Below are positions 1 through 64,000 of a stretch of 64,000 bases of DNA, piece after piece. Source of the stretch: Trachythela sp. YZ-2020 (lineage: Eukaryota > Cnidaria > Anthozoa > Malacalcyonacea > Clavulariidae). A program made the position numbers and the translations under genes. The stretch is taken from the NCBI GenBank assembly GCA_016169945.1, contig JADLSH010000293.1:1426001-1490000 (forward strand). The letters are read 5' to 3'. The stretch's first letter is position 1; the number at the start of each line of letters is the position of its first letter. The notes under the pieces were generated by a model. That model worked only from the letters and a program-made list of their open reading frames with translations, did not search any database and was not told where the DNA came from.

Positions 1-1
1 G

Positions 2-346
2 AAACCTGATAAAATTATTCTCCACATTGGAACTAACAACTTACGTAACGATGAAGCCACGACTGTTGCTGATGGTATAACCAATCTTGCACATTCTATT
101 GAACAACAGTGTCCAGATATTGAGATCATTATTTCGGGGATCATAACAAGATCAGATTATATGTCTGCCTCAAGCAGGGTAAGAGAAACGAATAAATTGG
201 TCAAATCTATGTGTGACCAAAATAATTGGTATTTTATAGCAAACTCTAATATTAGGACTACAGATTTAAATGCCAGAGGATTACATTTAAATCACTCTGG
301 CAGTTTGCTGTTACAAAATAATTTTAAGCTTGCTATTGCAAATTGA
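2..346 (+). CDS. ORF1 C-terminal part, SGNH/GDSL-hydrolase-like domain of non-LTR element 1
   Basis: An open frame runs from the window edge to the TGA at 344-346, about 114 codons. Two blocks fit an SGNH/GDSL esterase: an early ILHIGTNNL segment (G-x-N block, near 20-46) and a late GLHLNHSG segment (block V-like, carrying the histidine, near 280-303). CR1-like retrotransposons often encode such an esterase in ORF1; its role in retrotransposition is not settled. ORF2 begins about 95 bases downstream on the same strand, which supports the assignment. The N-terminal half with the catalytic serine is outside the window, so activity cannot be judged. It is unlikely to be a host lipase, because the retroelement ORF2 follows directly. 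Confidence 0.6.
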   Translation, partial: KPDKIILHIGTNNLRNDEATTVADGITNLAHSIEQQCPDIEIIISGIITRSDYMSASSRVRETNKLVKSMCDQNNWYFIANSNIRTTDLNARGLHLNHSGSLLLQNNFKLAIAN

Positions 347-439
347 CAGTTTGAGAGTGTGAGTACTGATTCTGGAGAATTTATCTCAAATTTAAATCCG
401 AATTTAATTCCGAGTTGTCTTATTACTAGGGGGTTTAAA

Positions 440-3232
440 ATGGCATTACTTAACATGTTCTTCCGAAACATGTTGATGAATTGCGCATATCTAGACTCTT
501 TCTCCATTTTGATCTGCTTGCTCTGAATGAAACTAGACTGGATTCATCTATCTCGGATGGTCTAGTCAAAATTCGTGGCTACGATATCGTCAGAAACGAC
601 AGATCACGTAGAGGGGGAGGTGTTTGTATCTACCTCCGTAGTACTATCAGTAATAAAATCCGAAATGATCTGGTCCCTGATGATATTGAAGCAATTTGTT
701 TGGAAATTTCTAAACCAAATTCTCGAAACTTTATCGTTGCATCCGTTTATCGTCCACCGAGCTCTACATCTGAGTTTTTCTTAACATTTGAAAAAATGAT
801 TAAAATGATTGATGACGAAAATAAAGAACTTCACATCCTAGGAGACCTAAATTGTAATATGTTGGCGAATATTTCTAATCAACCAACTAAAACACTTAAA
901 GGAATTCTTGAAACATATCAATTTTCTCAGCTCATTACTGAGGCTACACGAATAACGACTAGCTCCTGCACTCTTAGAGATCATTATATAACATCTATGC
1001 CAGAAAAAATTGTTCAGTCTGGAGTAATACACACAGGAATTAGTGACCATAGCTTAATCTATGGTATTAGGAAAATAAATCCTGTTTTAAGTACCCGAAA
1101 AAAAGCTAAAAAGGTCGAAGTTAGAAACATGAAAAGATTTAATGAAGAGCGTTTTAATAAGGATCTTCTTACCCAATCTTGGGAACAAATTGTACTAAAG
1201 TCAGATACAGATTCTATGTGGGCTTGTTGGAAGGAACTATTTCTGGAAGTTCTTGATAAACATGCCCCAATTCAACATATTAGAAAACGGTCGTCTAGTG
1301 TCCCGTGGATTACCGCAGATATTAAAAAACTTATATTTGAAAGAGATAAAAAGAAACGTAAAGCAATGATTACTAAACAAAGTACCGATTGGGATGTGTA
1401 CAAAACATCCAGGAATCTGGTCAATATTGCTTTACGACATGCTAAGGCTGAATATTATCGTAACAAAATAGCTCAACAAAATAATAATCCTAAAGAGACA
1501 TGGAAAACAATCAATGATTTATTAGGCCGATCTTCTAATGAGACCATTGTAAATGAATTGAAGATTAATTATTCTAAAATTACTTCTAATTAAGAAATAA
1601 CTAATGCCTTTAATGAATATTTCACCAATATTGGCCCTAGCCTGGCTAATTCTATCGACGAATCCAATACCTCGTTTAAAACATTTGTGAAATCTGCTGA
1701 ATCTAAAATGGATCGTTTTAGGCTGGTGTCAGTGGGTAAAGTAGTTAAGCTTTTGAAAGGCTTATCAAATTGTAAAGCAGCTGGTCTTGATAAAATATCT
1801 GGTAAAATTTTAAAAGTTGCTGCTAATACTATTGCCCCATCACTTACGCATATTTTTAATCATGGCTTGATTTCAAATTGCTTTCCATATGAATGGAAAA
1901 TGGCAAGACTTGTACCAATTCACAAAAAAAGGCCCGCGGAATTTAACAGAGAATCATAGGCCAATTTCAATCTTGCCTTCAATTAGCAAAATAATGGAAA
2001 GAATAATGTATGACAAGATATACCAATATCTTAGTGACAACTCTTTACTTTCTGAACACCAATTTGGCTTTCGCAAATTTCACTCCACTGCTTCGGCACT
2101 ACTAGATAGTACGAACAGTTGGTATGTTAATATGGACCGGAAAAAGTTTAATTTGGTTGTTTTGTTAGATCTTAAGAAGGCATTTGATACAATCGACCAT
2201 GGTATTCTGTTGAGCAAATTAGAACTTTATGGCATAACGGGAAGTGCTCTGTCGATGATACGTTCATACTTATCTGATCGTAATAAAAAATGTCAGTTGG
2301 GTGACCTTATGTCAACTGAAAGGCGTGATACATGTGGTATTCCTCAAGGGTCTATTCTTGGCCCTCTCTTTTTCCTTGTATACATAAATGATCTTCCAGA
2401 ATGTTTAAATCAGGCTACTCCTCGGCTGTTTGCCGACGATACTAATCTTACAGTAGCTGGTGAAAGTATTCAGGAAATTGAGTTGAACATGAATAGTGAT
2501 CTTGCATGCATAAATGAGTGGCTTTTGACCAATAAACTGAGCCTTAATGTTACAAAAACAGAATTTATACTCATAGGTTCAGCTCATAAACTAAACAACC
2601 TTGTTACACAGCCAGATCTCAAAATTAATCATAAAAAATTAAACAATTGTAACGCTACGGTACTTGGAGTAGAACTTGATGATAAATTATCTTGGAATAG
2701 ACACATTGATAAAGTTGCTAAAAAAGTTACCTCGGGAATAGGAGCTATCAGGAAAATTCGTGATTTCGTTGATCGAGACACTTTGATTTCTATCTACAAT
2801 GCCTTAATTAATCCTCATTTTGATTATTGCAGTGAGGTATGGGATACCTTGGGTGTCGGACTTTCAAACAGGCTTCAAAAACTCCAAAATAGAGCTGCTA
2901 GAGTCATAATGAACTTTGGAAATGATATTTCTGGACCAGAAGCAATAAAAGCGTTACGATGGGAAACTCTTGAGACTCGACGAGCCAAGTCGAGTTTAAA
3001 TAACCTGGCTCCGAGCTCGCTTGCGGAACTGTTTGAACAAAAGAGAAATATTACTCAATACGACTTCAGGGGCTCTTCTACCTCGCTGCAGTTGCCTCAA
3101 CCAAAAACTGAAAAGTTAAAGAAAAGTTTCTCATACGATGGAGCTAGAGTTTGGAATTCTCTACCTGAAGATGTGCGTAATTCGGATACATTGACAATAT
3201 TCAAAAACGGAATTCGTGCTCATACCTCCTAA
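440..3232 (+). pseudogene. ORF2 endonuclease-reverse transcriptase of non-LTR element 1, frameshifted
   Basis: The likely start is ATG 440 (MALLN). The frame breaks within a few codons, at about 454-460, and resumes as LPKHVDEL just before 481. The APE-type endonuclease follows with LALNETRLD, GGGVCIYL, VYRPPSS, LGDLNCN and SDHS motifs (to about 1060). An in-frame TAA at 1591-1593 and a one-base shift in the A-run near 1924-1930 then break the linker. The reverse transcriptase spans about 1740-2900 with SILPSISKIMERI, DLKKAFDTIDH, GIPQGSILGP and the catalytic FADDTN box near 2430. The C-terminal region ends at 3232 and seems to lack about ten residues near 2990 compared with element 2. It would nick target DNA and copy the element RNA, but these lesions make this copy inactive as read. 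Confidence 0.88.
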
Positions 3233-3407
3233 ATTTTTTTTTTCTAAATTAAATTCTATTCTTCTGTAATTCAATTCTTAAATTTATGCATGCCTTATTT
3301 GTCATACTTGTGTTCAGTATAGCGTATCGTAGATGTGGTTCATTGTACTATATAATATGTATGTAATATATATAATTGTATAATATTATGTTCTTAAATA
3401 TGTTATT

Positions 3408-3488
3408 CACACGCCCCTCGTGGAAACCAGCTTTAAAGTTGACGAGCTAGCGTGTGACTTTTAAATAAAGTTTTATTACTACTACTAC
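3408..3488 (+). other. 3' terminal hairpin, ATAAAG motif and microsatellite tail of element 1
   Basis: CACACGCC (3408 onward) pairs with the GCGTGTG ending at 3456. Between them lies TGGAAACCAGC. The sequence TTTAAATAAAG follows, then a TTACTACTAC tail. Similar structures end elements 2 and 3, so this is probably the RT recognition end of the RNA (inference). Confidence 0.6.
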
Positions 3489-4184
3489 AATTCATATACG
3501 CCGGGCATAAAGTGCTGCAAAATCGCCATGCACACGCGCGCTAACTTTTTGCGTGGACGCGTGCGTGGATTTTGCAATCCGCCCACGCGTTTAGACAGGA
3601 AGTACCTGATTTTTTAAGCCTCGTGTCGCCTTGTGGTTTGCTTATATGAAGTACTGGATAGCTTCATCGTTTAGCGAGAAGAAAGAGCTTTCATTTGATA
3701 TCAAATACGAAAGGATCAAGTAAATTCAAACAGTTTATTTCGTCATTTCTTTTGTCCAATTTTTGGATTTCTGCATTTAGGCGAAAAGGTATGATTTTGA
3801 CCCTTGTTTTAACTTTTTAGCGTTGGGTTTGATTTGTTTACGGTTTGGCTAGTCAACTCCGCAGGAACTCGAATGTAATTCGTTTGTTTTTTGTTTTTGG
3901 CGATTTTGCTCTGTTTTTCTGTATTTTGTTTTTTTACCGGCTTTTGTGATGATTGGCAGAAAGTAACTATTAAGTATTTGCACTTTAGTGAAGGCAAGGA
4001 CAACAGAAGTTTTGTCAGTGAAATCACGGCAGAGACATAAATTGGACTATTTTGGAGTTTTTGCACATACCTAATGTTTATCACATTTGTGATGTATTCT
4101 TATACATCTAAAACAGGCGAAACTATGTATAAAAATGGCAAAGAAATCAGAGCAAACGTGTATATGCAACTGTTTAGTTATTAT
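3489..4184. other. Spacer without a recognised gene; contains a GC-rich hairpin
   Basis: No supported coding sequence was found. At 3516-3576, TGCAAAATC...GCACACGCG pairs with CGCGTGCGTGGATTTTGCA, an imperfect inverted repeat that may be a small MITE relic. The rest is AT-rich and unassigned. Confidence 0.4.
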
Positions 4185-6910
4185 GAGGGTAGTAAGGGGG
4201 GGTATTGATCACGTTTCTCGAAAAATAAAACGGCAATTTCACGATTCACGAATAAAAGATCTTCCATTATACTTTTCACGGAAAGTAAAATGCCGCTCCA
4301 ATTGTATTCTTCAGCTCGCATTTGGAAAGACCGGAAAGTAATTGCCGGAGATTTTAACAAACTAAACCTCACCCGTTTATGTAACCGTTTCAACCTTAAG
4401 AAATCCATCCTTGCCCCAACTAGAGGAAACAACACTTTGGATCAAGTCCTGACGAATATGCGAGACATTTATAATCCTACGCTCCATCTGCCACCACTTG
4501 GGCATTCTGATCACCAATGCCTTCTCCTCGTACCAAAACAGAAAGAGAAACTACCAGCCTACCCCAAACGAGTAAGACTTTTGACGCCTGGAAAATTAGC
4601 TGTCCTAAGTAGAAAAGTTATACTTGAAGATTGGTCTGAGGTATACGCCGCAGAAGAGACAGATGAGAAAGTAATTCCTGAAAGAACAGCCAGAAGCTTG
4701 ATCAAAACGAAGCCATTAAAGCTAGACAGCGTGCCTTCTCTCGTAATGATTATGTGCGATATGAACAATTATGCGTTACCGTTTCAATACTCATATCCAA
4801 GGCTAAAACGTCCTATTATAGATCAAAAGCAAAAGATCTTCGCACGACAAACTCAGCTAAATGGTTAAATTTAAGTCCATCTTTTCACTTTTAGGAATTA
4901 ACAACGGAAATAACTCATTGGGTAAAACATCAGATGATAATGTACTTGAACTGGCTGAAAAATTACAACAGGCTTTTATAAAACCCTGGGAAAATTTACC
5001 ACCCAATAAAGAATTAGATATTAACCAGATTGATCAATTACTCAGGAACACTGCACCTCCGCTGCCATCCATTGGACAAGTTAAGAACTGTCTAAGACAC
5101 CTAAACCCCAGGAAATCGACCGGAGTAGACAAAATTCCTGCGTGGATACTTAAGCGTTTTTGCGACGATCTCGCTCCAGTAGTCCACAATATTGTTACTG
5201 CCAGTATAAAACAATGCAAGTACCCAAGTCAATACAAACATGCGCTGATATCCCCAGTTGCCAAAGTTCGGAACCCAGGCGATGTTGAAACTGACTTCAG
5301 ACAAATATCAGTCCTTCCACAATTGGCTAAGGTTATTGAAAAACTCCAACTTCAAATAAATATATCGGATCTTAACATAAAGAATAATCAACATGCTTTC
5401 ACTCGCGACCGATCTACTGTTTCTGCTTTAATATCCACGACACAGAACTGGTATAATGCCACAGATAATTCTCAGTCGGGTAGAAAAGGTGTCCATGCCA
5501 TATTTATAGACTTTCGAAAGGCCTTCGATCTGGTGAATCATAACATTCTATTAGAAAAACTAGCCTCCATGAATGTCAGCAAACCGTTTTGGCTATGGAT
5601 CAGAAGCTTTTTAACCGGAAGAACACAACAAGTTAACTTACAAGGTATCCTATCATCAATACAACCTTGTCCTTTGGGCGTACCACAGGGCTCAGTTATA
5701 TCGACCACCTTGTTTAACACGTACATATCAACGATTTAGAGGATACTGTGCCTAATCTTGTAAACATTAATACGTGCAAATATGCTGACGACTGCACCCA
5801 GTATCAGATTGTTGAAAGGGGTATGTGCAGCTCCATGCAAGAAGCTGTTGACGGGTTAAGTGGATGGGCAAACACAAATAAAATGGCTTTGACCACGGAA
5901 AAAACAAAGGATATGTGGATTTGTTTCTCAGACTCAATACCAGAACCACCTCGCATCCAAATCAATGATGAAGAAATAGAAAGGGTAAACAGTTTCAAGC
6001 TCCTGGGTGTATAATGTCAAAATGATCTTAAATGGAATGACCATATAGACCAAATCACATATAAGGCAAACAAGAGATTATACCATCTTAGACATGCAGA
6101 TTACCAACAGACTTGACAACATATAAAAATTCGACCAGTATTAGAGTATGCATCGCCTGTATGGGCTGGACTTCCAGATTATTTACAACAAGAAATTGAA
6201 CGTGTACAGACAAGAAGTCTGATAATTCTTGATTTGGACAGAGACTGCTTGCCATCTTTAAGAAGCAGACGTGAATTAGCAACTATCCGAGAGATCAGAA
6301 GGATTCAAGCGGAACCAAAACATCCCTGCCATACCCTACTACCTGAGCCTAGAGGATACCCATATATATGAACTTAGACAAAATAATTCTTATACAGTTC
6401 TATCTAGAACCGAGAGACACAAACAATCTTTCATTGCAAGATCTAGTAAATATATATAAATCTGATAACATTCAACTTTGTCTCTTTAACTTATAATTAG
6501 TCTTCTTAATCTTAGTCTTTTTAACTGCATGTAATTATTGATCTTATTCTATTATAACTTAATGTAAATCCATTGTATTTTTAATTCCTAAGATGGATAA
6601 TAAATTCAAATTCAAAGTCGGAACTATCATGAGACTTTCTTGACGTTATACAAATTATACTCTTTGTGGACATCTCAAGTACTATATTTTTTGTTTTGCA
6701 TACACAAATATCGCTTCTCTTCTCCCTGTGAAATCACGATTCACGGTAAATTGCACTTGAATTGTCGTTTCACGTTAAATAAACTCAGCATTACACGATT
6801 CACGGGAACTATCTAAATCACCATTCACGGAAAAATTAATATCCATTTCTCGTTTCACGAAAATTAAAAATAGCAATTCACGCTTCAAGAAAATACCCTT
6901 TACCACCCTC
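4185..6910. mobile_element. DNA element with short TIRs and TTCACG subterminal repeats, carrying a nested retroelement
   Basis: The left end GAGGGTAGTAAGGGG and the reverse complement of the right end (GAGGGTGGTAAAGGG) match as imperfect TIRs. TATTAT flanks both sides (4179-4184 and 6911-6916) as a candidate TSD. Inside each end are degenerate repeats with TTTCACGATTCACG or TTTCACG cores (4205-4300 and 6727-6893), in the same orientation. Most of the interior is the reverse-transcriptase remnant at 4290-6625, so the original element was probably about 0.4 kb and non-autonomous. Confidence 0.5.
4290..6625 (+). pseudogene. Truncated endonuclease-RT remnant of a second non-LTR clade
   Basis: The first recognisable block is the end of an APE-type endonuclease (VIAGDFNKLN near 4335, then TRGNNTLDQVLTN and GHSDHQ near 4500). 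The RT follows: STGVDKIPAWIL near 5120, FIDFRKAFDLVNH near 5505, GVPQGSVI near 5680 and KYADDCTQ near 5780. At least two frame changes (near 4865 and 5740) and stops near 6014 and 6115 break it. The tail of the reading frame (VLEYASPVWAGLPDYLQQE) is visible near 6140-6200. It resembles the minus-strand RT at 29556-31484 more than elements 1-3. It is 5'-truncated and probably inserted into the small DNA element that flanks it. Confidence 0.75.
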
Positions 6911-7497
6911 TATTATCAGTCAGACTCTTTGATTTTTATACAAATAATAGTTGTAGGAAATTTTGGATCGAAGACGGAATCTTCTCTCTTTTAAAAACTG
7001 CAGAGAGCCACCTTAATAGCATTTGTTAATAACCTTATACCAGAAATCCCCATCATAAACTACGATAATGTTTGCTATAATATTTCTACGAAAATATTGA
7101 AATATATCGGGCAATATATCGGTAAGTTTGATGCGGTCAATTTACGATTTTATGTTTGTTGTGGAGCATTCTATTCCTCAACATTTAAAAAGAGCATTTC
7201 AGCGACTATCTTTTTATTTAAGAGCTCTATATGTAACACAAATCTAAAATATTTACGGCCTAGTGATGCTTGGAGGTTTGTCACTTTATCAAAGAATGAA
7301 CGAGAAATGAATAAATTCTGCAATGCGCGCGGACTGACAGACTGGTGTCTACTTTTCTTACTACACGCGCAAAGGTTCTCGGGATAGAGCAATGGGATAG
7401 AGTCACTGATCTGGATATAGCCTGGATAACGCATCTTATAATAAATCCGTGGCGAGAAGTGAAGCCGGCAGTCATGCTGCCGCCACCCGAATCAAGG
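6911..7497. other. Spacer, nothing recognised
   Basis: AT-rich sequence between two mobile elements. The short open frames on both strands here overlap each other and show no family motif, so I treat them as chance. Confidence 0.4.
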
Positions 7498-9357
7498 GTC
7501 CCAGTTTACTAAAGATTTGTATTACAGAATCATAGTTTTCGCGGGTTTTTTTCCTTTTACACGTTTCTGATCGGACCAATTTTCTTATCACATGGATAGA
7601 AGTACACGAAGTATTTTGAGCAAAAAATTCCCCTTTGTTTTGGCTTCATAACGTTGGAAAAAGGAATTTGAAGGTTCGAAAGACTGGGGTGAACATCCAC
7701 TGCTTAATAATTGCAAGTCTAACAACAGTGTTTGCAACCACTGGTTTGCAACATATACTGCTTAAATTAAAACGTTTAGGTGGATTAAAGCACATCAAAG
7801 AAGCAAAAGATGAGAATATTTTTTTAAAACAAGATGTGTTATTTCAATCCTTACAACTGATCCAAAAGAATGGAGTACAAATTGAACGTTTCAGTTTTCA
7901 ACAACAGGTTTTCCTAAACATCTTTGATATTTACAATAAATACTCACTGATGGTGCTGTACAGCGTTACTCAATTGCTCCACATTTAGTGATTTACATAT
8001 ATTTATTATTAAGACATTATTCAGAATTAACATAGAATGTTATTCACAAACAGTACAATACACTATGATGTGGCCTGGAATATCTCTAATCTAAGTTATT
8101 TAGTTATAATACCTAGGAAAACAGACATTGAGTATCTGAGCTAATATATTTTTATGCTCTTTCAACATTTCCTGTTTCTTCAAATGGTTCATATTTTTAA
8201 ACTATTTAGTAAACCAAAACAAATATACTTATACCTAGAAATTTTAGTATTAATAATCTCAAAAATTCCCAATCCTTTCACCAACCTGGCCCGGACCTGT
8301 CAGTGGATCTGGTCGGCCTTGATCGTTGTGACATCACTTCAGGATCATAATATATTAAGTCACCCTAAGTGTCACCTCATTTTTCATCAAATTGAGAAAT
8401 TTATGTCTTGCCAAACAATTTTGACATGTGAACATTTCTTAAATTCTTAATTAACAAATACAGGAAAGTTGCTAGGCTCAGACACTGGGCTCAGACTCTA
8501 GCCATTGGGGTCTTGGCACACACATTGTGGGAGATTGAGTGCACAGAACCCCAACAACTGAGCCTAAAATCTACTTGGAAAGTTTGGAAATCTTTGGACC
8601 AGAGCTGAAGCTGAGTTTATTCAATTAATGTGTTGCATTGAAAAATGTTGGGCCAGCAGAAAGCTTTGATTGTGAATAAGCAATAGTGATGGGGAACCTC
8701 CTGTTGAGACCTCTCAGGGTTCTGGCTGAAGATCATATTCATGATGTCAGTCGATCACATTCATAACTTGGTTATAAATGGATTGACAAGTGTTGTTGCA
8801 ACTTGCAAGATCAGTCTATATTGTCTGGGCAAAGAAGCCTGAAGCCACACAAGACCTCTGTGGCAACAAACTAAGAAGGAAATCTAACAAATCTCTTCCA
8901 TCTTTAATGATTAACAAAACAATTCATCTGTACGTGGTTAAGTTAGTTTATACTTAGATGGACTGAACTTATAATTAAAATCTGTTTGTTTACCAATTAC
9001 CATACACCTTACCTCAATTTCGCTTTTGTTCGCAGTGTAGTTGGTTCATTTCATAAAATTTGCAGACTACTTTTATTTGTGCAGTTACCCATGTCTTGGG
9101 TGGATTTTGAATGCCAGCCCCTGTGATCTGATTCAGAACAACCTTGAAAGATAAGCAGTGGATGTTCACTCCTTTGAACGTTCAAATCCCGTTTTCCAAC
9201 GTTATGAAGCCAAAACAACCGGAATTTTTGGCTCAAAATACTTCTCGTCTACTTCTATCCATATGTTGAGAAAATTTATTCCGATCAGAAACGTGTAAAA
9301 AGGAAAAAAACGCGAAAACTATGATTCTGTAATACAAATATATAGTAAACTGGGACC
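7498..9357. mobile_element. DNA element with ~205-bp terminal inverted repeats
   Basis: The left arm (7498-7706) starts GGTCCCAGTTTACTA and the right arm (9152-9357) is its reverse complement, with scattered substitutions and small indels over the whole length. Such long TIRs suggest a foldback-like or MULE-like non-autonomous element. The ~1.45 kb interior has no recognisable transposase. An open frame at 7635-7988 starts inside the left TIR and has no recognised domain. No convincing TSD was found, perhaps because the right side abuts the truncated end of retroelement 2. Confidence 0.7.
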
Positions 9358-9360
9358 TGT

Positions 9361-11578
9361 TACGATGATCACAGTCTTATATTTGCAATTAGAAAAATTA
9401 ACATGGCTAAGAAACATCAAAGAAACATTGTTGAGATTAGAAACATGAAAAATTTTCAACAAGAAAAATTTCTTAAAGATCTAATGGAAATCAACCATGG
9501 GAATATATTTACTTTTTCCCTGATGATCCCGATAGCATGTGGGACATTTGGAAGCAATTATTTCTTGAAGTTTTGAATAAACATGCACCTTTGCAATGTA
9601 AAAAAATTAAGTCAAGTAGAATTCCATGGATTATAAAAAATATTAAAAAGTTAATAATTGAGAGAGACAAGCTTAAAAGAAAGGCTATTATCACAAAACT
9701 TGAATCAGACTGGCAAAACTTTAAAAAAGCTAGCAAGAAACAAAGTAAACATAGAACTAAAAAATGCCAAAACAGAATACTATTCTAGTAGGATTGCAAA
9801 TAAAAAACAATGTCCAAAGGAGGCATGGAAAACAATAAATTCTTTGTAGGCCGTAAAAATAGACCTACTCAGGTAAATGAGTTAAATATTTGTGAGGAAA
9901 CTTTACAAAGTCCTGAGGAAATTGCGGAAGGCTTTAATAAATTCTTCTCAGACATTGGTCCAAGTTTAGCAAGTGAAATTAATAACTCTGAAAGTAATTT
10001 TCTACAATACATTAAAACATCTGAATCTGAATTCACTAATTTCAAAGCTGTAACTGTAGACAACATATATCATCTCCTCCAAGGCCTTTCAAGTTTCAAA
10101 GCAACGGTATAGACAACATCTCCAGTAAAATTATTAAAATAACATCACCTATTATTTATAGCTCATTAACTTATATATTTAATCAAACCATGACCTTATG
10201 CTCTTTCCCAAGTGAATGGAATGTAGCAAGGGTCACACCACTGTATAAAAGTGGTCAACGAAATTTACCAGGAAACTACAGACCTATTTCAGTTTACCCG
10301 CCATAAGCAAAATTATGGAAAGGATTCTCTACAATCAATTGTATGATTACTTAACCCAAAATGAGCTGCTTTCCGAAAATCAATTTGGCTTCAGAAAATT
10401 CCATTCCACTGCTACTGCATTACTAGATTGTACAAACAGTTGGTATGTGAACATGGATAGAAAGCAATTCAGTTTGGTAGTATTCATTGATCTAAAAAAA
10501 GCATTTGATACTGTGGATCACCAAATTCTACTTAAAAAACTAGAACTTTGCGGAATCAAAGGGAATGCATATTTACTATTGAAATTATATCTTTTTAACC
10601 GAAATCAAACATGTAGAGTGAATGGATTTGTTTCATCTGAGCGCAAGTTTAAATGTGGTGTTCCTCAAAGCTCAATATTGGGGCCTTTGTTCATTCTACT
10701 ATACATAAATGATTTACCACAATGCTTAAATGAAACTAGGTCCCGATTATTTGCTGATGACACAAATTTAACAGCCACGGGTGATACTATAGATGATGTT
10801 GAAGTTGCTATGAACACAGACTTAGAGAACCTTAGAAAATGGTTAATAGCAAACAAGCTTAGTCTCAATGTTGCAAAAACTGAATTCATGCTAATTGGAT
10901 CAAAACCAATGATAAATAGTGTCTCGAATCATCAGATTAAAGTTAATATAGACAAAACACCAATTAAACAAGTTTTGAATGCAAGACATTAGGGTAACTA
11001 TTGATCAACATCTCTCCTGGAAAAAAAATACTGAAAATGTATGTAAGAAAATAAATTCAGGACTCGGTGCCCTTCGTCGTTTGAGGGAATTTGTTGACAG
11101 AGACTCGCTTCTCTCTGTTTACAATGCAATAGTGCAACCATATTTCAATTATTGTTGTGAAGTATGGAATGTGTTTGGTGAAACCCAGTCAACAAGACTA
11201 CAATAACTGCATAATAGAGCAGCTCGTATAATTACATATTCGAGCAATGAAGTTCATCATGATATCGTGTTAAACGAATTAGGATGGCAAACACTTAAAA
11301 CGCAACGAATAAAAGCAAAGGCTAAGGTTATGTTTAAAATTTTAAATAACATGGGACCAAAGAGTCTCACAAACCTTTTTACTAACAAAAACGAAACGAC
11401 AAGTTACAATCTTCGGAACGTTTCATCGGCCGTTTGTTTGCCACAACCTCGTACAAACAACATGAAAAAGAGTTTCATGTTTGATGGGGCATTCATATGG
11501 AACTCTTTACCAAAGGAAATAAGAGAAAGCAAATCACTGCAAATCTTTGAACACAAAATCGCTACTCACAACTGCTAA
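9361..11578 (+). pseudogene. ORF2 remnant of non-LTR element 2, many lesions
   Basis: The frame is broken several times: near 9725, near 9850, near 10105 (a one-base loss in the KATGIDN-type motif) and near 10980; a TAA lies at 11203-11206. RT motifs are clear: SKIMERILYNQL (10305 onward), FIDLKKAFDTVDH (near 10485), CGVPQSSILGP (near 10655, where the usual glycine of PQGS is serine) and LFADDTN (near 10750). The C-terminal domain (NRAARIIT, then KSFMFDGAFIWNSLP) ends at 11578. This family copies its own RNA into nicked DNA, but this copy cannot make a full protein. Confidence 0.85.
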
Positions 11579-11734
11579 TAACCAGTTGTAAATAATTTGT
11601 AAAATACCGTAACTTTATTCTTATTGGATTATTGGTATATTAATACCTTACTTAATACTTTATACTTTTTTAGACGGCTTGAACGATTATTTCTACTTGT
11701 ACTAGTTTATATTTAATACTTCTCTTTATTGATG

Positions 11735-11809
11735 TACACGCCTTTCATGGAAACCAGCTTTTGTTGATGTTATTAGCGTGTATAAATAAAATCTATCTAT
11801 CTATCTATC
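11735..11809 (+). other. 3' hairpin, AATAAAAT and (TCTA)n tail of element 2
   Basis: TACACGCC (11735 onward) pairs with GCGTGTA ending at 11782. The loop carries TGGAAACCAGC, as in element 1. AATAAAAT and ATCTATCTATCTATC follow. The tail unit is four bases here, against three in elements 1 and 3. Confidence 0.6.
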
Positions 11810-11816
11810 CCATGTT

Positions 11817-12299
11817 GTTAGCGCTGCTGATAACCAGAATGTGCTTCAAGAATTTGTAGCATGGTTCATCAAGCAAAAGAATCCTACAAATTTGTCAGCG
11901 GTTGCATTCATGAACGTTAATACAAAAGCTTCAGGTCGGAAAGGGGCTGCTCCAAAACGCAGAAGAAAGCAGAAAGATCCTATTCAGTCGTATGCTTCTT
12001 CTCTAGTAACAACCTCTTCTGCGCAACCGAACACAGTTACTAGTAATGAAACTAGTGAAATCCCGTCGCGGTCTCAGTCTCCTTGCTACCAATTTCGCCC
12101 ATCAGTGGTGCCGCACCGTGTTGGGTTCGAAAGGGAAGGTCAAAACGCAAAGTTTTCGAAAATGTTCAATGGGAAAAGCAAGTTTGTTATTTTCCGTTGT
12201 TGGCAAAAGTTCACATCAAAATGCGTAAGTTTGGTCAGCAAATGCGCAATGCGGTTACCTAGCCTAGACGCGCTATGTCCGTTACGTAAAAACATATAG
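11817..12299 (+). pseudogene. Fragment of an unrecognised protein with a basic GRKGAAPKRRRKQK stretch
   Basis: The frame is open from about 11817, upstream of the ATG at 11841, directly after the tail of element 2, so the coding sequence was probably cut by that insertion. The first ~95 residues look like a real protein: ADNQNVLQEFVAWFIKQKNP, then NVNTKASGRKGAAPKRRRKQK, then a Ser/Thr/Gln-rich stretch. The part after about 12120 is less convincing and may be intron or spacer read-through. I do not recognise the family. It may belong with the fragment at 16383-17191: both are plus strand, and the later one continues with Pro/Gln/Ser-rich sequence. Function unknown; it could be transposon-derived. 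Confidence 0.4.
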
Positions 12300-13091
12300 G
12301 CTTCTAGCTTAGAAACCGGGTTTTTCTGCATAAAAACAGCCAACTAAGGCAGCAAACTTCATCCTGCTATAAGTCTTTAATGTGGACGCTTGTGAGTAAG
12401 CATCGGTTTTGGGCTATGTATTGGCCAAGTTATCTATCCACGTTAGAAGTCCATCTACCCTTATTCAATTTTGGCTTGAAAGAATAAGCTGTATATCTAC
12501 GCTATTAGAGTAAAGTTTGGTGCCTTTGCAAACCACAGTAAGTATATAGATAATAATTTGTTTGTTTGCGATAGTCATAGTTCGTGCGAAATGTTTCACA
12601 TTTCATTATTTCATGCGTGATCAAAGTTCTGTTTGTTATCTGTAAAGTACCATTTCATTTGTTCAGTTGCCCACACGTATATATTCTTGTAGGCTTAATT
12701 CTGCGCTAAGTTCATGTATTCTTTCGATTTAAAAGCGCGCTAAAATCGGTTATTAGCGCATGCTAATCGTTAGTAATTGCATTTTATTATCATTTTATAT
12801 TAGTATTAGTTTGCATGCTATGTTTATACAGTAGTTGGTTTACTATAGTTAGTTTTGTTTTACTTGTTGTATTCTAGTTCGAACCGACACAATCAGTCTC
12901 GACAGTAGCTATCGACACTATCGTCTAATATATCTTCTGTAACTACAATATACCACGATAAACGACAATCCAACCAGCAAATTATAGACATTCAGTAATC
13001 TCAAATGCGTGAATCAATCAACTGAAAACCTACAACATCGATTTCACATTTCAACACCTTATTTCCTACCAGTCGTCGTATCGTGATATTA
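12300..13091. other. Spacer, nothing recognised
   Basis: AT-rich sequence with no supported reading frame or repeat. It ends at the TA dinucleotide that flanks the MITE at 13092. Confidence 0.4.
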
Positions 13092-13617
13092 GAGACCTTT
13101 AGATTCAGGTTTACCGCAAAACTGTAACCGCCGTTTGACGTTAGCGGTTTGCCGTTTGCGGTTCGAACGACCCTGACTTAGATTTGAAGTTTTTAGATGA
13201 ACATTTTTCGACTTAGATTTGAAGTCGACTCAGATGATGTTCTTCGAAGGATCTAAACGAGAGGTGAAATACGCTTTATAAGTCTTAAAGTCTACCGAAG
13301 AATCAAGTGTTGATCGCCGCCATGTTGGATTTCGCTCCTCCAAGCGTATCATGTTCGAGTCAAAATAAAATGCGAAGAATCAACTATTTCGACTTGAAAT
13401 TCGTCTTTCCTGCTAGAATGATAAGTACTGTATGCGCATAGTGGATACGTGAAACATGATATAAAAAAAAAAAAGCAAATAAACCCTGATAAAATTGCAC
13501 GTGTAGACCACTCTTGACGTTCGAAACTCGCGTTGAAACCTCAAACGTGGCGTCGGGATAGGGTCACGTGACCCGTAGACGTTAGCGGTTCGGCGTAAAC
13601 CTCGATCTAAAGGTCTC
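13092..13617. mobile_element. TA-flanked MITE (Tc1/mariner-type target)
   Basis: The ends GAGACCTTTAGATTCAGGTTTAC and, reversed, GAGACCTTTAGATCGAGGTTTAC are near-perfect TIRs. TA lies at both borders (13090-13091, 13618-13619). GACGTTAGCGGTT occurs near both ends. About 526 bp, with no coding capacity. Confidence 0.75.
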
Positions 13618-13682
13618 TATTGTATTGTACATATCGTCAGTATTTCACACCTGTATATATCCTGTTATCTACCGGCGAGTTC

Positions 13683-16107
13683 GATTTATAATAATAACCG
13701 GAGACCTTAACTGTGACCTCCTTGCTACACAGAGCAATGCACGCACGATTAAACTAAAAGATCTAATAGATGTATACCAACTACAGCAACACATTAACAT
13801 ACCCGAACTAGAATATCAAGTACTACACAAACATTACTAGATGTAATACTTACTAAAATAGACGACTCAAAAACTATAGACTCGGGAGTCATACACTTAG
13901 GGATAAGTGACCACAGTTTAGTTTACATATGCAGAAAAATTGGTATTCCAAAACAGAAACCAAAGATAGTCGAAACAAGGCAATTTAAACATTTCAACAC
14001 AACTCAATTTCAACAAGATTTAAGAGGAGCGTTCTGCATTCCATATTGCGAAACCGACCCAAATAAAGCGTGGAATGACTGGAAAGAGACATTCCTTGAA
14101 ATTGCAAACTTTCACGCACCAGTCAGACAAAGAAAAGTCAAAAGTGAGTATAAGCCATGGCTAAATAATGATACAAAAACAAAGATTTATCGTAGAGATT
14201 ATTTAAAAAAGAAAGCTGTCAGTTTGAAAAGAAAGCAGAGTCCTACAAACAATGTAAAAATCAAGTAAACAGACTAGTCAAAGAAGCCAAGGCAAACTAT
14301 TACAAAACCAAGCTAGAAAATAGCAAAAATAGCAAGGAAAGCTGGAAAACCATAAACGAAATTCTCAACAAGCAATCAAAATGCACAATAATCAAAGAGT
14401 TAATAGTGAACGGTAACACAGTAACCGGTGACAAAAATATATCAAACGAATTCAATAACTATTTTTCTACCATAGGCCCAAAATTGGCAATAAATATTAC
14501 TCCTAACGATTTAGATCCACTCTACTTTGTAACACCCGGTACCAAAGTATTTGATTTTGAAAGTATCACACCAGCAAAACGAGAAGCCATACTAAAGAGA
14601 GCTAAATCAGACAAATCACCAGGCCTTAACAAAATATCAAACAAATTACTAAAAGCCGCAGGAAACACAATTGTCAATTCACTAGTATACGTTTTTAACT
14701 TGTCTTTAAATACTGGAATATTTCCAGATGAAATGAAGATTGCAAAGGTCAGCCCCATTTACAAATCGGGAGATAAATCAAACTGCGATAATTACAGGCC
14801 TATATCTGTTCTATCTGCAGTCACAAAAATACTCGAAAAATTAGTTTATGACCAAATAAATAACTTTTTAGTGGGAACAAATATAATAGTGCCACAACAG
14901 TCAGGCTTTCGAACTGGGCACTCAACAGAACCTTCCCTATTATATACTATAAATCAATGCCTTGCCAATATGGATAAAGGACTTGTCAATGGTATACTAT
15001 TGCTTGATCTAAAAAAAGCCTTTGACACAGTCAACCATGAAATACTTATCGCCAAATTAGAGCGTTACGGAATACGTGGAACAGCCTTACACTGGTTCAA
15101 ATCTTACCTTTCAGAACGTAAGCAAATATGTAAAATCAACCATTCTGAATCAAATATCGAAACTACTACATGCGGTGTCCCCCAAGGATCAAATCTTGGT
15201 CCACTGCTGTTTCTAATTTACATAAACGATTTACCAAACTGTTTAGAAACGACATCGGCATCAATGTTCGCTGATGACACAAACATATCATGTCAAGGAA
15301 ATTCATCAGTAGAAATTGAGAATGAAAAAATGAACATAGAACTTGACAACATTCAAAACTGGCTATCTTCCAATAAACTTACACTTAACAAAAACAAAAC
15401 AGAATACATGGTCATTGGATCCCGACAAAGGCTGAGAGAGATACCAGTTGACCCACTTGTGGCCATTGGAGATCACATGATAAATAGAGTGACAGATAAA
15501 AAGACACTAGGGGTAACTTGTGACGAACAGCTAAGATGGCAAGAACAAGTGGACAGTCAATGCAAGAAAATATCAAAATGTGTTGCCCTTTTAAGAAGAG
15601 CAAAACAATTTGTAACAGAGGACGCACTATTGACAATGTACAATTCATTTGTTCTTCCACACTTTACCTACTGTTCCACTGTTTGGGATGACGGCAACGT
15701 TACTAATATGAACAAATTATATAAACTTCAAAAAAGAGCAGCTCGCGTTATTACAGGGGCAAACTACGAAACTAGATCATCTGAAATTTTTGAGCACTTG
15801 AAATGGGAACCAATTATACCACACTTAAAAACGAGAACATGTAATGACGTTCAAAGCACTAGAAAAAGCAACGCCTAATTACATATCCGAATTATTCACC
15901 TTCAGCCACAATGATAGGTACAAGCTAAGAAACTATGATCGCATGCTCCACTTAGATCAACCTAAAACTAACTTCATGAAACGTAGTTTTTCATATCGAG
16001 GAGCCGTATCCTGGAATAGCCTAGCCGATGAACTAATCAGTGAATACGAGAGCCTCTCCATAAACTCTTTTAAAAACTGTTTAAATAACCATTATAATCA
16101 TAATTAA
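13683..16107 (+). pseudogene. ORF2 of non-LTR element 3, near-complete RT with a few frameshifts
   Basis: The endonuclease remnant shows TGDLNCDLL (near 13695) and, in another frame, GVIHLGISDHSLVYI (near 13890). A frame change near 14220 leads into a long open stretch from 14406 to 15878. This holds the RT: SPGLNKISNKLLKAAGN (14620), RPISVLSAVTKILEKL (14795), LLDLKKAFDTVNHE (15000), CGVPQGSNLGPLL (15175) and MFADDTNIS (15265). Another shift near 15835 moves the C-terminal domain to 15844-16107 (SFSYRGAVSWNSL). The RT core itself is uninterrupted. With only a handful of lesions, this is among the younger copies here, but it is dead as read because the 5' part is missing. Confidence 0.87.
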
Positions 16108-16209
16108 GTACGAGACACTATACTGATATATTTTATTATTTGTAAATACCTAATTTATTTACCTTAATTAAAGAATTTTTGTAAATAGTTAACATTTTAT
16201 AATGTAAAT

Positions 16210-16274
16210 CACACGGCCCTTTGAAAACCAGGCAACTTAAAGGCCACCGTGTGCTTAAATAAGTTTAAATAATA

Positions 16275-16304
<30 letters not shown>
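16210..16304 (+). other. 3' hairpin and (AAT)n tail of element 3
   Basis: CACACGG (from 16210) pairs with CCGTGTG ending at 16253, with GAAAACCAGG in the loop side, then TTAAATAAG and an (AAT)n run from about 16268 to 16304. The same design as elements 1 and 2, with different stem bases that still pair. Confidence 0.6.
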
Positions 16305-16305
<1 letters not shown>

Positions 16306-16382
16306 TTATTCAACGCACCGCGTCTACCCCAAGTAGATTCATTTGGATTTTGTTCAAAATCTCATATCTATTCAGATTAACC

Positions 16383-17191
16383 TACACACCGTATATGTAC
16401 CAGACGGCTAGCAACGAGCTTACTTGCCAGACTAGCAACGAGCTTACTTGCTTCCAGCAGAATAGTATCATACCTACAGCAAATCCCACAGCTGCATAAC
16501 CGCCGCGTTTTCAGCAGTATGGCATCCCACCCACTGTAAATCCTACAGCTGTACAACCGTCTTTTTCATCGTGCAATTCGCTGCCGTCTCAATTGTCATC
16601 CCTACCACCTTCTTCAGAGACAAGATACCAAATGCAATTAACAACTGCACACCTGCAAGGAATTCCCCTTCTTTTCCTGCTTTAGTTCCGCCTGATACAC
16701 TCCGTCAAGCGATAATTGGCAACCTATGCAGCCTGGATTTCCCCCCGATATAAACCCAACTGTTGCTGTCCCGCAAGGTTGCCCATTACCACCAAAGCCA
16801 TCAGTTATCGCTAACAATTAATTCCAGTCAGTATTTCATAACGAAGCTAAAAGGGAACATTTCGCGTTACAACGGCTGCCAATTAAATTTTCAAAAAGGG
16901 ATTGCCAGAATAGCCCTTGATTTATCAGCAGTTACAGGTAGGAAATAGCACGACTGGTTTCCTTTCGTATTTCAAGATGGCTCAAAGTGATGGCGAGTAG
17001 GAAGAGCTAAAAATCGCTACTACCATATCAACCTACATTGCCTAAACTCTCGTAATCCTGGTTTCCAAATGTCCCAGTTAATTGGTTTGGTGAATAAAGT
17101 GGAGAGAGGTCTTGTGTTCACAGATGAAATGCTACAAGAATTACGTTGCAGATTTGGAAAAACAATTTTTAATCTTTTTCCACAGCCGTAA
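16383..17191 (+). pseudogene. Decayed coding sequence of an unrecognised protein (NPTA-rich, then Cys-containing C-terminus)
   Basis: From 16383 one frame stays open for about 100 codons apart from a TAA near 16494. It repeats short motifs (ASNELTCQ twice; PTANPTA and PTVNPTA) and is rich in Pro, Gln and Ser. A later frame (16810-16870) reads ITKLKGNISRYNGCQLNF, with a KGNI..C..C-like look. Another (17020-17191) reads YYHINLHCLNSRNPGFQM to a stop at 17191. Together these look like one protein broken by several indels. I do not know its name. It may be the downstream part of the gene whose fragment is at 11817-12299, split by the MITE and element 3. Confidence that it was once coding is moderate; its function is unknown. 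Confidence 0.4.
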
Positions 17192-18139
17192 TACTGACAC
17201 GACATTTTAAAATAGTGTTGTCCTTGGTTGTGAACAATGTAATTAGAGCGCAGACTATATAACAGTGCCAGGTAGCAAGTTTATAGTATAAGATACATGC
17301 ATATACTTTGTTGGAATTTTTCAATAGTTTTGTTAATTTTTTGAGTTATTACTAGTTGAAACATTACTGTCGCCATTGAAACTGTCGGTAGATTTTTAGT
17401 TACAGTATTTGATAACAGAACGGTATTTCAACCCGTTGGACTAAATTTAAGTGCCTTCAAATACACCTGTTTATACTTTATTGCAGATCAAACTTGTATT
17501 CCCCGATATTTCAAGAAACTGTGACGAGCCACTTTAAGCCATTATAATATAATATTCTGCAATATTCCAAAGTCATCCTTAAAAATGTAGTCTCGTCCAC
17601 AGGCATTCTCGTTTGCTACTCCCTCGCGGGCGAGGAGCCATGGGGTTGGCCGTGTCCACGTTATTTGGGTTTCATATCGTACAATAACTGTAAACACAGA
17701 GACATTGAATATTTAATTTGTCGTGAATTACGGCCATTAGCCAAAAAGTGCGTTTTATATAATAAAATATTTGCCCAATAGGCAAATTCGAGATATTCGA
17801 GATATCATCATTATTTTTACCATTGCATGGTTTCAGCCCAGTCGGCTTTCCACGATATAAAATCAGGCAATTGCATTGAGGCAATTAATGGAAAAACGGA
17901 CGTTCAAGATGTTCTGTTTGAACGGCTAAATGAACGGTTTGTGACCCGTCTTAAAAATTAAATTTTAAAAATATCGTGCAAAACAAACATCTCGTAAGTC
18001 AAAATAAGATACCGTACAATTTGCGTTTAAATATTGGTTAGTTATTTAGTAATAGTTCATTATTATATTAGTAATTTTATGAAAACTGTTTTTATGTTAA
18101 TTATGACGATTGTTGCAGATTCCGGATTCCGGCGGATTC
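17192..18139. other. Spacer, nothing recognised
   Basis: No supported gene. AT-rich sequence with short unconvincing frames on both strands. Confidence 0.4.
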
Positions 18140-18491
18140 TAGCCTGCGTGGCTGGCCCTCGTTGGACTGCAAGAAAACCCAGCTTTCATGACTAAACGCC
18201 GTTCAATTTTTGAACGTAGAATTTGATTGGTCAACACCAATAATTAATTGACATGTTTACGCACACAGGAATATATTATTACATTTCTTCGTCTTGATTG
18301 ACATGTTTATGCACAAGCGAATACATTTCCTTCGGTTGGGGGTTTCCCCTATAGTCCAGCTGCATTTGAATTGGTCAATTTTAATGAGCCTTTATTAGGG
18401 CGTTTAGTCATGAAAGCTGGGTTTTCTTGCAGGCCCTCCCTCATTCGCTGTTCTTCTTTTCCCCTCCAACGAGGGCCGGCCACGCAGGCTA
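18140..18491. mobile_element. MULE-like MITE with TAGCCTGCGTGGC ends and 9-bp TSD
   Basis: The left arm (TAGCCTGCGTGGCTGGCCCTCGTTGGA, then AAGAAAACCCAGCTTTCATGA) is repeated inverted at the right end, with an insertion of about 30 bp in the right arm. Flanks GGCGGATTC (18131-18139) and GGCAGATTC (18492-18500) form a 9-bp TSD with one mismatch. A 9-bp TSD fits Mutator-like elements. A second element with the same terminus lies at 36708-37284. Confidence 0.7.
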
Positions 18492-18799
18492 GGCAGATTC
18501 CGGATTCAGGGACTGACGAATGACGTCTAAAATTTAATATGTTTATCCTGGCCGCGCATCTTCCATATTTTTGTACATTAGTCATTATATGTCTAAACAC
18601 AGTCCGGTGCTGAATGGGCTCATTTAAACATGGGTGAATTTCGTGAAGTTCACCACGTATTATTCAGAATGCGCCTATATCTTATATACAACGAACAATT
18701 GAGTTAGAAACACCTGGTCGCATCGGCCTTTGACTATTGTGTGTAAAGCCAGACTGACGTCACTGCTTCCTGTTGACCACATGATTTGGGTCGCCACGA

Positions 18800-18953
18800 A
18801 CCTATATGAACAGGCTTTGTGATTGGTTGATTATGACAATAGAAGACAATAAACTATAGAAATTATTTTTCAAAGGAACGAGTCATAAACACTGATAACC
18901 TTTGTTTCAGAAAGCCAATCACAAAATGTGTTCATATTAGGTAGGTACTTACT
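18800..18953. repeat. Dispersed repeat, inverted relative to copies in the 8-kb tandem units
   Basis: ACCTATATGAACAGGCTTTG...CACAAAATGTGTTCATATTAGG matches, reversed, 46694-46842 and the equivalent positions 55133-55280 and 63422-63569. The two ends are themselves partly inverted (TATATGAACA / TGTTCATATT), so it may be a MITE. Confidence 0.55.
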
Positions 18954-19006
18954 GCATGATTTCATTGATTTGTCAGATTGACGTCATTGCTCGCTCGCCT
19001 CTCAAT

Positions 19007-19515
19007 CAGGGCTCTCAGTTTTAAGGAAATTTCCTTAAATTGAGGAAATTTTGACCTTTTTATTAGTTTTTAAGGAGACTTTTAAGGAAATATAATTTTT
19101 ATGACATTTTTAAGGAATTTTGAGTTGAAAAACATACTCCAAACAATAATTAGTTATTACGTACACAGTTTGTTATACTTATAAGTTATATCCATCGACC
19201 TAATGAAAGTTTTTCGCAGTAGTTTTTACTGAAATCGCTGATCATCTTCAATTTTATTGTGCGTACTTCGTTCTTTAAGTCTCTGAGTGACTCTGACTCT
19301 CTGTTTTATTGCTAAATTCATAATCAGAAAATTCAGAATTCGCCATTTTCCGATGTAAAAAGTTATTTACATATTTTCGCGCCAATTGCGCCTATGATCG
19401 CGCGCCACTGGGGTGTTCCTCGGAAACTAGGCCGAGTGTAAGGAAAGTTTTGTCGACTTAAGGAATTTTTACCGCTTAGAATAAGGAAAATTTGGAATTC
19501 GTTCTCTGAGCCCTG
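19007..19515. mobile_element. hAT-like MITE with perfect 8-bp TSD CTCTCAAT
   Basis: The ends CAGGGCTCTCAG and, reversed, CAGGGCTCAGAG are hAT-style TIRs. CTCTCAAT lies directly outside both ends (18999-19006 and 19516-19523). Subterminal TTTAAGGAAATTT-like repeats occur near both ends, as is usual for hAT elements. About 509 bp with no coding sequence. Confidence 0.82.
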
Positions 19516-19696
19516 CTCTCAATATTATGATTGGTTATTAAATTCGAAATATGGGAAGCTTAAATTTGAATATGCTTGCTCAAATTTCACGTAAAGACGC
19601 CGTTATTCCAAGGTTTTTCCTTGCGAACGCAAAGGCAAACTGTGTGTTATTTAAGAATTAACACGAGGCGTAGCCGAGTGTTTTACACGCTTCTCG

Positions 19697-21941
19697 AGTA
19701 TTCTCCCAACATTCCCTCGAGTGCATTATTACACCATAACGGCACGCGACTCGTTTTTTAATTCTTAATTATATTATAAGTAGTATCTAACGAGCAATTT
19801 GATTGGCTAATGCGCGTGCTTTATGACGCAATAAAGCACGGCCACCGTTTTTATTTTTCTCCCTTTGTCCCCGCTTGTTAAATTTTCCTCGGAATTGTCA
19901 ATACAATATGAACAAAATTATAATAGTTTTAAATCCAAAATCTGTCAGAAAGCAAGAAAAAGTAGACCTAAACGAGATGGAAAAAGCCAGCCAACAAATA
20001 ACAACGGGATCCATAAACGGCGAATAAAGATTCATAGCTGTTTCAGAGTTTGAAATATACTTTTTTGCTTGAAAGTTCGCATTCAATGGCGACAAGAAAC
20101 GCGAAAATCTGTACTATTTTGACATTTAAAGGTACAAAAACTGTATTTAAACACAAACCAAACCAAATTTATCCACAGTTCTAGGTGCAAAAAATTAAAA
20201 TTAACCATTTTGGCATTGATTTAGATAACACTATGTGTACAGTTTTTAAGCTGTCAAGATGCAACGACAAAAACCTACACAAATACGACATGTTTATGCA
20301 TTTCTTGACAGTTTGTCTGAGAAAATTTTTTAACCACCAACCACTGAATTAGCAAAAAAAAACACAAAAAATATTCAAACAGTACCTTCAAACAAAAACT
20401 GCCCGAAAAATTTGGTTAAAGATGAAAAATCAACTTGACAGTCAATGTCGTCAAAGCAGCTTGACAAAAACCCTTCGCTTTTATACCGAATCCAGGACAA
20501 CTGGGGTTTGAAATATACTTTTTTGCTTGAAAGTTCGCATTCAACGGCGAACAGGGACTGGGGAACAGGGACTGGGAACAGGGACTGGGGTTTAACCCTG
20601 TTGTTGGTTCCTGACACTTTAAAGTATTTATGTGTGGTATCTGTACGTTTGTAATTTAATTTTTCTTTTTTGTCAAATCGAAATAAAAAAAAAAAAGTGA
20701 AGCAGAACAACGAAAAACCAATCTGTCTATCATTGTGCACCATATTTGAAAAATTTTCAACAGTTTTTGCGCCTTTTTAATCCCTAATTTTTGTTGAGTT
20801 GCACGTTTTTCGCTCCTTCGCCGGCCAGAATTCAAGCGTAGTTGTTGCCAAGCAATGAAAACATTGAAAAGTTTGCGAGTGACGTCAGTGATTACATGTT
20901 AGGAGAATATCAATATTGATCTTTGAACAAAATTGTTTACTGTGCTTATCTACCACTTATAATATAAAAGAATTAAAAAAACTCGTCTTGTGCTGTTATG
21001 GTGTAATAATACAAGAGGGGGGAATGTTGGGAGAATACGATTTCCACAATTCCGAGGAAAATTTAACAAGCGGGGACAAAGGGAGAAAAAATCAAAACGG
21101 TGGCCGTGCTTTATTGCGTCATAAAGCACGCGAATTAGCCAATCAAAATGCTCGTTAAATACTACTTATAATATAAAGTATTATAAAGTTACTTATATAT
21201 TCTTCGCGTTTCTTGTCGCCGTTGAATGCGAACTTTCAAGCAAAAAAGTATATTTCAAACTCAGAAACAGCTACGAATCTTTATTCGTCGTTTATGAATC
21301 CCGTTGTTATTTGTTGGCTGGCTTTTTCCATCTCGTTTAGGTCTACTTTTTCTTGCTTTCTGACAGATTTTGGATTTAAAACTATTATAATTTTGTTCAT
21401 ATTGTATTGACAATTCCGAGGAAAATTTAACAAGCGGGGACAAAGGGAGAAAAAATCAAAACGGTGGCCGTGCTTTATTGCGTCATAAAGCACGCGAATT
21501 AGCCAATCAAAATGCTCGTTAAATACTACTTATAATATAAAGTATTATAAAGTTACTTATATATTCTTCGCGTTTCTTGTCGCCGTTGAATGCGAACTTT
21601 CAAGCAAAAAAGTATATTTCAAACTCAGAAACAGCTACGAATCTTTATTCGCCGATTATGAATCCCGTTGTTATTTGTTGGCTGGCTTTTTCCATCTCGT
21701 TTAGGTCTACTTTTTCTTGCTTTCTGACAGATTTTGGATTTAAAACTATTATAATTTTGTTCATATTGTATTGACAATTCCGAGGAAAATTTAACAAGCG
21801 GGGACAAAGGGAGAAAAAATCAAAACGGTGGCCGTGCTTTATTGCGTCATAAAGCACGCGAATTAGCCAATCAAAATGCTCGTTAAATACTACTTATAAT
21901 ATAAAGTATTATAAAGTTACTTATATATTCTTATTCCGTGT
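19697..21941. repeat. Composite inverted repeat complex
   Basis: Sequence at 19697-19745 (CGAGTATTCTCCCAACATTCCC) recurs inverted at 20998-21041. The block 19770-20104 recurs inverted in each of the tandem units to the right (21049-21941). Another fragment (GTTTGAAATATACTTTTTTGC) recurs at 20507-20545, followed by a short ACAGGGACTGGG tandem (20550-20592). The whole 2.2 kb could fold back on itself. Short open frames in it are repeat-derived and not counted as genes. Confidence 0.7.
21049..21941. repeat. 364-bp tandem repeat, about 2.4 copies
   Basis: AATTCCGAGGAAAATTTAAC starts units at 21049, 21413 and 21777, a period of 364 bases. Units are almost identical. Each contains a hairpin, CGTGCTTTAT-TGCGTC-ATAAAGCACG, and an AGCCAATCAAAATGCTCGTTA segment. 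An inverted, circularly permuted copy lies at 19770-20104. Confidence 0.85.
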
Positions 21942-22094
21942 ATTCGACTATGAAAGTAAGTTTGTAATTTATAAAATGAGCATGACCATCTCGAACAGTC
22001 GACGCACATAATTTAGGGCCATTCCATTTAATACCCACCCCCACCCTCTATGGACGAGATGTCAGATTTATTTATCATTAAGAAATCTTATATT

Positions 22095-22275
22095 TGCCGT
22101 GACCCCTCAGAAATCGGCAAACCTCAGAAATTACTCTGAACGGTAGCAGAAATTCCTGAACCCCTCAGTAATTTTGCAAATTTCCTGAATCCCTCAGAAA
22201 TTTGAGAAATATTTTCTCAACCCCTCAGAAATTCGATAAATATTTTTGCAACCTCTCAAAAATATAAGAAATTGG
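22095..22275. repeat. Degenerate minisatellite with CCCCTCAGAAATT core
   Basis: The core CC(C/T)CTCAGAAAT recurs about five to six times with roughly 35-40 base spacing and much variation (for example at 22107, 22160, 22190, 22228). No coding potential. Confidence 0.5.
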
Positions 22276-22281
22276 TCTATA

Positions 22282-22478
22282 AATGCGATAATCCCCGAGC
22301 CGGCGCGAAGCGCCGTGCGAGGGTACTAATTCCGCTCGAAGATTTACACCCGGGTATGTGAAAACATTGTGGAATGCAAAGTCGTCCGCCATTTTTTTTT
22401 GTCATGGACTCGACCTTTTCGTAAGTTATGCGCATGCGCAAGTTCAAACCGAGAGAAGACTTCCATTTTGCAAACTTT
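22282..22478. repeat. Dispersed repeat, inverted relative to tandem-unit copies
   Basis: CCCCGAGC...GCGAAGC...GTGCGAGGGTA, GGAATGCAAAGTCGTCCGCC and GTCATGGAC match, reversed, the block at 46438-46602 and its copies near 54890 and 63167. The blocks are diverged but collinear. Confidence 0.5.
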
Positions 22479-23654
22479 TTTCAAAAAAATTTTGCACTCA
22501 TTTTATAAGTAAGTCTCTATGTAAGTAAGTTTATATGTTAAGTCACGAAAACAAGATAGATGAAAGTTATTTAGAGGAGGCAAGTGTAAATTAAACAGGC
22601 AAGTGTCTATTTTACATGCTTGCTTTGCCGATTTTTTAACATAGCATGCAGTATAGTTTGTGAATTTGAAAATGTGTAGATCATTCTGTGTGGTCAATAC
22701 AACACTGATTGATCTTTAAGAGTATTTTAGTATTGATTCAAATATGTTATAGAAAAATAAAAAAACAGTAAAATCTCAAAAACTTCATTGCAAAAGCAAG
22801 TGCGAAGTATAAAAATACTCCTCGAAAAGCAGTTTAAGTTTTTGAAAATTTCGAAACGTTTTGTGAACGTCTAAGGTTGAATGTTACAGTAAATCAAAGG
22901 TAAAAGAGTACATAATATCATACCCACTTTATATAGTTGGGCAATTGATAATTTTATAGTTAAAAACAAAATAATATTTGTACAAATTAAAATATAAAAA
23001 GTATACAATGTTGCGTGTTACCATGGTTACATTTGTCGAACTTCATGTTAAAATAACTTTTGGGGAGTAAATTGTTTGGTTCAAATGGGCGAGGGGATTC
23101 TGCATGCATGTATTTCTAGTTATTTATTATTTAGCATACAGTTAAATACTGAGAGGCCTCTGCTTGCAGCGTTAACGTTGATACAGCTAATTATCGATTA
23201 CCGGATAATTTTTCCTTAAACCGGTAGAGCAAGTCAACGGCTGAATATTGATCTAATAATATAATATTGATTGTCAAACAATCAATAAAGAACTATGGAT
23301 ATACCAAAAAGACATTTTTTCATAGTTTCTGAATTCAGCTGCTTTATTATTTATACACACAACTATTAAACAGACATTTCAAATTTGACCTGTATTGATT
23401 AACCTATAGCCTTAGGTAAAATATTTCAGGTATGATATTTGATCATAATTATTTCCTGATACTTAAGATTTTAGAGCCAATTTATAGATCACAATGTACA
23501 AATTTAAGTTAATGAGACAACACATTAACTTGAGGTTTGTTTTACTATACAACAAGTGGGAAAAGCCTGTTAACACCCACTAAATTCACAAGAAAATATC
23601 TCTGATCAAAGTTCAAAGTATGTCCGGACACGTGCAATACCAATGCAATTTGCT
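22479..23654. other. Spacer, nothing recognised
   Basis: AT-rich, with no supported gene or repeat. A 64-codon minus frame at 22503-22697 has no family signal and is ignored. Confidence 0.35.
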
Positions 23655-23657
23655 CAG

Positions 23658-23719
23658 CCAATCGAATGACTCTACTGCCAATCATATTTCAATGACAATA
23701 GGTAAAGCGCGCTATATAA
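23658..23719 (+). promoter_or_regulatory. Candidate RNA polymerase II promoter: two CCAAT boxes and a TATA box
   Basis: CCAAT occurs at 23658-23662 and 23678-23682, and TATATAA at 23713-23719, all plus strand with plausible spacing. A start site would be expected near 23745. AT-rich DNA yields TATA-like strings by chance, so this is suggestive only. Confidence 0.3.
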
Positions 23720-23889
23720 CGTCAAGCGTGTCACTTTGCCGAATGTTTCAACTGAATAAACACGAAATTTTGCAAGAATAAAAAGTTACATAATATGCGA
23801 AGTGCTTTGGACGGTGCCATGGAAGGTGCGAGAACTTAGGCGATTCGAATGCTAAATATGTCGATGCGAGACAAGACCCAACAATATTA

Positions 23890-24090
23890 ATGCGAACTAC
23901 GAGCAGCATGGCGAATGACGACGTGGTTAATTTGTATCTACAATCAGAACTCACTGATGCAGAGCAAGCATGTGCTATTATTCCTCCCATGGTCCAAGAA
24001 ATATGCCAGCTCAATTCCGCTATAAAGTTAGTACGGACAGACGCCAACCAGTCAACAGATCCGACGAACACGACGTGCCACGCGTGCTGA
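23890..24090 (+). CDS. Possible small first exon or ORF, unrecognised
   Basis: The frame is open from 23794 to the TGA at 24088-24090, about 99 codons. ATGs lie at 23890 and 23908, so the protein would be 60-66 residues. It reads as an ordinary soluble protein (MANDDVVNLYLQSELTDAE near its start) with no membrane segment or known domain. It lies about 150 bases downstream of the candidate TATA box. A consensus donor GTAAGT is at 24136, but this frame stops before it; an overlapping frame (to 24194) crosses it. A 163-codon minus-strand frame covers the same DNA and could instead be the real one or chance. No function is proposed. Confidence 0.22.
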   Translation: MRTTSSMANDDVVNLYLQSELTDAEQACAIIPPMVQEICQLNSAIKLVRTDANQSTDPTNTTCHAC

Positions 24091-24239
24091 ATATAACACA
24101 ATTGGTTGCCTCGCATGTACCATGCGGGCGTCGTCGTAAGTATTACCAGCAACTGACTCAAACGAATGTTATATTTCTTTTCAACCAATTTTAGTATATC
24201 TCTCAATTGCCATTCGATATCATAGTATTCTGGTATCAT

Positions 24240-26339
24240 ATATGTATAAATTATAACATGATATATCTCTGTAATATATCCAACACGTATTTTGTTAATG
24301 AATATGAAATACTACGATAAAATATAGTTCAGTGTTTAGTTGTCAAAAAATGGTTCGGAATTAGGACACGTGCACTCGAGCGTGCGTTGGTGTATGTTCA
24401 CGTGAACGTCTATTAGTTGTTCAGGATTATTGCCATCTTGCCATTATATATAATTTGGGTTAGCAGGGTGGCTGTATGTTGGCAACCTAAGTCAGTACCC
24501 CAATATTTCACCAAATGTCCACCACTGTATGTTAACCTACTTGATTCTAGTGGTATATGCAGTTAAGTCAAAGGCTAAGCTTGTTGTCAAAGTTACTAAA
24601 AGATATCATGGAAATAATTTGGCAGTTCATTATATTTTATTTTCAGATTGCAATTTCTTTATATACTACATAGTATTACCAACATTGTAGACTATGTTCA
24701 GATAATATTTCATATTAGCTCGTGCAAATCTCAACATGCATGTGACTGCTTTCACTGTTGTGTTCAAGCTTGAGTCGATATACTACATACACCACTGTTA
24801 TCACAGTTTAGGGATATACAGTTGGTGCCATTTTCATGTTAATGAACCTTATATGTGATACACAAATATGTTTACTTGTTAATGTATGTAATTCAATTAT
24901 TCAATCACATTCTCTGTATACTGAACCTGTTGCTGTTCAAATGTAGAGACCTTTTATCGTATAGCTCCGAGTTACATATACCAGACTGTTACGTCAGATG
25001 AATTGAAAAATAAATAATTAAATAAAATAGAAAATAACAAAACAAACATGCCTTGTTAGTCAGCTCTGTTTGTCGTGTTACCAACACTCCAATTATGAAT
25101 TTGTGAGATAAAAAGCTTCGTGGGGGAGCTGCTGTATGTCTTGGGTCCAGGTTTCCTGTACTGCAGGTTTTTTCTGGCCTCCCTGACATCTCAGCTGTAG
25201 TATGAGTGATGGTAATGCTCAAATGGAAGTCAACTATCATCAGGCAAAAGCTGTCTTCTCTATGACTACAGCTTTGTGGGAGATGGGTTTCTTCGTCTAT
25301 GGGGAATACACTTGCAGTGTATTTGTGGGGTTGAAGTGTTCCAAATGGTCAACTTCATTGCCCATAGACTCAGATTATTTCATGGAAATATAATCAGTCG
25401 AATCGTAAGGACTGTCCAAGGGGATTATCACCCATTGGTTCAGGTAATGTCGGAGAGGGTCGCAACTTTGATGACAGGGCTCTATCGGGGTTTTTACCCC
25501 TAGGGCATTTAGTCTCTCCTAGCGGGTCTCATGTATACCCCCGCGGGATGAAAACATAAGGCTAGAATGAGTCTGTGGGTTGACCAGAGTATAAATATTG
25601 GTTCACTTCAGTCTTCACCCCGAACCCGTTCTCCCACAAATTTGGCGTGTGTTTAATTTAATTACCGGTGCATTTTAGTATATAATGTGCTTGGATCATT
25701 AACTAGATATAGTATACAGTCATTGAAATATTTTGTTAACTAAAGATGCTATTCTAGTGCTATTTATCTATCAACACAATTTTTCACAGTCACTACTCAC
25801 GAGATTTAAAACTACAGTGTCCTTTATATTTAGTTTTCGAGAGAGTTTAGTTAAAGAGAGTTTCATAACAATTGTAAAATATATTTCATAATCCCTCTCA
25901 AGTCTCAATTCGACCAATATATATAATTTATGTGGCCCATCATGACCTTTGAATGTAGTTTGAACATTCACGTGCATGAAAGAGTTTGTACAATATATTA
26001 CTTTTGTATCGGTTTGTCCAGTTTTACTGCCATGGTTTTCATGGACGCTTGTCCGTGTTAACGTTTCCCCGTCATTGACATCCGCGCTTATCGCTCGTGG
26101 TTCGTGGCCAGGGTTAAGTTGTATGAACCATAGCATGCAAGTGTTAATTACTTAACAACACCATATTTCATGGTCATGAGATAACAAACTAAAAGTTTTA
26201 AGCTACAGCGTTCCTAATAATTTTCAAGCAAAAATCATGTTTTCAAACACACGCACTTTAACATAATGCTGTCTACATGAACGACACGGTCTATTTGTCG
26301 ATCTGTGCTATGATCTGTGCGAGTGGCATATAGAGCATA
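24240..26339. other. Gene-poor spacer
   Basis: No convincing gene was seen. Short frames at 25202-25503 on the plus strand and 25771-26136 on the minus strand have no motif. At 25480-25550 there are short inverted GGGGTTTTTACCCC and CCCCCGCGGG strings, unassigned. Confidence 0.35.
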
Positions 26340-26344
26340 CACTG

Positions 26345-26755
26345 TATCTCGATCGTCTCTCGTTTGGGTATAATTTGCGTTGTGTATCAGCGTCTCTTCG
26401 ACAATCGGGAACAGCAAGCGGAGGTTCTTTCAATAATGGTTGTAAACAATGACGGACGATCCACACAGTGGTTTTAAAGATATATGTTTACTTACAATTC
26501 ATACTCTCGTCAAGCGAGTCAGGGAAAACTATATACAAAACAATATCAGAAAAGTGTGTGTAAAGTGCAAGTGTAATTTTATCCATGTGAATTATCTTAG
26601 CCAATCAAGTTCGAGTACGTTTTGTGGTTACTATAAATTGTACATTAATATGACGTGTGCTAGATCTATGTTATTAAAGGTGTGTAATTTGATATCCATA
26701 AAGTTAGTGCAACTATAATCTAAAGTACTAAAGTGTTTGTAGCTATTTCGCGACA
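26345..26755 (-). repeat. 3' LTR of the BEL/Pao element, 411 bp
   Basis: Matches the LTR at 28365-29225 with a few substitutions once the nested MITE is ignored. Its outer end reads TATCTCGATCG on the plus strand where the other LTR has TGTCTCGATCG, a point change of the canonical terminal CA on the minus strand. Confidence 0.9.
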
Positions 26756-26767
26756 TTCTCCGGGGGC
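26756..26767 (-). other. Polypurine-tract-like site before the 3' LTR
   Basis: The minus strand reads CGCCCCCGGAGAA directly before TGTCGCG of the LTR, where a plus-strand primer is expected. It is only partly purine. Confidence 0.4.
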
Positions 26768-27200
26768 GCAACAATGTGGATGTCCAGCTTTTAATGTTCT
26801 CTTTCGCTGCTACAGCTGTCGCTCTTCTCTCTCTATGTGGTGGGTCGCTGGATGTTTGGTCTTTCTTGACTCTTGGTTGTTCAGCTGCAGGACAATCCTT
26901 AAAAGTTGTCGTAGCTCTGATTTCCAGTGGATATAGTTTTGCAATCGGTCGGTTAGTACGACCGGTGCTTGTTCTAATATTTACTGCTCGAACCAGACCA
27001 TCGTTGCCAGTGATGAGGCTTTCAACGACCGCTAATCTCCAATTGATACGTTTCGTGTCATCATGGACTTGCACGACGTCACCAACCTTTATAGGAATCT
27101 CGTTTTCCCCACTTGTCTTGTGGAATTCTCGAAGGGAAGTTAAGTACTCCTCTTCGCAAGTTCGCCTGAAACGCAATTTGTTTTCGTGCAGCCGGGTCAC
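26756..27200 (-). pseudogene. BEL/Pao pol C-terminal fragment (DUF5641-like region)
   Basis: The minus frame reads RRTCEEEYLTSLREFHK, then IKVGDVVQVHDD, KRINWRLAVVESLI, GNDGLVRAVNIRT and NRPIAKLYPLE, then a basic tail. This order is typical of the domain at the end of BEL/Pao polyproteins, after the integrase core. The frame continues into the LTR only by chance. It is joined directly to the gag zinc-finger region through the internal deletion, in a different frame from gag, so this copy cannot make a gag-pol fusion. The ORF start near 27200 is a GTG created by the deletion junction and is not a natural start. Confidence 0.75.
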
Positions 27201-28347
27201 TTACTACCGTGTAATCGTTCGGTCTGTGCGATCCCCTGCAGAAGGTACATGCTTTCGGTGTAGAGGGGTTAGATGTTTTGAACTTTGAGTTGCTGAAATT
27301 CCCCCCAGGCCTTTTGTATTGGCTCGCGTTCGTTAATAAGCTCGAAGTGGAAGGGAAGGTGTCAACTGACTGACTTAAATGTCTAAGTTTATTTGTCTCT
27401 TCACCTGCCTCAAGAATTAGAATTTCCTTCGAAACAGTTTTGCGTAATTGTTCTAAATTTAAATCTGTGGTCCCATGTTCTCGGATAAGATTGTGCTTTA
27501 CTGTGGTCGGAAGTTTACTCAAGATAATAGGCACTAGGAGATCACTATAGGAGTCTTGTGCTTTCCCCAAAGCTACAAGGCTTCGGACGTGATTTTCCAT
27601 ACGGTCGTAAAACCCACGTAGACTAGTTACGGACTCAGATGGGTTCGGGAGGTCTAACAATGCTTGCATGTGTGCGTTTGTGATTTTATGTGGTTGACCA
27701 AATCTTTCTTCTAGTATCTTGACTGACTGTGCATAGTTTGTGTCTGTTAGGGGTAAGCCCTCGCTTGATCTAGCCGCTTCTTCCGCCAGATGCGCTTTTA
27801 GATAATTGAATCTTTGAATGTCACACAAAGTAGAGTTGTCATGAACTGCGGCCTTGTACGAATGCCAAAACGTTTGCCATTTTAGTGGATTCCCATTGAA
27901 TATTGGTAGGATTAACTTAGGTAGTCTATGTGTGCTCGAATTGTTCAATTGCGGTGAGTTATTGTGACCTTGAGAGGACGAGCGTTCTCCTTGATTATAG
28001 TTTTGCGTGCCAGACAACACGTCGCTATGACTAGGCGTAGCGGTTTCATTAGAACTAATAAAGAATTGTATGCGGTACCTTTTTTCCATGACCTCACCTA
28101 GATAGTCATCTGCCTCCACGATATCGCTTTCCAGGTCTTTCTCGCTCTCGATTTTACACGATATGTTCTCGTCGAGCTTTTTCAATTGTTCAATTTTCGT
28201 GTCGAATGTCTGTAGTGCGACTTGTAGTCGGTGAATGTTCGTTTCGTTGATCTCGTCATTCATGAACGTTTCTGCTTTGTTCCACGTCTTTGTTGCTTGT
28301 GCTCGTTGAGCGCGTCGAGTTATCTTTGCGCGTTTTAGATCGTCCAT
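27079..28347 (-). CDS. BEL/Pao gag-like protein, C-terminally truncated
   Basis: The start is taken as the ATG complementary to 28345-28347 (MDDLKRAK), right after the primer-binding site; 30 more in-frame codons upstream lie in the LTR. Roughly the first 110 residues are charged and probably helical. A DUF1759-type gag core begins near residue 140 (LPKLILPIFNGNPLKWQTFW) and continues through YLKAHLAEEAA and ILEERFG. Near residue 370 there is half of a zinc knuckle (CTFCRGSH). After SDPAARKQI the frame enters shifted pol-end sequence and stops at 27079, so the last ~35 residues are not gag. Gag would package element RNA; whether this truncated form does so is unknown. Confidence 0.8.
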   Translation of the reverse strand: MDDLKRAKITRRAQRAQATKTWNKAETFMNDEINETNIHRLQVALQTFDTKIEQLKKLDENISCKIESEKDLESDIVEADDYLGEVMEKRYRIQFFISSNETATPSHSDVLSGTQNYNQGERSSSQGHNNSPQLNNSSTHRLPKLILPIFNGNPLKWQTFWHSYKAAVHDNSTLCDIQRFNYLKAHLAEEAARSSEGLPLTDTNYAQSVKILEERFGQPHKITNAHMQALLDLPNPSESVTSLRGFYDRMENHVRSLVALGKAQDSYSDLLVPIILSKLPTTVKHNLIREHGTTDLNLEQLRKTVSKEILILEAGEETNKLRHLSQSVDTFPSTSSLLTNASQYKRPGGNFSNSKFKTSNPSTPKACTFCRGSHRPNDYTVVSDPAARKQIAFQANLRRGVLNFPSRIPQDKWGKRDSYKGW

Positions 28348-28364
28348 CCTGGTCACGGCACCAA
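28347..28364 (-). other. Primer-binding site of the BEL/Pao element
   Basis: The minus strand reads TTGGTGCCGTGACCAGG immediately after the LTR end ...GAGACA. TGG marks the complement of a tRNA CCA end. The tRNA species was not determined. Confidence 0.6.
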
Positions 28365-29225
28365 TGTCTCGATCGTCTCTCGTTTGGGTATAATTTGCGT
28401 TGAGTATCAGCGTCTCTTCGACAATCGAGAACAGCAAGCGGAGGTTCTTTCAATAATGGTTGTAAACAATGACGGACGATCCACACAGTGGTTTTAAAGA
28501 TATATGTTTACTCAGGGGCGTAGCGAAGGCTTTGTGTTTAGGGGGGTCCAAGTCACAATTTTCCGACAGAATGGGCGTGGCAAGGGCGTGGTAATTGATT
28601 TGTTCATAAATATCTTTTCACAATAAATCAAGGTAATTTTATTATATAATATGAGACTTATACATATACAGAGTCGTTATAAGGTCGATATAAGATCGTT
28701 ATGAACAACACAAAATGGACAGATGTAACTAAACAGTTTACAATTTAGGACGCCATTTCCTTTTCCCCGACTTTTTATCACCTTTCAATTTTATCGTCCT
28801 TTTCATTTCCCGACATTCTATCGTCTTTTAATATCCATTTTCCCGGCATTTTATCATCCTTTTCATTTCCCAACAATAATCCAATTTTGCCGACGGAGGT
28901 ATCATTGGGGGGGGGTCCAGCACCCCCCCGCGCCCCCCTATCGCTACGCCCCTGTGTTTACTTACAATTCATACTCTCGTCAAGCGAGTCAGGGAAAACT
29001 ATATACAAAACAATATCAGAAAAGTGTGTGTAAAGTGCGAGTGTAATTTTATCCATGTGAATTATCTTAGCCAATCAATTTCGAGTCCGTTTTGTGGTTA
29101 CTATAAATTGTACATTAATATGACGTGTGCTAGATCTACGTTATTAAAGGTGTGTAATTTGATATCCATAAAGTTAGTGCAACTATAATCTAAAGTACTA
29201 AAGTGTTTGTAGCTATTTCGCGACA
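28365..29225 (-). repeat. 5' LTR of the BEL/Pao element, interrupted by a hAT MITE
   Basis: Without the 442-bp insert and its duplicated 8 bp this LTR is 411 bp, the same as its partner. Substitutions between the two LTRs (for example near 29040 and 29085) are few. Confidence 0.9.
28513..28954. mobile_element. hAT-like MITE inside the LTR, 8-bp TSD TGTTTACT
   Basis: The ends CAGGGGCGTAGCGAAGG and, reversed, CAGGGGCGTAGCGATAGG are hAT TIRs. TGTTTACT lies at 28505-28512 and 28955-28962. The intact partner LTR has a single TGTTTACT at the same place, proving an insertion. The interior has a CTTTTCATTTCCCGACATT-type short repeat near 28790-28870 and no gene. Confidence 0.92.
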
Positions 29226-29351
29226 CACTGTTCAAACTTTGTAGTGTCATATTTCGGATTAGGGCCAATGAACCATGGGTGACATACGGTCATAAAATCA
29301 TACATAAGGACGAATATTACTCGTTAGTATATTACTCATATTTTCTATGAA

Positions 29352-31545
29352 ATTATTATTATTAAGTCTTTATTATTATTATTAAGTCTTTACATCAATA
29401 GTTACATCAGACGTGTAACTTTACAAAGTTAAGAAAATATTAAAATGAACTTATAACAGATATACTTACAAAGTGTTATTACTAATACAATACTAATTAG
29501 AATAATTATGTACATAATTATGTAAAAGTTAAAGTTTACTAATTTGCTACCTTTACTAATTAAAATAGTCAAAAAGACATCTATTTAAAAAGGTTCGTTT
29601 GAATCTCTCCGTCTTTATTTTCGGTAAGATAAATTCGTGTTCTCGTTCCCGTAATATTCGCTGTTTCTTGGCTGGAAGTAACTCATATAATATATGTTCT
29701 GGATTTTTCCTTATCTTATCAAATAAGCGTTTGTCTCTTTCCGCTTCGATTACCTTCGATATTTTAATGAGTTTTGTAGTGTATCCAAATCTGTGGGCTC
29801 TTTTAAAAAATTTGTCAATTCTTTCTAAATATTTTATCCCAAGGGCAGAACCCCATACTTCAATTCCATATGAGAGGAGTGACATAATCAATGAATCAAA
29901 CAATTTCGTCAGTTGTTCCATCGAATATCCATAGTATCGGCATATTCTTAAAATGTACATGCGGCTGCTAGCTTTAGTAAGTAAATTATCAATGTGCATA
30001 TCCCAACAACCGGGTTCATCTTGGAATAAAACCCCAAGTAATTTCAACCACGTTTTTCGCTCTATACCTGCAATCGGGGGTGGTGGTGGTTTTGCAGTTT
30101 TGCCACTCACGATCATTTCCCACGTTTTTGATAGGTTTAAAGACATTCTGTTTATTCTTGACCAGTCCTCAATGCTCCTTACTTCAGCAGTCGCAGAATC
30201 ACAATTTAATTTAACCGGAGCACTAACGGTCATATCATCTGCGAATTTCACCAGGAGGTTGTTACGCGGATCCTTAATTGCTATATCGTTAATCATTAAT
30301 GAGAATAAAAATGGACCGAGTACCGTACCTTGCGGTACACCCTTATTAATGTCAACGTAGCTTGTTTCAATTCCATTAATTACAACCCTTTGTCTTCTAT
30401 TTGACAAGAAACTTATGATCCAATTAATGATGTATGGGTTAATATTAGCTGTTTTTAGTTTCTCACAGAGGATGTCGTGTGGCACGGAATCAAAGGCTTT
30501 CTTGAAGTCAAATGATATTACTCGAACATGATCGGCTCCTTCATCTAACCACTTGTACCAGTTATGAAGACACATAATTAGCGCATCCGTCGTGTTTGTA
30601 CTTTCTTTATAGGCAAATTGATTCCGCTTTATCACTGATTTAAGCTCCACTGAAATCTCTTGCTTAAAAACAATTCTTTCAAATAACCTCATTATAATGT
30701 TCGTTATTGATATTGGTCTCAGCTGGTTACATTCAGCGACAGGGGATTCCTTTGGAAGTGGATTAATATTAGCATGTTTCCACAAGAAAGGGACACACTG
30801 ATGTTCCAATGAAAGATTGAAAATCTTCGTTATAACTGGAGCTAAGTATTGGGAAAATTCTTTCCATATCCAGTACGGAAGACCGTCTGGACCGGGCGAC
30901 GTTCTTTTTTGCGTTTGCAAGTATCTTTGAACAGTAGACACATCAATGGCTGGTATACAAATGCCTTCCGGTATAGGAATAAGTTCAGGTTTTCTATAAT
31001 TGTCGTCACTGTTAATTCTTTGGAAATACAGATTTATATCATGCGGGTCAATAGTTAAATTAATGTTATTATTATTCGTCTTCCTACCGGTAATGTTATT
31101 TACAGTGTCCCACCACTTCTTCGAGCCATATTTATTTTTCTTGTCATCCTTTATTGCACGAACAAGGTTTTCACGGATAAGCATGTTTATATGTTTTTGC
31201 AAATCATCGTTTACTCCCATATTAATATTTTTATTTCTTATTTTGCACAGGTGCTTGACCAAGGGGGACATATAGGGTGGGTCACGCGTAGACATTTTCA
31301 CTTTGATGAGGGGAATACAATTGTTAAATATTCCAGTGATAGTGTCATTAACTAATTTAGTTGCCTCATTAACATCATCACAATTATAAACATCACTCCA
31401 GTCGTGGAACATCAATTTTCTTTTCATTTCAATCCTTCGATGTTCTCTGACATCCCTGAAATACACTAGACTACAGAGTTCCATGAGTTTTTCATCATTG
31501 TATTTGAACTCAACTAAAACAAAGTCCTTTCAACTCAATCATATA
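29352..31545 (-). mobile_element. Non-LTR retrotransposon 4, 5'-truncated, minus strand
   Basis: Contains one long RT frame followed by a 3' UTR and an (AAT)n-type tail with an embedded AAAGACTT repeat (29352-29395 on the plus strand). The 5' end falls near the last endonuclease motif. It is related to the remnant at 4290-6625. Confidence 0.75.
29556..31484 (-). CDS. Reverse transcriptase, 642-codon open frame of non-LTR element 4
   Basis: The frame is open from about 31529 (after a TGA) to 29556, with the first ATG at 31484. It has no internal stop or visible frameshift. Upstream of the ATG the frame reads like the end of an endonuclease (FVLVEFKYNDE), so the ATG is not the natural start. 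RT motifs in order: TSPGPDGLPYWIWK (about residue 190), LRPISITNIIMRLFERIV, ISFDFKKAFDSVPHD, GVPQGTVLGPFLFSLMIND and VKFADDMTVS (about residue 425), then the thumb region and a C-terminal domain. It copies element RNA at nicked DNA. The endonuclease is missing, so it could not initiate by itself. The intact RT suggests a fairly recent insertion. Confidence 0.9.
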   Translation of the reverse strand: MELCSLVYFRDVREHRRIEMKRKLMFHDWSDVYNCDDVNEATKLVNDTITGIFNNCIPLIKVKMSTRDPPYMSPLVKHLCKIRNKNINMGVNDDLQKHINMLIRENLVRAIKDDKKNKYGSKKWWDTVNNITGRKTNNNNINLTIDPHDINLYFQRINSDDNYRKPELIPIPEGICIPAIDVSTVQRYLQTQKRTSPGPDGLPYWIWKEFSQYLAPVITKIFNLSLEHQCVPFLWKHANINPLPKESPVAECNQLRPISITNIIMRLFERIVFKQEISVELKSVIKRNQFAYKESTNTTDALIMCLHNWYKWLDEGADHVRVISFDFKKAFDSVPHDILCEKLKTANINPYIINWIISFLSNRRQRVVINGIETSYVDINKGVPQGTVLGPFLFSLMINDIAIKDPRNNLLVKFADDMTVSAPVKLNCDSATAEVRSIEDWSRINRMSLNLSKTWEMIVSGKTAKPPPPPIAGIERKTWLKLLGVLFQDEPGCWDMHIDNLLTKASSRMYILRICRYYGYSMEQLTKLFDSLIMSLLSYGIEVWGSALGIKYLERIDKFFKRAHRFGYTTKLIKISKVIEAERDKRLFDKIRKNPEHILYELLPAKKQRILREREHEFILPKIKTERFKRTFLNRCLFDYFN

Positions 31546-32229
31546 TGTCGAAAATCAGATAGATTTTTACTTTTAATCTGTTTAATATGGCTACGGGTGA
31601 AAAAACTCTCTTGGCAATTGAAAATATACCGGGAGGAATTTTTAAAATACATGTGCTTTGATACAACGCAAAACATATTAAAAATTCAACGTTTGCGATC
31701 TATCGAATTGACGTAATCGATCGAATTACTTGACGAGCTGTCCGGCGTGTCAATAACATTACAAGTATTCTTCAAACTAAGAAATATCCAACGCGAGAAT
31801 ATCATCGTCTACCGAATTTAAAGATTTTTAGTTCAAAAAGAATAATTTGCTTGTTTCAAGAAAAGTTAAAATATTATTTTATGACGCAAGAATATCATTC
31901 TTGAAATAAGAAAAACGTTTTCTTGACAAGAAATAATTTCTTAAAATAAGAAAAATAATTTAAAAAATAAGAATTTTATTCTAGGCTAGACTTTGATTTT
32001 TTGCAGTGCGACTGCGGCTTTAGTTAATCAGAGTATTCTGGACCATACAAGTACATGTACTGTATGTGGTTGTTCATGGCCGCTATTCTTGCAAATGGGG
32101 TCAAAATAGCATTTGTAGCAAGAGATTTGTAAACAAACTGCTCTCCTGTTTTGGCAATTTGGCCAAAAACGGCCTCCGTGTTTAAAAATAAAAAATTTAC
32201 TCAAAATAATTTCGTGGCAAAAACAGCTC
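31546..32229. other. Spacer, nothing recognised
   Basis: AT-rich. Repeated AGAAAT/TTCTTG strings at 31850-31980 (AAATAAGAAAA-like) form a weak low-complexity patch. No gene. Confidence 0.35.
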
Positions 32230-32239
32230 TAAAATTCTA

Positions 32240-32595
32240 AAAGGGGCTAAAAGTGACAAGACGGCCCCAGAGTTGTGTCTTGGCTCCTGTCAGAACCAAA
32301 ACGACCCCCTTTCAAATTAGCCCAAAACGGCCCCCTATATATGGCTAAAACGGCCCTAGAGTTGCGTTTTTGCCCCTGTCAGGGTGTCAAAACGGCCCCT
32401 GTTTAAAAGAGCCCAAACGGCTCCCTTGGGCTAAAACGGCCCCAGAGTTGTGTTTTGGCCCCTGTCAGGGCCAAAACGGCCCCTGTTTATAAGAGCCCAA
32501 ACGGCCCCTTGGGGCTAAAACGGCCCCAGAGTTGTCTTTTGGCCCCTGTCAGGGCCAAATCGGCCCCTCTTTTAAAGAGCCAAAATGGCCCCGAA
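32240..32595. repeat. 84-89 bp minisatellite built on GGCCCC / GGGGCC boxes
   Basis: CGGCCCCAGAGTTGT-like starts fall near 32262, 32351, 32437 and 32521, giving spacings of about 89, 86 and 84. Each unit carries TGGCCCCTGTCAGGGCCA and AAACGGCCCC, so units are internally inverted and could form small hairpins. About four units, diverging toward both edges. Confidence 0.75.
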
Positions 32596-34173
32596 AAAAT
32601 TACTGTGTAGAGTAAGACAGAATTTAATGTTTTGGCAAATCCAAGCTCTGGGGCCGGTTGTACGAAGGCCGTTTAGCTTAAACGGTGGATAAGCCAAAAT
32701 TAAAAAACCCTTTCACACATTTTGAGAATGATTGAACTTAAATCTTATGCACCTAATATGTAGTTGCAAACATTTTTGCGAAGTAAAATATGTCGAGATT
32801 TGGTATTTAATATTTGATCATATTATGGGTTTTTAGTTTTTTAAAGTGTAAATTCCAGTATATTAAATTATTACTCCAGTCACTACATGCATAATATCGG
32901 TTTTTCCCAGGACCATGTGAGAGCCAGGTACCTGCAGACCTTAGGGAATGACTCCCTCCCACCCTGATGGACTGGTCTCAGCCATGGTACTATAAGTCAT
33001 AAGAGTTGAAATAAATCGGAATTGCCAGGGCAAGATTTATTATTTTCGAGCAAATGTTAATTCCGAAATTGTAGCTCATGTAAAAAGGAATATTATTGGA
33101 AAGTTTCATTCCATTTGAAGAAGTAGAAGTATTTATTTTTATTTTTTGAAAGTCGCATACAAAATGCCGAGATCGTTGAAATTTGATTCCCGCACGCGCA
33201 AATTAATTACGAAATGCCATATAAGGTCAGTGTTGATTGCTATAAACCAATGAAAATCCGCCATCTAGGCAATTACATCACGCGGAATCGATTGCCGGTA
33301 CTTTCAATACGCTAGAGTGCAAAGCCGCGGAGATTTAGCTACCGAAGTTGCCCGAGCGTGCGCCGACAAAACCGGGATTTCGCAATAAAGACGGCATTTT
33401 CACGAGAAAAGTCGAGAATTGTCATAAAATGGCTAGTTTATTTCGTATGGATATTTAAATACATCCTTTCGAACAGGATTTTCAAGAGCTATCCAATGGT
33501 AACACTTAGGAGTTTGTAGCGTGTAAACCAAAGGTAGGAAAGCGAAATGAATATATAATTTGTTTGTATTATTGTTAATTTGTAAACAATACAAAGTTCA
33601 GAGGTGTTTGAAAGGGGCTAAATTGGCCGCGTAGCATTGTAAACAAACACAATTTACTTCTCTAAAGACATCGTAAAACGCTGAATCGAACGGTGGTATT
33701 TTCATCTACATAGCATGCACTGAACCGAAGATATGAAAACTGCAAAAGTAAGACGATATCGTCTTAGAATAGTCAGCACAAAACAATAAGGAGTTAAAGA
33801 TATCGTAGATTTTACATGTAAATTGATAAACGTTTCTTGTGATTTTGTGCGTTCAAACATCGACATTACGATCGATCATTCCATATTTTAATACCTTGTG
33901 GCTTTGTGTTCAGTTTTGGCTGTTACTCAAATGAAACTTGTTTTCGTTGACATTTTGACAATGTTTCATTCAAAATTTTGTTGATAATTTGGCCAGTATT
34001 ATTTGGGTAAAATTATTTGACATTCTTTTAAGTTTGACTTGCCTTTATGTTGATTTTTATGAAAAAAACTGCAGTAATGCAGTCTAGAATATTGACAATT
34101 TATGGTGAACAGATTTGATCATTTTCCAGATCACATTTTTCGTTAAATTGATTGGCAAGTGGAATTCTATCAT
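32596..34173. other. Spacer, no gene recognised
   Basis: A GGCCGGTTGTACGAAGGCCG segment at 32653-32675 looks like a transposon terminus, but no inverted partner was found in the window. The rest is unassigned. Confidence 0.35.
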
Positions 34174-34314
34174 TCAATCTGATTGGTTGTTGTGGTGCAG
34201 AGCTTCAATCTGATTGGTTTAAAAATGATGCGATTAATACTCAAGATGATGCGAGGAAAGCTCAAAATAGTGCGATTTGGGAATTAATCGCACTATTTTT
34301 GACCAATCAGATTG
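34174..34314. repeat. Inverted repeat with CAATCTGATTGG boxes, probable small MITE
   Basis: CAATCTGATTGGTTTAAAAATGATGCGATTAAT (from 34206) is mirrored by AATTAATCGCACTATTTTTGACCAATCAGATTG ending at 34314. A further CAATCTGATTGGTT lies at 34174. A 75-codon frame spanning it is a by-product of the repeat. Confidence 0.65.
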
Positions 34315-34344
34315 CAAGAAATGCCATTGATTTCAAAATGAATA

Positions 34345-34680
34345 TGATAAATCGGAGAATAATCGGAAAAGCCGATTAATCGGCCATTTTTAAGTAATCG
34401 GTAAAATTTGTGAACATATTGCAAAATAACTCACAAAATTAAAAAGCTTCCATACAATGCGTTTCTGCTATGCCTATGTCCATCAAAGTTTCTGTGATCA
34501 AAATCTTTGGTCAAATAACTTCAAAGCAACCGCCATCTTTGAAAGGTTTTTACAAGGTTTTTGTCTTGCTACTTACAATAATCAGCAGATACCGATTAAT
34601 CAGCCAATAAGTTGAGATAATCGGCCTACAAATAATCGGCCTCAGTAATCAGTTTTTGTGGTCGGCTCATCCCTAGATGA
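34345..34680. repeat. Degenerate AATCGGCC repeat region
   Basis: TAATCGG/CCGATTA cores recur at both ends of this stretch (34350-34400 and 34575-34650), ending in GGCTCATCCCTAG. Likely the decayed subterminal repeats of a DNA transposon; no clean termini were found. Confidence 0.4.
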
Positions 34681-35722
34681 GATCACAGTTGTATACAAAA
34701 TTATCAATTCTCACATAATAATCAATATTCTTGCACTGAGTTCCGGCCATATCACAATACACCCCTATTGACCCCACTAGAAATGGGTAAGGTCCAGTGT
34801 TACTATAAAGCACACAGGTTATAATTAGAACACACTTAGCTATTGCTTACAGTTAGCCTCCTGAGAATCCAAAACTCTCTTAGGCATGATGCACCTGTCA
34901 ATGCAAATGCTTTCTTCGCCCTGCCCTCTTGGGCAGCACACTTTAGAGGAACAAGCAGGGTATAGCTGACTTAGGAAGAGTACACAAAAATCACTGAGAG
35001 CATTGTTCAGTAAAAGTCAGCTTTAGTACCACACCCCCCCCAAATGTGGGCAAAATATATTTTTTTTTGTGCTGAAAAGTATGGAGGGAAAGTTATTATA
35101 TATTTTATAATACCTTCTGCCTACTGTAATTCAAAAATTTCATGTATCCAGCTATATGTATTTAAATTGATCTGTGGGTTTTACTGAAGCATTTTAAATA
35201 TACCTCATTGTTAAATAACAATTCTAATATTATGGAAGTTGCACATTATTTAAAATTGTCAAGACATTTTCTCAGGGTACTGTAAATAGACTATACATTG
35301 ATTCATTGAAACAACGCTCAACTTATGAAAGTCATAGAACTCATATATAAAAACATTCATAAGTCCACATCTAACGTCAGAGTTTGTATGGTATAGATTA
35401 ATATAATTGTTAAGTAGGCCGTAGTTGATTCCGAATATATTGATAAGTACAACTCAGTGACAGTATAACGGCGATAGATAAGTACAACGGCGACACAACT
35501 CAGTGAACTCACCCAACATAAATATTTATGAACACATCCGTAAGTTTTTGCCTTTATAATTGCTTTATATTACATAAAAACATTGAAATATCCTTACCTG
35601 AATATTATACCAGCATTCCTGTGCTATAACTTTTGAAATTTCCGTGGATTTCTAGAAGAAAAAGCAAATTTATTGCTTGAATTTTCAAATATAATTTTTC
35701 AAAATAAAACCTGAGATCAGTG
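34681..35722. other. Spacer, nothing recognised
   Basis: No supported gene. ACAACTCAGTGA occurs twice at 35449-35510 (a short local duplication with AGTACAACGGCGA). Confidence 0.35.
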
Positions 35723-36248
35723 TCACAGAGTAGATACTATACAGAGATCTCACTTCAGGCAAAATGCGTAACCGGCCGCTATTCTGTCTGATGACGACTT
35801 TAAAATAGAGTGGAAAATTTACAGTCTCTCAAACTCGTCTTGTTTTATTCATATTTTGAATTTCAAAATGACATTATTCTCCGGAATTTGTTTTTTTTCT
35901 TTATTTTCTTAAATTATCGGCCGGCCGCCATGTTCCTAGACAGTGCGGTAACGAGAGGCATTCACCCCTCCGAACAAGATGGCGGCCGATATTTTCGGAA
36001 AATAACCGGCATAAGAAACCCTTGTTATTTTCTTTATAACGGTTTACCTTGACTGAAGTTGTGATTAACAACATTAAACAGTTAATTCGAATTTTGCGGT
36101 ATTTCTACGTCTAAAAATGCCCTCCATTTTGAATGTTTTCGGGGGGGGGGTGAGAGCCTCTCCTTTGCGCACTGGCTAAGCATCGGTTACGCTCAAAACA
36201 TTAGGATTTGATACACAGTGAGACCTCTGTATAGTGTCTACTCTGTGT
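35723..36248. mobile_element. MITE with TCACAGAGTAGAYACTATACAGAG ends
   Basis: The left arm (from 35723) and the reversed right arm (to 36248) match over about 32 bases with a few mismatches. CAGTG flanks both sides (35718-35722, 36249-36253) but may belong to the next element's end. A second inverted pair (GGCCGCCATGTT / AACAAGATGGCGGCC) lies inside at 35923-35990. Confidence 0.6.
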
Positions 36249-36547
36249 CAGTGTGACCAGATTCTAAAAATTAATTATGCTAAACAGCCGACTAAATTAT
36301 GCTAAATTGAAATAAATTATGCTAAAAAAACGAAATTCGTTTAAAATTACTTTAAAATGTTACTATTAATTTGTAAAGTTTTAAAATGAAAACATTTTAG
36401 CATTTTAAACAAGCTACGGTGCTGCTGGTAACTTTATTGTTGCAAACTTCAGGTAAAAACCATGCAACACGAGCACAGAATAAATTTGAGTGGAATAAAT
36501 TCAACTTGAAGCACGTGCTTCAAGCCTACCCAGAGAGCCTGCTCCCA

Positions 36548-36703
36548 GGCTAAGCCTAGCCTCCTCCGCAGGCAACTCTTCGTAAACGCCAGAATTGTGC
36601 AATTATCCCTCACTATCCACTGTTACTCCCTCATGCCTATGAAATTATTGCGTAATTCTGCCGTTTTCCACCAAGTTGCCTGCGGAGGAGGCTAGGCTAA
36701 GCC
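36548..36703. mobile_element. 156-bp MITE with 30-bp TIRs
   Basis: GGCTAAGCCTAGCCTCCTCCGCAGGCAACT at the left is mirrored, with one mismatch, at the right end. The interior is a short AT-rich loop. Confidence 0.7.
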
Positions 36704-36707
36704 AATG

Positions 36708-37284
36708 TAGCCTGCGTAGCAGACGGTCAGCCCGCGGAACTCCTAAAAGGCCGGCAAGGCAGAAGCTGGAAAGACCGTCTGCAAGGTTTGGCAATGTATT
36801 TGATATGTCCGTCCACCAGTGGACGGGAATTGATGATTGGCTGTACTGTTTTTACCGCTGTCAATCAATAGGAAATGTGTGTTAATTAATGTAATATATC
36901 TAACACGCAATAACAATAGCACAGAGACAAAAGTTTTAAATATTTTCAGGAACGAGACGCCAACTGTTCATTCTGAAACGTTAATGAGAGGTCCAACGGC
37001 ACTTGTTTCTACAGTATAGGTTTAGGTTTTATCTTGAAAAGAATCCACAGCGTTGTATCGCTATACCGTTCAGCAGGAACGTTAAGTTTTTTATTTAAAA
37101 TTGCGCTGTTTGTTTACATAAGTAATGACATATATTTTTAGCTGTGATTTTAGTCTATCGTTAGTTACTTCTTGAAAGGGGGCGGCAATCAAATACACTG
37201 CCAAACCTTGCAGACGGTCTTTCCCCACCTCAGTCTTGCCCGTTTTTGGGTGTTTCGCCGCAGGACCGTCTGCCTCGCAGGCTA
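36708..37284. mobile_element. MULE-like MITE with TAGCCTGCGTAGC ends and perfect 9-bp TSD AAGCCAATG
   Basis: TAGCCTGCGTAGCAGACGGTC and, reversed, TAGCCTGCGAGGCAGACGGTC form the ends. An inner pair, GAAAGACCGTCTGCAAGGTTTGGCA, is also inverted. AAGCCAATG lies at 36699-36707 and 37285-37293. Shares its terminus and TSD length with 18140-18491. Confidence 0.82.
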
Positions 37285-37828
37285 AAGCCAATGCAATGAT
37301 GTCAAAATCGTCAATCGTCAAGGTATTGAGAATGAGAAATAGAGCAAGAATACAAGACTGGGGACTAGTCTGACTGTCTGAGCGCATTAATTTGGCGACA
37401 AATAACCAGTATTTGGGAGATTTTTTAAAATTTCCTTTAAACTAACATTTATAGAGAGATGTTCTAACATTATGCTAATATTATGCCGATCCTGTAAGTT
37501 TATGCTAGAATTATGCTAAATTTTTCATTATGCTAATACACGTCTCCAAATGATGAAATTATGCTAAACTTGCATAATTATGCTAAATCTGGTCACACTG
37601 CCTGAGATGACAGTGACACTATCCCAGAAAACTTTGCGCACGTCGTAAGGAAACTAGAACTTTCCGCGCTTATGTAATTTATTTGAATTATTTCATGGGA
37701 GACAACTCCAACCAAAGAACACTGCTCGTATTTTGGACTATTTCAGATTTTTGTGTCATATTTTAGACTCTAAGCTTTAGGAATATAACGTTCTCTGAAA
37801 AGTTTCTCTTAAATGTATGCAGTAAACT

Positions 37829-38083
37829 ACAATCTTTGCCAGAAACTATGGGACAAATATTGAAATTCCATCAAATATCTTATGTTCAGTTTCCCCCGCG
37901 CCCCCCGTTCAATGTTGGTATCACAAAAAAGTAATACACCGCAAACGAGACATCTTCTAACATCAGCGCAACATTGAAACGGGTGGGGGGAGGGAGGGGG
38001 GAGTAATTACGTCAAAAAATGTAATAATAACTACATTTCTTCATTGCAGCAATATTGTCCCAAAGTATTATGGCAACGATTGT
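37829..38083. mobile_element. ~255-bp MITE with G-rich interior, copy outside the tandem array
   Basis: ACAATCTTTGCCAGAAACTATGGGACAA is mirrored, imperfectly, by TTGTCCCAAAGTATTATGGCAACGATTGT. The interior has C-runs then GGGTGGGGGGAGGGAGGGGGG. Three further copies lie at 43356-43610, 51468-51713 and 59918-60173. Confidence 0.75.
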
Positions 38084-38477
38084 CTATGGTTTGCGCACTC
38101 ATATATATAGTGATGTCAACGAATTGTCTTAGTGATTAATTCACTTAAAAAGTATATTTCTTCATTTAGCAGCTAATAACAGGCATTTTTCCTTTCATAT
38201 AATTATGCTTTTTTGCGGCTCTATATGTACGTTATTTTTCGGGGGGGGATGTATTTCTTGTAGTATTTTTACTTGTGAGTAAAACTGCGCTATTAACTGT
38301 AAACTTAATCACATTTCGTACATGTTTATAAGAGATGGATTTCAATTGTTTGCTCAAATTGTAGTAAAATAAGTTAAATGTCATATCGTGAGTAAAATAT
38401 AAGGATCGCATTGCAGCTTGCCTATAATGTTTTTGGAGTTTCCGGCCGCTAAGCGCGAAGGTGCGTCATAACCAAGT

Positions 38478-39476
38478 ATGTCTTCGTCGCAGGCGCAAGC
38501 GATTGATTCTGAAGCTCCAAAACAAAGATCGATTTATCTTATAACTTATAGCCAATGTGGTGAATCGGGGCTAACTAGAAAGGAATTTGGTAAAATAATA
38601 GTCGATTCATGGAAGGAATGCAGCCGCTCAAATATACTACAATGGATGGTAAGTGAAGAAACGCATCAGGACGGTGGCAAGCATTTACATATGGCAGTCA
38701 GACTTGACAAAAAAAACACGATGGCTGGCCGTAAGAAATTTCATAGACAGACGTCATGGCATAAAAGTCAACTTCTCGGACACACACGAGAATTACTTTA
38801 GCGCTTATACGTACGTCATAAAAGACGACACAGGGTATGCTCTTTCTGAGAATCACCCAGACCTCACTAATGCTAGGGCACCTCGAACGACTAATGCGAC
38901 CCAGAAACGGAAAGCGAGCGCTAAGAAGGGAGCTGCGAGTAAGAAGAAAAAGAAACGCTTGGCAGTTTACGACGTAGTTCGAATAATCCAGACTAAGGGC
39001 ATCAAGTCTCGGTTGGAGCTAATGGCTCTGGCAAGCAAATGGCAAGAACAGGGAAAGACGGACATGGCAGAGTTTGTGTCCAATCGGTGTCCGAGAGTTG
39101 TAAACGAAGCCCTAGAGACAGCACGGAACTATCCATAGCTCAAAAACGACTAGAGAGGGCAAATAAATCTAGAGTAGAGATACTTCAAGAGCAATTGACA
39201 CAGCCATGCAAGAACAACTGCGACGGATTGTGGCTGCGCTCGGCAATTCAGATTCTGGAGGGAAATGGCATATCTGTTTCAACATTCGCTGGTGCAGTAT
39301 ACGATGCTCTGCTGCGGGGCAGAGGTAAATATAGAAATATTTATATTTACGGGCCTGCTAACTGTGGGAAAACCTTTCTAATATCGCCTTTGAAACCGAT
39401 TTACGAATGCTTTGTTAATCCAGCCTCGGGTAGTTTTACGTGGGTTGGCATAGACGAAGCAGAGGTTGTATTACAA
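38478..39476 (+). pseudogene. CRESS-type Rep-like gene: HUH endonuclease plus SF3 helicase N-part, frameshifted and cut at Walker B
   Basis: Starts at ATG 38478. The first frame shows motif I (IYLITYSQ, near 38535) and the HUH motif (KHLHMAV, near 38680), then shifts in an A-run near 38710. The next frame holds the catalytic-tyrosine motif (YVIKDD, near 38810), a lysine-rich nuclear-signal-like stretch (near 38905-38960) and a helical linker, ending at 39138. A second shift near 39120 leads to the third frame with Walker A (GPANCGKT, near 39355) and the start of the Walker B region (VGIDEAEVV, near 39455). There the coding sequence meets a reverse transcriptase. Such Rep proteins nick and unwind DNA in rolling-circle replication of circular ssDNA viruses and related elements. 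It could be an endogenised viral gene or one from a transposon. No origin nonamer was seen nearby. It is dead as read. Confidence 0.75.
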
Positions 39477-41638
39477 TTTAAACAAATTTCTGCAGCGAAG
39501 TTGACTAGCATACTGAACAGTAGTATAAAGACGGGAAAGGCAGCAGGGCTTGATAAAATCACTAATAAATTACTAAAGGCTGCAGGTAATACTATATGTG
39601 AGACCTTACTTTATATATTTAACTTGGTCTTAGTCACTGGTATTTTTCCAGATGACTTAAAACAGGCTAAAGTAACTCCAATTTATAAGGAAGGTGACAA
39701 AAGTGAATGTGGGAACTATAGACAATTTCTGTAATATCGGCTATTGCAAAAATTTTAGAAAAGCTTATTTATGATCAATTAATCACCTTTCTGAATGACG
39801 AGAAAATTATCTCAAAACAACAATCGGGCTTTCGCAAACGCCACTCTACTGAAACCGCTCTCCTGCAAGTAGCAGACAAATATTTAATGAATATCGATAA
39901 AGGCTTAATAAATGGTGTCTTGTTCCTTGACCTTAAAAAAGCGTTTGATACGGTTGACCACAAAATCCTTTTAGCAAAACTAGAGCTATATGGATTTCAA
40001 GGAGTAGCTCTGAAGTTATTTAAATCGTATTTAGCCAACAGAATGCAAATATGCACAGTTCAAGGAACTAAGTCCCAAATGAACAGGATAATATGCGGAG
40101 TTCCCCAAGGATCAAACTTAGGGCCATTGTTGTTTTCGTTATATATAAATGATCTTCCAAACTGCCTTGAACAAACACAGGCTTCAATGTTTGCAGATGA
40201 TACAAATATATCAAGTACTGGTATTTCACCTGCAGATATAGAAAGGAAGATAAATAATGACTTATGTAAGGTCAATAACTGGCTAGTGGCAAACAAGCTA
40301 ACTTTAAACGTTACAAAAACTGAGTTTATGCTGATAGCCTCTAAAAGGAAATTAAAACAATTCACAGAAAACTCGCACATATTAATTGGCAGCCACACCA
40401 TTAAACAAGTGACAAATAAGAATGTACTGGGGATTACTATAGACGAGGAATTAAAATGGAATGAGAATAATGATATTCAGTGCAAAAAACTTTCTAAATC
40501 TATTGCTTTATTAAAACGAGCGAAAAGATTCGTAACTCAAACTGCACTAATTAATATGTATAATGCATTAGTTTTACCTCACTTTACATACTGCTCAAAT
40601 GTGTGGAATGATGGCAGTCGCACTCACATTGAAAAGCTATTCAAAATGCAATTTGTCCATCTAAATGGCAAAGATTCTACTCATGAAAGGATTGATTATG
40701 GTGTTCCTCAGGGATCTATTTTGGGGCCGCTCTTGTTCCTCGTGACTATTAATGACCTACCCAATGTTGTTACTAAATCACTGGTTGACATCTACGCTGA
40801 TGACACGACTCTGAGTGCGTCCGCGTCCATAGCTCATCCTTCAGTAATCCAAAACCATCTTCAACATGACCTCGACCAAGTTCTAACCTGGTCAACTACC
40901 AACAAGATGATCTTAAATCCATCTAAAACCAAGGCGCTCCTGGTAACCGGTAAAAGACTGGGGGGTAGGTTGGATTTGCACCCTCTTAACCTTACGGCTA
41001 ATGGTCTCAATATAAATCAAGTCAATTCAGAAATTTTACTTGGAGTAACACTAGACAGTAACTTGAACTTTACCGACCACGTTGATACATTATGTAAGAA
41101 AGTGTCTCAAAGAATTGGCGTCTTAAAAAACATCAGGAGAAATCTTCATATTAAAGAACGAATTTTGTTCTTCAATTCAATGATCAAGCCCGTTATGCTA
41201 TATGGCAGTCCAGTTTGGGACTCCTGCTCACGTGAAAACATCGAAAAAATCCTCAAGTTACAGAAAAGAGCTGCCCGTGTAATTTTGGAAGCAGATATCC
41301 GTGAAAGTAGCGATGCTCTTTTTAAGCAACTGAACTGGTTAACAATCTATGACGAAATGGAAATTAGGAAATGTTGTTTAATATATAAGAGAAATAATGG
41401 CTTAACTCCAAACTATTTAAATAATATGTTAGTAAGGAACGCTGATACTCATTCAAGATCGACTAGACATTGTAATGTAAACTTGGTCTGTCCTAGGTAC
41501 AAGAGAGAAACGGAAGGAGGCAGAACATTTCAGGTTTTAGGGACAAAATTATGGAATACGATACCAGTAGACATTAGGAAGAAGGAATCGTATAACTCGT
41601 TTTATAGAGCAATCCGGACTCATTATTATAACAAATAG
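39477..41638 (+). pseudogene. Chimeric double reverse transcriptase, copy 1 (RT-A fused in frame to RT-B)
   Basis: RT-A starts within the finger region (KQISAAKLTS; GKAAGLDKI near 39537), continues the Rep frame, then shifts near 39720 where one C is missing from the usual RPISV motif. From about 39722 a single frame runs to 41638. RT-A gives FLDLKKAFDTVDH (39920), CGVPQGSNLGPLL (40095) and MFADDTN (40185), with its connection region to about 40650. There, after KLFKMQ, it changes without a frame break to a different RT (RT-B), starting before its own YGVPQGSILGPLL (near 40700) and YADDTT (near 40795) and running to a normal C-terminus. Thus two palm motif sets lie in one frame. Template switching during reverse transcription is the likely cause. 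Activity is doubtful. Confidence 0.88.
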
Positions 41639-41840
41639 AGACTTTTTATCTGCATGGTTTGCATATCTTGTTTATGCACCTATAATATTTATCTATTTAT
41701 ATTGTAAATTTTGTATATAGTTTTATTGCATGTAAAATTCTTATAATACTCTATATATTTGAGGGCCACGCGTTTATCAGTGTAAACTGTTCAGTGTAAC
41801 CCTCTTGAAATAAAGTTGATTATTATTATTATTATTATAG
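41639..41840 (+). other. 3' UTR, hairpin, AATAAAGTT and (ATT)n tail of RT-B, copy 1
   Basis: GAGGGCCAC...GTGTAACCCTC (41761-41803) can pair, and is followed by TTGAAATAAAGTTGATTATTATTATT. The same end lies at 49860-49950 and 58320-58399 in the other units. Confidence 0.6.
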
Positions 41841-41901
41841 TTCGTAGTGAGAACCGTGTCGTATTGAGCTCAATGTCAATGTCACGTGTTTAATCAATAA
41901 A

Positions 41902-42921
41902 CTAGTATTTTGTTCTATAGCCCTTTCCAGCAATCACTGCGTCGATTTGTCTAGGCATACGTAATAGTAAATTATTGACAAAATCTACAGAAGTATCTCG
42001 CAATGTTTTAGAAACTCTATCCTTAAACTCCGTCCATGTTTCATGATTGATTCCCTGTGTTCGAACCTGCATCTGTAGATTGCTCTTAACTATGTGGAAA
42101 ACATTTTCAATCGGATTGAGGTCAGGGGAACGAGCAGGTATCGAGAACAACTGAGCACCTTGATCGTTGATAGCTTTCATGGCCATGGCACTTGTTTGGG
42201 AAGGGTCATTATCCATCACAAACATTTTCCTGCATCCTCATCCGTGATAACAAAGTCACTGAAATATACACCATTCATCTTTGTGTATTCCTCTACGCAC
42301 GCCACTCCCCTGTTGTACGCAATTGCAACTAGCGGTTAGCGGTTATCTTTAAACCTTCTGCCCTTTTCCTCCAGACTTTACCGTTCGGTGCCACAGCTTG
42401 CGTCATCGGCCTTGCCTTATACACGAATGAAACACCGTCCAGATAAAGGCAATAACATCGTGGAAAACCATAGGTTCATTTTGTAAATTTTTCTTACAAT
42501 CCCTTGCAAACCGTAGACGTATAACGCGCTCAGATCGGCTCATTAATCCCTTTTTTCGCGCTTGCAGATACTGAAATCCTTGACTACGCAGCTTTCGATA
42601 AAATGTTCTGTACGAAATGCCGGACATATGGAGTCCACTGTAAGCGACAAGCGATTTAATTGAGAAGCCAGGATTGTTTTCGCGTAGTTTAAGCAATGAT
42701 CTCAGAAAATGTCGTCTATCTCGAGGTGATAATTTTTTCGGCCTTCCTCGCTCGCTTTTCCTCTGATTTCGATCACTGTTTTTATTACCCAAAAGACGAC
42801 AAACCGTTGATTTTGAAACACCAGTCTTTTCTGCAATCTTTCGTAAAGAATACTTCTTCTTTAAGACAAGATACAGCACGTTCGCCCGCATTTGATCCGT
42901 AATATTTCTGTGGTAAGCCAT
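41902..42921 (-). pseudogene. Tc1-type (DD34E) transposase, copy 1, frameshifted
   Basis: The start ATG is complementary to 42919-42921 (MAYHRNITDQ). An N-terminal helix-turn-helix (YSLRKIAEKTGVSKSTVCRLL) is followed by a basic GRPKKLSPRDRR segment and a second DNA-binding helix region. The catalytic core has a first aspartate region that is frameshifted in this copy by a missing A near 42447 (copies 2 and 3 read YLDGVSF). The second aspartate is in MDNDPSQTS and the glutamate in DLNPIEN, 34 residues later, the Tc1 spacing. All three copies share a further frame loss just before MFVMDND (near 42230). It cut and pasted DNA with TA targets; the TIRs were not found. It is inactive. Confidence 0.85.
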
Positions 42922-43355
42922 TTTGATTGAGGTTTCTTTTGACTCACTTTGCATGCAAGCGCACAATTTATAGTCTAATAGCGTGTTGGTTATGCGATAC
43001 GTGTTTATCGCGTATAATCAGAAACGTCATCAAGGATGGGCTTAAAGTAATTGAACTGAAGTACCTGTGTGTCTGTGTAATCATGACTCATTGTGAAATA
43101 TGTGTAACTGTGGCAAAACGCAATCACGCTTCAATATATGACGAAGTTTCAGAATATATCATGAATGCGCAAATTTATGCAGATTTGCTAACCTTGGAAA
43201 ATAACTCTAATATAGCACAAAAACGGTACTAAACACAAGAATAATGACCTTATTTCGTAACTCTTAAAGTCAATAAATAAATCATGTAAAGTTACTGCGT
43301 ACATGACTCTGTGATCATTAAATTATTTTTATGAGTAATGGCGATGCGTTTACAG

Positions 43356-43610
43356 ACAATCTTTGCCAGAAACTATGGGACAAATATTGAAATTCCATCA
43401 AATATCTTATGTTCAGTTTCCCCCGCGCCCCCCGTTCAATGTTGGTATCACAAAAAAGTAATACACCGCAAACGAGACATCTTCTAAAATCAGCGCAACA
43501 TTGAAACGGGTGGGGGGAGGGAGGGGGGAGTAATTACGTCAAAAAATGTAATAATAACTGTATTTCTTCATTGAAGCAATATTGTCCCAAAGTATTATGC
43601 TAAAGATTGT
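43356..43610. mobile_element. G-rich MITE, copy in unit 1
   Basis: Same element as 37829-38083. This copy keeps GACGAGACATC-like and GGGTGGGGGG states seen in the outside copy, while units 2 and 3 differ. Confidence 0.75.
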
Positions 43611-43961
43611 AGATGCGACACAACAAAACATAATAGATGTTGTGTATATAATGTCTATAATCATATGCATGTAGTATACATGGCGATATATCAAAAAACA
43701 ATATTCCGTAGAAATATGTTACTTGGGCTTTTTTGCGATTTTTTGTGAAACATGTAATTTGACTTAAACACCCATAATATATTTAACCCTAAAAATCGTG
43801 TTAATTTATCACCTCTAGTGGGCTATGTTTAACACTTTTGATGGTGTCAAAATATCACCCATTATTTAGCACTATTAAGGGTGTAAATTAAGCACTTTCG
43901 CTGATGAAAGAGGTGCTATTTTAGCACCAGAAAAAAATGCATAGAGCAAACAACATTGGCT

Positions 43962-44278
43962 TTATAGACGTTTTTGGGACAAATTCATGGTCATGGTCAT
44001 GGTCATGGTCATAATCATAGTCTTTACGGCATTAATTATCTGTAATCCGCTTTGAATTCCTAGACGCGTTCTTGCCGTTTCGCTTTGCCTTCGGTCATTA
44101 TCATAAGTGCAATCCTTGTGTTCTCTTGCCACAGCATTGTTTTCAATATTTGTGGAATGATCTTCTTTGTTCTCTACAATATTGGTATCGACACCATTGA
44201 CATTCCCGGCTATAACACTAGCATTGTTTTTCTTTAGGGAATCGTCCGGATGGATTCTTTCGGTTAGCTATTTTGTTA
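43962..44278 (-). CDS. Possible exon or decayed ORF, unrecognised, ending in a Met-Thr repeat
   Basis: A minus frame is open for about 105 codons after a TAG at 44279-44281. It reads as a hydrophilic protein (LTERIHPDDSLKKNN, later RRQSETARTRLGIQSG) and ends through a TGGTCA microsatellite (43986-44011) as alternating Met and Thr. The stretch upstream of the TAG is similar in style, so it may be a broken longer sequence. No start codon or domain was found. The same DNA occurs in units 2 and 3. Could be chance. Confidence 0.25.
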
Positions 44279-44689
44279 TTTTACTTCCCTCGAGATTTGA
44301 TGCCTTGCTTTTCATATTCCATGCAATTTTAAGGTCTTCATTTAGAGTATTATGTCTACTGATCGAAAATAATAAATTAATAATTAGTAAATAATAATTC
44401 ATCCAAATATATTAACCCACTGACACAGCTGATATACGCCCGTGTCACAGTGTGTTATTAATAACGAGAAGATTTACAGTTTTAAAAGCATTAAAAAGGA
44501 CTCTTGCAGCGGTTAACAAAGTTGTCAATTTCATGTATCTTTAACAACAACACATTATATTATGCAGACAAGAGTCTAGAGAAATTTCTAATTTTGAAGA
44601 ACATTGACTAATTGACGTTGACTTTAAATCGCGCCTTACCAATTATTATTTTATGGATCTAACTTCAGATACTTGGGCAGTAAGTGAAG

Positions 44690-44718
44690 TAAGTAAGCGG
44701 GCAAGTGCGCGCAAGTGC

Positions 44719-44754
<36 letters not shown>

Positions 44755-45102
44755 GGGGATGTGCTAATCATCCCTACTTGCAGCTGAGAGCTGAGCTGAA
44801 TTACGAAGGACGCAGTTCGACTTGATCAAAATCGAAGGCTTATTAAGGCGCCTCTGGCTGCAACCGTATGACTCATGCCTGATTAGGGAGCACAGTTACG
44901 ATCAAAGGGTTAGTGTGGGGATTACCAAACCCACCCTTTCAACATTCCTTGTGGGAGGAAACCGGAATACCCGGAGAAAACCCACGACTTTCGGTAGAGC
45001 GTTGACTGACTCTTTTCACATAAGCGTCATGATTCACCAGCGAGAATCGAATCCACGATCTCAGAGGTGAAAGGTGCTGACGACTGCGCCATCGAAGCCC
45101 CG
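44690..45102 (-). mobile_element. tRNA-derived SINE, copy in unit 1
   Basis: Read on the minus strand from 45102: CGGGGCTTCGATGGCGCAGTCGTCAG contains an A box, and GTGGATTCGATTCTC about 45 bases on is a B box, so the head derives from a tRNA and could carry an internal Pol III promoter. A central block, GTTTTCTCCGGGTATTCCGG, follows. The 3' end is a (CTTA)n tail (44719-44754 as GTAA on the plus strand). The family name is not known to me. Confidence 0.8.
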
Positions 45103-45458
45103 TAATCACTTAGTTACTGATATAGTCTAATATTTTTATTGTTCATTACGACACCGGACAGGATCCTATGCATGTCTGGCGAGTATTAATCAGTGCTAAG
45201 TTTTACCAGTCTAGCTTACTTCTCGCTTCTATTTCAAGCAAAAATCTAAGGCTTTCCCTCTCGGCAAACTAGTTATGTATTTCCAGATAAAATTATGAAT
45301 CATATACTCTGTTTTGATTGACAATTATTTTAGCATCATTCCAAATTAGTTATGCAAAATCCGTTAGGATAAATGAAAATATTCTATGTGTGTTTGTATG
45401 TGTATATCTAATAATGTTATCGGAAAATTTTCCAATATCTCTTTAAATCTTTTGTTAG
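45103..45458. other. Putative intron sequence before the EGF exon
   Basis: AT-rich, no gene, ending in TTTAAATCTTTTGTTAG, a good splice acceptor with a pyrimidine-rich lead. Confidence 0.45.
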
Positions 45459-45581
45459 ATATTGACGAATGCTCATCATACCCTTGTGGTTCTCATGGCA
45501 GTCGCTCATGTAATAACACCTTAGGTTCTTACAAGTGTATGTGTAAGAAAGGATTCATTTTCAATGGAACGAGATGTGTGG
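45459..45581 (+). CDS. Calcium-binding EGF domain exon, copy 1 (phase 1-1)
   Basis: The exon is bounded by TTTTGTTAG and GTATGT. It is 123 bases, 41 codons, with phase 1 at both ends, so it can be duplicated or skipped without shifting frame. It encodes DIDECSS at its start (calcium-binding consensus), six cysteines in EGF spacing, and CNNTLGSYKC, which fits the Asn/Asp hydroxylation pattern. Such modules occur in extracellular matrix and receptor proteins and bind calcium between domains. No neighbouring exon of the same gene was seen in the window, so the parent gene is unknown, and this may be an orphan exon carried along in the repeat. The longer frame through the upstream ATG is not meaningful, because it crosses the acceptor. 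Confidence 0.8.
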
Positions 45582-46437
45582 GTATGTATTCCCGTATATA
45601 CTAGAAATATACATGCATGGAGCAACCCGTCGCCCTTTCTACCAACTATAGTTCAAAAATATTATTATCGTCATATTCATGCACATGAAATATCAGTTGT
45701 TAAACGTTTCGTAAGGTATATGCATGCGCAATCAGTGGTTGCCATGCTATATATAACATAAAAGTATAAATTTGTGCCCAAAATGGAAAAACTGAAAATA
45801 TTAATACTTTGAAGTATAGAATTATACATTGCGCAGGCATTCACTATACGCTTCAACTTAAAGTAAAATTTAGCTTGCTACTTTTTGTAAAACGTTTCGA
45901 AATATGTTCATGAAACTCCACTGCAAATCCCTTTTAGCTATAGAGGAGAAACTGTTAAATATATTCATTACAAACGTTTTAGTTAGTTTATTTGAGATAT
46001 TTGTTGCCCAATCCTCATTGTATGGTTATAAAGGACTGTTAAAAACACCATATATAAAACAAGAACCCCCGGCTGAATTGCTGGAATGAACACTGAACGT
46101 AACGCAATGCAGATAATAGTAAAATATTTTTCAGTTCATTGCAGGTTACCAACATTTGCCATTATTACTGTAAAATATTCAAGCTTGTTTTTGGGTTTCA
46201 TCTTTGACAGGCCCACGACATTTTAAAACCTTAAGCTTGATTTCAGTTCTGACATAACACTCCCATAAAGCACAAACACTTGTTGAAGTACGTTTGTCGT
46301 TGTAGTTTACTTGCGGTCGGTAAATTATAAAACTTATAAAAAATTATTGCAAAATGAAATATTGACAGTCAAACGTCTGATGTCCGCTCTGAAAAAACAA
46401 AATCTTTATCTTAGCCAATCATAAACTTCATAGATAC
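45582..46437. other. Putative intron sequence after the EGF exon
   Basis: Begins with a GTATGT donor. Contains short frames (for example 45904-46089) with no family signal. Nothing else recognised. Confidence 0.4.
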
Positions 46438-46602
46438 CAGTCTTCTCTCGATTTCTGCTGGCGTATGCGCGTAACAAAAAACTCTGTCCATGACGTACGA
46501 TCCATGACATAATTGCGGACGACATTGCATTCCGCTATGTTGACACATACCCGGAATTGGTACCCTCGCACGGGGCTTCGCGCTGTTAGCTCGGGGATTA
46601 GT
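46438..46602. repeat. Dispersed repeat, copy in unit 1
   Basis: Inverted and diverged relative to 22282-22478 (shares TCCATGACAT..., GGACGAC.TTGCATTCC and CCCTCGCACGG). Confidence 0.5.
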
Positions 46603-46693
46603 ATGCTAACTACTTCTCGTTTATGTCCTCCTCAACTTCTGTAGTCTTTCTCACAACCCCTGCTTTTCCTTTGTTTAAAACATTTATTTCGCG

Positions 46694-46842
46694 GTAAGTA
46701 CCTAGTACTTAATATGAACACATTTTGTGATTGATCTTCTCAAACAAAAGTAATCAGAGTTTATGACTCGATTTTTATACTTTACTGTCATTTATTATCA
46801 TAACCAACCAATAAACAGAGCCTGCTCATATAGGTACGTAAC
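46694..46842. repeat. Dispersed repeat or MITE, copy in unit 1
   Basis: Reverse complement of 18800-18953; ends show AATATGAACACATTTTGTGATTG and CAGAGCCTGCTCATATAGGTAC. Confidence 0.55.
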
Positions 46843-47042
46843 GACCCTTTTTCGAAGTTACGACTCAGCGTGCTGCGGAAAGGATTAGCTAAAAAACCCT
46901 TTACATGAAAACTACGTATATTTGAATGGTATTTTCTGCTAATCCTTAAATATTTAAAATTTCTAGTATCTGGTTAGAATTAGGAATAATAACCATAGAA
47001 TGAGGATTGAGCATACAATCCGTTTGTTTCGTAAATTTCTGT

Positions 47043-47311
47043 CTTGGCAGGTATGACTTTGTCTGCCGTTGTTGATGCGACTAACTTCGCGGCAGGAATC
47101 TTGACACTAGGCTTGTACTATCACCACATGTTTGGATGATCGCATTAGTCCAAATAGATCCACTGCGACTGTCTCCCAGCACTTCCAGTACTCGGTGTGA
47201 CTTTATTGGCTCCTTGGTCTTCTTATCCACAAAGATGTTGCAGTCGTTGCATGACTTAACAAATTCTTCAAATTTCCTATCCATGCGTGAAAGAAAAATG
47301 ATGTCTAAGAC
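47043..47311 (-). pseudogene. Ty3/gypsy-like integrase fragment, copy 1
   Basis: The minus frame begins MDRKFEEFVKSCNDC, resembling the end of an integrase zinc-binding domain (CxxC), then TKEPIKSH, which is typical of the linker to the core. A shifted frame continues with DSTSLVSRFPAAKLVAS and ADKVIPAKTEIYET, resembling the first part of the integrase catalytic core. The first aspartate strand appears scrambled. The piece is about 90 codons long, cut on both sides, with its upstream side ending exactly at the tandem-unit junction. It is a relic of an LTR element with no other part visible here. The family call rests on motif style only. Confidence 0.45.
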
Positions 47312-47595
47312 GAGCAATTGACAGCCATGCAAGAACAACTGCGACGGATTGTGGCTGCGCTCGGCAATTCAGATTCTGGAGGAAATGGCATATCTGTTTC
47401 AACATTCGCTGGTGCAGTATACGATGCTCTGCTGCGGGCAGAGGTAAATATAGAAATATTTATATTTACGGGCCTGCTAACTGTGGGAAAACCTTTCTAA
47501 TATCGCCTTTGAAACCGATTTACGAATGCTTTGTTAATCCAGCCTCAGGTAGTTTTACGTGGGTTGGCATAGACGAAGCAGAGGTTGTATTACAA
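47312..47595 (+). pseudogene. Rep-like helicase fragment, copy 2
   Basis: Same fragment as 39189-39476, lacking the HUH part. Here one-base losses (GGGG to GGG near 47437 and others) break the Walker A frame that is open in copies 1 and 3. Confidence 0.75.
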
Positions 47596-49750
47596 TTTAA
47601 ACAAATTTCTGCAGCGAAGTTGACTAGCATACTGAACAGTAGTATAAAGACGGGAAAGGCAGCAGGGCTTGATAAAATCACTAATAAATTACTAAAGGCT
47701 GCAGGTAATACTATATGTGAGACCTTACTTTATATATTTAACTTGGTCTTAGTCACTGGTATTTTTCCAGATGACTTAAAACAGGCTAAAGTAACTCCAA
47801 TTTATAAGGAAGGTGACAAAGTGAATGTGGAACTATAGACAATTTCTGTAATATCGGCTATTGCAAAAATTTTAGAAAAGCTTATTTATGATCAATTAAT
47901 CACCTTTCTGAATGACGAGAAAATTATCTCAAAACAACAATCGGGCTTTCGCAAACGCCACTCTACTGAAACCGCTCTCCTGCAAGTAGCAGACAAATAT
48001 TTAATGAATATCGATAAAGGCTTAATAAATGGTGTCTTGTTCCTTGACCTTAAAAAAGCGTTTGATACGGTTGACTACAAAATCCTTTTAGCAAAACTAG
48101 AGCTATATGGATTTCAAGGAGTAGCTCTGAAGTTATTTAAATCGTATTTAGCCAACAGAATGCAAATATGCACAGTTCAAGGAACTAAGTCCCAAATGAA
48201 CAGGATAATATGCGGAGTTCCCCAAGGATCAAACTTAGGGCCATTGTTGTTTTCGTTATATATAAATGATCTTCCAAACTGCCTTGAACAAACACAGGCT
48301 TCAATGTTTGCAGATGATACAAATATATCAAGTACTGGTATTTCACCTGCAGATATAGAAAGGAAGATAAATAATGACTTATGTAAGGTCAATAACTGGC
48401 TAGTGGCAAACAAGCTAACTTTAAACGTTACAAAAACTGAGTTTATGCTGATAGCCTCTAAAAGGAAATTAAAACAATTCACAGAAAACTCGCACATATT
48501 AATTGGCAGCCACACCATTAAACAAGTGACAAATAAGAATGTACTGGGGATTACTATAGACGAGGAATTAAAATGGAATGAGAATAATGATATTCAGTGC
48601 AAAAAACTTTCTAAATCTATTGCTTTATTAAAACAAGCGAAAAGATTCGTAACTCAAAATGCACTAATTAATATGTATAACGCATTAGTTTTACCTCACT
48701 TTACATACTGCTCAAATGTGTGGAATGATGGCAGTCGCACTCACATTGAAAAGCTATTCAAAATGCAATTTGTCCATCTAAATGGCAAAGATTCTACTCA
48801 TGAAAGGATTGATTATGGTGTTCCTCAGGGATCTATTTTGGGGCCGCTCTTGTTCCTCGTGACTATTAATGACCTACCCAATGTTGTTACTAAATCACTG
48901 GTTGACATCTACGCTGATGACACGACTCTGAGTGCGTCCGCGTCCATAGCTCATCCTTCAGTAATCCAAAACCATCTTCAACATGACCTCGACCAAGTTC
49001 TAACCTGGTCAACTACCAACAAGATGATCTTAAATCCATCTAAAACCAAGGCGCTCCTGGTAACCGGTAAAAGACTGGGGGGTAGGTTGATTTGCACCCT
49101 CTTAACCTTGGCTAATGGTCTCAATATAAATCAAGTCAATTCAGAAATTTTACTTGGAGTAACACTAGACAGTAACTTGAACTTTACCGACCACGTTGAT
49201 ACATTATGTAAGAAAGTGTCTCAAAGAATTGGCGTCTTAAAACATCAGGAGAAATCTTCATATTAAAGAACGAATTTTGTTCTTCAATTCAATGATCAAG
49301 CCCGTTATGCTATATGGCAGTCCAGTTTGGGACTCCTGCTCACGTGAAAACATCGAAAAAATCCTCAAGTTACAGAAAAGAGCTGCCCGTGTAATTTTGG
49401 AAGCAGATATCCGTGAAAGTAGCGATGCTCTTTTAAGCAACTGAACTGGTTAACAATCTATGACGAAATGGAAATTAGGAAATGTTGTTTAATATATAAG
49501 AGAAATAATGGCTTAACTCCAAACTATTTAAATAATATGTTAGTAAGGAACGCTGATACTCATTCAAGATCGACTAGACATTGTAATGTAAACTTGGTCT
49601 GTCCTAGGTACAAGAGAGAAACGGAAGGAGGCAGAACATTTCAGGTTTTAGGGACAAAATTATGGAATACGATAACCAGTAGACATTAGGAAGAAGGAAT
49701 CGTATAACCTGTTTTATAGAGCAATCCGGACTCATTATTATAACAAATAG
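47596..49750 (+). pseudogene. Chimeric double reverse transcriptase, copy 2
   Basis: Same RT-A/RT-B fusion as copy 1, with the junction near 48770. The main frame runs 48004-49266. Extra breaks occur near 49090 (G lost), 49110, 49245 (A-run), 49433 (T-run) and 49675. Private substitutions include AACAAGCG near 48633 and GACTACAA near 48073. Confidence 0.88.
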
Positions 49751-50013
49751 AGACTTTTTATCTGCATGGTTTGCATATCTTGTTTATGCACCTATAATAT
49801 TTATCTATTTATATTGTAAATTTTGTATATAGTTTTATTGCATGTAAAATTCTTATAATACTCTATATATTTGAGGGCCACGCGTTTATCAGTGTAAACT
49901 GTTCAGTGTAACCCTCTTGAAATAAAGTTGATTATTATTATTATTATTATAGTTCGTAGTGAGAACCGTGTCGTATTGAGCTCAATGTCAATGTCACGTG
50001 TTTAATCAATAAA

Positions 50014-51033
50014 CTAGTATTTTGTTCTATAGCCCTTTCCAGCAATCACTGCGTCGATTTGTCTAGGCATACGTAATAGTAAATTATTGACAAAATCTAC
50101 AGAAGTATCTCGCAATGTTTTAGAAACTCTATCCTTAAACTCCGTCCATGTTTCATGATTGATTCCCTGTGTTCGAACCTGCATCTGTAGATTGCTCTTA
50201 ACTATGTGGAAAACATTTTCAATCGGATTGAGGTCAGGGGAACGAGCAGGTATCGAGAACAACTGAGCACCTTGATCGTTGATAGCTTTCATGGCCATGG
50301 CACTTGTTTGGGAAGGGTCATTATCCATCACAAACATTTTCCTGCATCCTCATCCGTGATAACAAAGTCACTGAAATATACACCATTCATCTTTGTGTAT
50401 TCCTCTACGCACGCCACTCCCTGTTGTACGCAATTGCAACTAGCGGTTAGCGGTTATCTTTAAACCTTCTGCCCTTTTCCTCCAGACTTTACCGTTCGGT
50501 GCCACAGCTTGCGTCATCGGCCTTGCCTTATACACGAATGAAACACCGTCCAGATAAAAGGCAATAACATCGTGGAAAACCATAGGTTCATTTTGTAAAT
50601 TTTTCTTACAATCCCTTGCAAACCGTAGACGTATAACGCGCTCAGATCGGCTCATTAATCCCTTTTTTCGCGCTTGCAGATACTGAAATCCTTGACTACG
50701 CAGCTTTCGATAAAATGTTCTGTACGAAATGCCGGACATATGGAGTCCACTGTAAGCGACAAGCGATTTAATTGAGAAGCCAGGATTGTTTTCGCGTAGT
50801 TTAAGCAATGATCTCAGAAAATGTCGTCTATCTGGAGGTGATAATTTTTTCGGCCTTCCTCGTTCGCTTTTCCTCTGATTTCGATCACTGTTTTTATTAC
50901 CCAAAAGACGACAAACCGTTGATTTTGAAACACCAGTCTTTTCTGCAATCTTTCGTAAAGAATACTTCTTCTTTAAGACAAGATACAGCACGTTCGCCCG
51001 CATTTGATCCGTAATATTTCTGTGGTAAACCAT
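50014..51033 (-). pseudogene. Tc1-type transposase, copy 2
   Basis: The N-terminal frame is open through YLDGVSF to a stop at 50440. The second half (50014-50337) carries MDNDPSQTS and DLNPIEN. The shared frameshifts near 50340-50460 remain. Starts MVYHRN where the other copies have MAYHRN. Confidence 0.85.
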
Positions 51034-51467
51034 TTTGATTGAGGTTTCTTTTGGCTCACTTTGCATGCAAGCGCACAATTTATAGTCTAATAGCGTGTTG
51101 GTTATGCGATACGTGTTTATCGCGTATAATCAGAAACGTCATCAAGGATGGGCTTAAAGTAATTGAACTGAAGTACCTGTGTGTCTGTGTAATCATGACT
51201 CATTGTGAAATATGTGTAACTGTGGCAAAACGCAATCACGCTTCAATATATGACGAAGTTTCAGAATATATCATGAATGCGCAAATTTATGCAGATTTGC
51301 TAACCTTGGAAAATAACTCTAATATAGCACAAAAACGGTACTAAACACAAGAATAATGACCTTATTTCGTAACTCTTAAAGTCAATAAATAAATCATGTA
51401 AAGTTACTGCGTACATGACTCTGTGATCATTAAATTATTTTTATGAGTAATGGCGATGCGTTTACAG

Positions 51468-51713
51468 ACAATCTTTGCCAGAAACTATGGGACAAATATT
51501 GAAATTCCATCAAATATCTTATGTTCAGTTTCCCCGTGCCCCCGTTCAATGTTGGTATCACAAAAAGTAATACAACGCAAACGATACATCTTCTAACATC
51601 AGCGCAACATTGAAACGGGTGAGGGGAGGGGGAGTAATTACGTCAAAAATGTAATAATAACTGTATTTCTTCATTGAAGCAATATTGTCCCAAAGTATTA
51701 TGCTAAAGATTGT
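51468..51713. mobile_element. G-rich MITE, copy in unit 2
   Basis: Shorter than the others because several homopolymer runs are reduced (GGGGAGGGGGAG). Shares CAACGCAAACGATACATC with unit 3. Confidence 0.7.
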
Positions 51714-52719
51714 AGATGCGACACAACAAAACATAATAGATGTTGTGTATATAATGTCTATAATCATATGCATGTAGTATACATGGCGATATATCAAAAA
51801 CAATATTCCGTAGAAATATGTTACTTGGGCTTTTTATGATTTTTGTGAAACATGTAATTTGACTTAAACACCCATAATATATTTAACCCTAAAATCGTGT
51901 TAATTTATCACCTCTAGTGGGCTATGTTTAACACTTTTGATGGTGTCAAATATCACCCATTATTTAGCACTATTAAGGGTGTAAATTAAGCACTTTCGCT
52001 GATGAAAGAGGTGCTATTTTAGCACCAGAAAAAATGCATAGAGCAAACAACATTGGCTTTATAGACGTTTTGGGACAAATTCATGGTCATGGTCATGGTC
52101 ATGGTCATAATCATAGTCTTTACGGCATTAATTATCTGTAATCCGCTTTGAATTCCTAGACGCGTTCTTGCCGTTTCGCTTTGCCTTCGGTCATTATCAT
52201 AAGTGCAATCCTTGTGTTCTCTTGCCACAGCATTGTTTTCAATATTTGTGGAATGATCTTCTTTGTTCTCTACAATATTGGTATCGACACCATTGACATT
52301 CCCGGCTATAACACTAGCATTGTTTTTCTTTAGGGAATCGTCCGGATGGATTCTTTCGGTTAGCTATTTTGTTATTTTACTTCCCTCGAGATTTGATGCC
52401 TTGCTTTTCATATTCCATGCAATTTTAAGGTCTTCATTTAGAGTATTATGTCTACTGATCGAAAATAATAAATTAATAATTAGTAAATAATAATTCATCC
52501 AAATATATTAACCCACTGACACAGCTGATATACGCCCGTGTCACAGTGTGTTATTAATAACGAGAAGATTTACAGTTTTAAAAGCATTAAAAAGGACTCT
52601 TGCAGCGGTTAACAAAGTTGTCAATTTCATGTATCTTTAACAACAACACATTATATTATGCAGACAAGAGTCTAGAGAAATTTCTAATTTTGAAGAACAT
52701 TGACTAATTGACGTTGACT

Positions 52720-53207
52720 CAAAACGCCCATCACCATATTTATTATTTTAAATGGTCTACATTGGTCATTCCCAAAGGCAAGGCAAGTGCGCGCGCGGCA
52801 AGCAAGCGCGCAAGTGGCAAGTAAGGCGCGGTTGACACAAAAATCATGCCTTACCAATTATTATTTTAAATGGTCTAACTTCAGAATATTTTCACATGTT
52901 CCTTTGGAGTGGGAGTAGTGTAAGTAGATTGTAGTAAATTAAGTGAGTGGGTGGTAGTGGAAAAGTAAGAAGTGAAGTAGAGGGTGAGTAAGTAAGTAAG
53001 TAAAGAGTGGGAGTAAGTAGGTGGAAGTAGTGAGTGGAGTAAGTGAGTGTGTGAAGTGGTAGAAGTGGGTGTGGTAGAAGAAAGTGAGTGGGTAAGGTAA
53101 AATTAAAGTGTAAGTAAGTAAGTAAGTAAAGTGGTGTGAGTAAGTGAGTAAAGTAAAGTAGGTAGTAAGTAAGTAAGTAAGCAAGTGCAAGTAAGCAAGT
53201 GGGGATG
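52720..53207. repeat. Expanded and scrambled GTAA/GTGAGT microsatellite, unit 2
   Basis: Where unit 1 has a short (GTAA)n tail, this unit has nearly 500 bases of GTAAGT/GTGAGT-like sequence. The segment CCTTACCAATTATTATTTTA also recurs within it or in broken form. This may be real expansion or poor consensus in a low-complexity run. A 162-codon minus frame across it (Leu/Thr/Tyr-rich) is repeat-derived. Confidence 0.7.
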
Positions 53208-53544
53208 TGCTAAGCATCCTACTTGCAGCTGAGAGCTGAGCTGAATTACGAAGGACGCAGTTCGACTTGATCAAAATCGAAGGCTTATTAAGGTGCCTCT
53301 GGCTGCAACCGTATGACTCATGCCTGATTAGGAGCACAGTTACGATCAAAGGGTTAGTGGGGATTACCAAACCCACCCTTTCAACATTCCTTGTGGGAGG
53401 AAACCGGAATACCCGGAGAAAACCCACGACTTTCGGTAGAGCGTTGACTGACTCTTTTCACATAAGCGTCATGATTCACCAGCGAGAATCGAATCCACGA
53501 TCTCAGAGGTGAAAGGTGCTGACGACTGCGCCATCGAAGCCCCG
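53208..53544 (-). mobile_element. tRNA-derived SINE, copy in unit 2
   Basis: Same A box, B box and central block as at 44690-45102. Small losses occur near 53330 and 53356. Confidence 0.8.
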
Positions 53545-53899
53545 TAATCACTTAGTTACTGATATAGTCTAATATTTTTATTGTTCATTACGACACCGGA
53601 CAGGATCCTATGCATGTCTGGCGAGTATTAATCAGTGCTAAGTTTTACCAGTCTAGCTTACTTCTCGCTTCTATTTCAAGCAAAAATCTAAGGCTTTCCC
53701 TCTCGGCAAACTAGTTATGTATTTCCAGATAAAATTATGAATCATATACTCTGTTTTGATTGACAATTATTTTAGCATCATTCCAAATTAGTTATGCAAA
53801 ATCCGTTAGGATAAATGAAAATATTCTATGTGTGTTTGTATGTGTATATCTAATAATGTTATCGGAAAATTTTCCAATATCTCTTTAAATCTTTGTTAG

Positions 53900-54022
53900 A
53901 TATTGACGAATGCTCATCATACCCTTGTGGTTCTCATGGCAGTCGCTCATGTAATAACACCTTAGGTTCTTACAAGTGTATGTGTAAGAAAGGATTCATT
54001 TTCAATGGAACGAGATGTGTGG
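53900..54022 (+). CDS. Calcium-binding EGF domain exon, copy 2 (phase 1-1)
   Basis: Encodes the same 41 codons as copy 1, between TTTGTTAG and GTATGT. All six cysteines are kept. The acceptor tract has one T fewer than copies 1 and 3. If transcribed with its sisters, it would add a second EGF module in frame. Confidence 0.78.
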
Positions 54023-54889
54023 GTATGTATTCCCATATATACTAGAAATATACATGCATGGAGCAACCCGTCGCCCTTTCTACCAACTATAGTTCAAAAA
54101 TATTATTATCGTCATATTCATGCACATGAAATATCAGTTGTTAAACGTTTCGTAAGGTATATGCATGCGCAATCAGTGGTTGCCATGCTATATATAACAT
54201 AAAAGTATAAATTTGTGCCCAAAATGGAAAAACTGAAAATATTAATACTTTGAAGTATAGAATTATACATTGCGCAGGCATTCACTATACGCTTCAACTT
54301 AAAGTAAAATTTAGCTTGCTACTTTTTGTAAAACGTTTCGAAATATGTTCATGAAACTCCACTGCAAATCCCTTTTAGCTATAGAGGAGAAACTGTTAAA
54401 TATATTCATTACAAACGTTTTAGTTAGTTTATTTGAGATATTTGTTGCCCAATCCTCATTGTATGGTTATAAAGGACTGTTAAAAACACCATATATAAAA
54501 CAAAAAACCCCGGCTGAATTGCTGGAATGAACACTGAACGTAACGCAATGCAGATAATAGTAAAATATTTTTCAGTTCATTGCAGGTTACCAACATTTGC
54601 CATTATTACTGCAAAATTTTCAAGTTCGTTTTTGGGTTTCATCTTTGACAGGCCCACGAAATTTTAAAACCTTAAGCTTGATTTCAGTTCTGACATAACA
54701 ATCCCATAAAGCACAAACACTTGTTCAAGTACGTTTGTCGTAGTAGTTTACTTTGCAGTCGGTAAATTATAAAACTTATAAAAAATTATTGCAAAATGAA
54801 ATATTGACAGTCAAACGTCTGATGTCCGCTCTGAAAAAACAAAATCTTTATCTTAGCCAATCATAAACTTCATAGATACCAGTCTTCTC

Positions 54890-55280
54890 TCGATTTCTGC
54901 TGGCGTATGCGCGTAACAAAAACCTCTGTCCATGACGTACGATCCATGACATAATTGCGGACGACATTGCATTCCGCTATGTTGACACATACCCGAATTG
55001 GTACCTCGCACGGGCTTCGCGCTGTTAGCTCGGGGATTAGTATGCTAACTACTTCTCGTTTATGTCCTCCTCAACTTCTGTAGTCTTTCTCACAACCCCT
55101 GCTTTTCCTTTGTTTAAAACATTTATTTCGCGGTAAGTACCTAGTACTTAATATGAACACATTTTGTGATTGATCTTCTCAAACAAAAGTAATCAGAGTT
55201 TATGACTCGATTTTTATACTTTACTGTCATTTATTATCATAACCAACCAATAAACAGAGCCTGCTCATATAGGTACGTAA
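54890..55280. repeat. Two dispersed repeats of unit 2 (as 46438-46602 and 46694-46842)
   Basis: The first lies at about 54890-55050 and the second at 55133-55280. Both are collinear with unit 1. Small losses near 54993-55010 shorten the first. Confidence 0.5.
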
Positions 55281-55479
55281 CGACCCTTTTTCGAAGTTAC
55301 GACTCAGCGTGCTGCGGAAAGGATTAGCTAAAAAACCCTTTACATGAAAACTACGTATATTTGAATGGTATTTTCTGCTAATCCTTAAATATTTAAAATT
55401 TCTAGTATCTGGTTAGAATTAGGAATAATAACCATAGAATGAGGATTGAGCATACAATCCGTTTGTTTCGTAAATTTCT

Positions 55480-55754
55480 GTCTTGGCAGGTATGACTTTG
55501 TCTGCCGTTGTTGATGCGACTAACTTCGCGGCAGGGAATCTTGACACTAGGCTTGTACTATCACCACATGTTTGGATGATCGCATTAGTCCAAATAGATC
55601 CACTGCGACTGTCTCCCAGCACTTCTCCAGTACTCGGTGTGATTTTATTGGCTCCTTGGTCTTCTTATCCACAAAGATGTTGCAGTCGTTGCATGACTTA
55701 ACAAATTCTTCAAATTTCCTATCCATGCGTGAAAGAAAAAATGATGTCTAAGAC
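55480..55754 (-). pseudogene. Ty3/gypsy-like integrase fragment, copy 2
   Basis: Here the frame through SRFPAAKLVASTTADKVIPA is open (to 55419), while the join to the MDRKFEEF part is broken by two extra bases near 55623 compared with copy 1. Confidence 0.45.
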
Positions 55755-56042
55755 GAGCAATTGACACAGCCATGCAAGAACAACTGCGACGGATTGTGGC
55801 TGCGCTCGGCAATTCAGATTCTGGAGGGAAATGGCATATCTGTTTCAACATTCGCTGGTGCAGTATACGATGCTCTGCTGCGGGGCAGAGGTAAATATAG
55901 AAATATTTATATTTACGGGCCTGCTAACTGTGGGAAAACCTTTCTAATATCGCCTTTGAAACCGATTTACGAATGCTTTGTTAATCCAGCCTCGGGTAGT
56001 TTTACGTGGGTTGGCATAGACGAAGCAGAGGTTGTATTACAA
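55755..56042 (+). pseudogene. Rep-like helicase fragment, copy 3
   Basis: Walker A (GPANCGKT) and the start of Walker B are in one open frame with RT-A (55761-56270), as in copy 1. No HUH domain. Confidence 0.78.
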
Positions 56043-58200
56043 TTTAAACAAATTTCTGCAGCGAAGTTGACTAGCATACTGAACAGTAGTATAAAGACGG
56101 GAAAGGCAGCAGGGCTTGATAAAATCACTAATAAATTACTAAAGGCTGCAGGTAATACTATATGTGAGACCTTACTTTATATATTTAACTTGGTCTTAGT
56201 CACTGGTATTTTTCCAGATGACTTAAAACAGGCTAAAGTAACTCAATTTATAAGGAAGGTGACAAAGTGAATGGGAACTATAGACAATTTCTGTAATATC
56301 GGCTATTGCAAAATTTTAGAAAAGCTTATTTATGATCAATTAATCACCTTTCTGAATGACGAGAAAATTATCTCAAAACAACAATCGGGCTTTCGCAAAC
56401 GCCACTCTACTGAAACCGCTCTCCTGCAAGTAGCAGACAAATATTTAATGAATATCGATAAAGGCTTAATAAATGGTGTCTTGTTCCTTGACCTTAAAAA
56501 AGCGTTTGATACGGTTGACCACAAAATCCTTTTAGCAAAACTAGAGCTATATGGATTTCAAGGAGTAGCTCTGAAGTTATTTAAATCGTATTTAGCCAAC
56601 AGAATGCAAATATGCACAGTTCAAGGAACTAAGTCCCAAATGAACAGGATAATATGCGGAGTTCCCCAAGGATCAAACTTAGGGCCATTGTTGTTTTCGT
56701 TATATATAAATGATCTTCCAAACTGCCTTGAACAAACACAGGCTTCAATGTTTGCAGATGATACAAATATATCAAGTACTGGTATTTCACCTGCAGATAT
56801 AGAAAGGAAGATAAATAATGACTTATGTAAGGTCAATAACTGGCTAGTGGCAAACAAGCTAACTTTAAACGTTACAAAAACTGAGTTTATGCTGATAGCC
56901 TCTAAAAGGAAATTAAAACAATTCACAGAAAACTCGCACATATTAATTGGCAGCCACACCATTAAACAAGTGACAAATAAGAATGTACTGGGGATTACTA
57001 TAGACGAGGAATTAAAATGGAATGAGAATAATGATATTCAGTGCAAAAAACTTTCTAAATCTATTGCTTTATTAAAACGAGCGAAAAGATTCGTAACTCA
57101 AACTGCACTAATTAATATGTATAATGCATTAGTTTTACCTCACTTTACATACTGCTCAAATGTGTGGAATGATGGCAGTCGCACTCACATTGAAAAGCTA
57201 TTCAAAATGCAATTTGTCCATCTAAATGGCAAAGATTCTACTCATGAAAGGATTGATTATGGTGTTCCTCAGGGATCTATTTTGGGGCCGCTCTTGTTCC
57301 TCGTGACTATTAATGACCTACCCAATGTTGTTACTAAATCACTGGTTGACATCTACGCTGATGACACGACTCTGAGTGCGTCCGCGTCCATAGCTCATCC
57401 TTCAGTAATCCAAAACCATCTTCAACATGACCTCGACCAAGTTCTAACCTGGTCAACTACCAACAAGATGATCTTAAATCCATCTAAAACCAAGGCGCTC
57501 CTGGTAACCGGTAAAAGACTGGGGGGTAGGTTGGATTTGCACCCTCTTAACCTTACGGCTAATGGTCTCAATATAAATCAAGTCAATTCAGAAATTTTAC
57601 TTGGAGTAACACTAGACAGTAACTTGAACTTTACCGACCACGTTGATACATTATGTAAGAAAGTGTCTCAAAGAATTGGCGTCTTAAAAAACATCAGGAG
57701 AAATCTTCATATTAAAGAACGAATTTTGTTCTTCAATTCAATGATCAAGCCCGTTATGCTATATGGCAGTCCAGTTTGGGACTCCTGCTCACGTGAAAAC
57801 ATCGAAAAAATCCTCAAGTTACAGAAAAGAGCTGCCCGTGTAATTTTGGAAGCAGATATCCGTGAAAGTAGCGATGCTCTTTTAAGCAACTGAACTGGTT
57901 AACAATCTATGACGAAATGGAAATTAGGAAATGTTGTTTAATATATAAGAGAAATAATGGCTTAACTCCAAACTATTTAAATAATATGTTAGTAAGGAAC
58001 GCTGATACTCATTCAAGATCGACTAGACATTGTAATGTAAACTTGGTCTGTCCTAGGTACAAGAGAGAGAAACGGAAGGAGGCAGAACATTTCAGGTTTT
58101 AGGGACAAAATTATGGAATACGATACCAGTAGACATTAGGAAGAAGGAATCGTATAACTCGTTTTATAGAGCAATCCGGACTCATTATTATAACAAATAG
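56043..58200 (+). pseudogene. Chimeric double reverse transcriptase, copy 3
   Basis: A frame of 540 codons (56271-57893) spans RT-A and RT-B with both palm motif sets. It closes at 57893 because a T-run has one T fewer than copy 1. A GAGA duplication near 58065 breaks the C-terminal part again. The RT-A to RT-B switch is near 57211, at the same base as in the other copies. Confidence 0.88.
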
Positions 58201-58462
58201 AGACTTTTTATCTGCATGGTTTGCATATCTTGTTTATGCACCTATAATATTTATCTATTTATATTGTAAATTTTGTATATAGTTTTATTGCATGTAAAAT
58301 TCTTATAATACTCTATATATTTGAGGCCACGCGTTTATCAGTGTAAACTGTTCAGTGTAACCCTCTTGAAATAAAGTTGATTATTATTATTATTATTATA
58401 GTTCGTAGTGAGAACCGTGTCGTATTGAGCTCAATGTCAATGTCACGTGTTTAATCAATAAA

Positions 58463-59483
58463 CTAGTATTTTGTTCTATAGCCCTTTCCAGCAATCACTG
58501 CGTCGATTTGTCTAGGCATACGTAATAGTAAATTATTGACAAAATCTACAGAAGTATCTCGCAATGTTTTAGAAACTCTATCCTTAAACTCCGTCCATGT
58601 TTCATGATTGATTCCCTGTGTTCGAACCTGCATCTGTAGATTGCTCTTAACTATGTGGAAAACATTTTCAATCGGATTGAGGTCAGGGGAACGAGCAGGT
58701 ATCGAGAACAACTGAGCACCTTGATCGTTGATAGCTTTCATGGCCATGGCACTTGTTTGGGAAGGGTCATTATCCATCACAAACATTTTCCTGCATCCTC
58801 ATCCGTGATAACAAAGTCACTGAAATATACACCATTCATCTTTGTGTATTCCTCTACGCACGCCACTCCCCTGTTGTACGCAATTGCAACTAGCGGTTAG
58901 CGGTTATCTTTAAACCTTCTGCCCTTTTCCTCCAGACTTTGCCGTTCGGTGCCACAGCTTGCGTCATCGGCCTTGCCTTATACACGAATGAAACACCGTC
59001 CAGATAAAAGGCAATAACGTCGTGGAAAAACATAGGTTCATTTTGTAAATTTTTCTTACAATCCCTTGCAAACCGTAGACGTATAACGCGGTCAGATCGG
59101 CTCATTAATCCCTTTTTTCGCGCTTGCAGATACTGAAATCCTTGACTACGCAGCTCTCGATAAAATGTTCTGTACGAAATGCCGGACATATGGAGTCCAC
59201 TGTAAGCGACAAGCGATTTAATTGAGAAGCCAGGATTGTTTTCGCGTAGTTTAAGCAATGATCTCAGAAAATGTCGTCTATCTCGAGGTGATAATTTTTT
59301 CGGCCTTCCTCGTTCGCTTTTCCTCTGATTTCGATCACTGTTTTTATTACCCAAAAGACGACAAACCGTTGATTTTGAAACACCAGTCTTTTCTGCAATC
59401 TTTCGTAAAGAATACTTCTTCTTTAAGACAAGATACAGCACGTTCGCCCGCATTTGATCCGTAATATTTCTGTGGTAAGCCAT
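58463..59483 (-). pseudogene. Tc1-type transposase, copy 3
   Basis: As in copy 2: N-terminal frame to 58890 and C-terminal frame 58463-58786, with the same shared break between them. A few private substitutions (SRSDR for SRSER, FFHDV for VFHDV). Confidence 0.85.
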
Positions 59484-59917
59484 TTTGATTGAGGTTTCTT
59501 TTGACTCACTTTGCATGCAAGCGCACAATTTATAGTCTAATAGCGTGTTGGTTATGCGATACGTGTTTATCGCGTATAATCAGACACGTCATCAAGGATG
59601 GGCTTAAAGTAATTGAACTGAAGTACCTGTGTGGCTGTGTAATCATGACTCATTGTGAAATATGTATAACTGTGGCAAAACGCAATCACGCTTCAATATA
59701 TGACGAAGTTTCAGAATATATCATGAATGCGCAAATTTATGCAGATTTGCTAACCTTGGAAAATAACTCTAATATAGCACAAAAACGGTACAAAACACAA
59801 GAATAATGGCCTTATTTCGTAACTATTACAGTCAATAAATATATTATGTAAAGTTACTGCGTACATGACTCTGTGATCGTTAAATTATTTTTATGAGTAA
59901 TGGCGATGCGTTTACAG

Positions 59918-60173
59918 ACAATCTTTGCCAGAAACAATGGGACAAATATTGAAATTCCATCAAATATCTTATGTTCAGTTTCCCCCGTGCCCCCCGTTCA
60001 ATGTTGGTATCACAAAAAAAGTAATACAACGCAAACGATACATCTTCTAACATCAGCGCAACATTGAAACGGGTGAGGGGAGGGAGGGGGGAGTAATTAC
60101 GTCAAAAAATGTAATAATAACTGTATTTCTTCATTGAAGCAATATTGTCCCAAAGTATTATGCTAAAGATTGT
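59918..60173. mobile_element. G-rich MITE, copy in unit 3
   Basis: Same element as 43356-43610; shares GGGTGAGGGGAGGG with unit 2. Confidence 0.72.
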
Positions 60174-61254
60174 AGATGCGACACAACAAAACATAATAGA
60201 TGTTGTGTATATAATGTCTATAATCATATGCATGTAGTATACATGGCGATATATCAAAAAACAATATTCCGTAGAAATATGTTACTTGGGCTTTTTTGCG
60301 ATTTTTTGTGAAACATGTAATTTGACTTAAACACCCATAATATATTTAACCCTAAAAATCGTGTTAATTTATCACCTCTAGTGGGCTATGTTTAACACTT
60401 TTGATGGTGTCAAAATATCACCCATTATTTAGCACTATTAAGGGTGTAAATTAAGCACTTTCGCTGATGAAAGAGGTGCTATTTTAGCACCAGAAAAAAA
60501 TGCATAGAGCAAACAACATTGGCTTTATAGACGTTTTTGGGACAAATTCATGGTCATGGTCATGGTCATGGTCATAATCATAGTCTTTACGGCATTAATT
60601 ATCTGTAATCCGCTTTGAATTCCTAGACGCGTTCTTGCCGTTTCGCTTTGCCTTCGGTCATTATCATAAGTGCAATCCTTGTGTTCTCTTGCCACAGCAT
60701 TGTTTTCAATATTTGTGGAATGATCTTCTTTGTTCTCTACAATATTGGTATCGACACCATTGACATTCCCGGCTATAACACTAGCATTGTTTTTCTTTAG
60801 GGAATCGTCCGGATGGATTCTTTCGGTTAGCTATTTTGTTATTTTACTTCCCTCGAGATTTGATGCCTTGCTTTTCATATTCCATGCAATTTTAAGGTCT
60901 TCATTTAGAGTATTATGTCTACTGATCGAAAATAATAAATTAATAATTAGTAAATAATAATTCATCCAAATATATTAACCCACTGACACAGCTGATATAC
61001 GCCCGTGTCACAGTGTGTTATTAATAACGAGAAGATTTACAGTTTTAAAAGCATTAAAAAGGACTCTTGCAGCGGTTAACAAAGTTGTCAATTTCATGTA
61101 TCTTTAACAACAACACATAATATTATGCAGACAAGAGTCTAGAGAAATTTCTAATTTTGAAGAACATTGACTAATTGACGTTGACTTTAAAAATCGCCTT
61201 ACCAATTATTATTTTAAATGGTCTAACTTCAGAATATTTTCACATATTCCTTTG

Positions 61255-61255
61255 G

Positions 61256-61311
<56 letters not shown>

Positions 61312-61452
61312 GAAGTAGAAGTAAAGTGCGCGCAAGTGAGTAGTAAGTGAAGTAAGTAAGTAAAGGCAAATAAGTCAGAGTTAAGTGAAGTCAAGTAAGT
61401 AAGTAAGTAAGTGAAGTGCGTAAGTAAGTGAAGTAAGTAAGTAAGTGAAATG

Positions 61453-61485
<33 letters not shown>

Positions 61486-61496
61486 GGGTGGGATGT
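61255..61496. repeat. (GTAA)n microsatellite tail of the SINE, unit 3
   Basis: Long GTAA/AAGT runs (61256-61310, 61396-61490) with interruptions such as GTGAAGT and GTGCGCGCAAGT. Confidence 0.8.
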
Positions 61497-61832
61497 GCTA
61501 ATCCCTACTTGCAGCTGAGATCTGAGCTGAAGTACGTAGGACGCAGTTCGACTTGATCAAAATCGAAGGCTTATTAAGGCGCCTCTGGATGCAACCGTAT
61601 GACTCATGCCTGATTAGGGAGCACAGTTACGATCAAAGGGTTAGTGTGGGGATTACCAAACCCACCCTTTCAACATTCCTTGTGGGAGGAAACCGGAATA
61701 CCCGGAGAAAACCCACGACTTTCGGTAGAGCGTTGACTGACTCTTTTCACATAAGCGTCATGATTCACCAGCGAGAATCGAATCCACGATCTCAGAGGTG
61801 AAAGGTGCTGACGACTGCGCCATCGAAGCCCG
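61497..61832 (-). mobile_element. tRNA-derived SINE, copy in unit 3
   Basis: Same structure as in units 1 and 2, with A and B boxes intact; the head lacks one C (GCCCG for GCCCCG). Confidence 0.8.
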
Positions 61833-62188
61833 TAATCACTTAGTTACTGATATAGTCTAATATTTTTATTGTTCATTACGACACCGGACAGGATCCTATG
61901 CATGTCTGGCGAGTATTAATCAGTGCTAAGTTTTACCAGTCTAGCTTACTTCTCGCTTCTATTTCAAGCAAAAATCTAAGGCTTTCCCTCTCGGCAAACT
62001 AGTTATGTATTTCCAGATAAAATTATGAATCATATACTCTGTTTTGATTGACAATTATTTTAGCATCATTCCAAATTAGTTATGCAAAATCCGTTAGGAT
62101 AAATGAAAATATTCTATGTGTGTTTGTATGTGTATATCTAATAATGTTATCGGAAAATTTTCCAATATCTCTTTAAATCTTTTGTTAG

Positions 62189-62310
62189 ATATTGACGAAT
62201 GCTCATCATACCCTTGTGGTTCTCATGGCAGTCGCTCATGTAATAACACCTTAGGTTCTTACAAGTGTATGTGTAAGAAAGGATTCATTTTCAATGGAAC
62301 GAGATGTGTG
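62189..62310 (+). CDS. Calcium-binding EGF domain exon, copy 3, one base short
   Basis: Same exon as copies 1 and 2, but the GGG at the donor side is GG (GTGTG then GTATGT), so the exon is 122 bases. If real, this shifts the frame or moves the splice; it may be a homopolymer error. All six cysteines are kept. Confidence 0.75.
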
Positions 62311-63166
62311 GTATGTATTCCCGTATATACTAGAAATATACATGCATGGAGCAACCGTCGCCCTTTCTACCAACTATAGTTCAAAATATTATTATCGTCA
62401 TATTCATGCACATGAAATATCAGTTGTTAAACGTTTCGTAAGGTATATGCATGCGCAATCAGTGGTTGCCATGCTATATATAACATAAAAGTATAAATTT
62501 GTGCCCAAAATGGAAAAACTGAAAATATTAATACTTTGAAGTATAGAATTATACATTGCGCAGGCATTCACTATACGCTTCAACTTAAAGTAAAATTTAG
62601 CTTGCTACTTTTTGTAAAACGTTTCGAAATATGTTCATGAAACTCCACTGCAAATCCCTTTTAGCTATAGAGGAGAAACTGTTAAATATATTCATTACAA
62701 ACGTTTTAGTTAGTTTATTTGAGATATTTGTTGCCCAATCCTCATTGTATGGTTATAAAGGACTGTTAAAAACACCATATATAAAACAAAAAACCCCGGC
62801 TGAATTGCTGGAATGAACACTGAACGTAACGCAATGCAGATAATAGTAAAATATTTTTCAGTTCATTGCAGGTTACCAACATTTGCCATTATTACTGCAA
62901 AATTTTCAAGTTCGTTTTTGGGTTTCATCTTTGACAGGCCCACGAAATTTTAAAACCTTAAGCTTGATTTCAGTTCTGACATAACAATCCCATAAAGCAC
63001 AAACACTTGTTCAAGTACGTTTGTCGTAGTAGTTTACTTTGCAGTCGGTAAATTATAAAACTTATAAAAAATTATTGCAAAATGAAATATTGACAGTCAA
63101 ACGTCTGATGTCCGCTCTGAAAAAACAAAATCTTTATCTTAGCCAATCATAAACTTCATAGATACC

Positions 63167-63569
63167 AGTCTTCTCTCGATTTCTGCTGGCGTATGCGCGT
63201 AACAAAAACCTCTGTCCATGACGTACGATCCATGACATAATTGCGGACGACATTGCATTCCGCTATGTTGACACATACCCGGAATTGGTACCCTCGCACG
63301 GGGCTTCGCGCTGTTAGCTCGGGGATTAGTATGCTAACTACTTCTCGTTTATGTCCTCCTCAACTTCTGTAGTCTTTCTCACAACCCCTGCTTTTCCTTT
63401 GTTTAAAACATTTATTTCGCGGTAAGTACCTAGTACTTAATATGAACACATTTTGTGATTGATCTTCTCAAACAAAAGTAATCAGAGTTTATGACTCGAT
63501 TTTTATACTTTACTGTCATTTATTATCATAACCAACCAATAAACAGAGCCTGCTCATATAGGTACGTAA
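63167..63569. repeat. Two dispersed repeats of unit 3
   Basis: At about 63167-63335 and 63422-63569, equivalent to 46438-46602 and 46694-46842. Confidence 0.5.
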
Positions 63570-63767
63570 CGACCCTTTTTCGAAGTTACGACTCAGCGTG
63601 CTGCGGAAAGGATTAGCTAAAAAACCCTTTACATGAAAACTACGTATATTTGAATGGTATTTTCTGCTAATCCTTAAATATTTAAAATTTCTAGTATCTG
63701 GTTAGAATTAGGAATAATAACCATAGAATGAGGATTGAGCATACAATCCGTTTGTTTCGTAAATTTC

Positions 63768-64000
63768 TGTCTTGGCAGGTATGACTTTGTCTGCCGTTGT
63801 TGATGCGACTAACTTCGCGGCAGGGAATCTTGACACTAGGCTTGTACTATCACCACATGTTTGGATGATCGCATTAGTCCAAATAGATCCACTGCGACTG
63901 TCTCCCAGCACTTCTCCAGTACTCGGTGTGATTTTATTGGCTCCTTGGTCTTCTTATCCACAAAGATGTTGCAGTCGTTGCATGACTTAACAAATTCTTC
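63768..64000 (-). pseudogene. Ty3/gypsy-like integrase fragment, copy 3, cut by window end
   Basis: Matches 55480-55754. The unit junction, and so a possible fourth copy, lies just beyond the window. Confidence 0.45.

What the first reader, a model, noticed from the sequence alone, without database searches (positions are those of the whole stretch)
38478..39476. Virus-like Rep gene (HUH plus SF3 helicase) in an animal genome, interrupted at Walker B
Seen: motif I, an HUH-type HLH, a Y-x-x-K motif, a lysine-rich stretch and Walker A in order, across three frames. Known: this order defines CRESS-type Reps of circular ssDNA viruses and related plasmids. Inferred: endogenised virus or Rep-bearing transposon. 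The break at Walker B is an insertion or a 5'-truncated retroelement junction.
Basis: partly seen in the sequence, partly recalled or inferred. Interest (0 to 1): 0.8.

Follow-up and report, generated by a model that had tools for sequence, protein, structure and literature searches.

The report
Jumping gene carrying a virus-like replicator
The broken virus-like gene is part of a dead mobile element in a coral-like animal that pairs an ordinary cut-and-paste transposase with a replication protein of the kind small DNA viruses use, a combination I did not find described.

Summary
In detail: window 38478-39474 encodes, in three frames, a Rep with HUH and SF3 domains, cut at Walker B by a 5'-truncated LINE. 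1100 database proteins match its family profile (E<=0.01); the few named ones are from marine animals. A modelled relative has a geminivirus-Rep-like HUH domain and a helicase nearest AAV Rep, parvovirus NS1 and papillomavirus E1.

The surroundings show what it is. In its own genome the Rep lies in an element bounded by two direct ~250 bp terminal repeats (TRs), each imperfectly palindromic and flanked outside by TA, with a convergent Tc1/mariner-type DD34E transposase gene. Five copies keep both TRs and both genes, whole or as remnants; the window copy is 37830-43609. Solo TRs and Rep-less TR-transposase-TR copies also occur. A solo TR inside a LINE frame supports TA duplication. There is no room for a capsid gene in L015.

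Best reading: a transposon whose Tc1/mariner-type transposase integrates it (well supported) and whose Rep amplifies copies from the hairpin-forming TRs (inferred). Nine answered searches of an open-licence library found no description. Not shown: Rep activity, extrachromosomal DNA, full census.

The parts
37828..37829 (.). left TA, target-site duplication
   Evidence: TA at the outer side of both terminal repeats
37830..38082 (+). 5' terminal repeat, imperfect palindrome, starts CAATC and ends GATTG
   Evidence: DNA fold of 37829-38088 z -5.1 against shuffles
38478..38798 (+). Rep remnant, frame 3: HUH domain with motif I (38535-38555) and HLH (38682-38690)
38704..39123 (+). Rep remnant, frame 1: YVIK (38812-38823), lysine-rich stretch, helical linker
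39120..39474 (+). Rep remnant, frame 3: SF3 helicase up to Walker B, Walker A 39351-39374
39475..41840 (+). LINE insertion (reverse transcriptase) that replaced the Rep 3' third and adjoining spacer
   Evidence: RVT_1 E 5e-46; element homology stops at 39474 and resumes at 41841
42061..42921 (-). remnant of the Tc1/mariner-like DDE transposase of the element, in several frames
43357..43609 (+). 3' terminal repeat, direct orientation relative to the 5' one, 97% identical
43610..43611 (.). right TA, target-site duplication
47312..52750 (+). second tandem copy of the 3' half of the element (Rep fragment, LINE, transposase remnant, TR 51468-51713)
55755..61312 (+). third tandem copy of the 3' half of the element (TR 59918-60173)

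Best explanation
The window holds a dead copy (37830-43609) of a two-gene DNA transposon. A Tc1/mariner-type DD34E transposase recognises the CAATC...GATTG ends and inserts the element at TA, duplicating it. This rests on ends, TA flanks and transposase homology, not on an assay. A second gene makes a chimeric Rep: a geminivirus-like HUH nuclease joined to a parvovirus/papillomavirus-like SF3 helicase. Inferred: Rep nicks a hairpin formed by the palindromic terminal repeat, unwinds, and copies the unit until it meets the second, directly repeated hairpin, giving extrachromosomal or tandem copies that the transposase can insert. The element would thus couple rolling-circle-type amplification to DDE integration. 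Rep-less derivatives would live on transposase, with Rep optional or supplied in trans.
For: Order TA-TR-Rep(+)-transposase(-)-TR-TA: window, L012, L014, L019 and L020 keep both TRs and both genes, whole or as remnants; the 3' TR of L020 lacks its far end and the 5' end of L019 has no TA. Rep is one open frame of 447 aa in L014 with motif I, HFH, YVTK, Walker A, Walker B, a late Arg and CxxC. The L015 transposase is an open frame of 318 aa with DDE_3 E 6.8e-14 and 34 residues between D2 and E. Outer TA at 13 of 14 outer ends examined and at both sides of 8 of 9 solo TRs. A solo TR inside a LINE frame: flanks joined with one TA give an uninterrupted RT frame that aligns across the junction without gap. 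Between subfamilies A and B dS is mostly saturated while dN is 0.12-0.45 for most Rep pieces and 0.25-0.57 for transposase pieces. L014 and L015 are 98.8% identical over 1.7 kb at different places, so movement was recent. Rep hits and transposase hits share 3 contig lengths of 5 kb or more; 400 shifted controls give mean 0.015, maximum 1. One such pair, P0006 and P0240, is 71% identical to the window Rep and 79% to the L011 transposase. TRs fold better than shuffles, z -4.1 and -5.1, and A and B TRs share the central stem. A tandem dimer, L053, shares its middle TR, units 99.6% identical.
Against: No Rep activity, nick site or extrachromosomal DNA was seen. No conserved CRESS nonanucleotide: NANTATTAC occurs in subfamily A TRs only, of five TRs tested. 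Rep-less copies (L053, L054) have spread, so Rep is not needed in cis for insertion. Solo TRs and tandem dimers can also arise by homologous recombination between direct repeats. Only 1 of 15 TRs tested is inverted, which does not fit parvovirus-style flip/flop at even odds. Below 5 kb the contig-length linkage is no better than chance (3 observed, control mean 2.3, maximum 7). Within subfamily B omega is 0.16-1.8 on few changes, so present selection is not shown.
Confidence: 0.6

Rival explanations
1. A Tc1/mariner-type transposon that captured a viral Rep gene as cargo or accessory; Rep is not used for copying but for regulation, DNA binding or excision repair, and mobility is plain cut-and-paste.
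For: Rep-less subfamily C moves without it; TA insertion and a DD34E transposase can explain the insertions seen.
Against: Rep is conserved as protein between subfamilies, and catalytic motifs are kept in the family: of 33 aligned relatives the second HUH histidine (H68), Y109, K112, K293 and D330 are invariant and H66 is kept in 90% or more.
Confidence: 0.25
2. A virus-like episome (CRESS or parvovirus relative) that took a Tc1-type transposase as its integrase and passes between hosts; genomic copies are its proviruses.
For: Chimeric viral-type Rep, hairpin ends, relatives in several marine animals.
Against: No room for a capsid gene in L015: the gaps between TR, Rep, transposase and TR are 364, 525 and 437 bp. 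None of five viral-contig scans found a relative, nor did one phage search with the window SF3 piece and one plasmid search with P0002.
Confidence: 0.1
3. A chance nesting: an old Tc1 element inserted into or next to an endogenous Rep element.
For: Nested elements are common, and the window copy itself carries a LINE.
Against: Same order, orientation and kind of TR in subfamilies A and B whose Reps are about 64% identical in DNA; Rep-less copies end in the same kind of TR; shared contig lengths elsewhere.
Confidence: 0.05

Closest known systems
Tc1/mariner DD34E transposons
   Same: DDE_3 domain, Tc3-type HTH (window remnant above Pfam's cut-off, L015 0.1 bit below it), 34 residues between D2 and E, TA target duplication, inverted outer ends
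   Different: Intruder, a close sibling family, is 1.5-1.7 kb with a single ORF (PMC7731502, passages incl. abstract seen); here there is a second gene for a Rep, and the ends are two direct, internally palindromic repeats of about 250 bp
CRESS-DNA virus and geminivirus Reps
   Different: helicase nearest AAV Rep, parvovirus NS1 and papillomavirus E1; no room for a capsid gene in L015; TA-flanked element with a transposase gene; no conserved nonanucleotide
Parvovirus Rep/NS1 and terminal hairpins (AAV)
   Same: best fold match is AAV2 Rep68; palindromic ends; Parvo_NS1 above cut-off for P0020 and L014 Rep
   Different: TRs lie in one orientation in 14 of 15 tested, not in a flip/flop mixture; YxxK motif and geminivirus-like HUH; TA insertion beside a DDE transposase gene
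Replitrons and Helitrons
   Same: eukaryotic transposons with an HUH protein
   Different: Replitrons have direct terminal repeats of 5-11 bp and TSDs of 2-8 bp, Helitrons no TIR and no TSD (PMC10741241, passages seen); here TRs are about 250 bp, insertion is at TA, and a DDE transposase gene is present

Membership tests
Tc1/mariner | DDE transposase with DD34E spacing and Tc-type HTH | tested here: met
   the HTH score of L015 is 31.4 against a cut-off of 31.5, that of the window remnant 34.9
Tc1/mariner | TA target-site duplication | tested here: met
   LINE frame at the L034 site continuous with one TA. A genome-wide empty-site search did not complete
Tc1/mariner | terminal inverted repeats at the outer ends | tested here: met
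   CAATC...GATTG arms, self-complementary over about 25-34 nt
Tc1/mariner | single transposase gene (usual, not defining) | tested here: not met
   second gene Rep inside the ends in five copies; subfamily C has the transposase alone
CRESS-DNA virus Rep | HUH motifs I, II (HxH), III (YxxK) | tested here: met
CRESS-DNA virus Rep | SF3 helicase of CRESS type | tested here: inconclusive
   nearest folds are AAV Rep, B19 NS1, papilloma E1; CRESS helicases are few in the list; no tree was made
CRESS-DNA virus | circular genome with capsid gene and nonanucleotide stem-loop | tested here: inconclusive
   no room for a capsid gene in L015, no conserved NANTATTAC in five TRs; circular forms not testable with these tools
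Parvoviridae | flip/flop terminal hairpins | tested here: inconclusive
   palindromes present, 1 of 15 inverted
Replitron | direct terminal repeats of 5-11 bp | tested here: not met
   direct TRs of about 250 bp; definition from PMC10741241 passages
Helitron | no terminal inverted repeats and no TSD | tested here: not met
   TA duplication and inverted outer arms; definition from PMC10741241 passages

The most novel reading that the evidence does not exclude
A class of hybrid transposons, spread through marine animals, that replicates itself out of the chromosome by a viral-type Rep acting on direct hairpin repeats and re-enters by a Tc1/mariner-type transposase: rolling-circle-type amplification and DDE integration in one element, possibly a link between cut-and-paste transposons and small DNA viruses.
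Probability: 0.35. Interest if true: 0.9.

Novelty: new variant of a known kind. Interest (0 to 1): 0.76.

Why it matters
Tc1/mariner elements are held to multiply by cut-and-paste and host repair, and viral-type Reps to act in viruses, plasmids and a few HUH transposon groups (established knowledge, recalled). An element with both would give a DDE transposon its own replicator, offer a model for how Rep genes enter genomes and how viruses and transposons exchange modules, and warn that virus-like Rep genes in marine animal genomes can be mistaken for endogenous viruses. The chimeric Rep, CRESS-like nuclease with parvovirus/papillomavirus-like helicase, also bears on the origin of those virus groups discussed in PMC6668415 (passages seen).

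Tried and rejected
Endogenous virus as the main reading: set aside because L015 has no room for a capsid gene and because of the TA ends and the transposase. Independent Rep copies at 47312 and 55755: rejected, they are tandem-array copies. Parvovirus-like flip/flop: one inverted TR of 15, so kept only as a weak hint. CRESS nonanucleotide in the TR: not conserved. Small-contig linkage of Rep and transposase: no better than chance. PHROGs gave only weak matches of unknown or unrelated families. The scans of viral contigs and the phage and plasmid searches named above gave no relative; prokaryote genome contigs gave one short weak match in a Myxococcales MAG (38% identity, residues 260-311, E 2e-5), not followed. 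Nine answered paper searches of the open-licence library: no Rep plus Tc1 element in the rows listed. The Replitron paper itself is not held, so it was seen only through passages of PMC10741241 and PMC13231165. The census of Rep and transposase proteins and of the subfamily A TR in the own genome did not complete. Scripts only waited.

Full report
Observation. Single-profile searches of the three frames are weak, but the SF3 frame finds 143 proteins at E<=0.01 among 162 candidates (the best 120 listed), and a profile of 16 relatives finds 1100 among 6385 candidates (best 120 listed). The few named ones come from Paramuricea clavata, Actinostola, Exaiptasia and Asterias.

The element. The window lies in G000:C195, a 578 Mb assembly; a DNA search gave 21 matches of the Rep, the window's own and its array included (17 of 17 candidates scored). 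Homology between subfamily A copies begins at window 37825-37829, at the start of a 253-bp imperfect palindrome that recurs at 43357-43609 in the same orientation. Eleven 10-kb loci around further copies were read (L009-L016, L018-L020). In subfamily B, L014 has TRs at 3777-4030 and 6985-7232, an open Rep of 447 aa and a truncated transposase with one stop; L015 has an open transposase of 318 aa, a Rep frame of 443 aa read from a TTG with an altered end, its 3' TR and only a piece of the 5' TR; L019 and L020 have both TRs, with a Rep holding 7 stops in L019 and Rep pieces in several frames in L020, and the transposase in pieces in both. In subfamily A, L012 and the window have both TRs and broken genes. 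L009, L010, L011, L013, L016 and L018 are partial.

Ends. Outer ends read TA|CAATC...GATTG|TA in 13 of 14 cases examined; the exception, the 5' end of L019, abuts a 38-bp tail of another TR; the truncated 3' end of L020 is not counted, nor are the array copies in the window. L009 and L010 are local duplicates, so not independent. The inner side of the 5' TR is TC in subfamily A (L012 has changed bases there) and TA in B; that of the 3' TR is GA where it is whole. TRs fold better than shuffles (z -4.1, -5.1; 0 of 200 shuffles as good). A and B TRs share only short blocks, chiefly the central stem and a G-rich run. Fourteen of 15 TRs tested have the same orientation; the 5' TR of L011 is inverted in place.

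Derivatives. A TR search found 44 places, a lower bound as 40 of 62 candidates were scored. Of the 30 loci read, 12 show no element interior in the 1.5 kb held on each side. Of these, L028 and L035 share flanks with L027 and L026 and were dropped, as was L033, a cut TR that may belong to L015; of the 9 left, 8 have TA on both sides and L038 on one as read. L054 and L053 are TR-transposase-TR without Rep, L053 as a dimer sharing its middle TR, units 99.6% identical. Near their 5' TR lies a 50-bp match (84% in L054, 78% in L053) to the 3' end of the Rep gene, so Rep was probably lost, not absent from the start. L049 and L050 look alike, but only 1.5 kb of flank was held.

TA duplication. The solo TR in L034 lies in a LINE; the flanks joined with one TA read as an unbroken stretch of 82 residues that aligns across the junction without gap to seven distinct LINE stretches among the rows printed (L014, L015, L009 and four in the window), best 47% over 58 residues, E 2e-16; one further row (L044) has a gap away from the junction, one stops before it, and the output was cut. 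This is a paralogue argument; a genome-wide empty-site search did not complete.

Conservation and linkage. Between L014 Rep and subfamily A pieces dS is mostly not computable, read as saturated, while dN is 0.12-0.45 for most pieces and 0.53-0.61 for three stop-bearing ones; for L015 transposase dN is 0.25-0.57. Many of these pieces come from broken or duplicated copies, so the values are rough and not independent. Within subfamily B omega varies from 0.16 to 1.8 on few changes, so present selection is not shown. Outside this genome, Rep and transposase hit lists (240 and 120 rows) share six contig lengths; the three of 5 kb or more stand against a shifted-control mean of 0.015, the three shorter ones do not exceed chance. 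The contigs could not be fetched, so adjacency there is inferred.

Mechanism. Supported by sequence: TA-directed Tc1-type insertion and a conserved two-gene unit. Inferred: Rep nicking at the TR hairpin. Two direct origin repeats are the geometry from which CRESS-type replicons are released (recalled from geminivirus work), so release of TR-bounded copies is the step I think most likely; tandem dimers and solo TRs fit, but recombination explains them too. The window copy is dead: Rep frame-shifted and cut, transposase in pieces.

Noticed in passing
window 39189-64000 and G000:C195:1490044: Tandem array of ~8.1-8.4 kb units, mostly 98-99% identical, starting inside the Rep fragment; a fourth unit begins just beyond the window. 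Differences include small indels, so assembly error cannot be excluded.
   Followed up: partly
window 21046-21932: 2.4 copies of a 364-bp tandem repeat, 99% identical, with inverted copies near 19755-20105.
   Followed up: no
window 454-3232, 4209-5739, 10249-10992, 13798-15878, 29556-31529: Further LINE-like frames, several with reverse-transcriptase motifs, apparently of different lineages.
   Followed up: no
L009 and L010 (C212:384500-404300): Local duplication of about 9 kb holding two subfamily A copies plus further Rep fragments.
   Followed up: partly
L019:3649-3686: 5' terminal repeat directly abuts the last ~38 bp of another terminal repeat without TA, like a junction of two elements.
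   Followed up: partly
TRs of window, L014 and L054: G-rich run after the central stem matches a G-quadruplex pattern in four of five TRs tested.
   Followed up: no
L017, Myxococcales MAG QKPP01000067.1: Short weak match to the Walker A region of the family (38%, E 2e-5).
   Followed up: no
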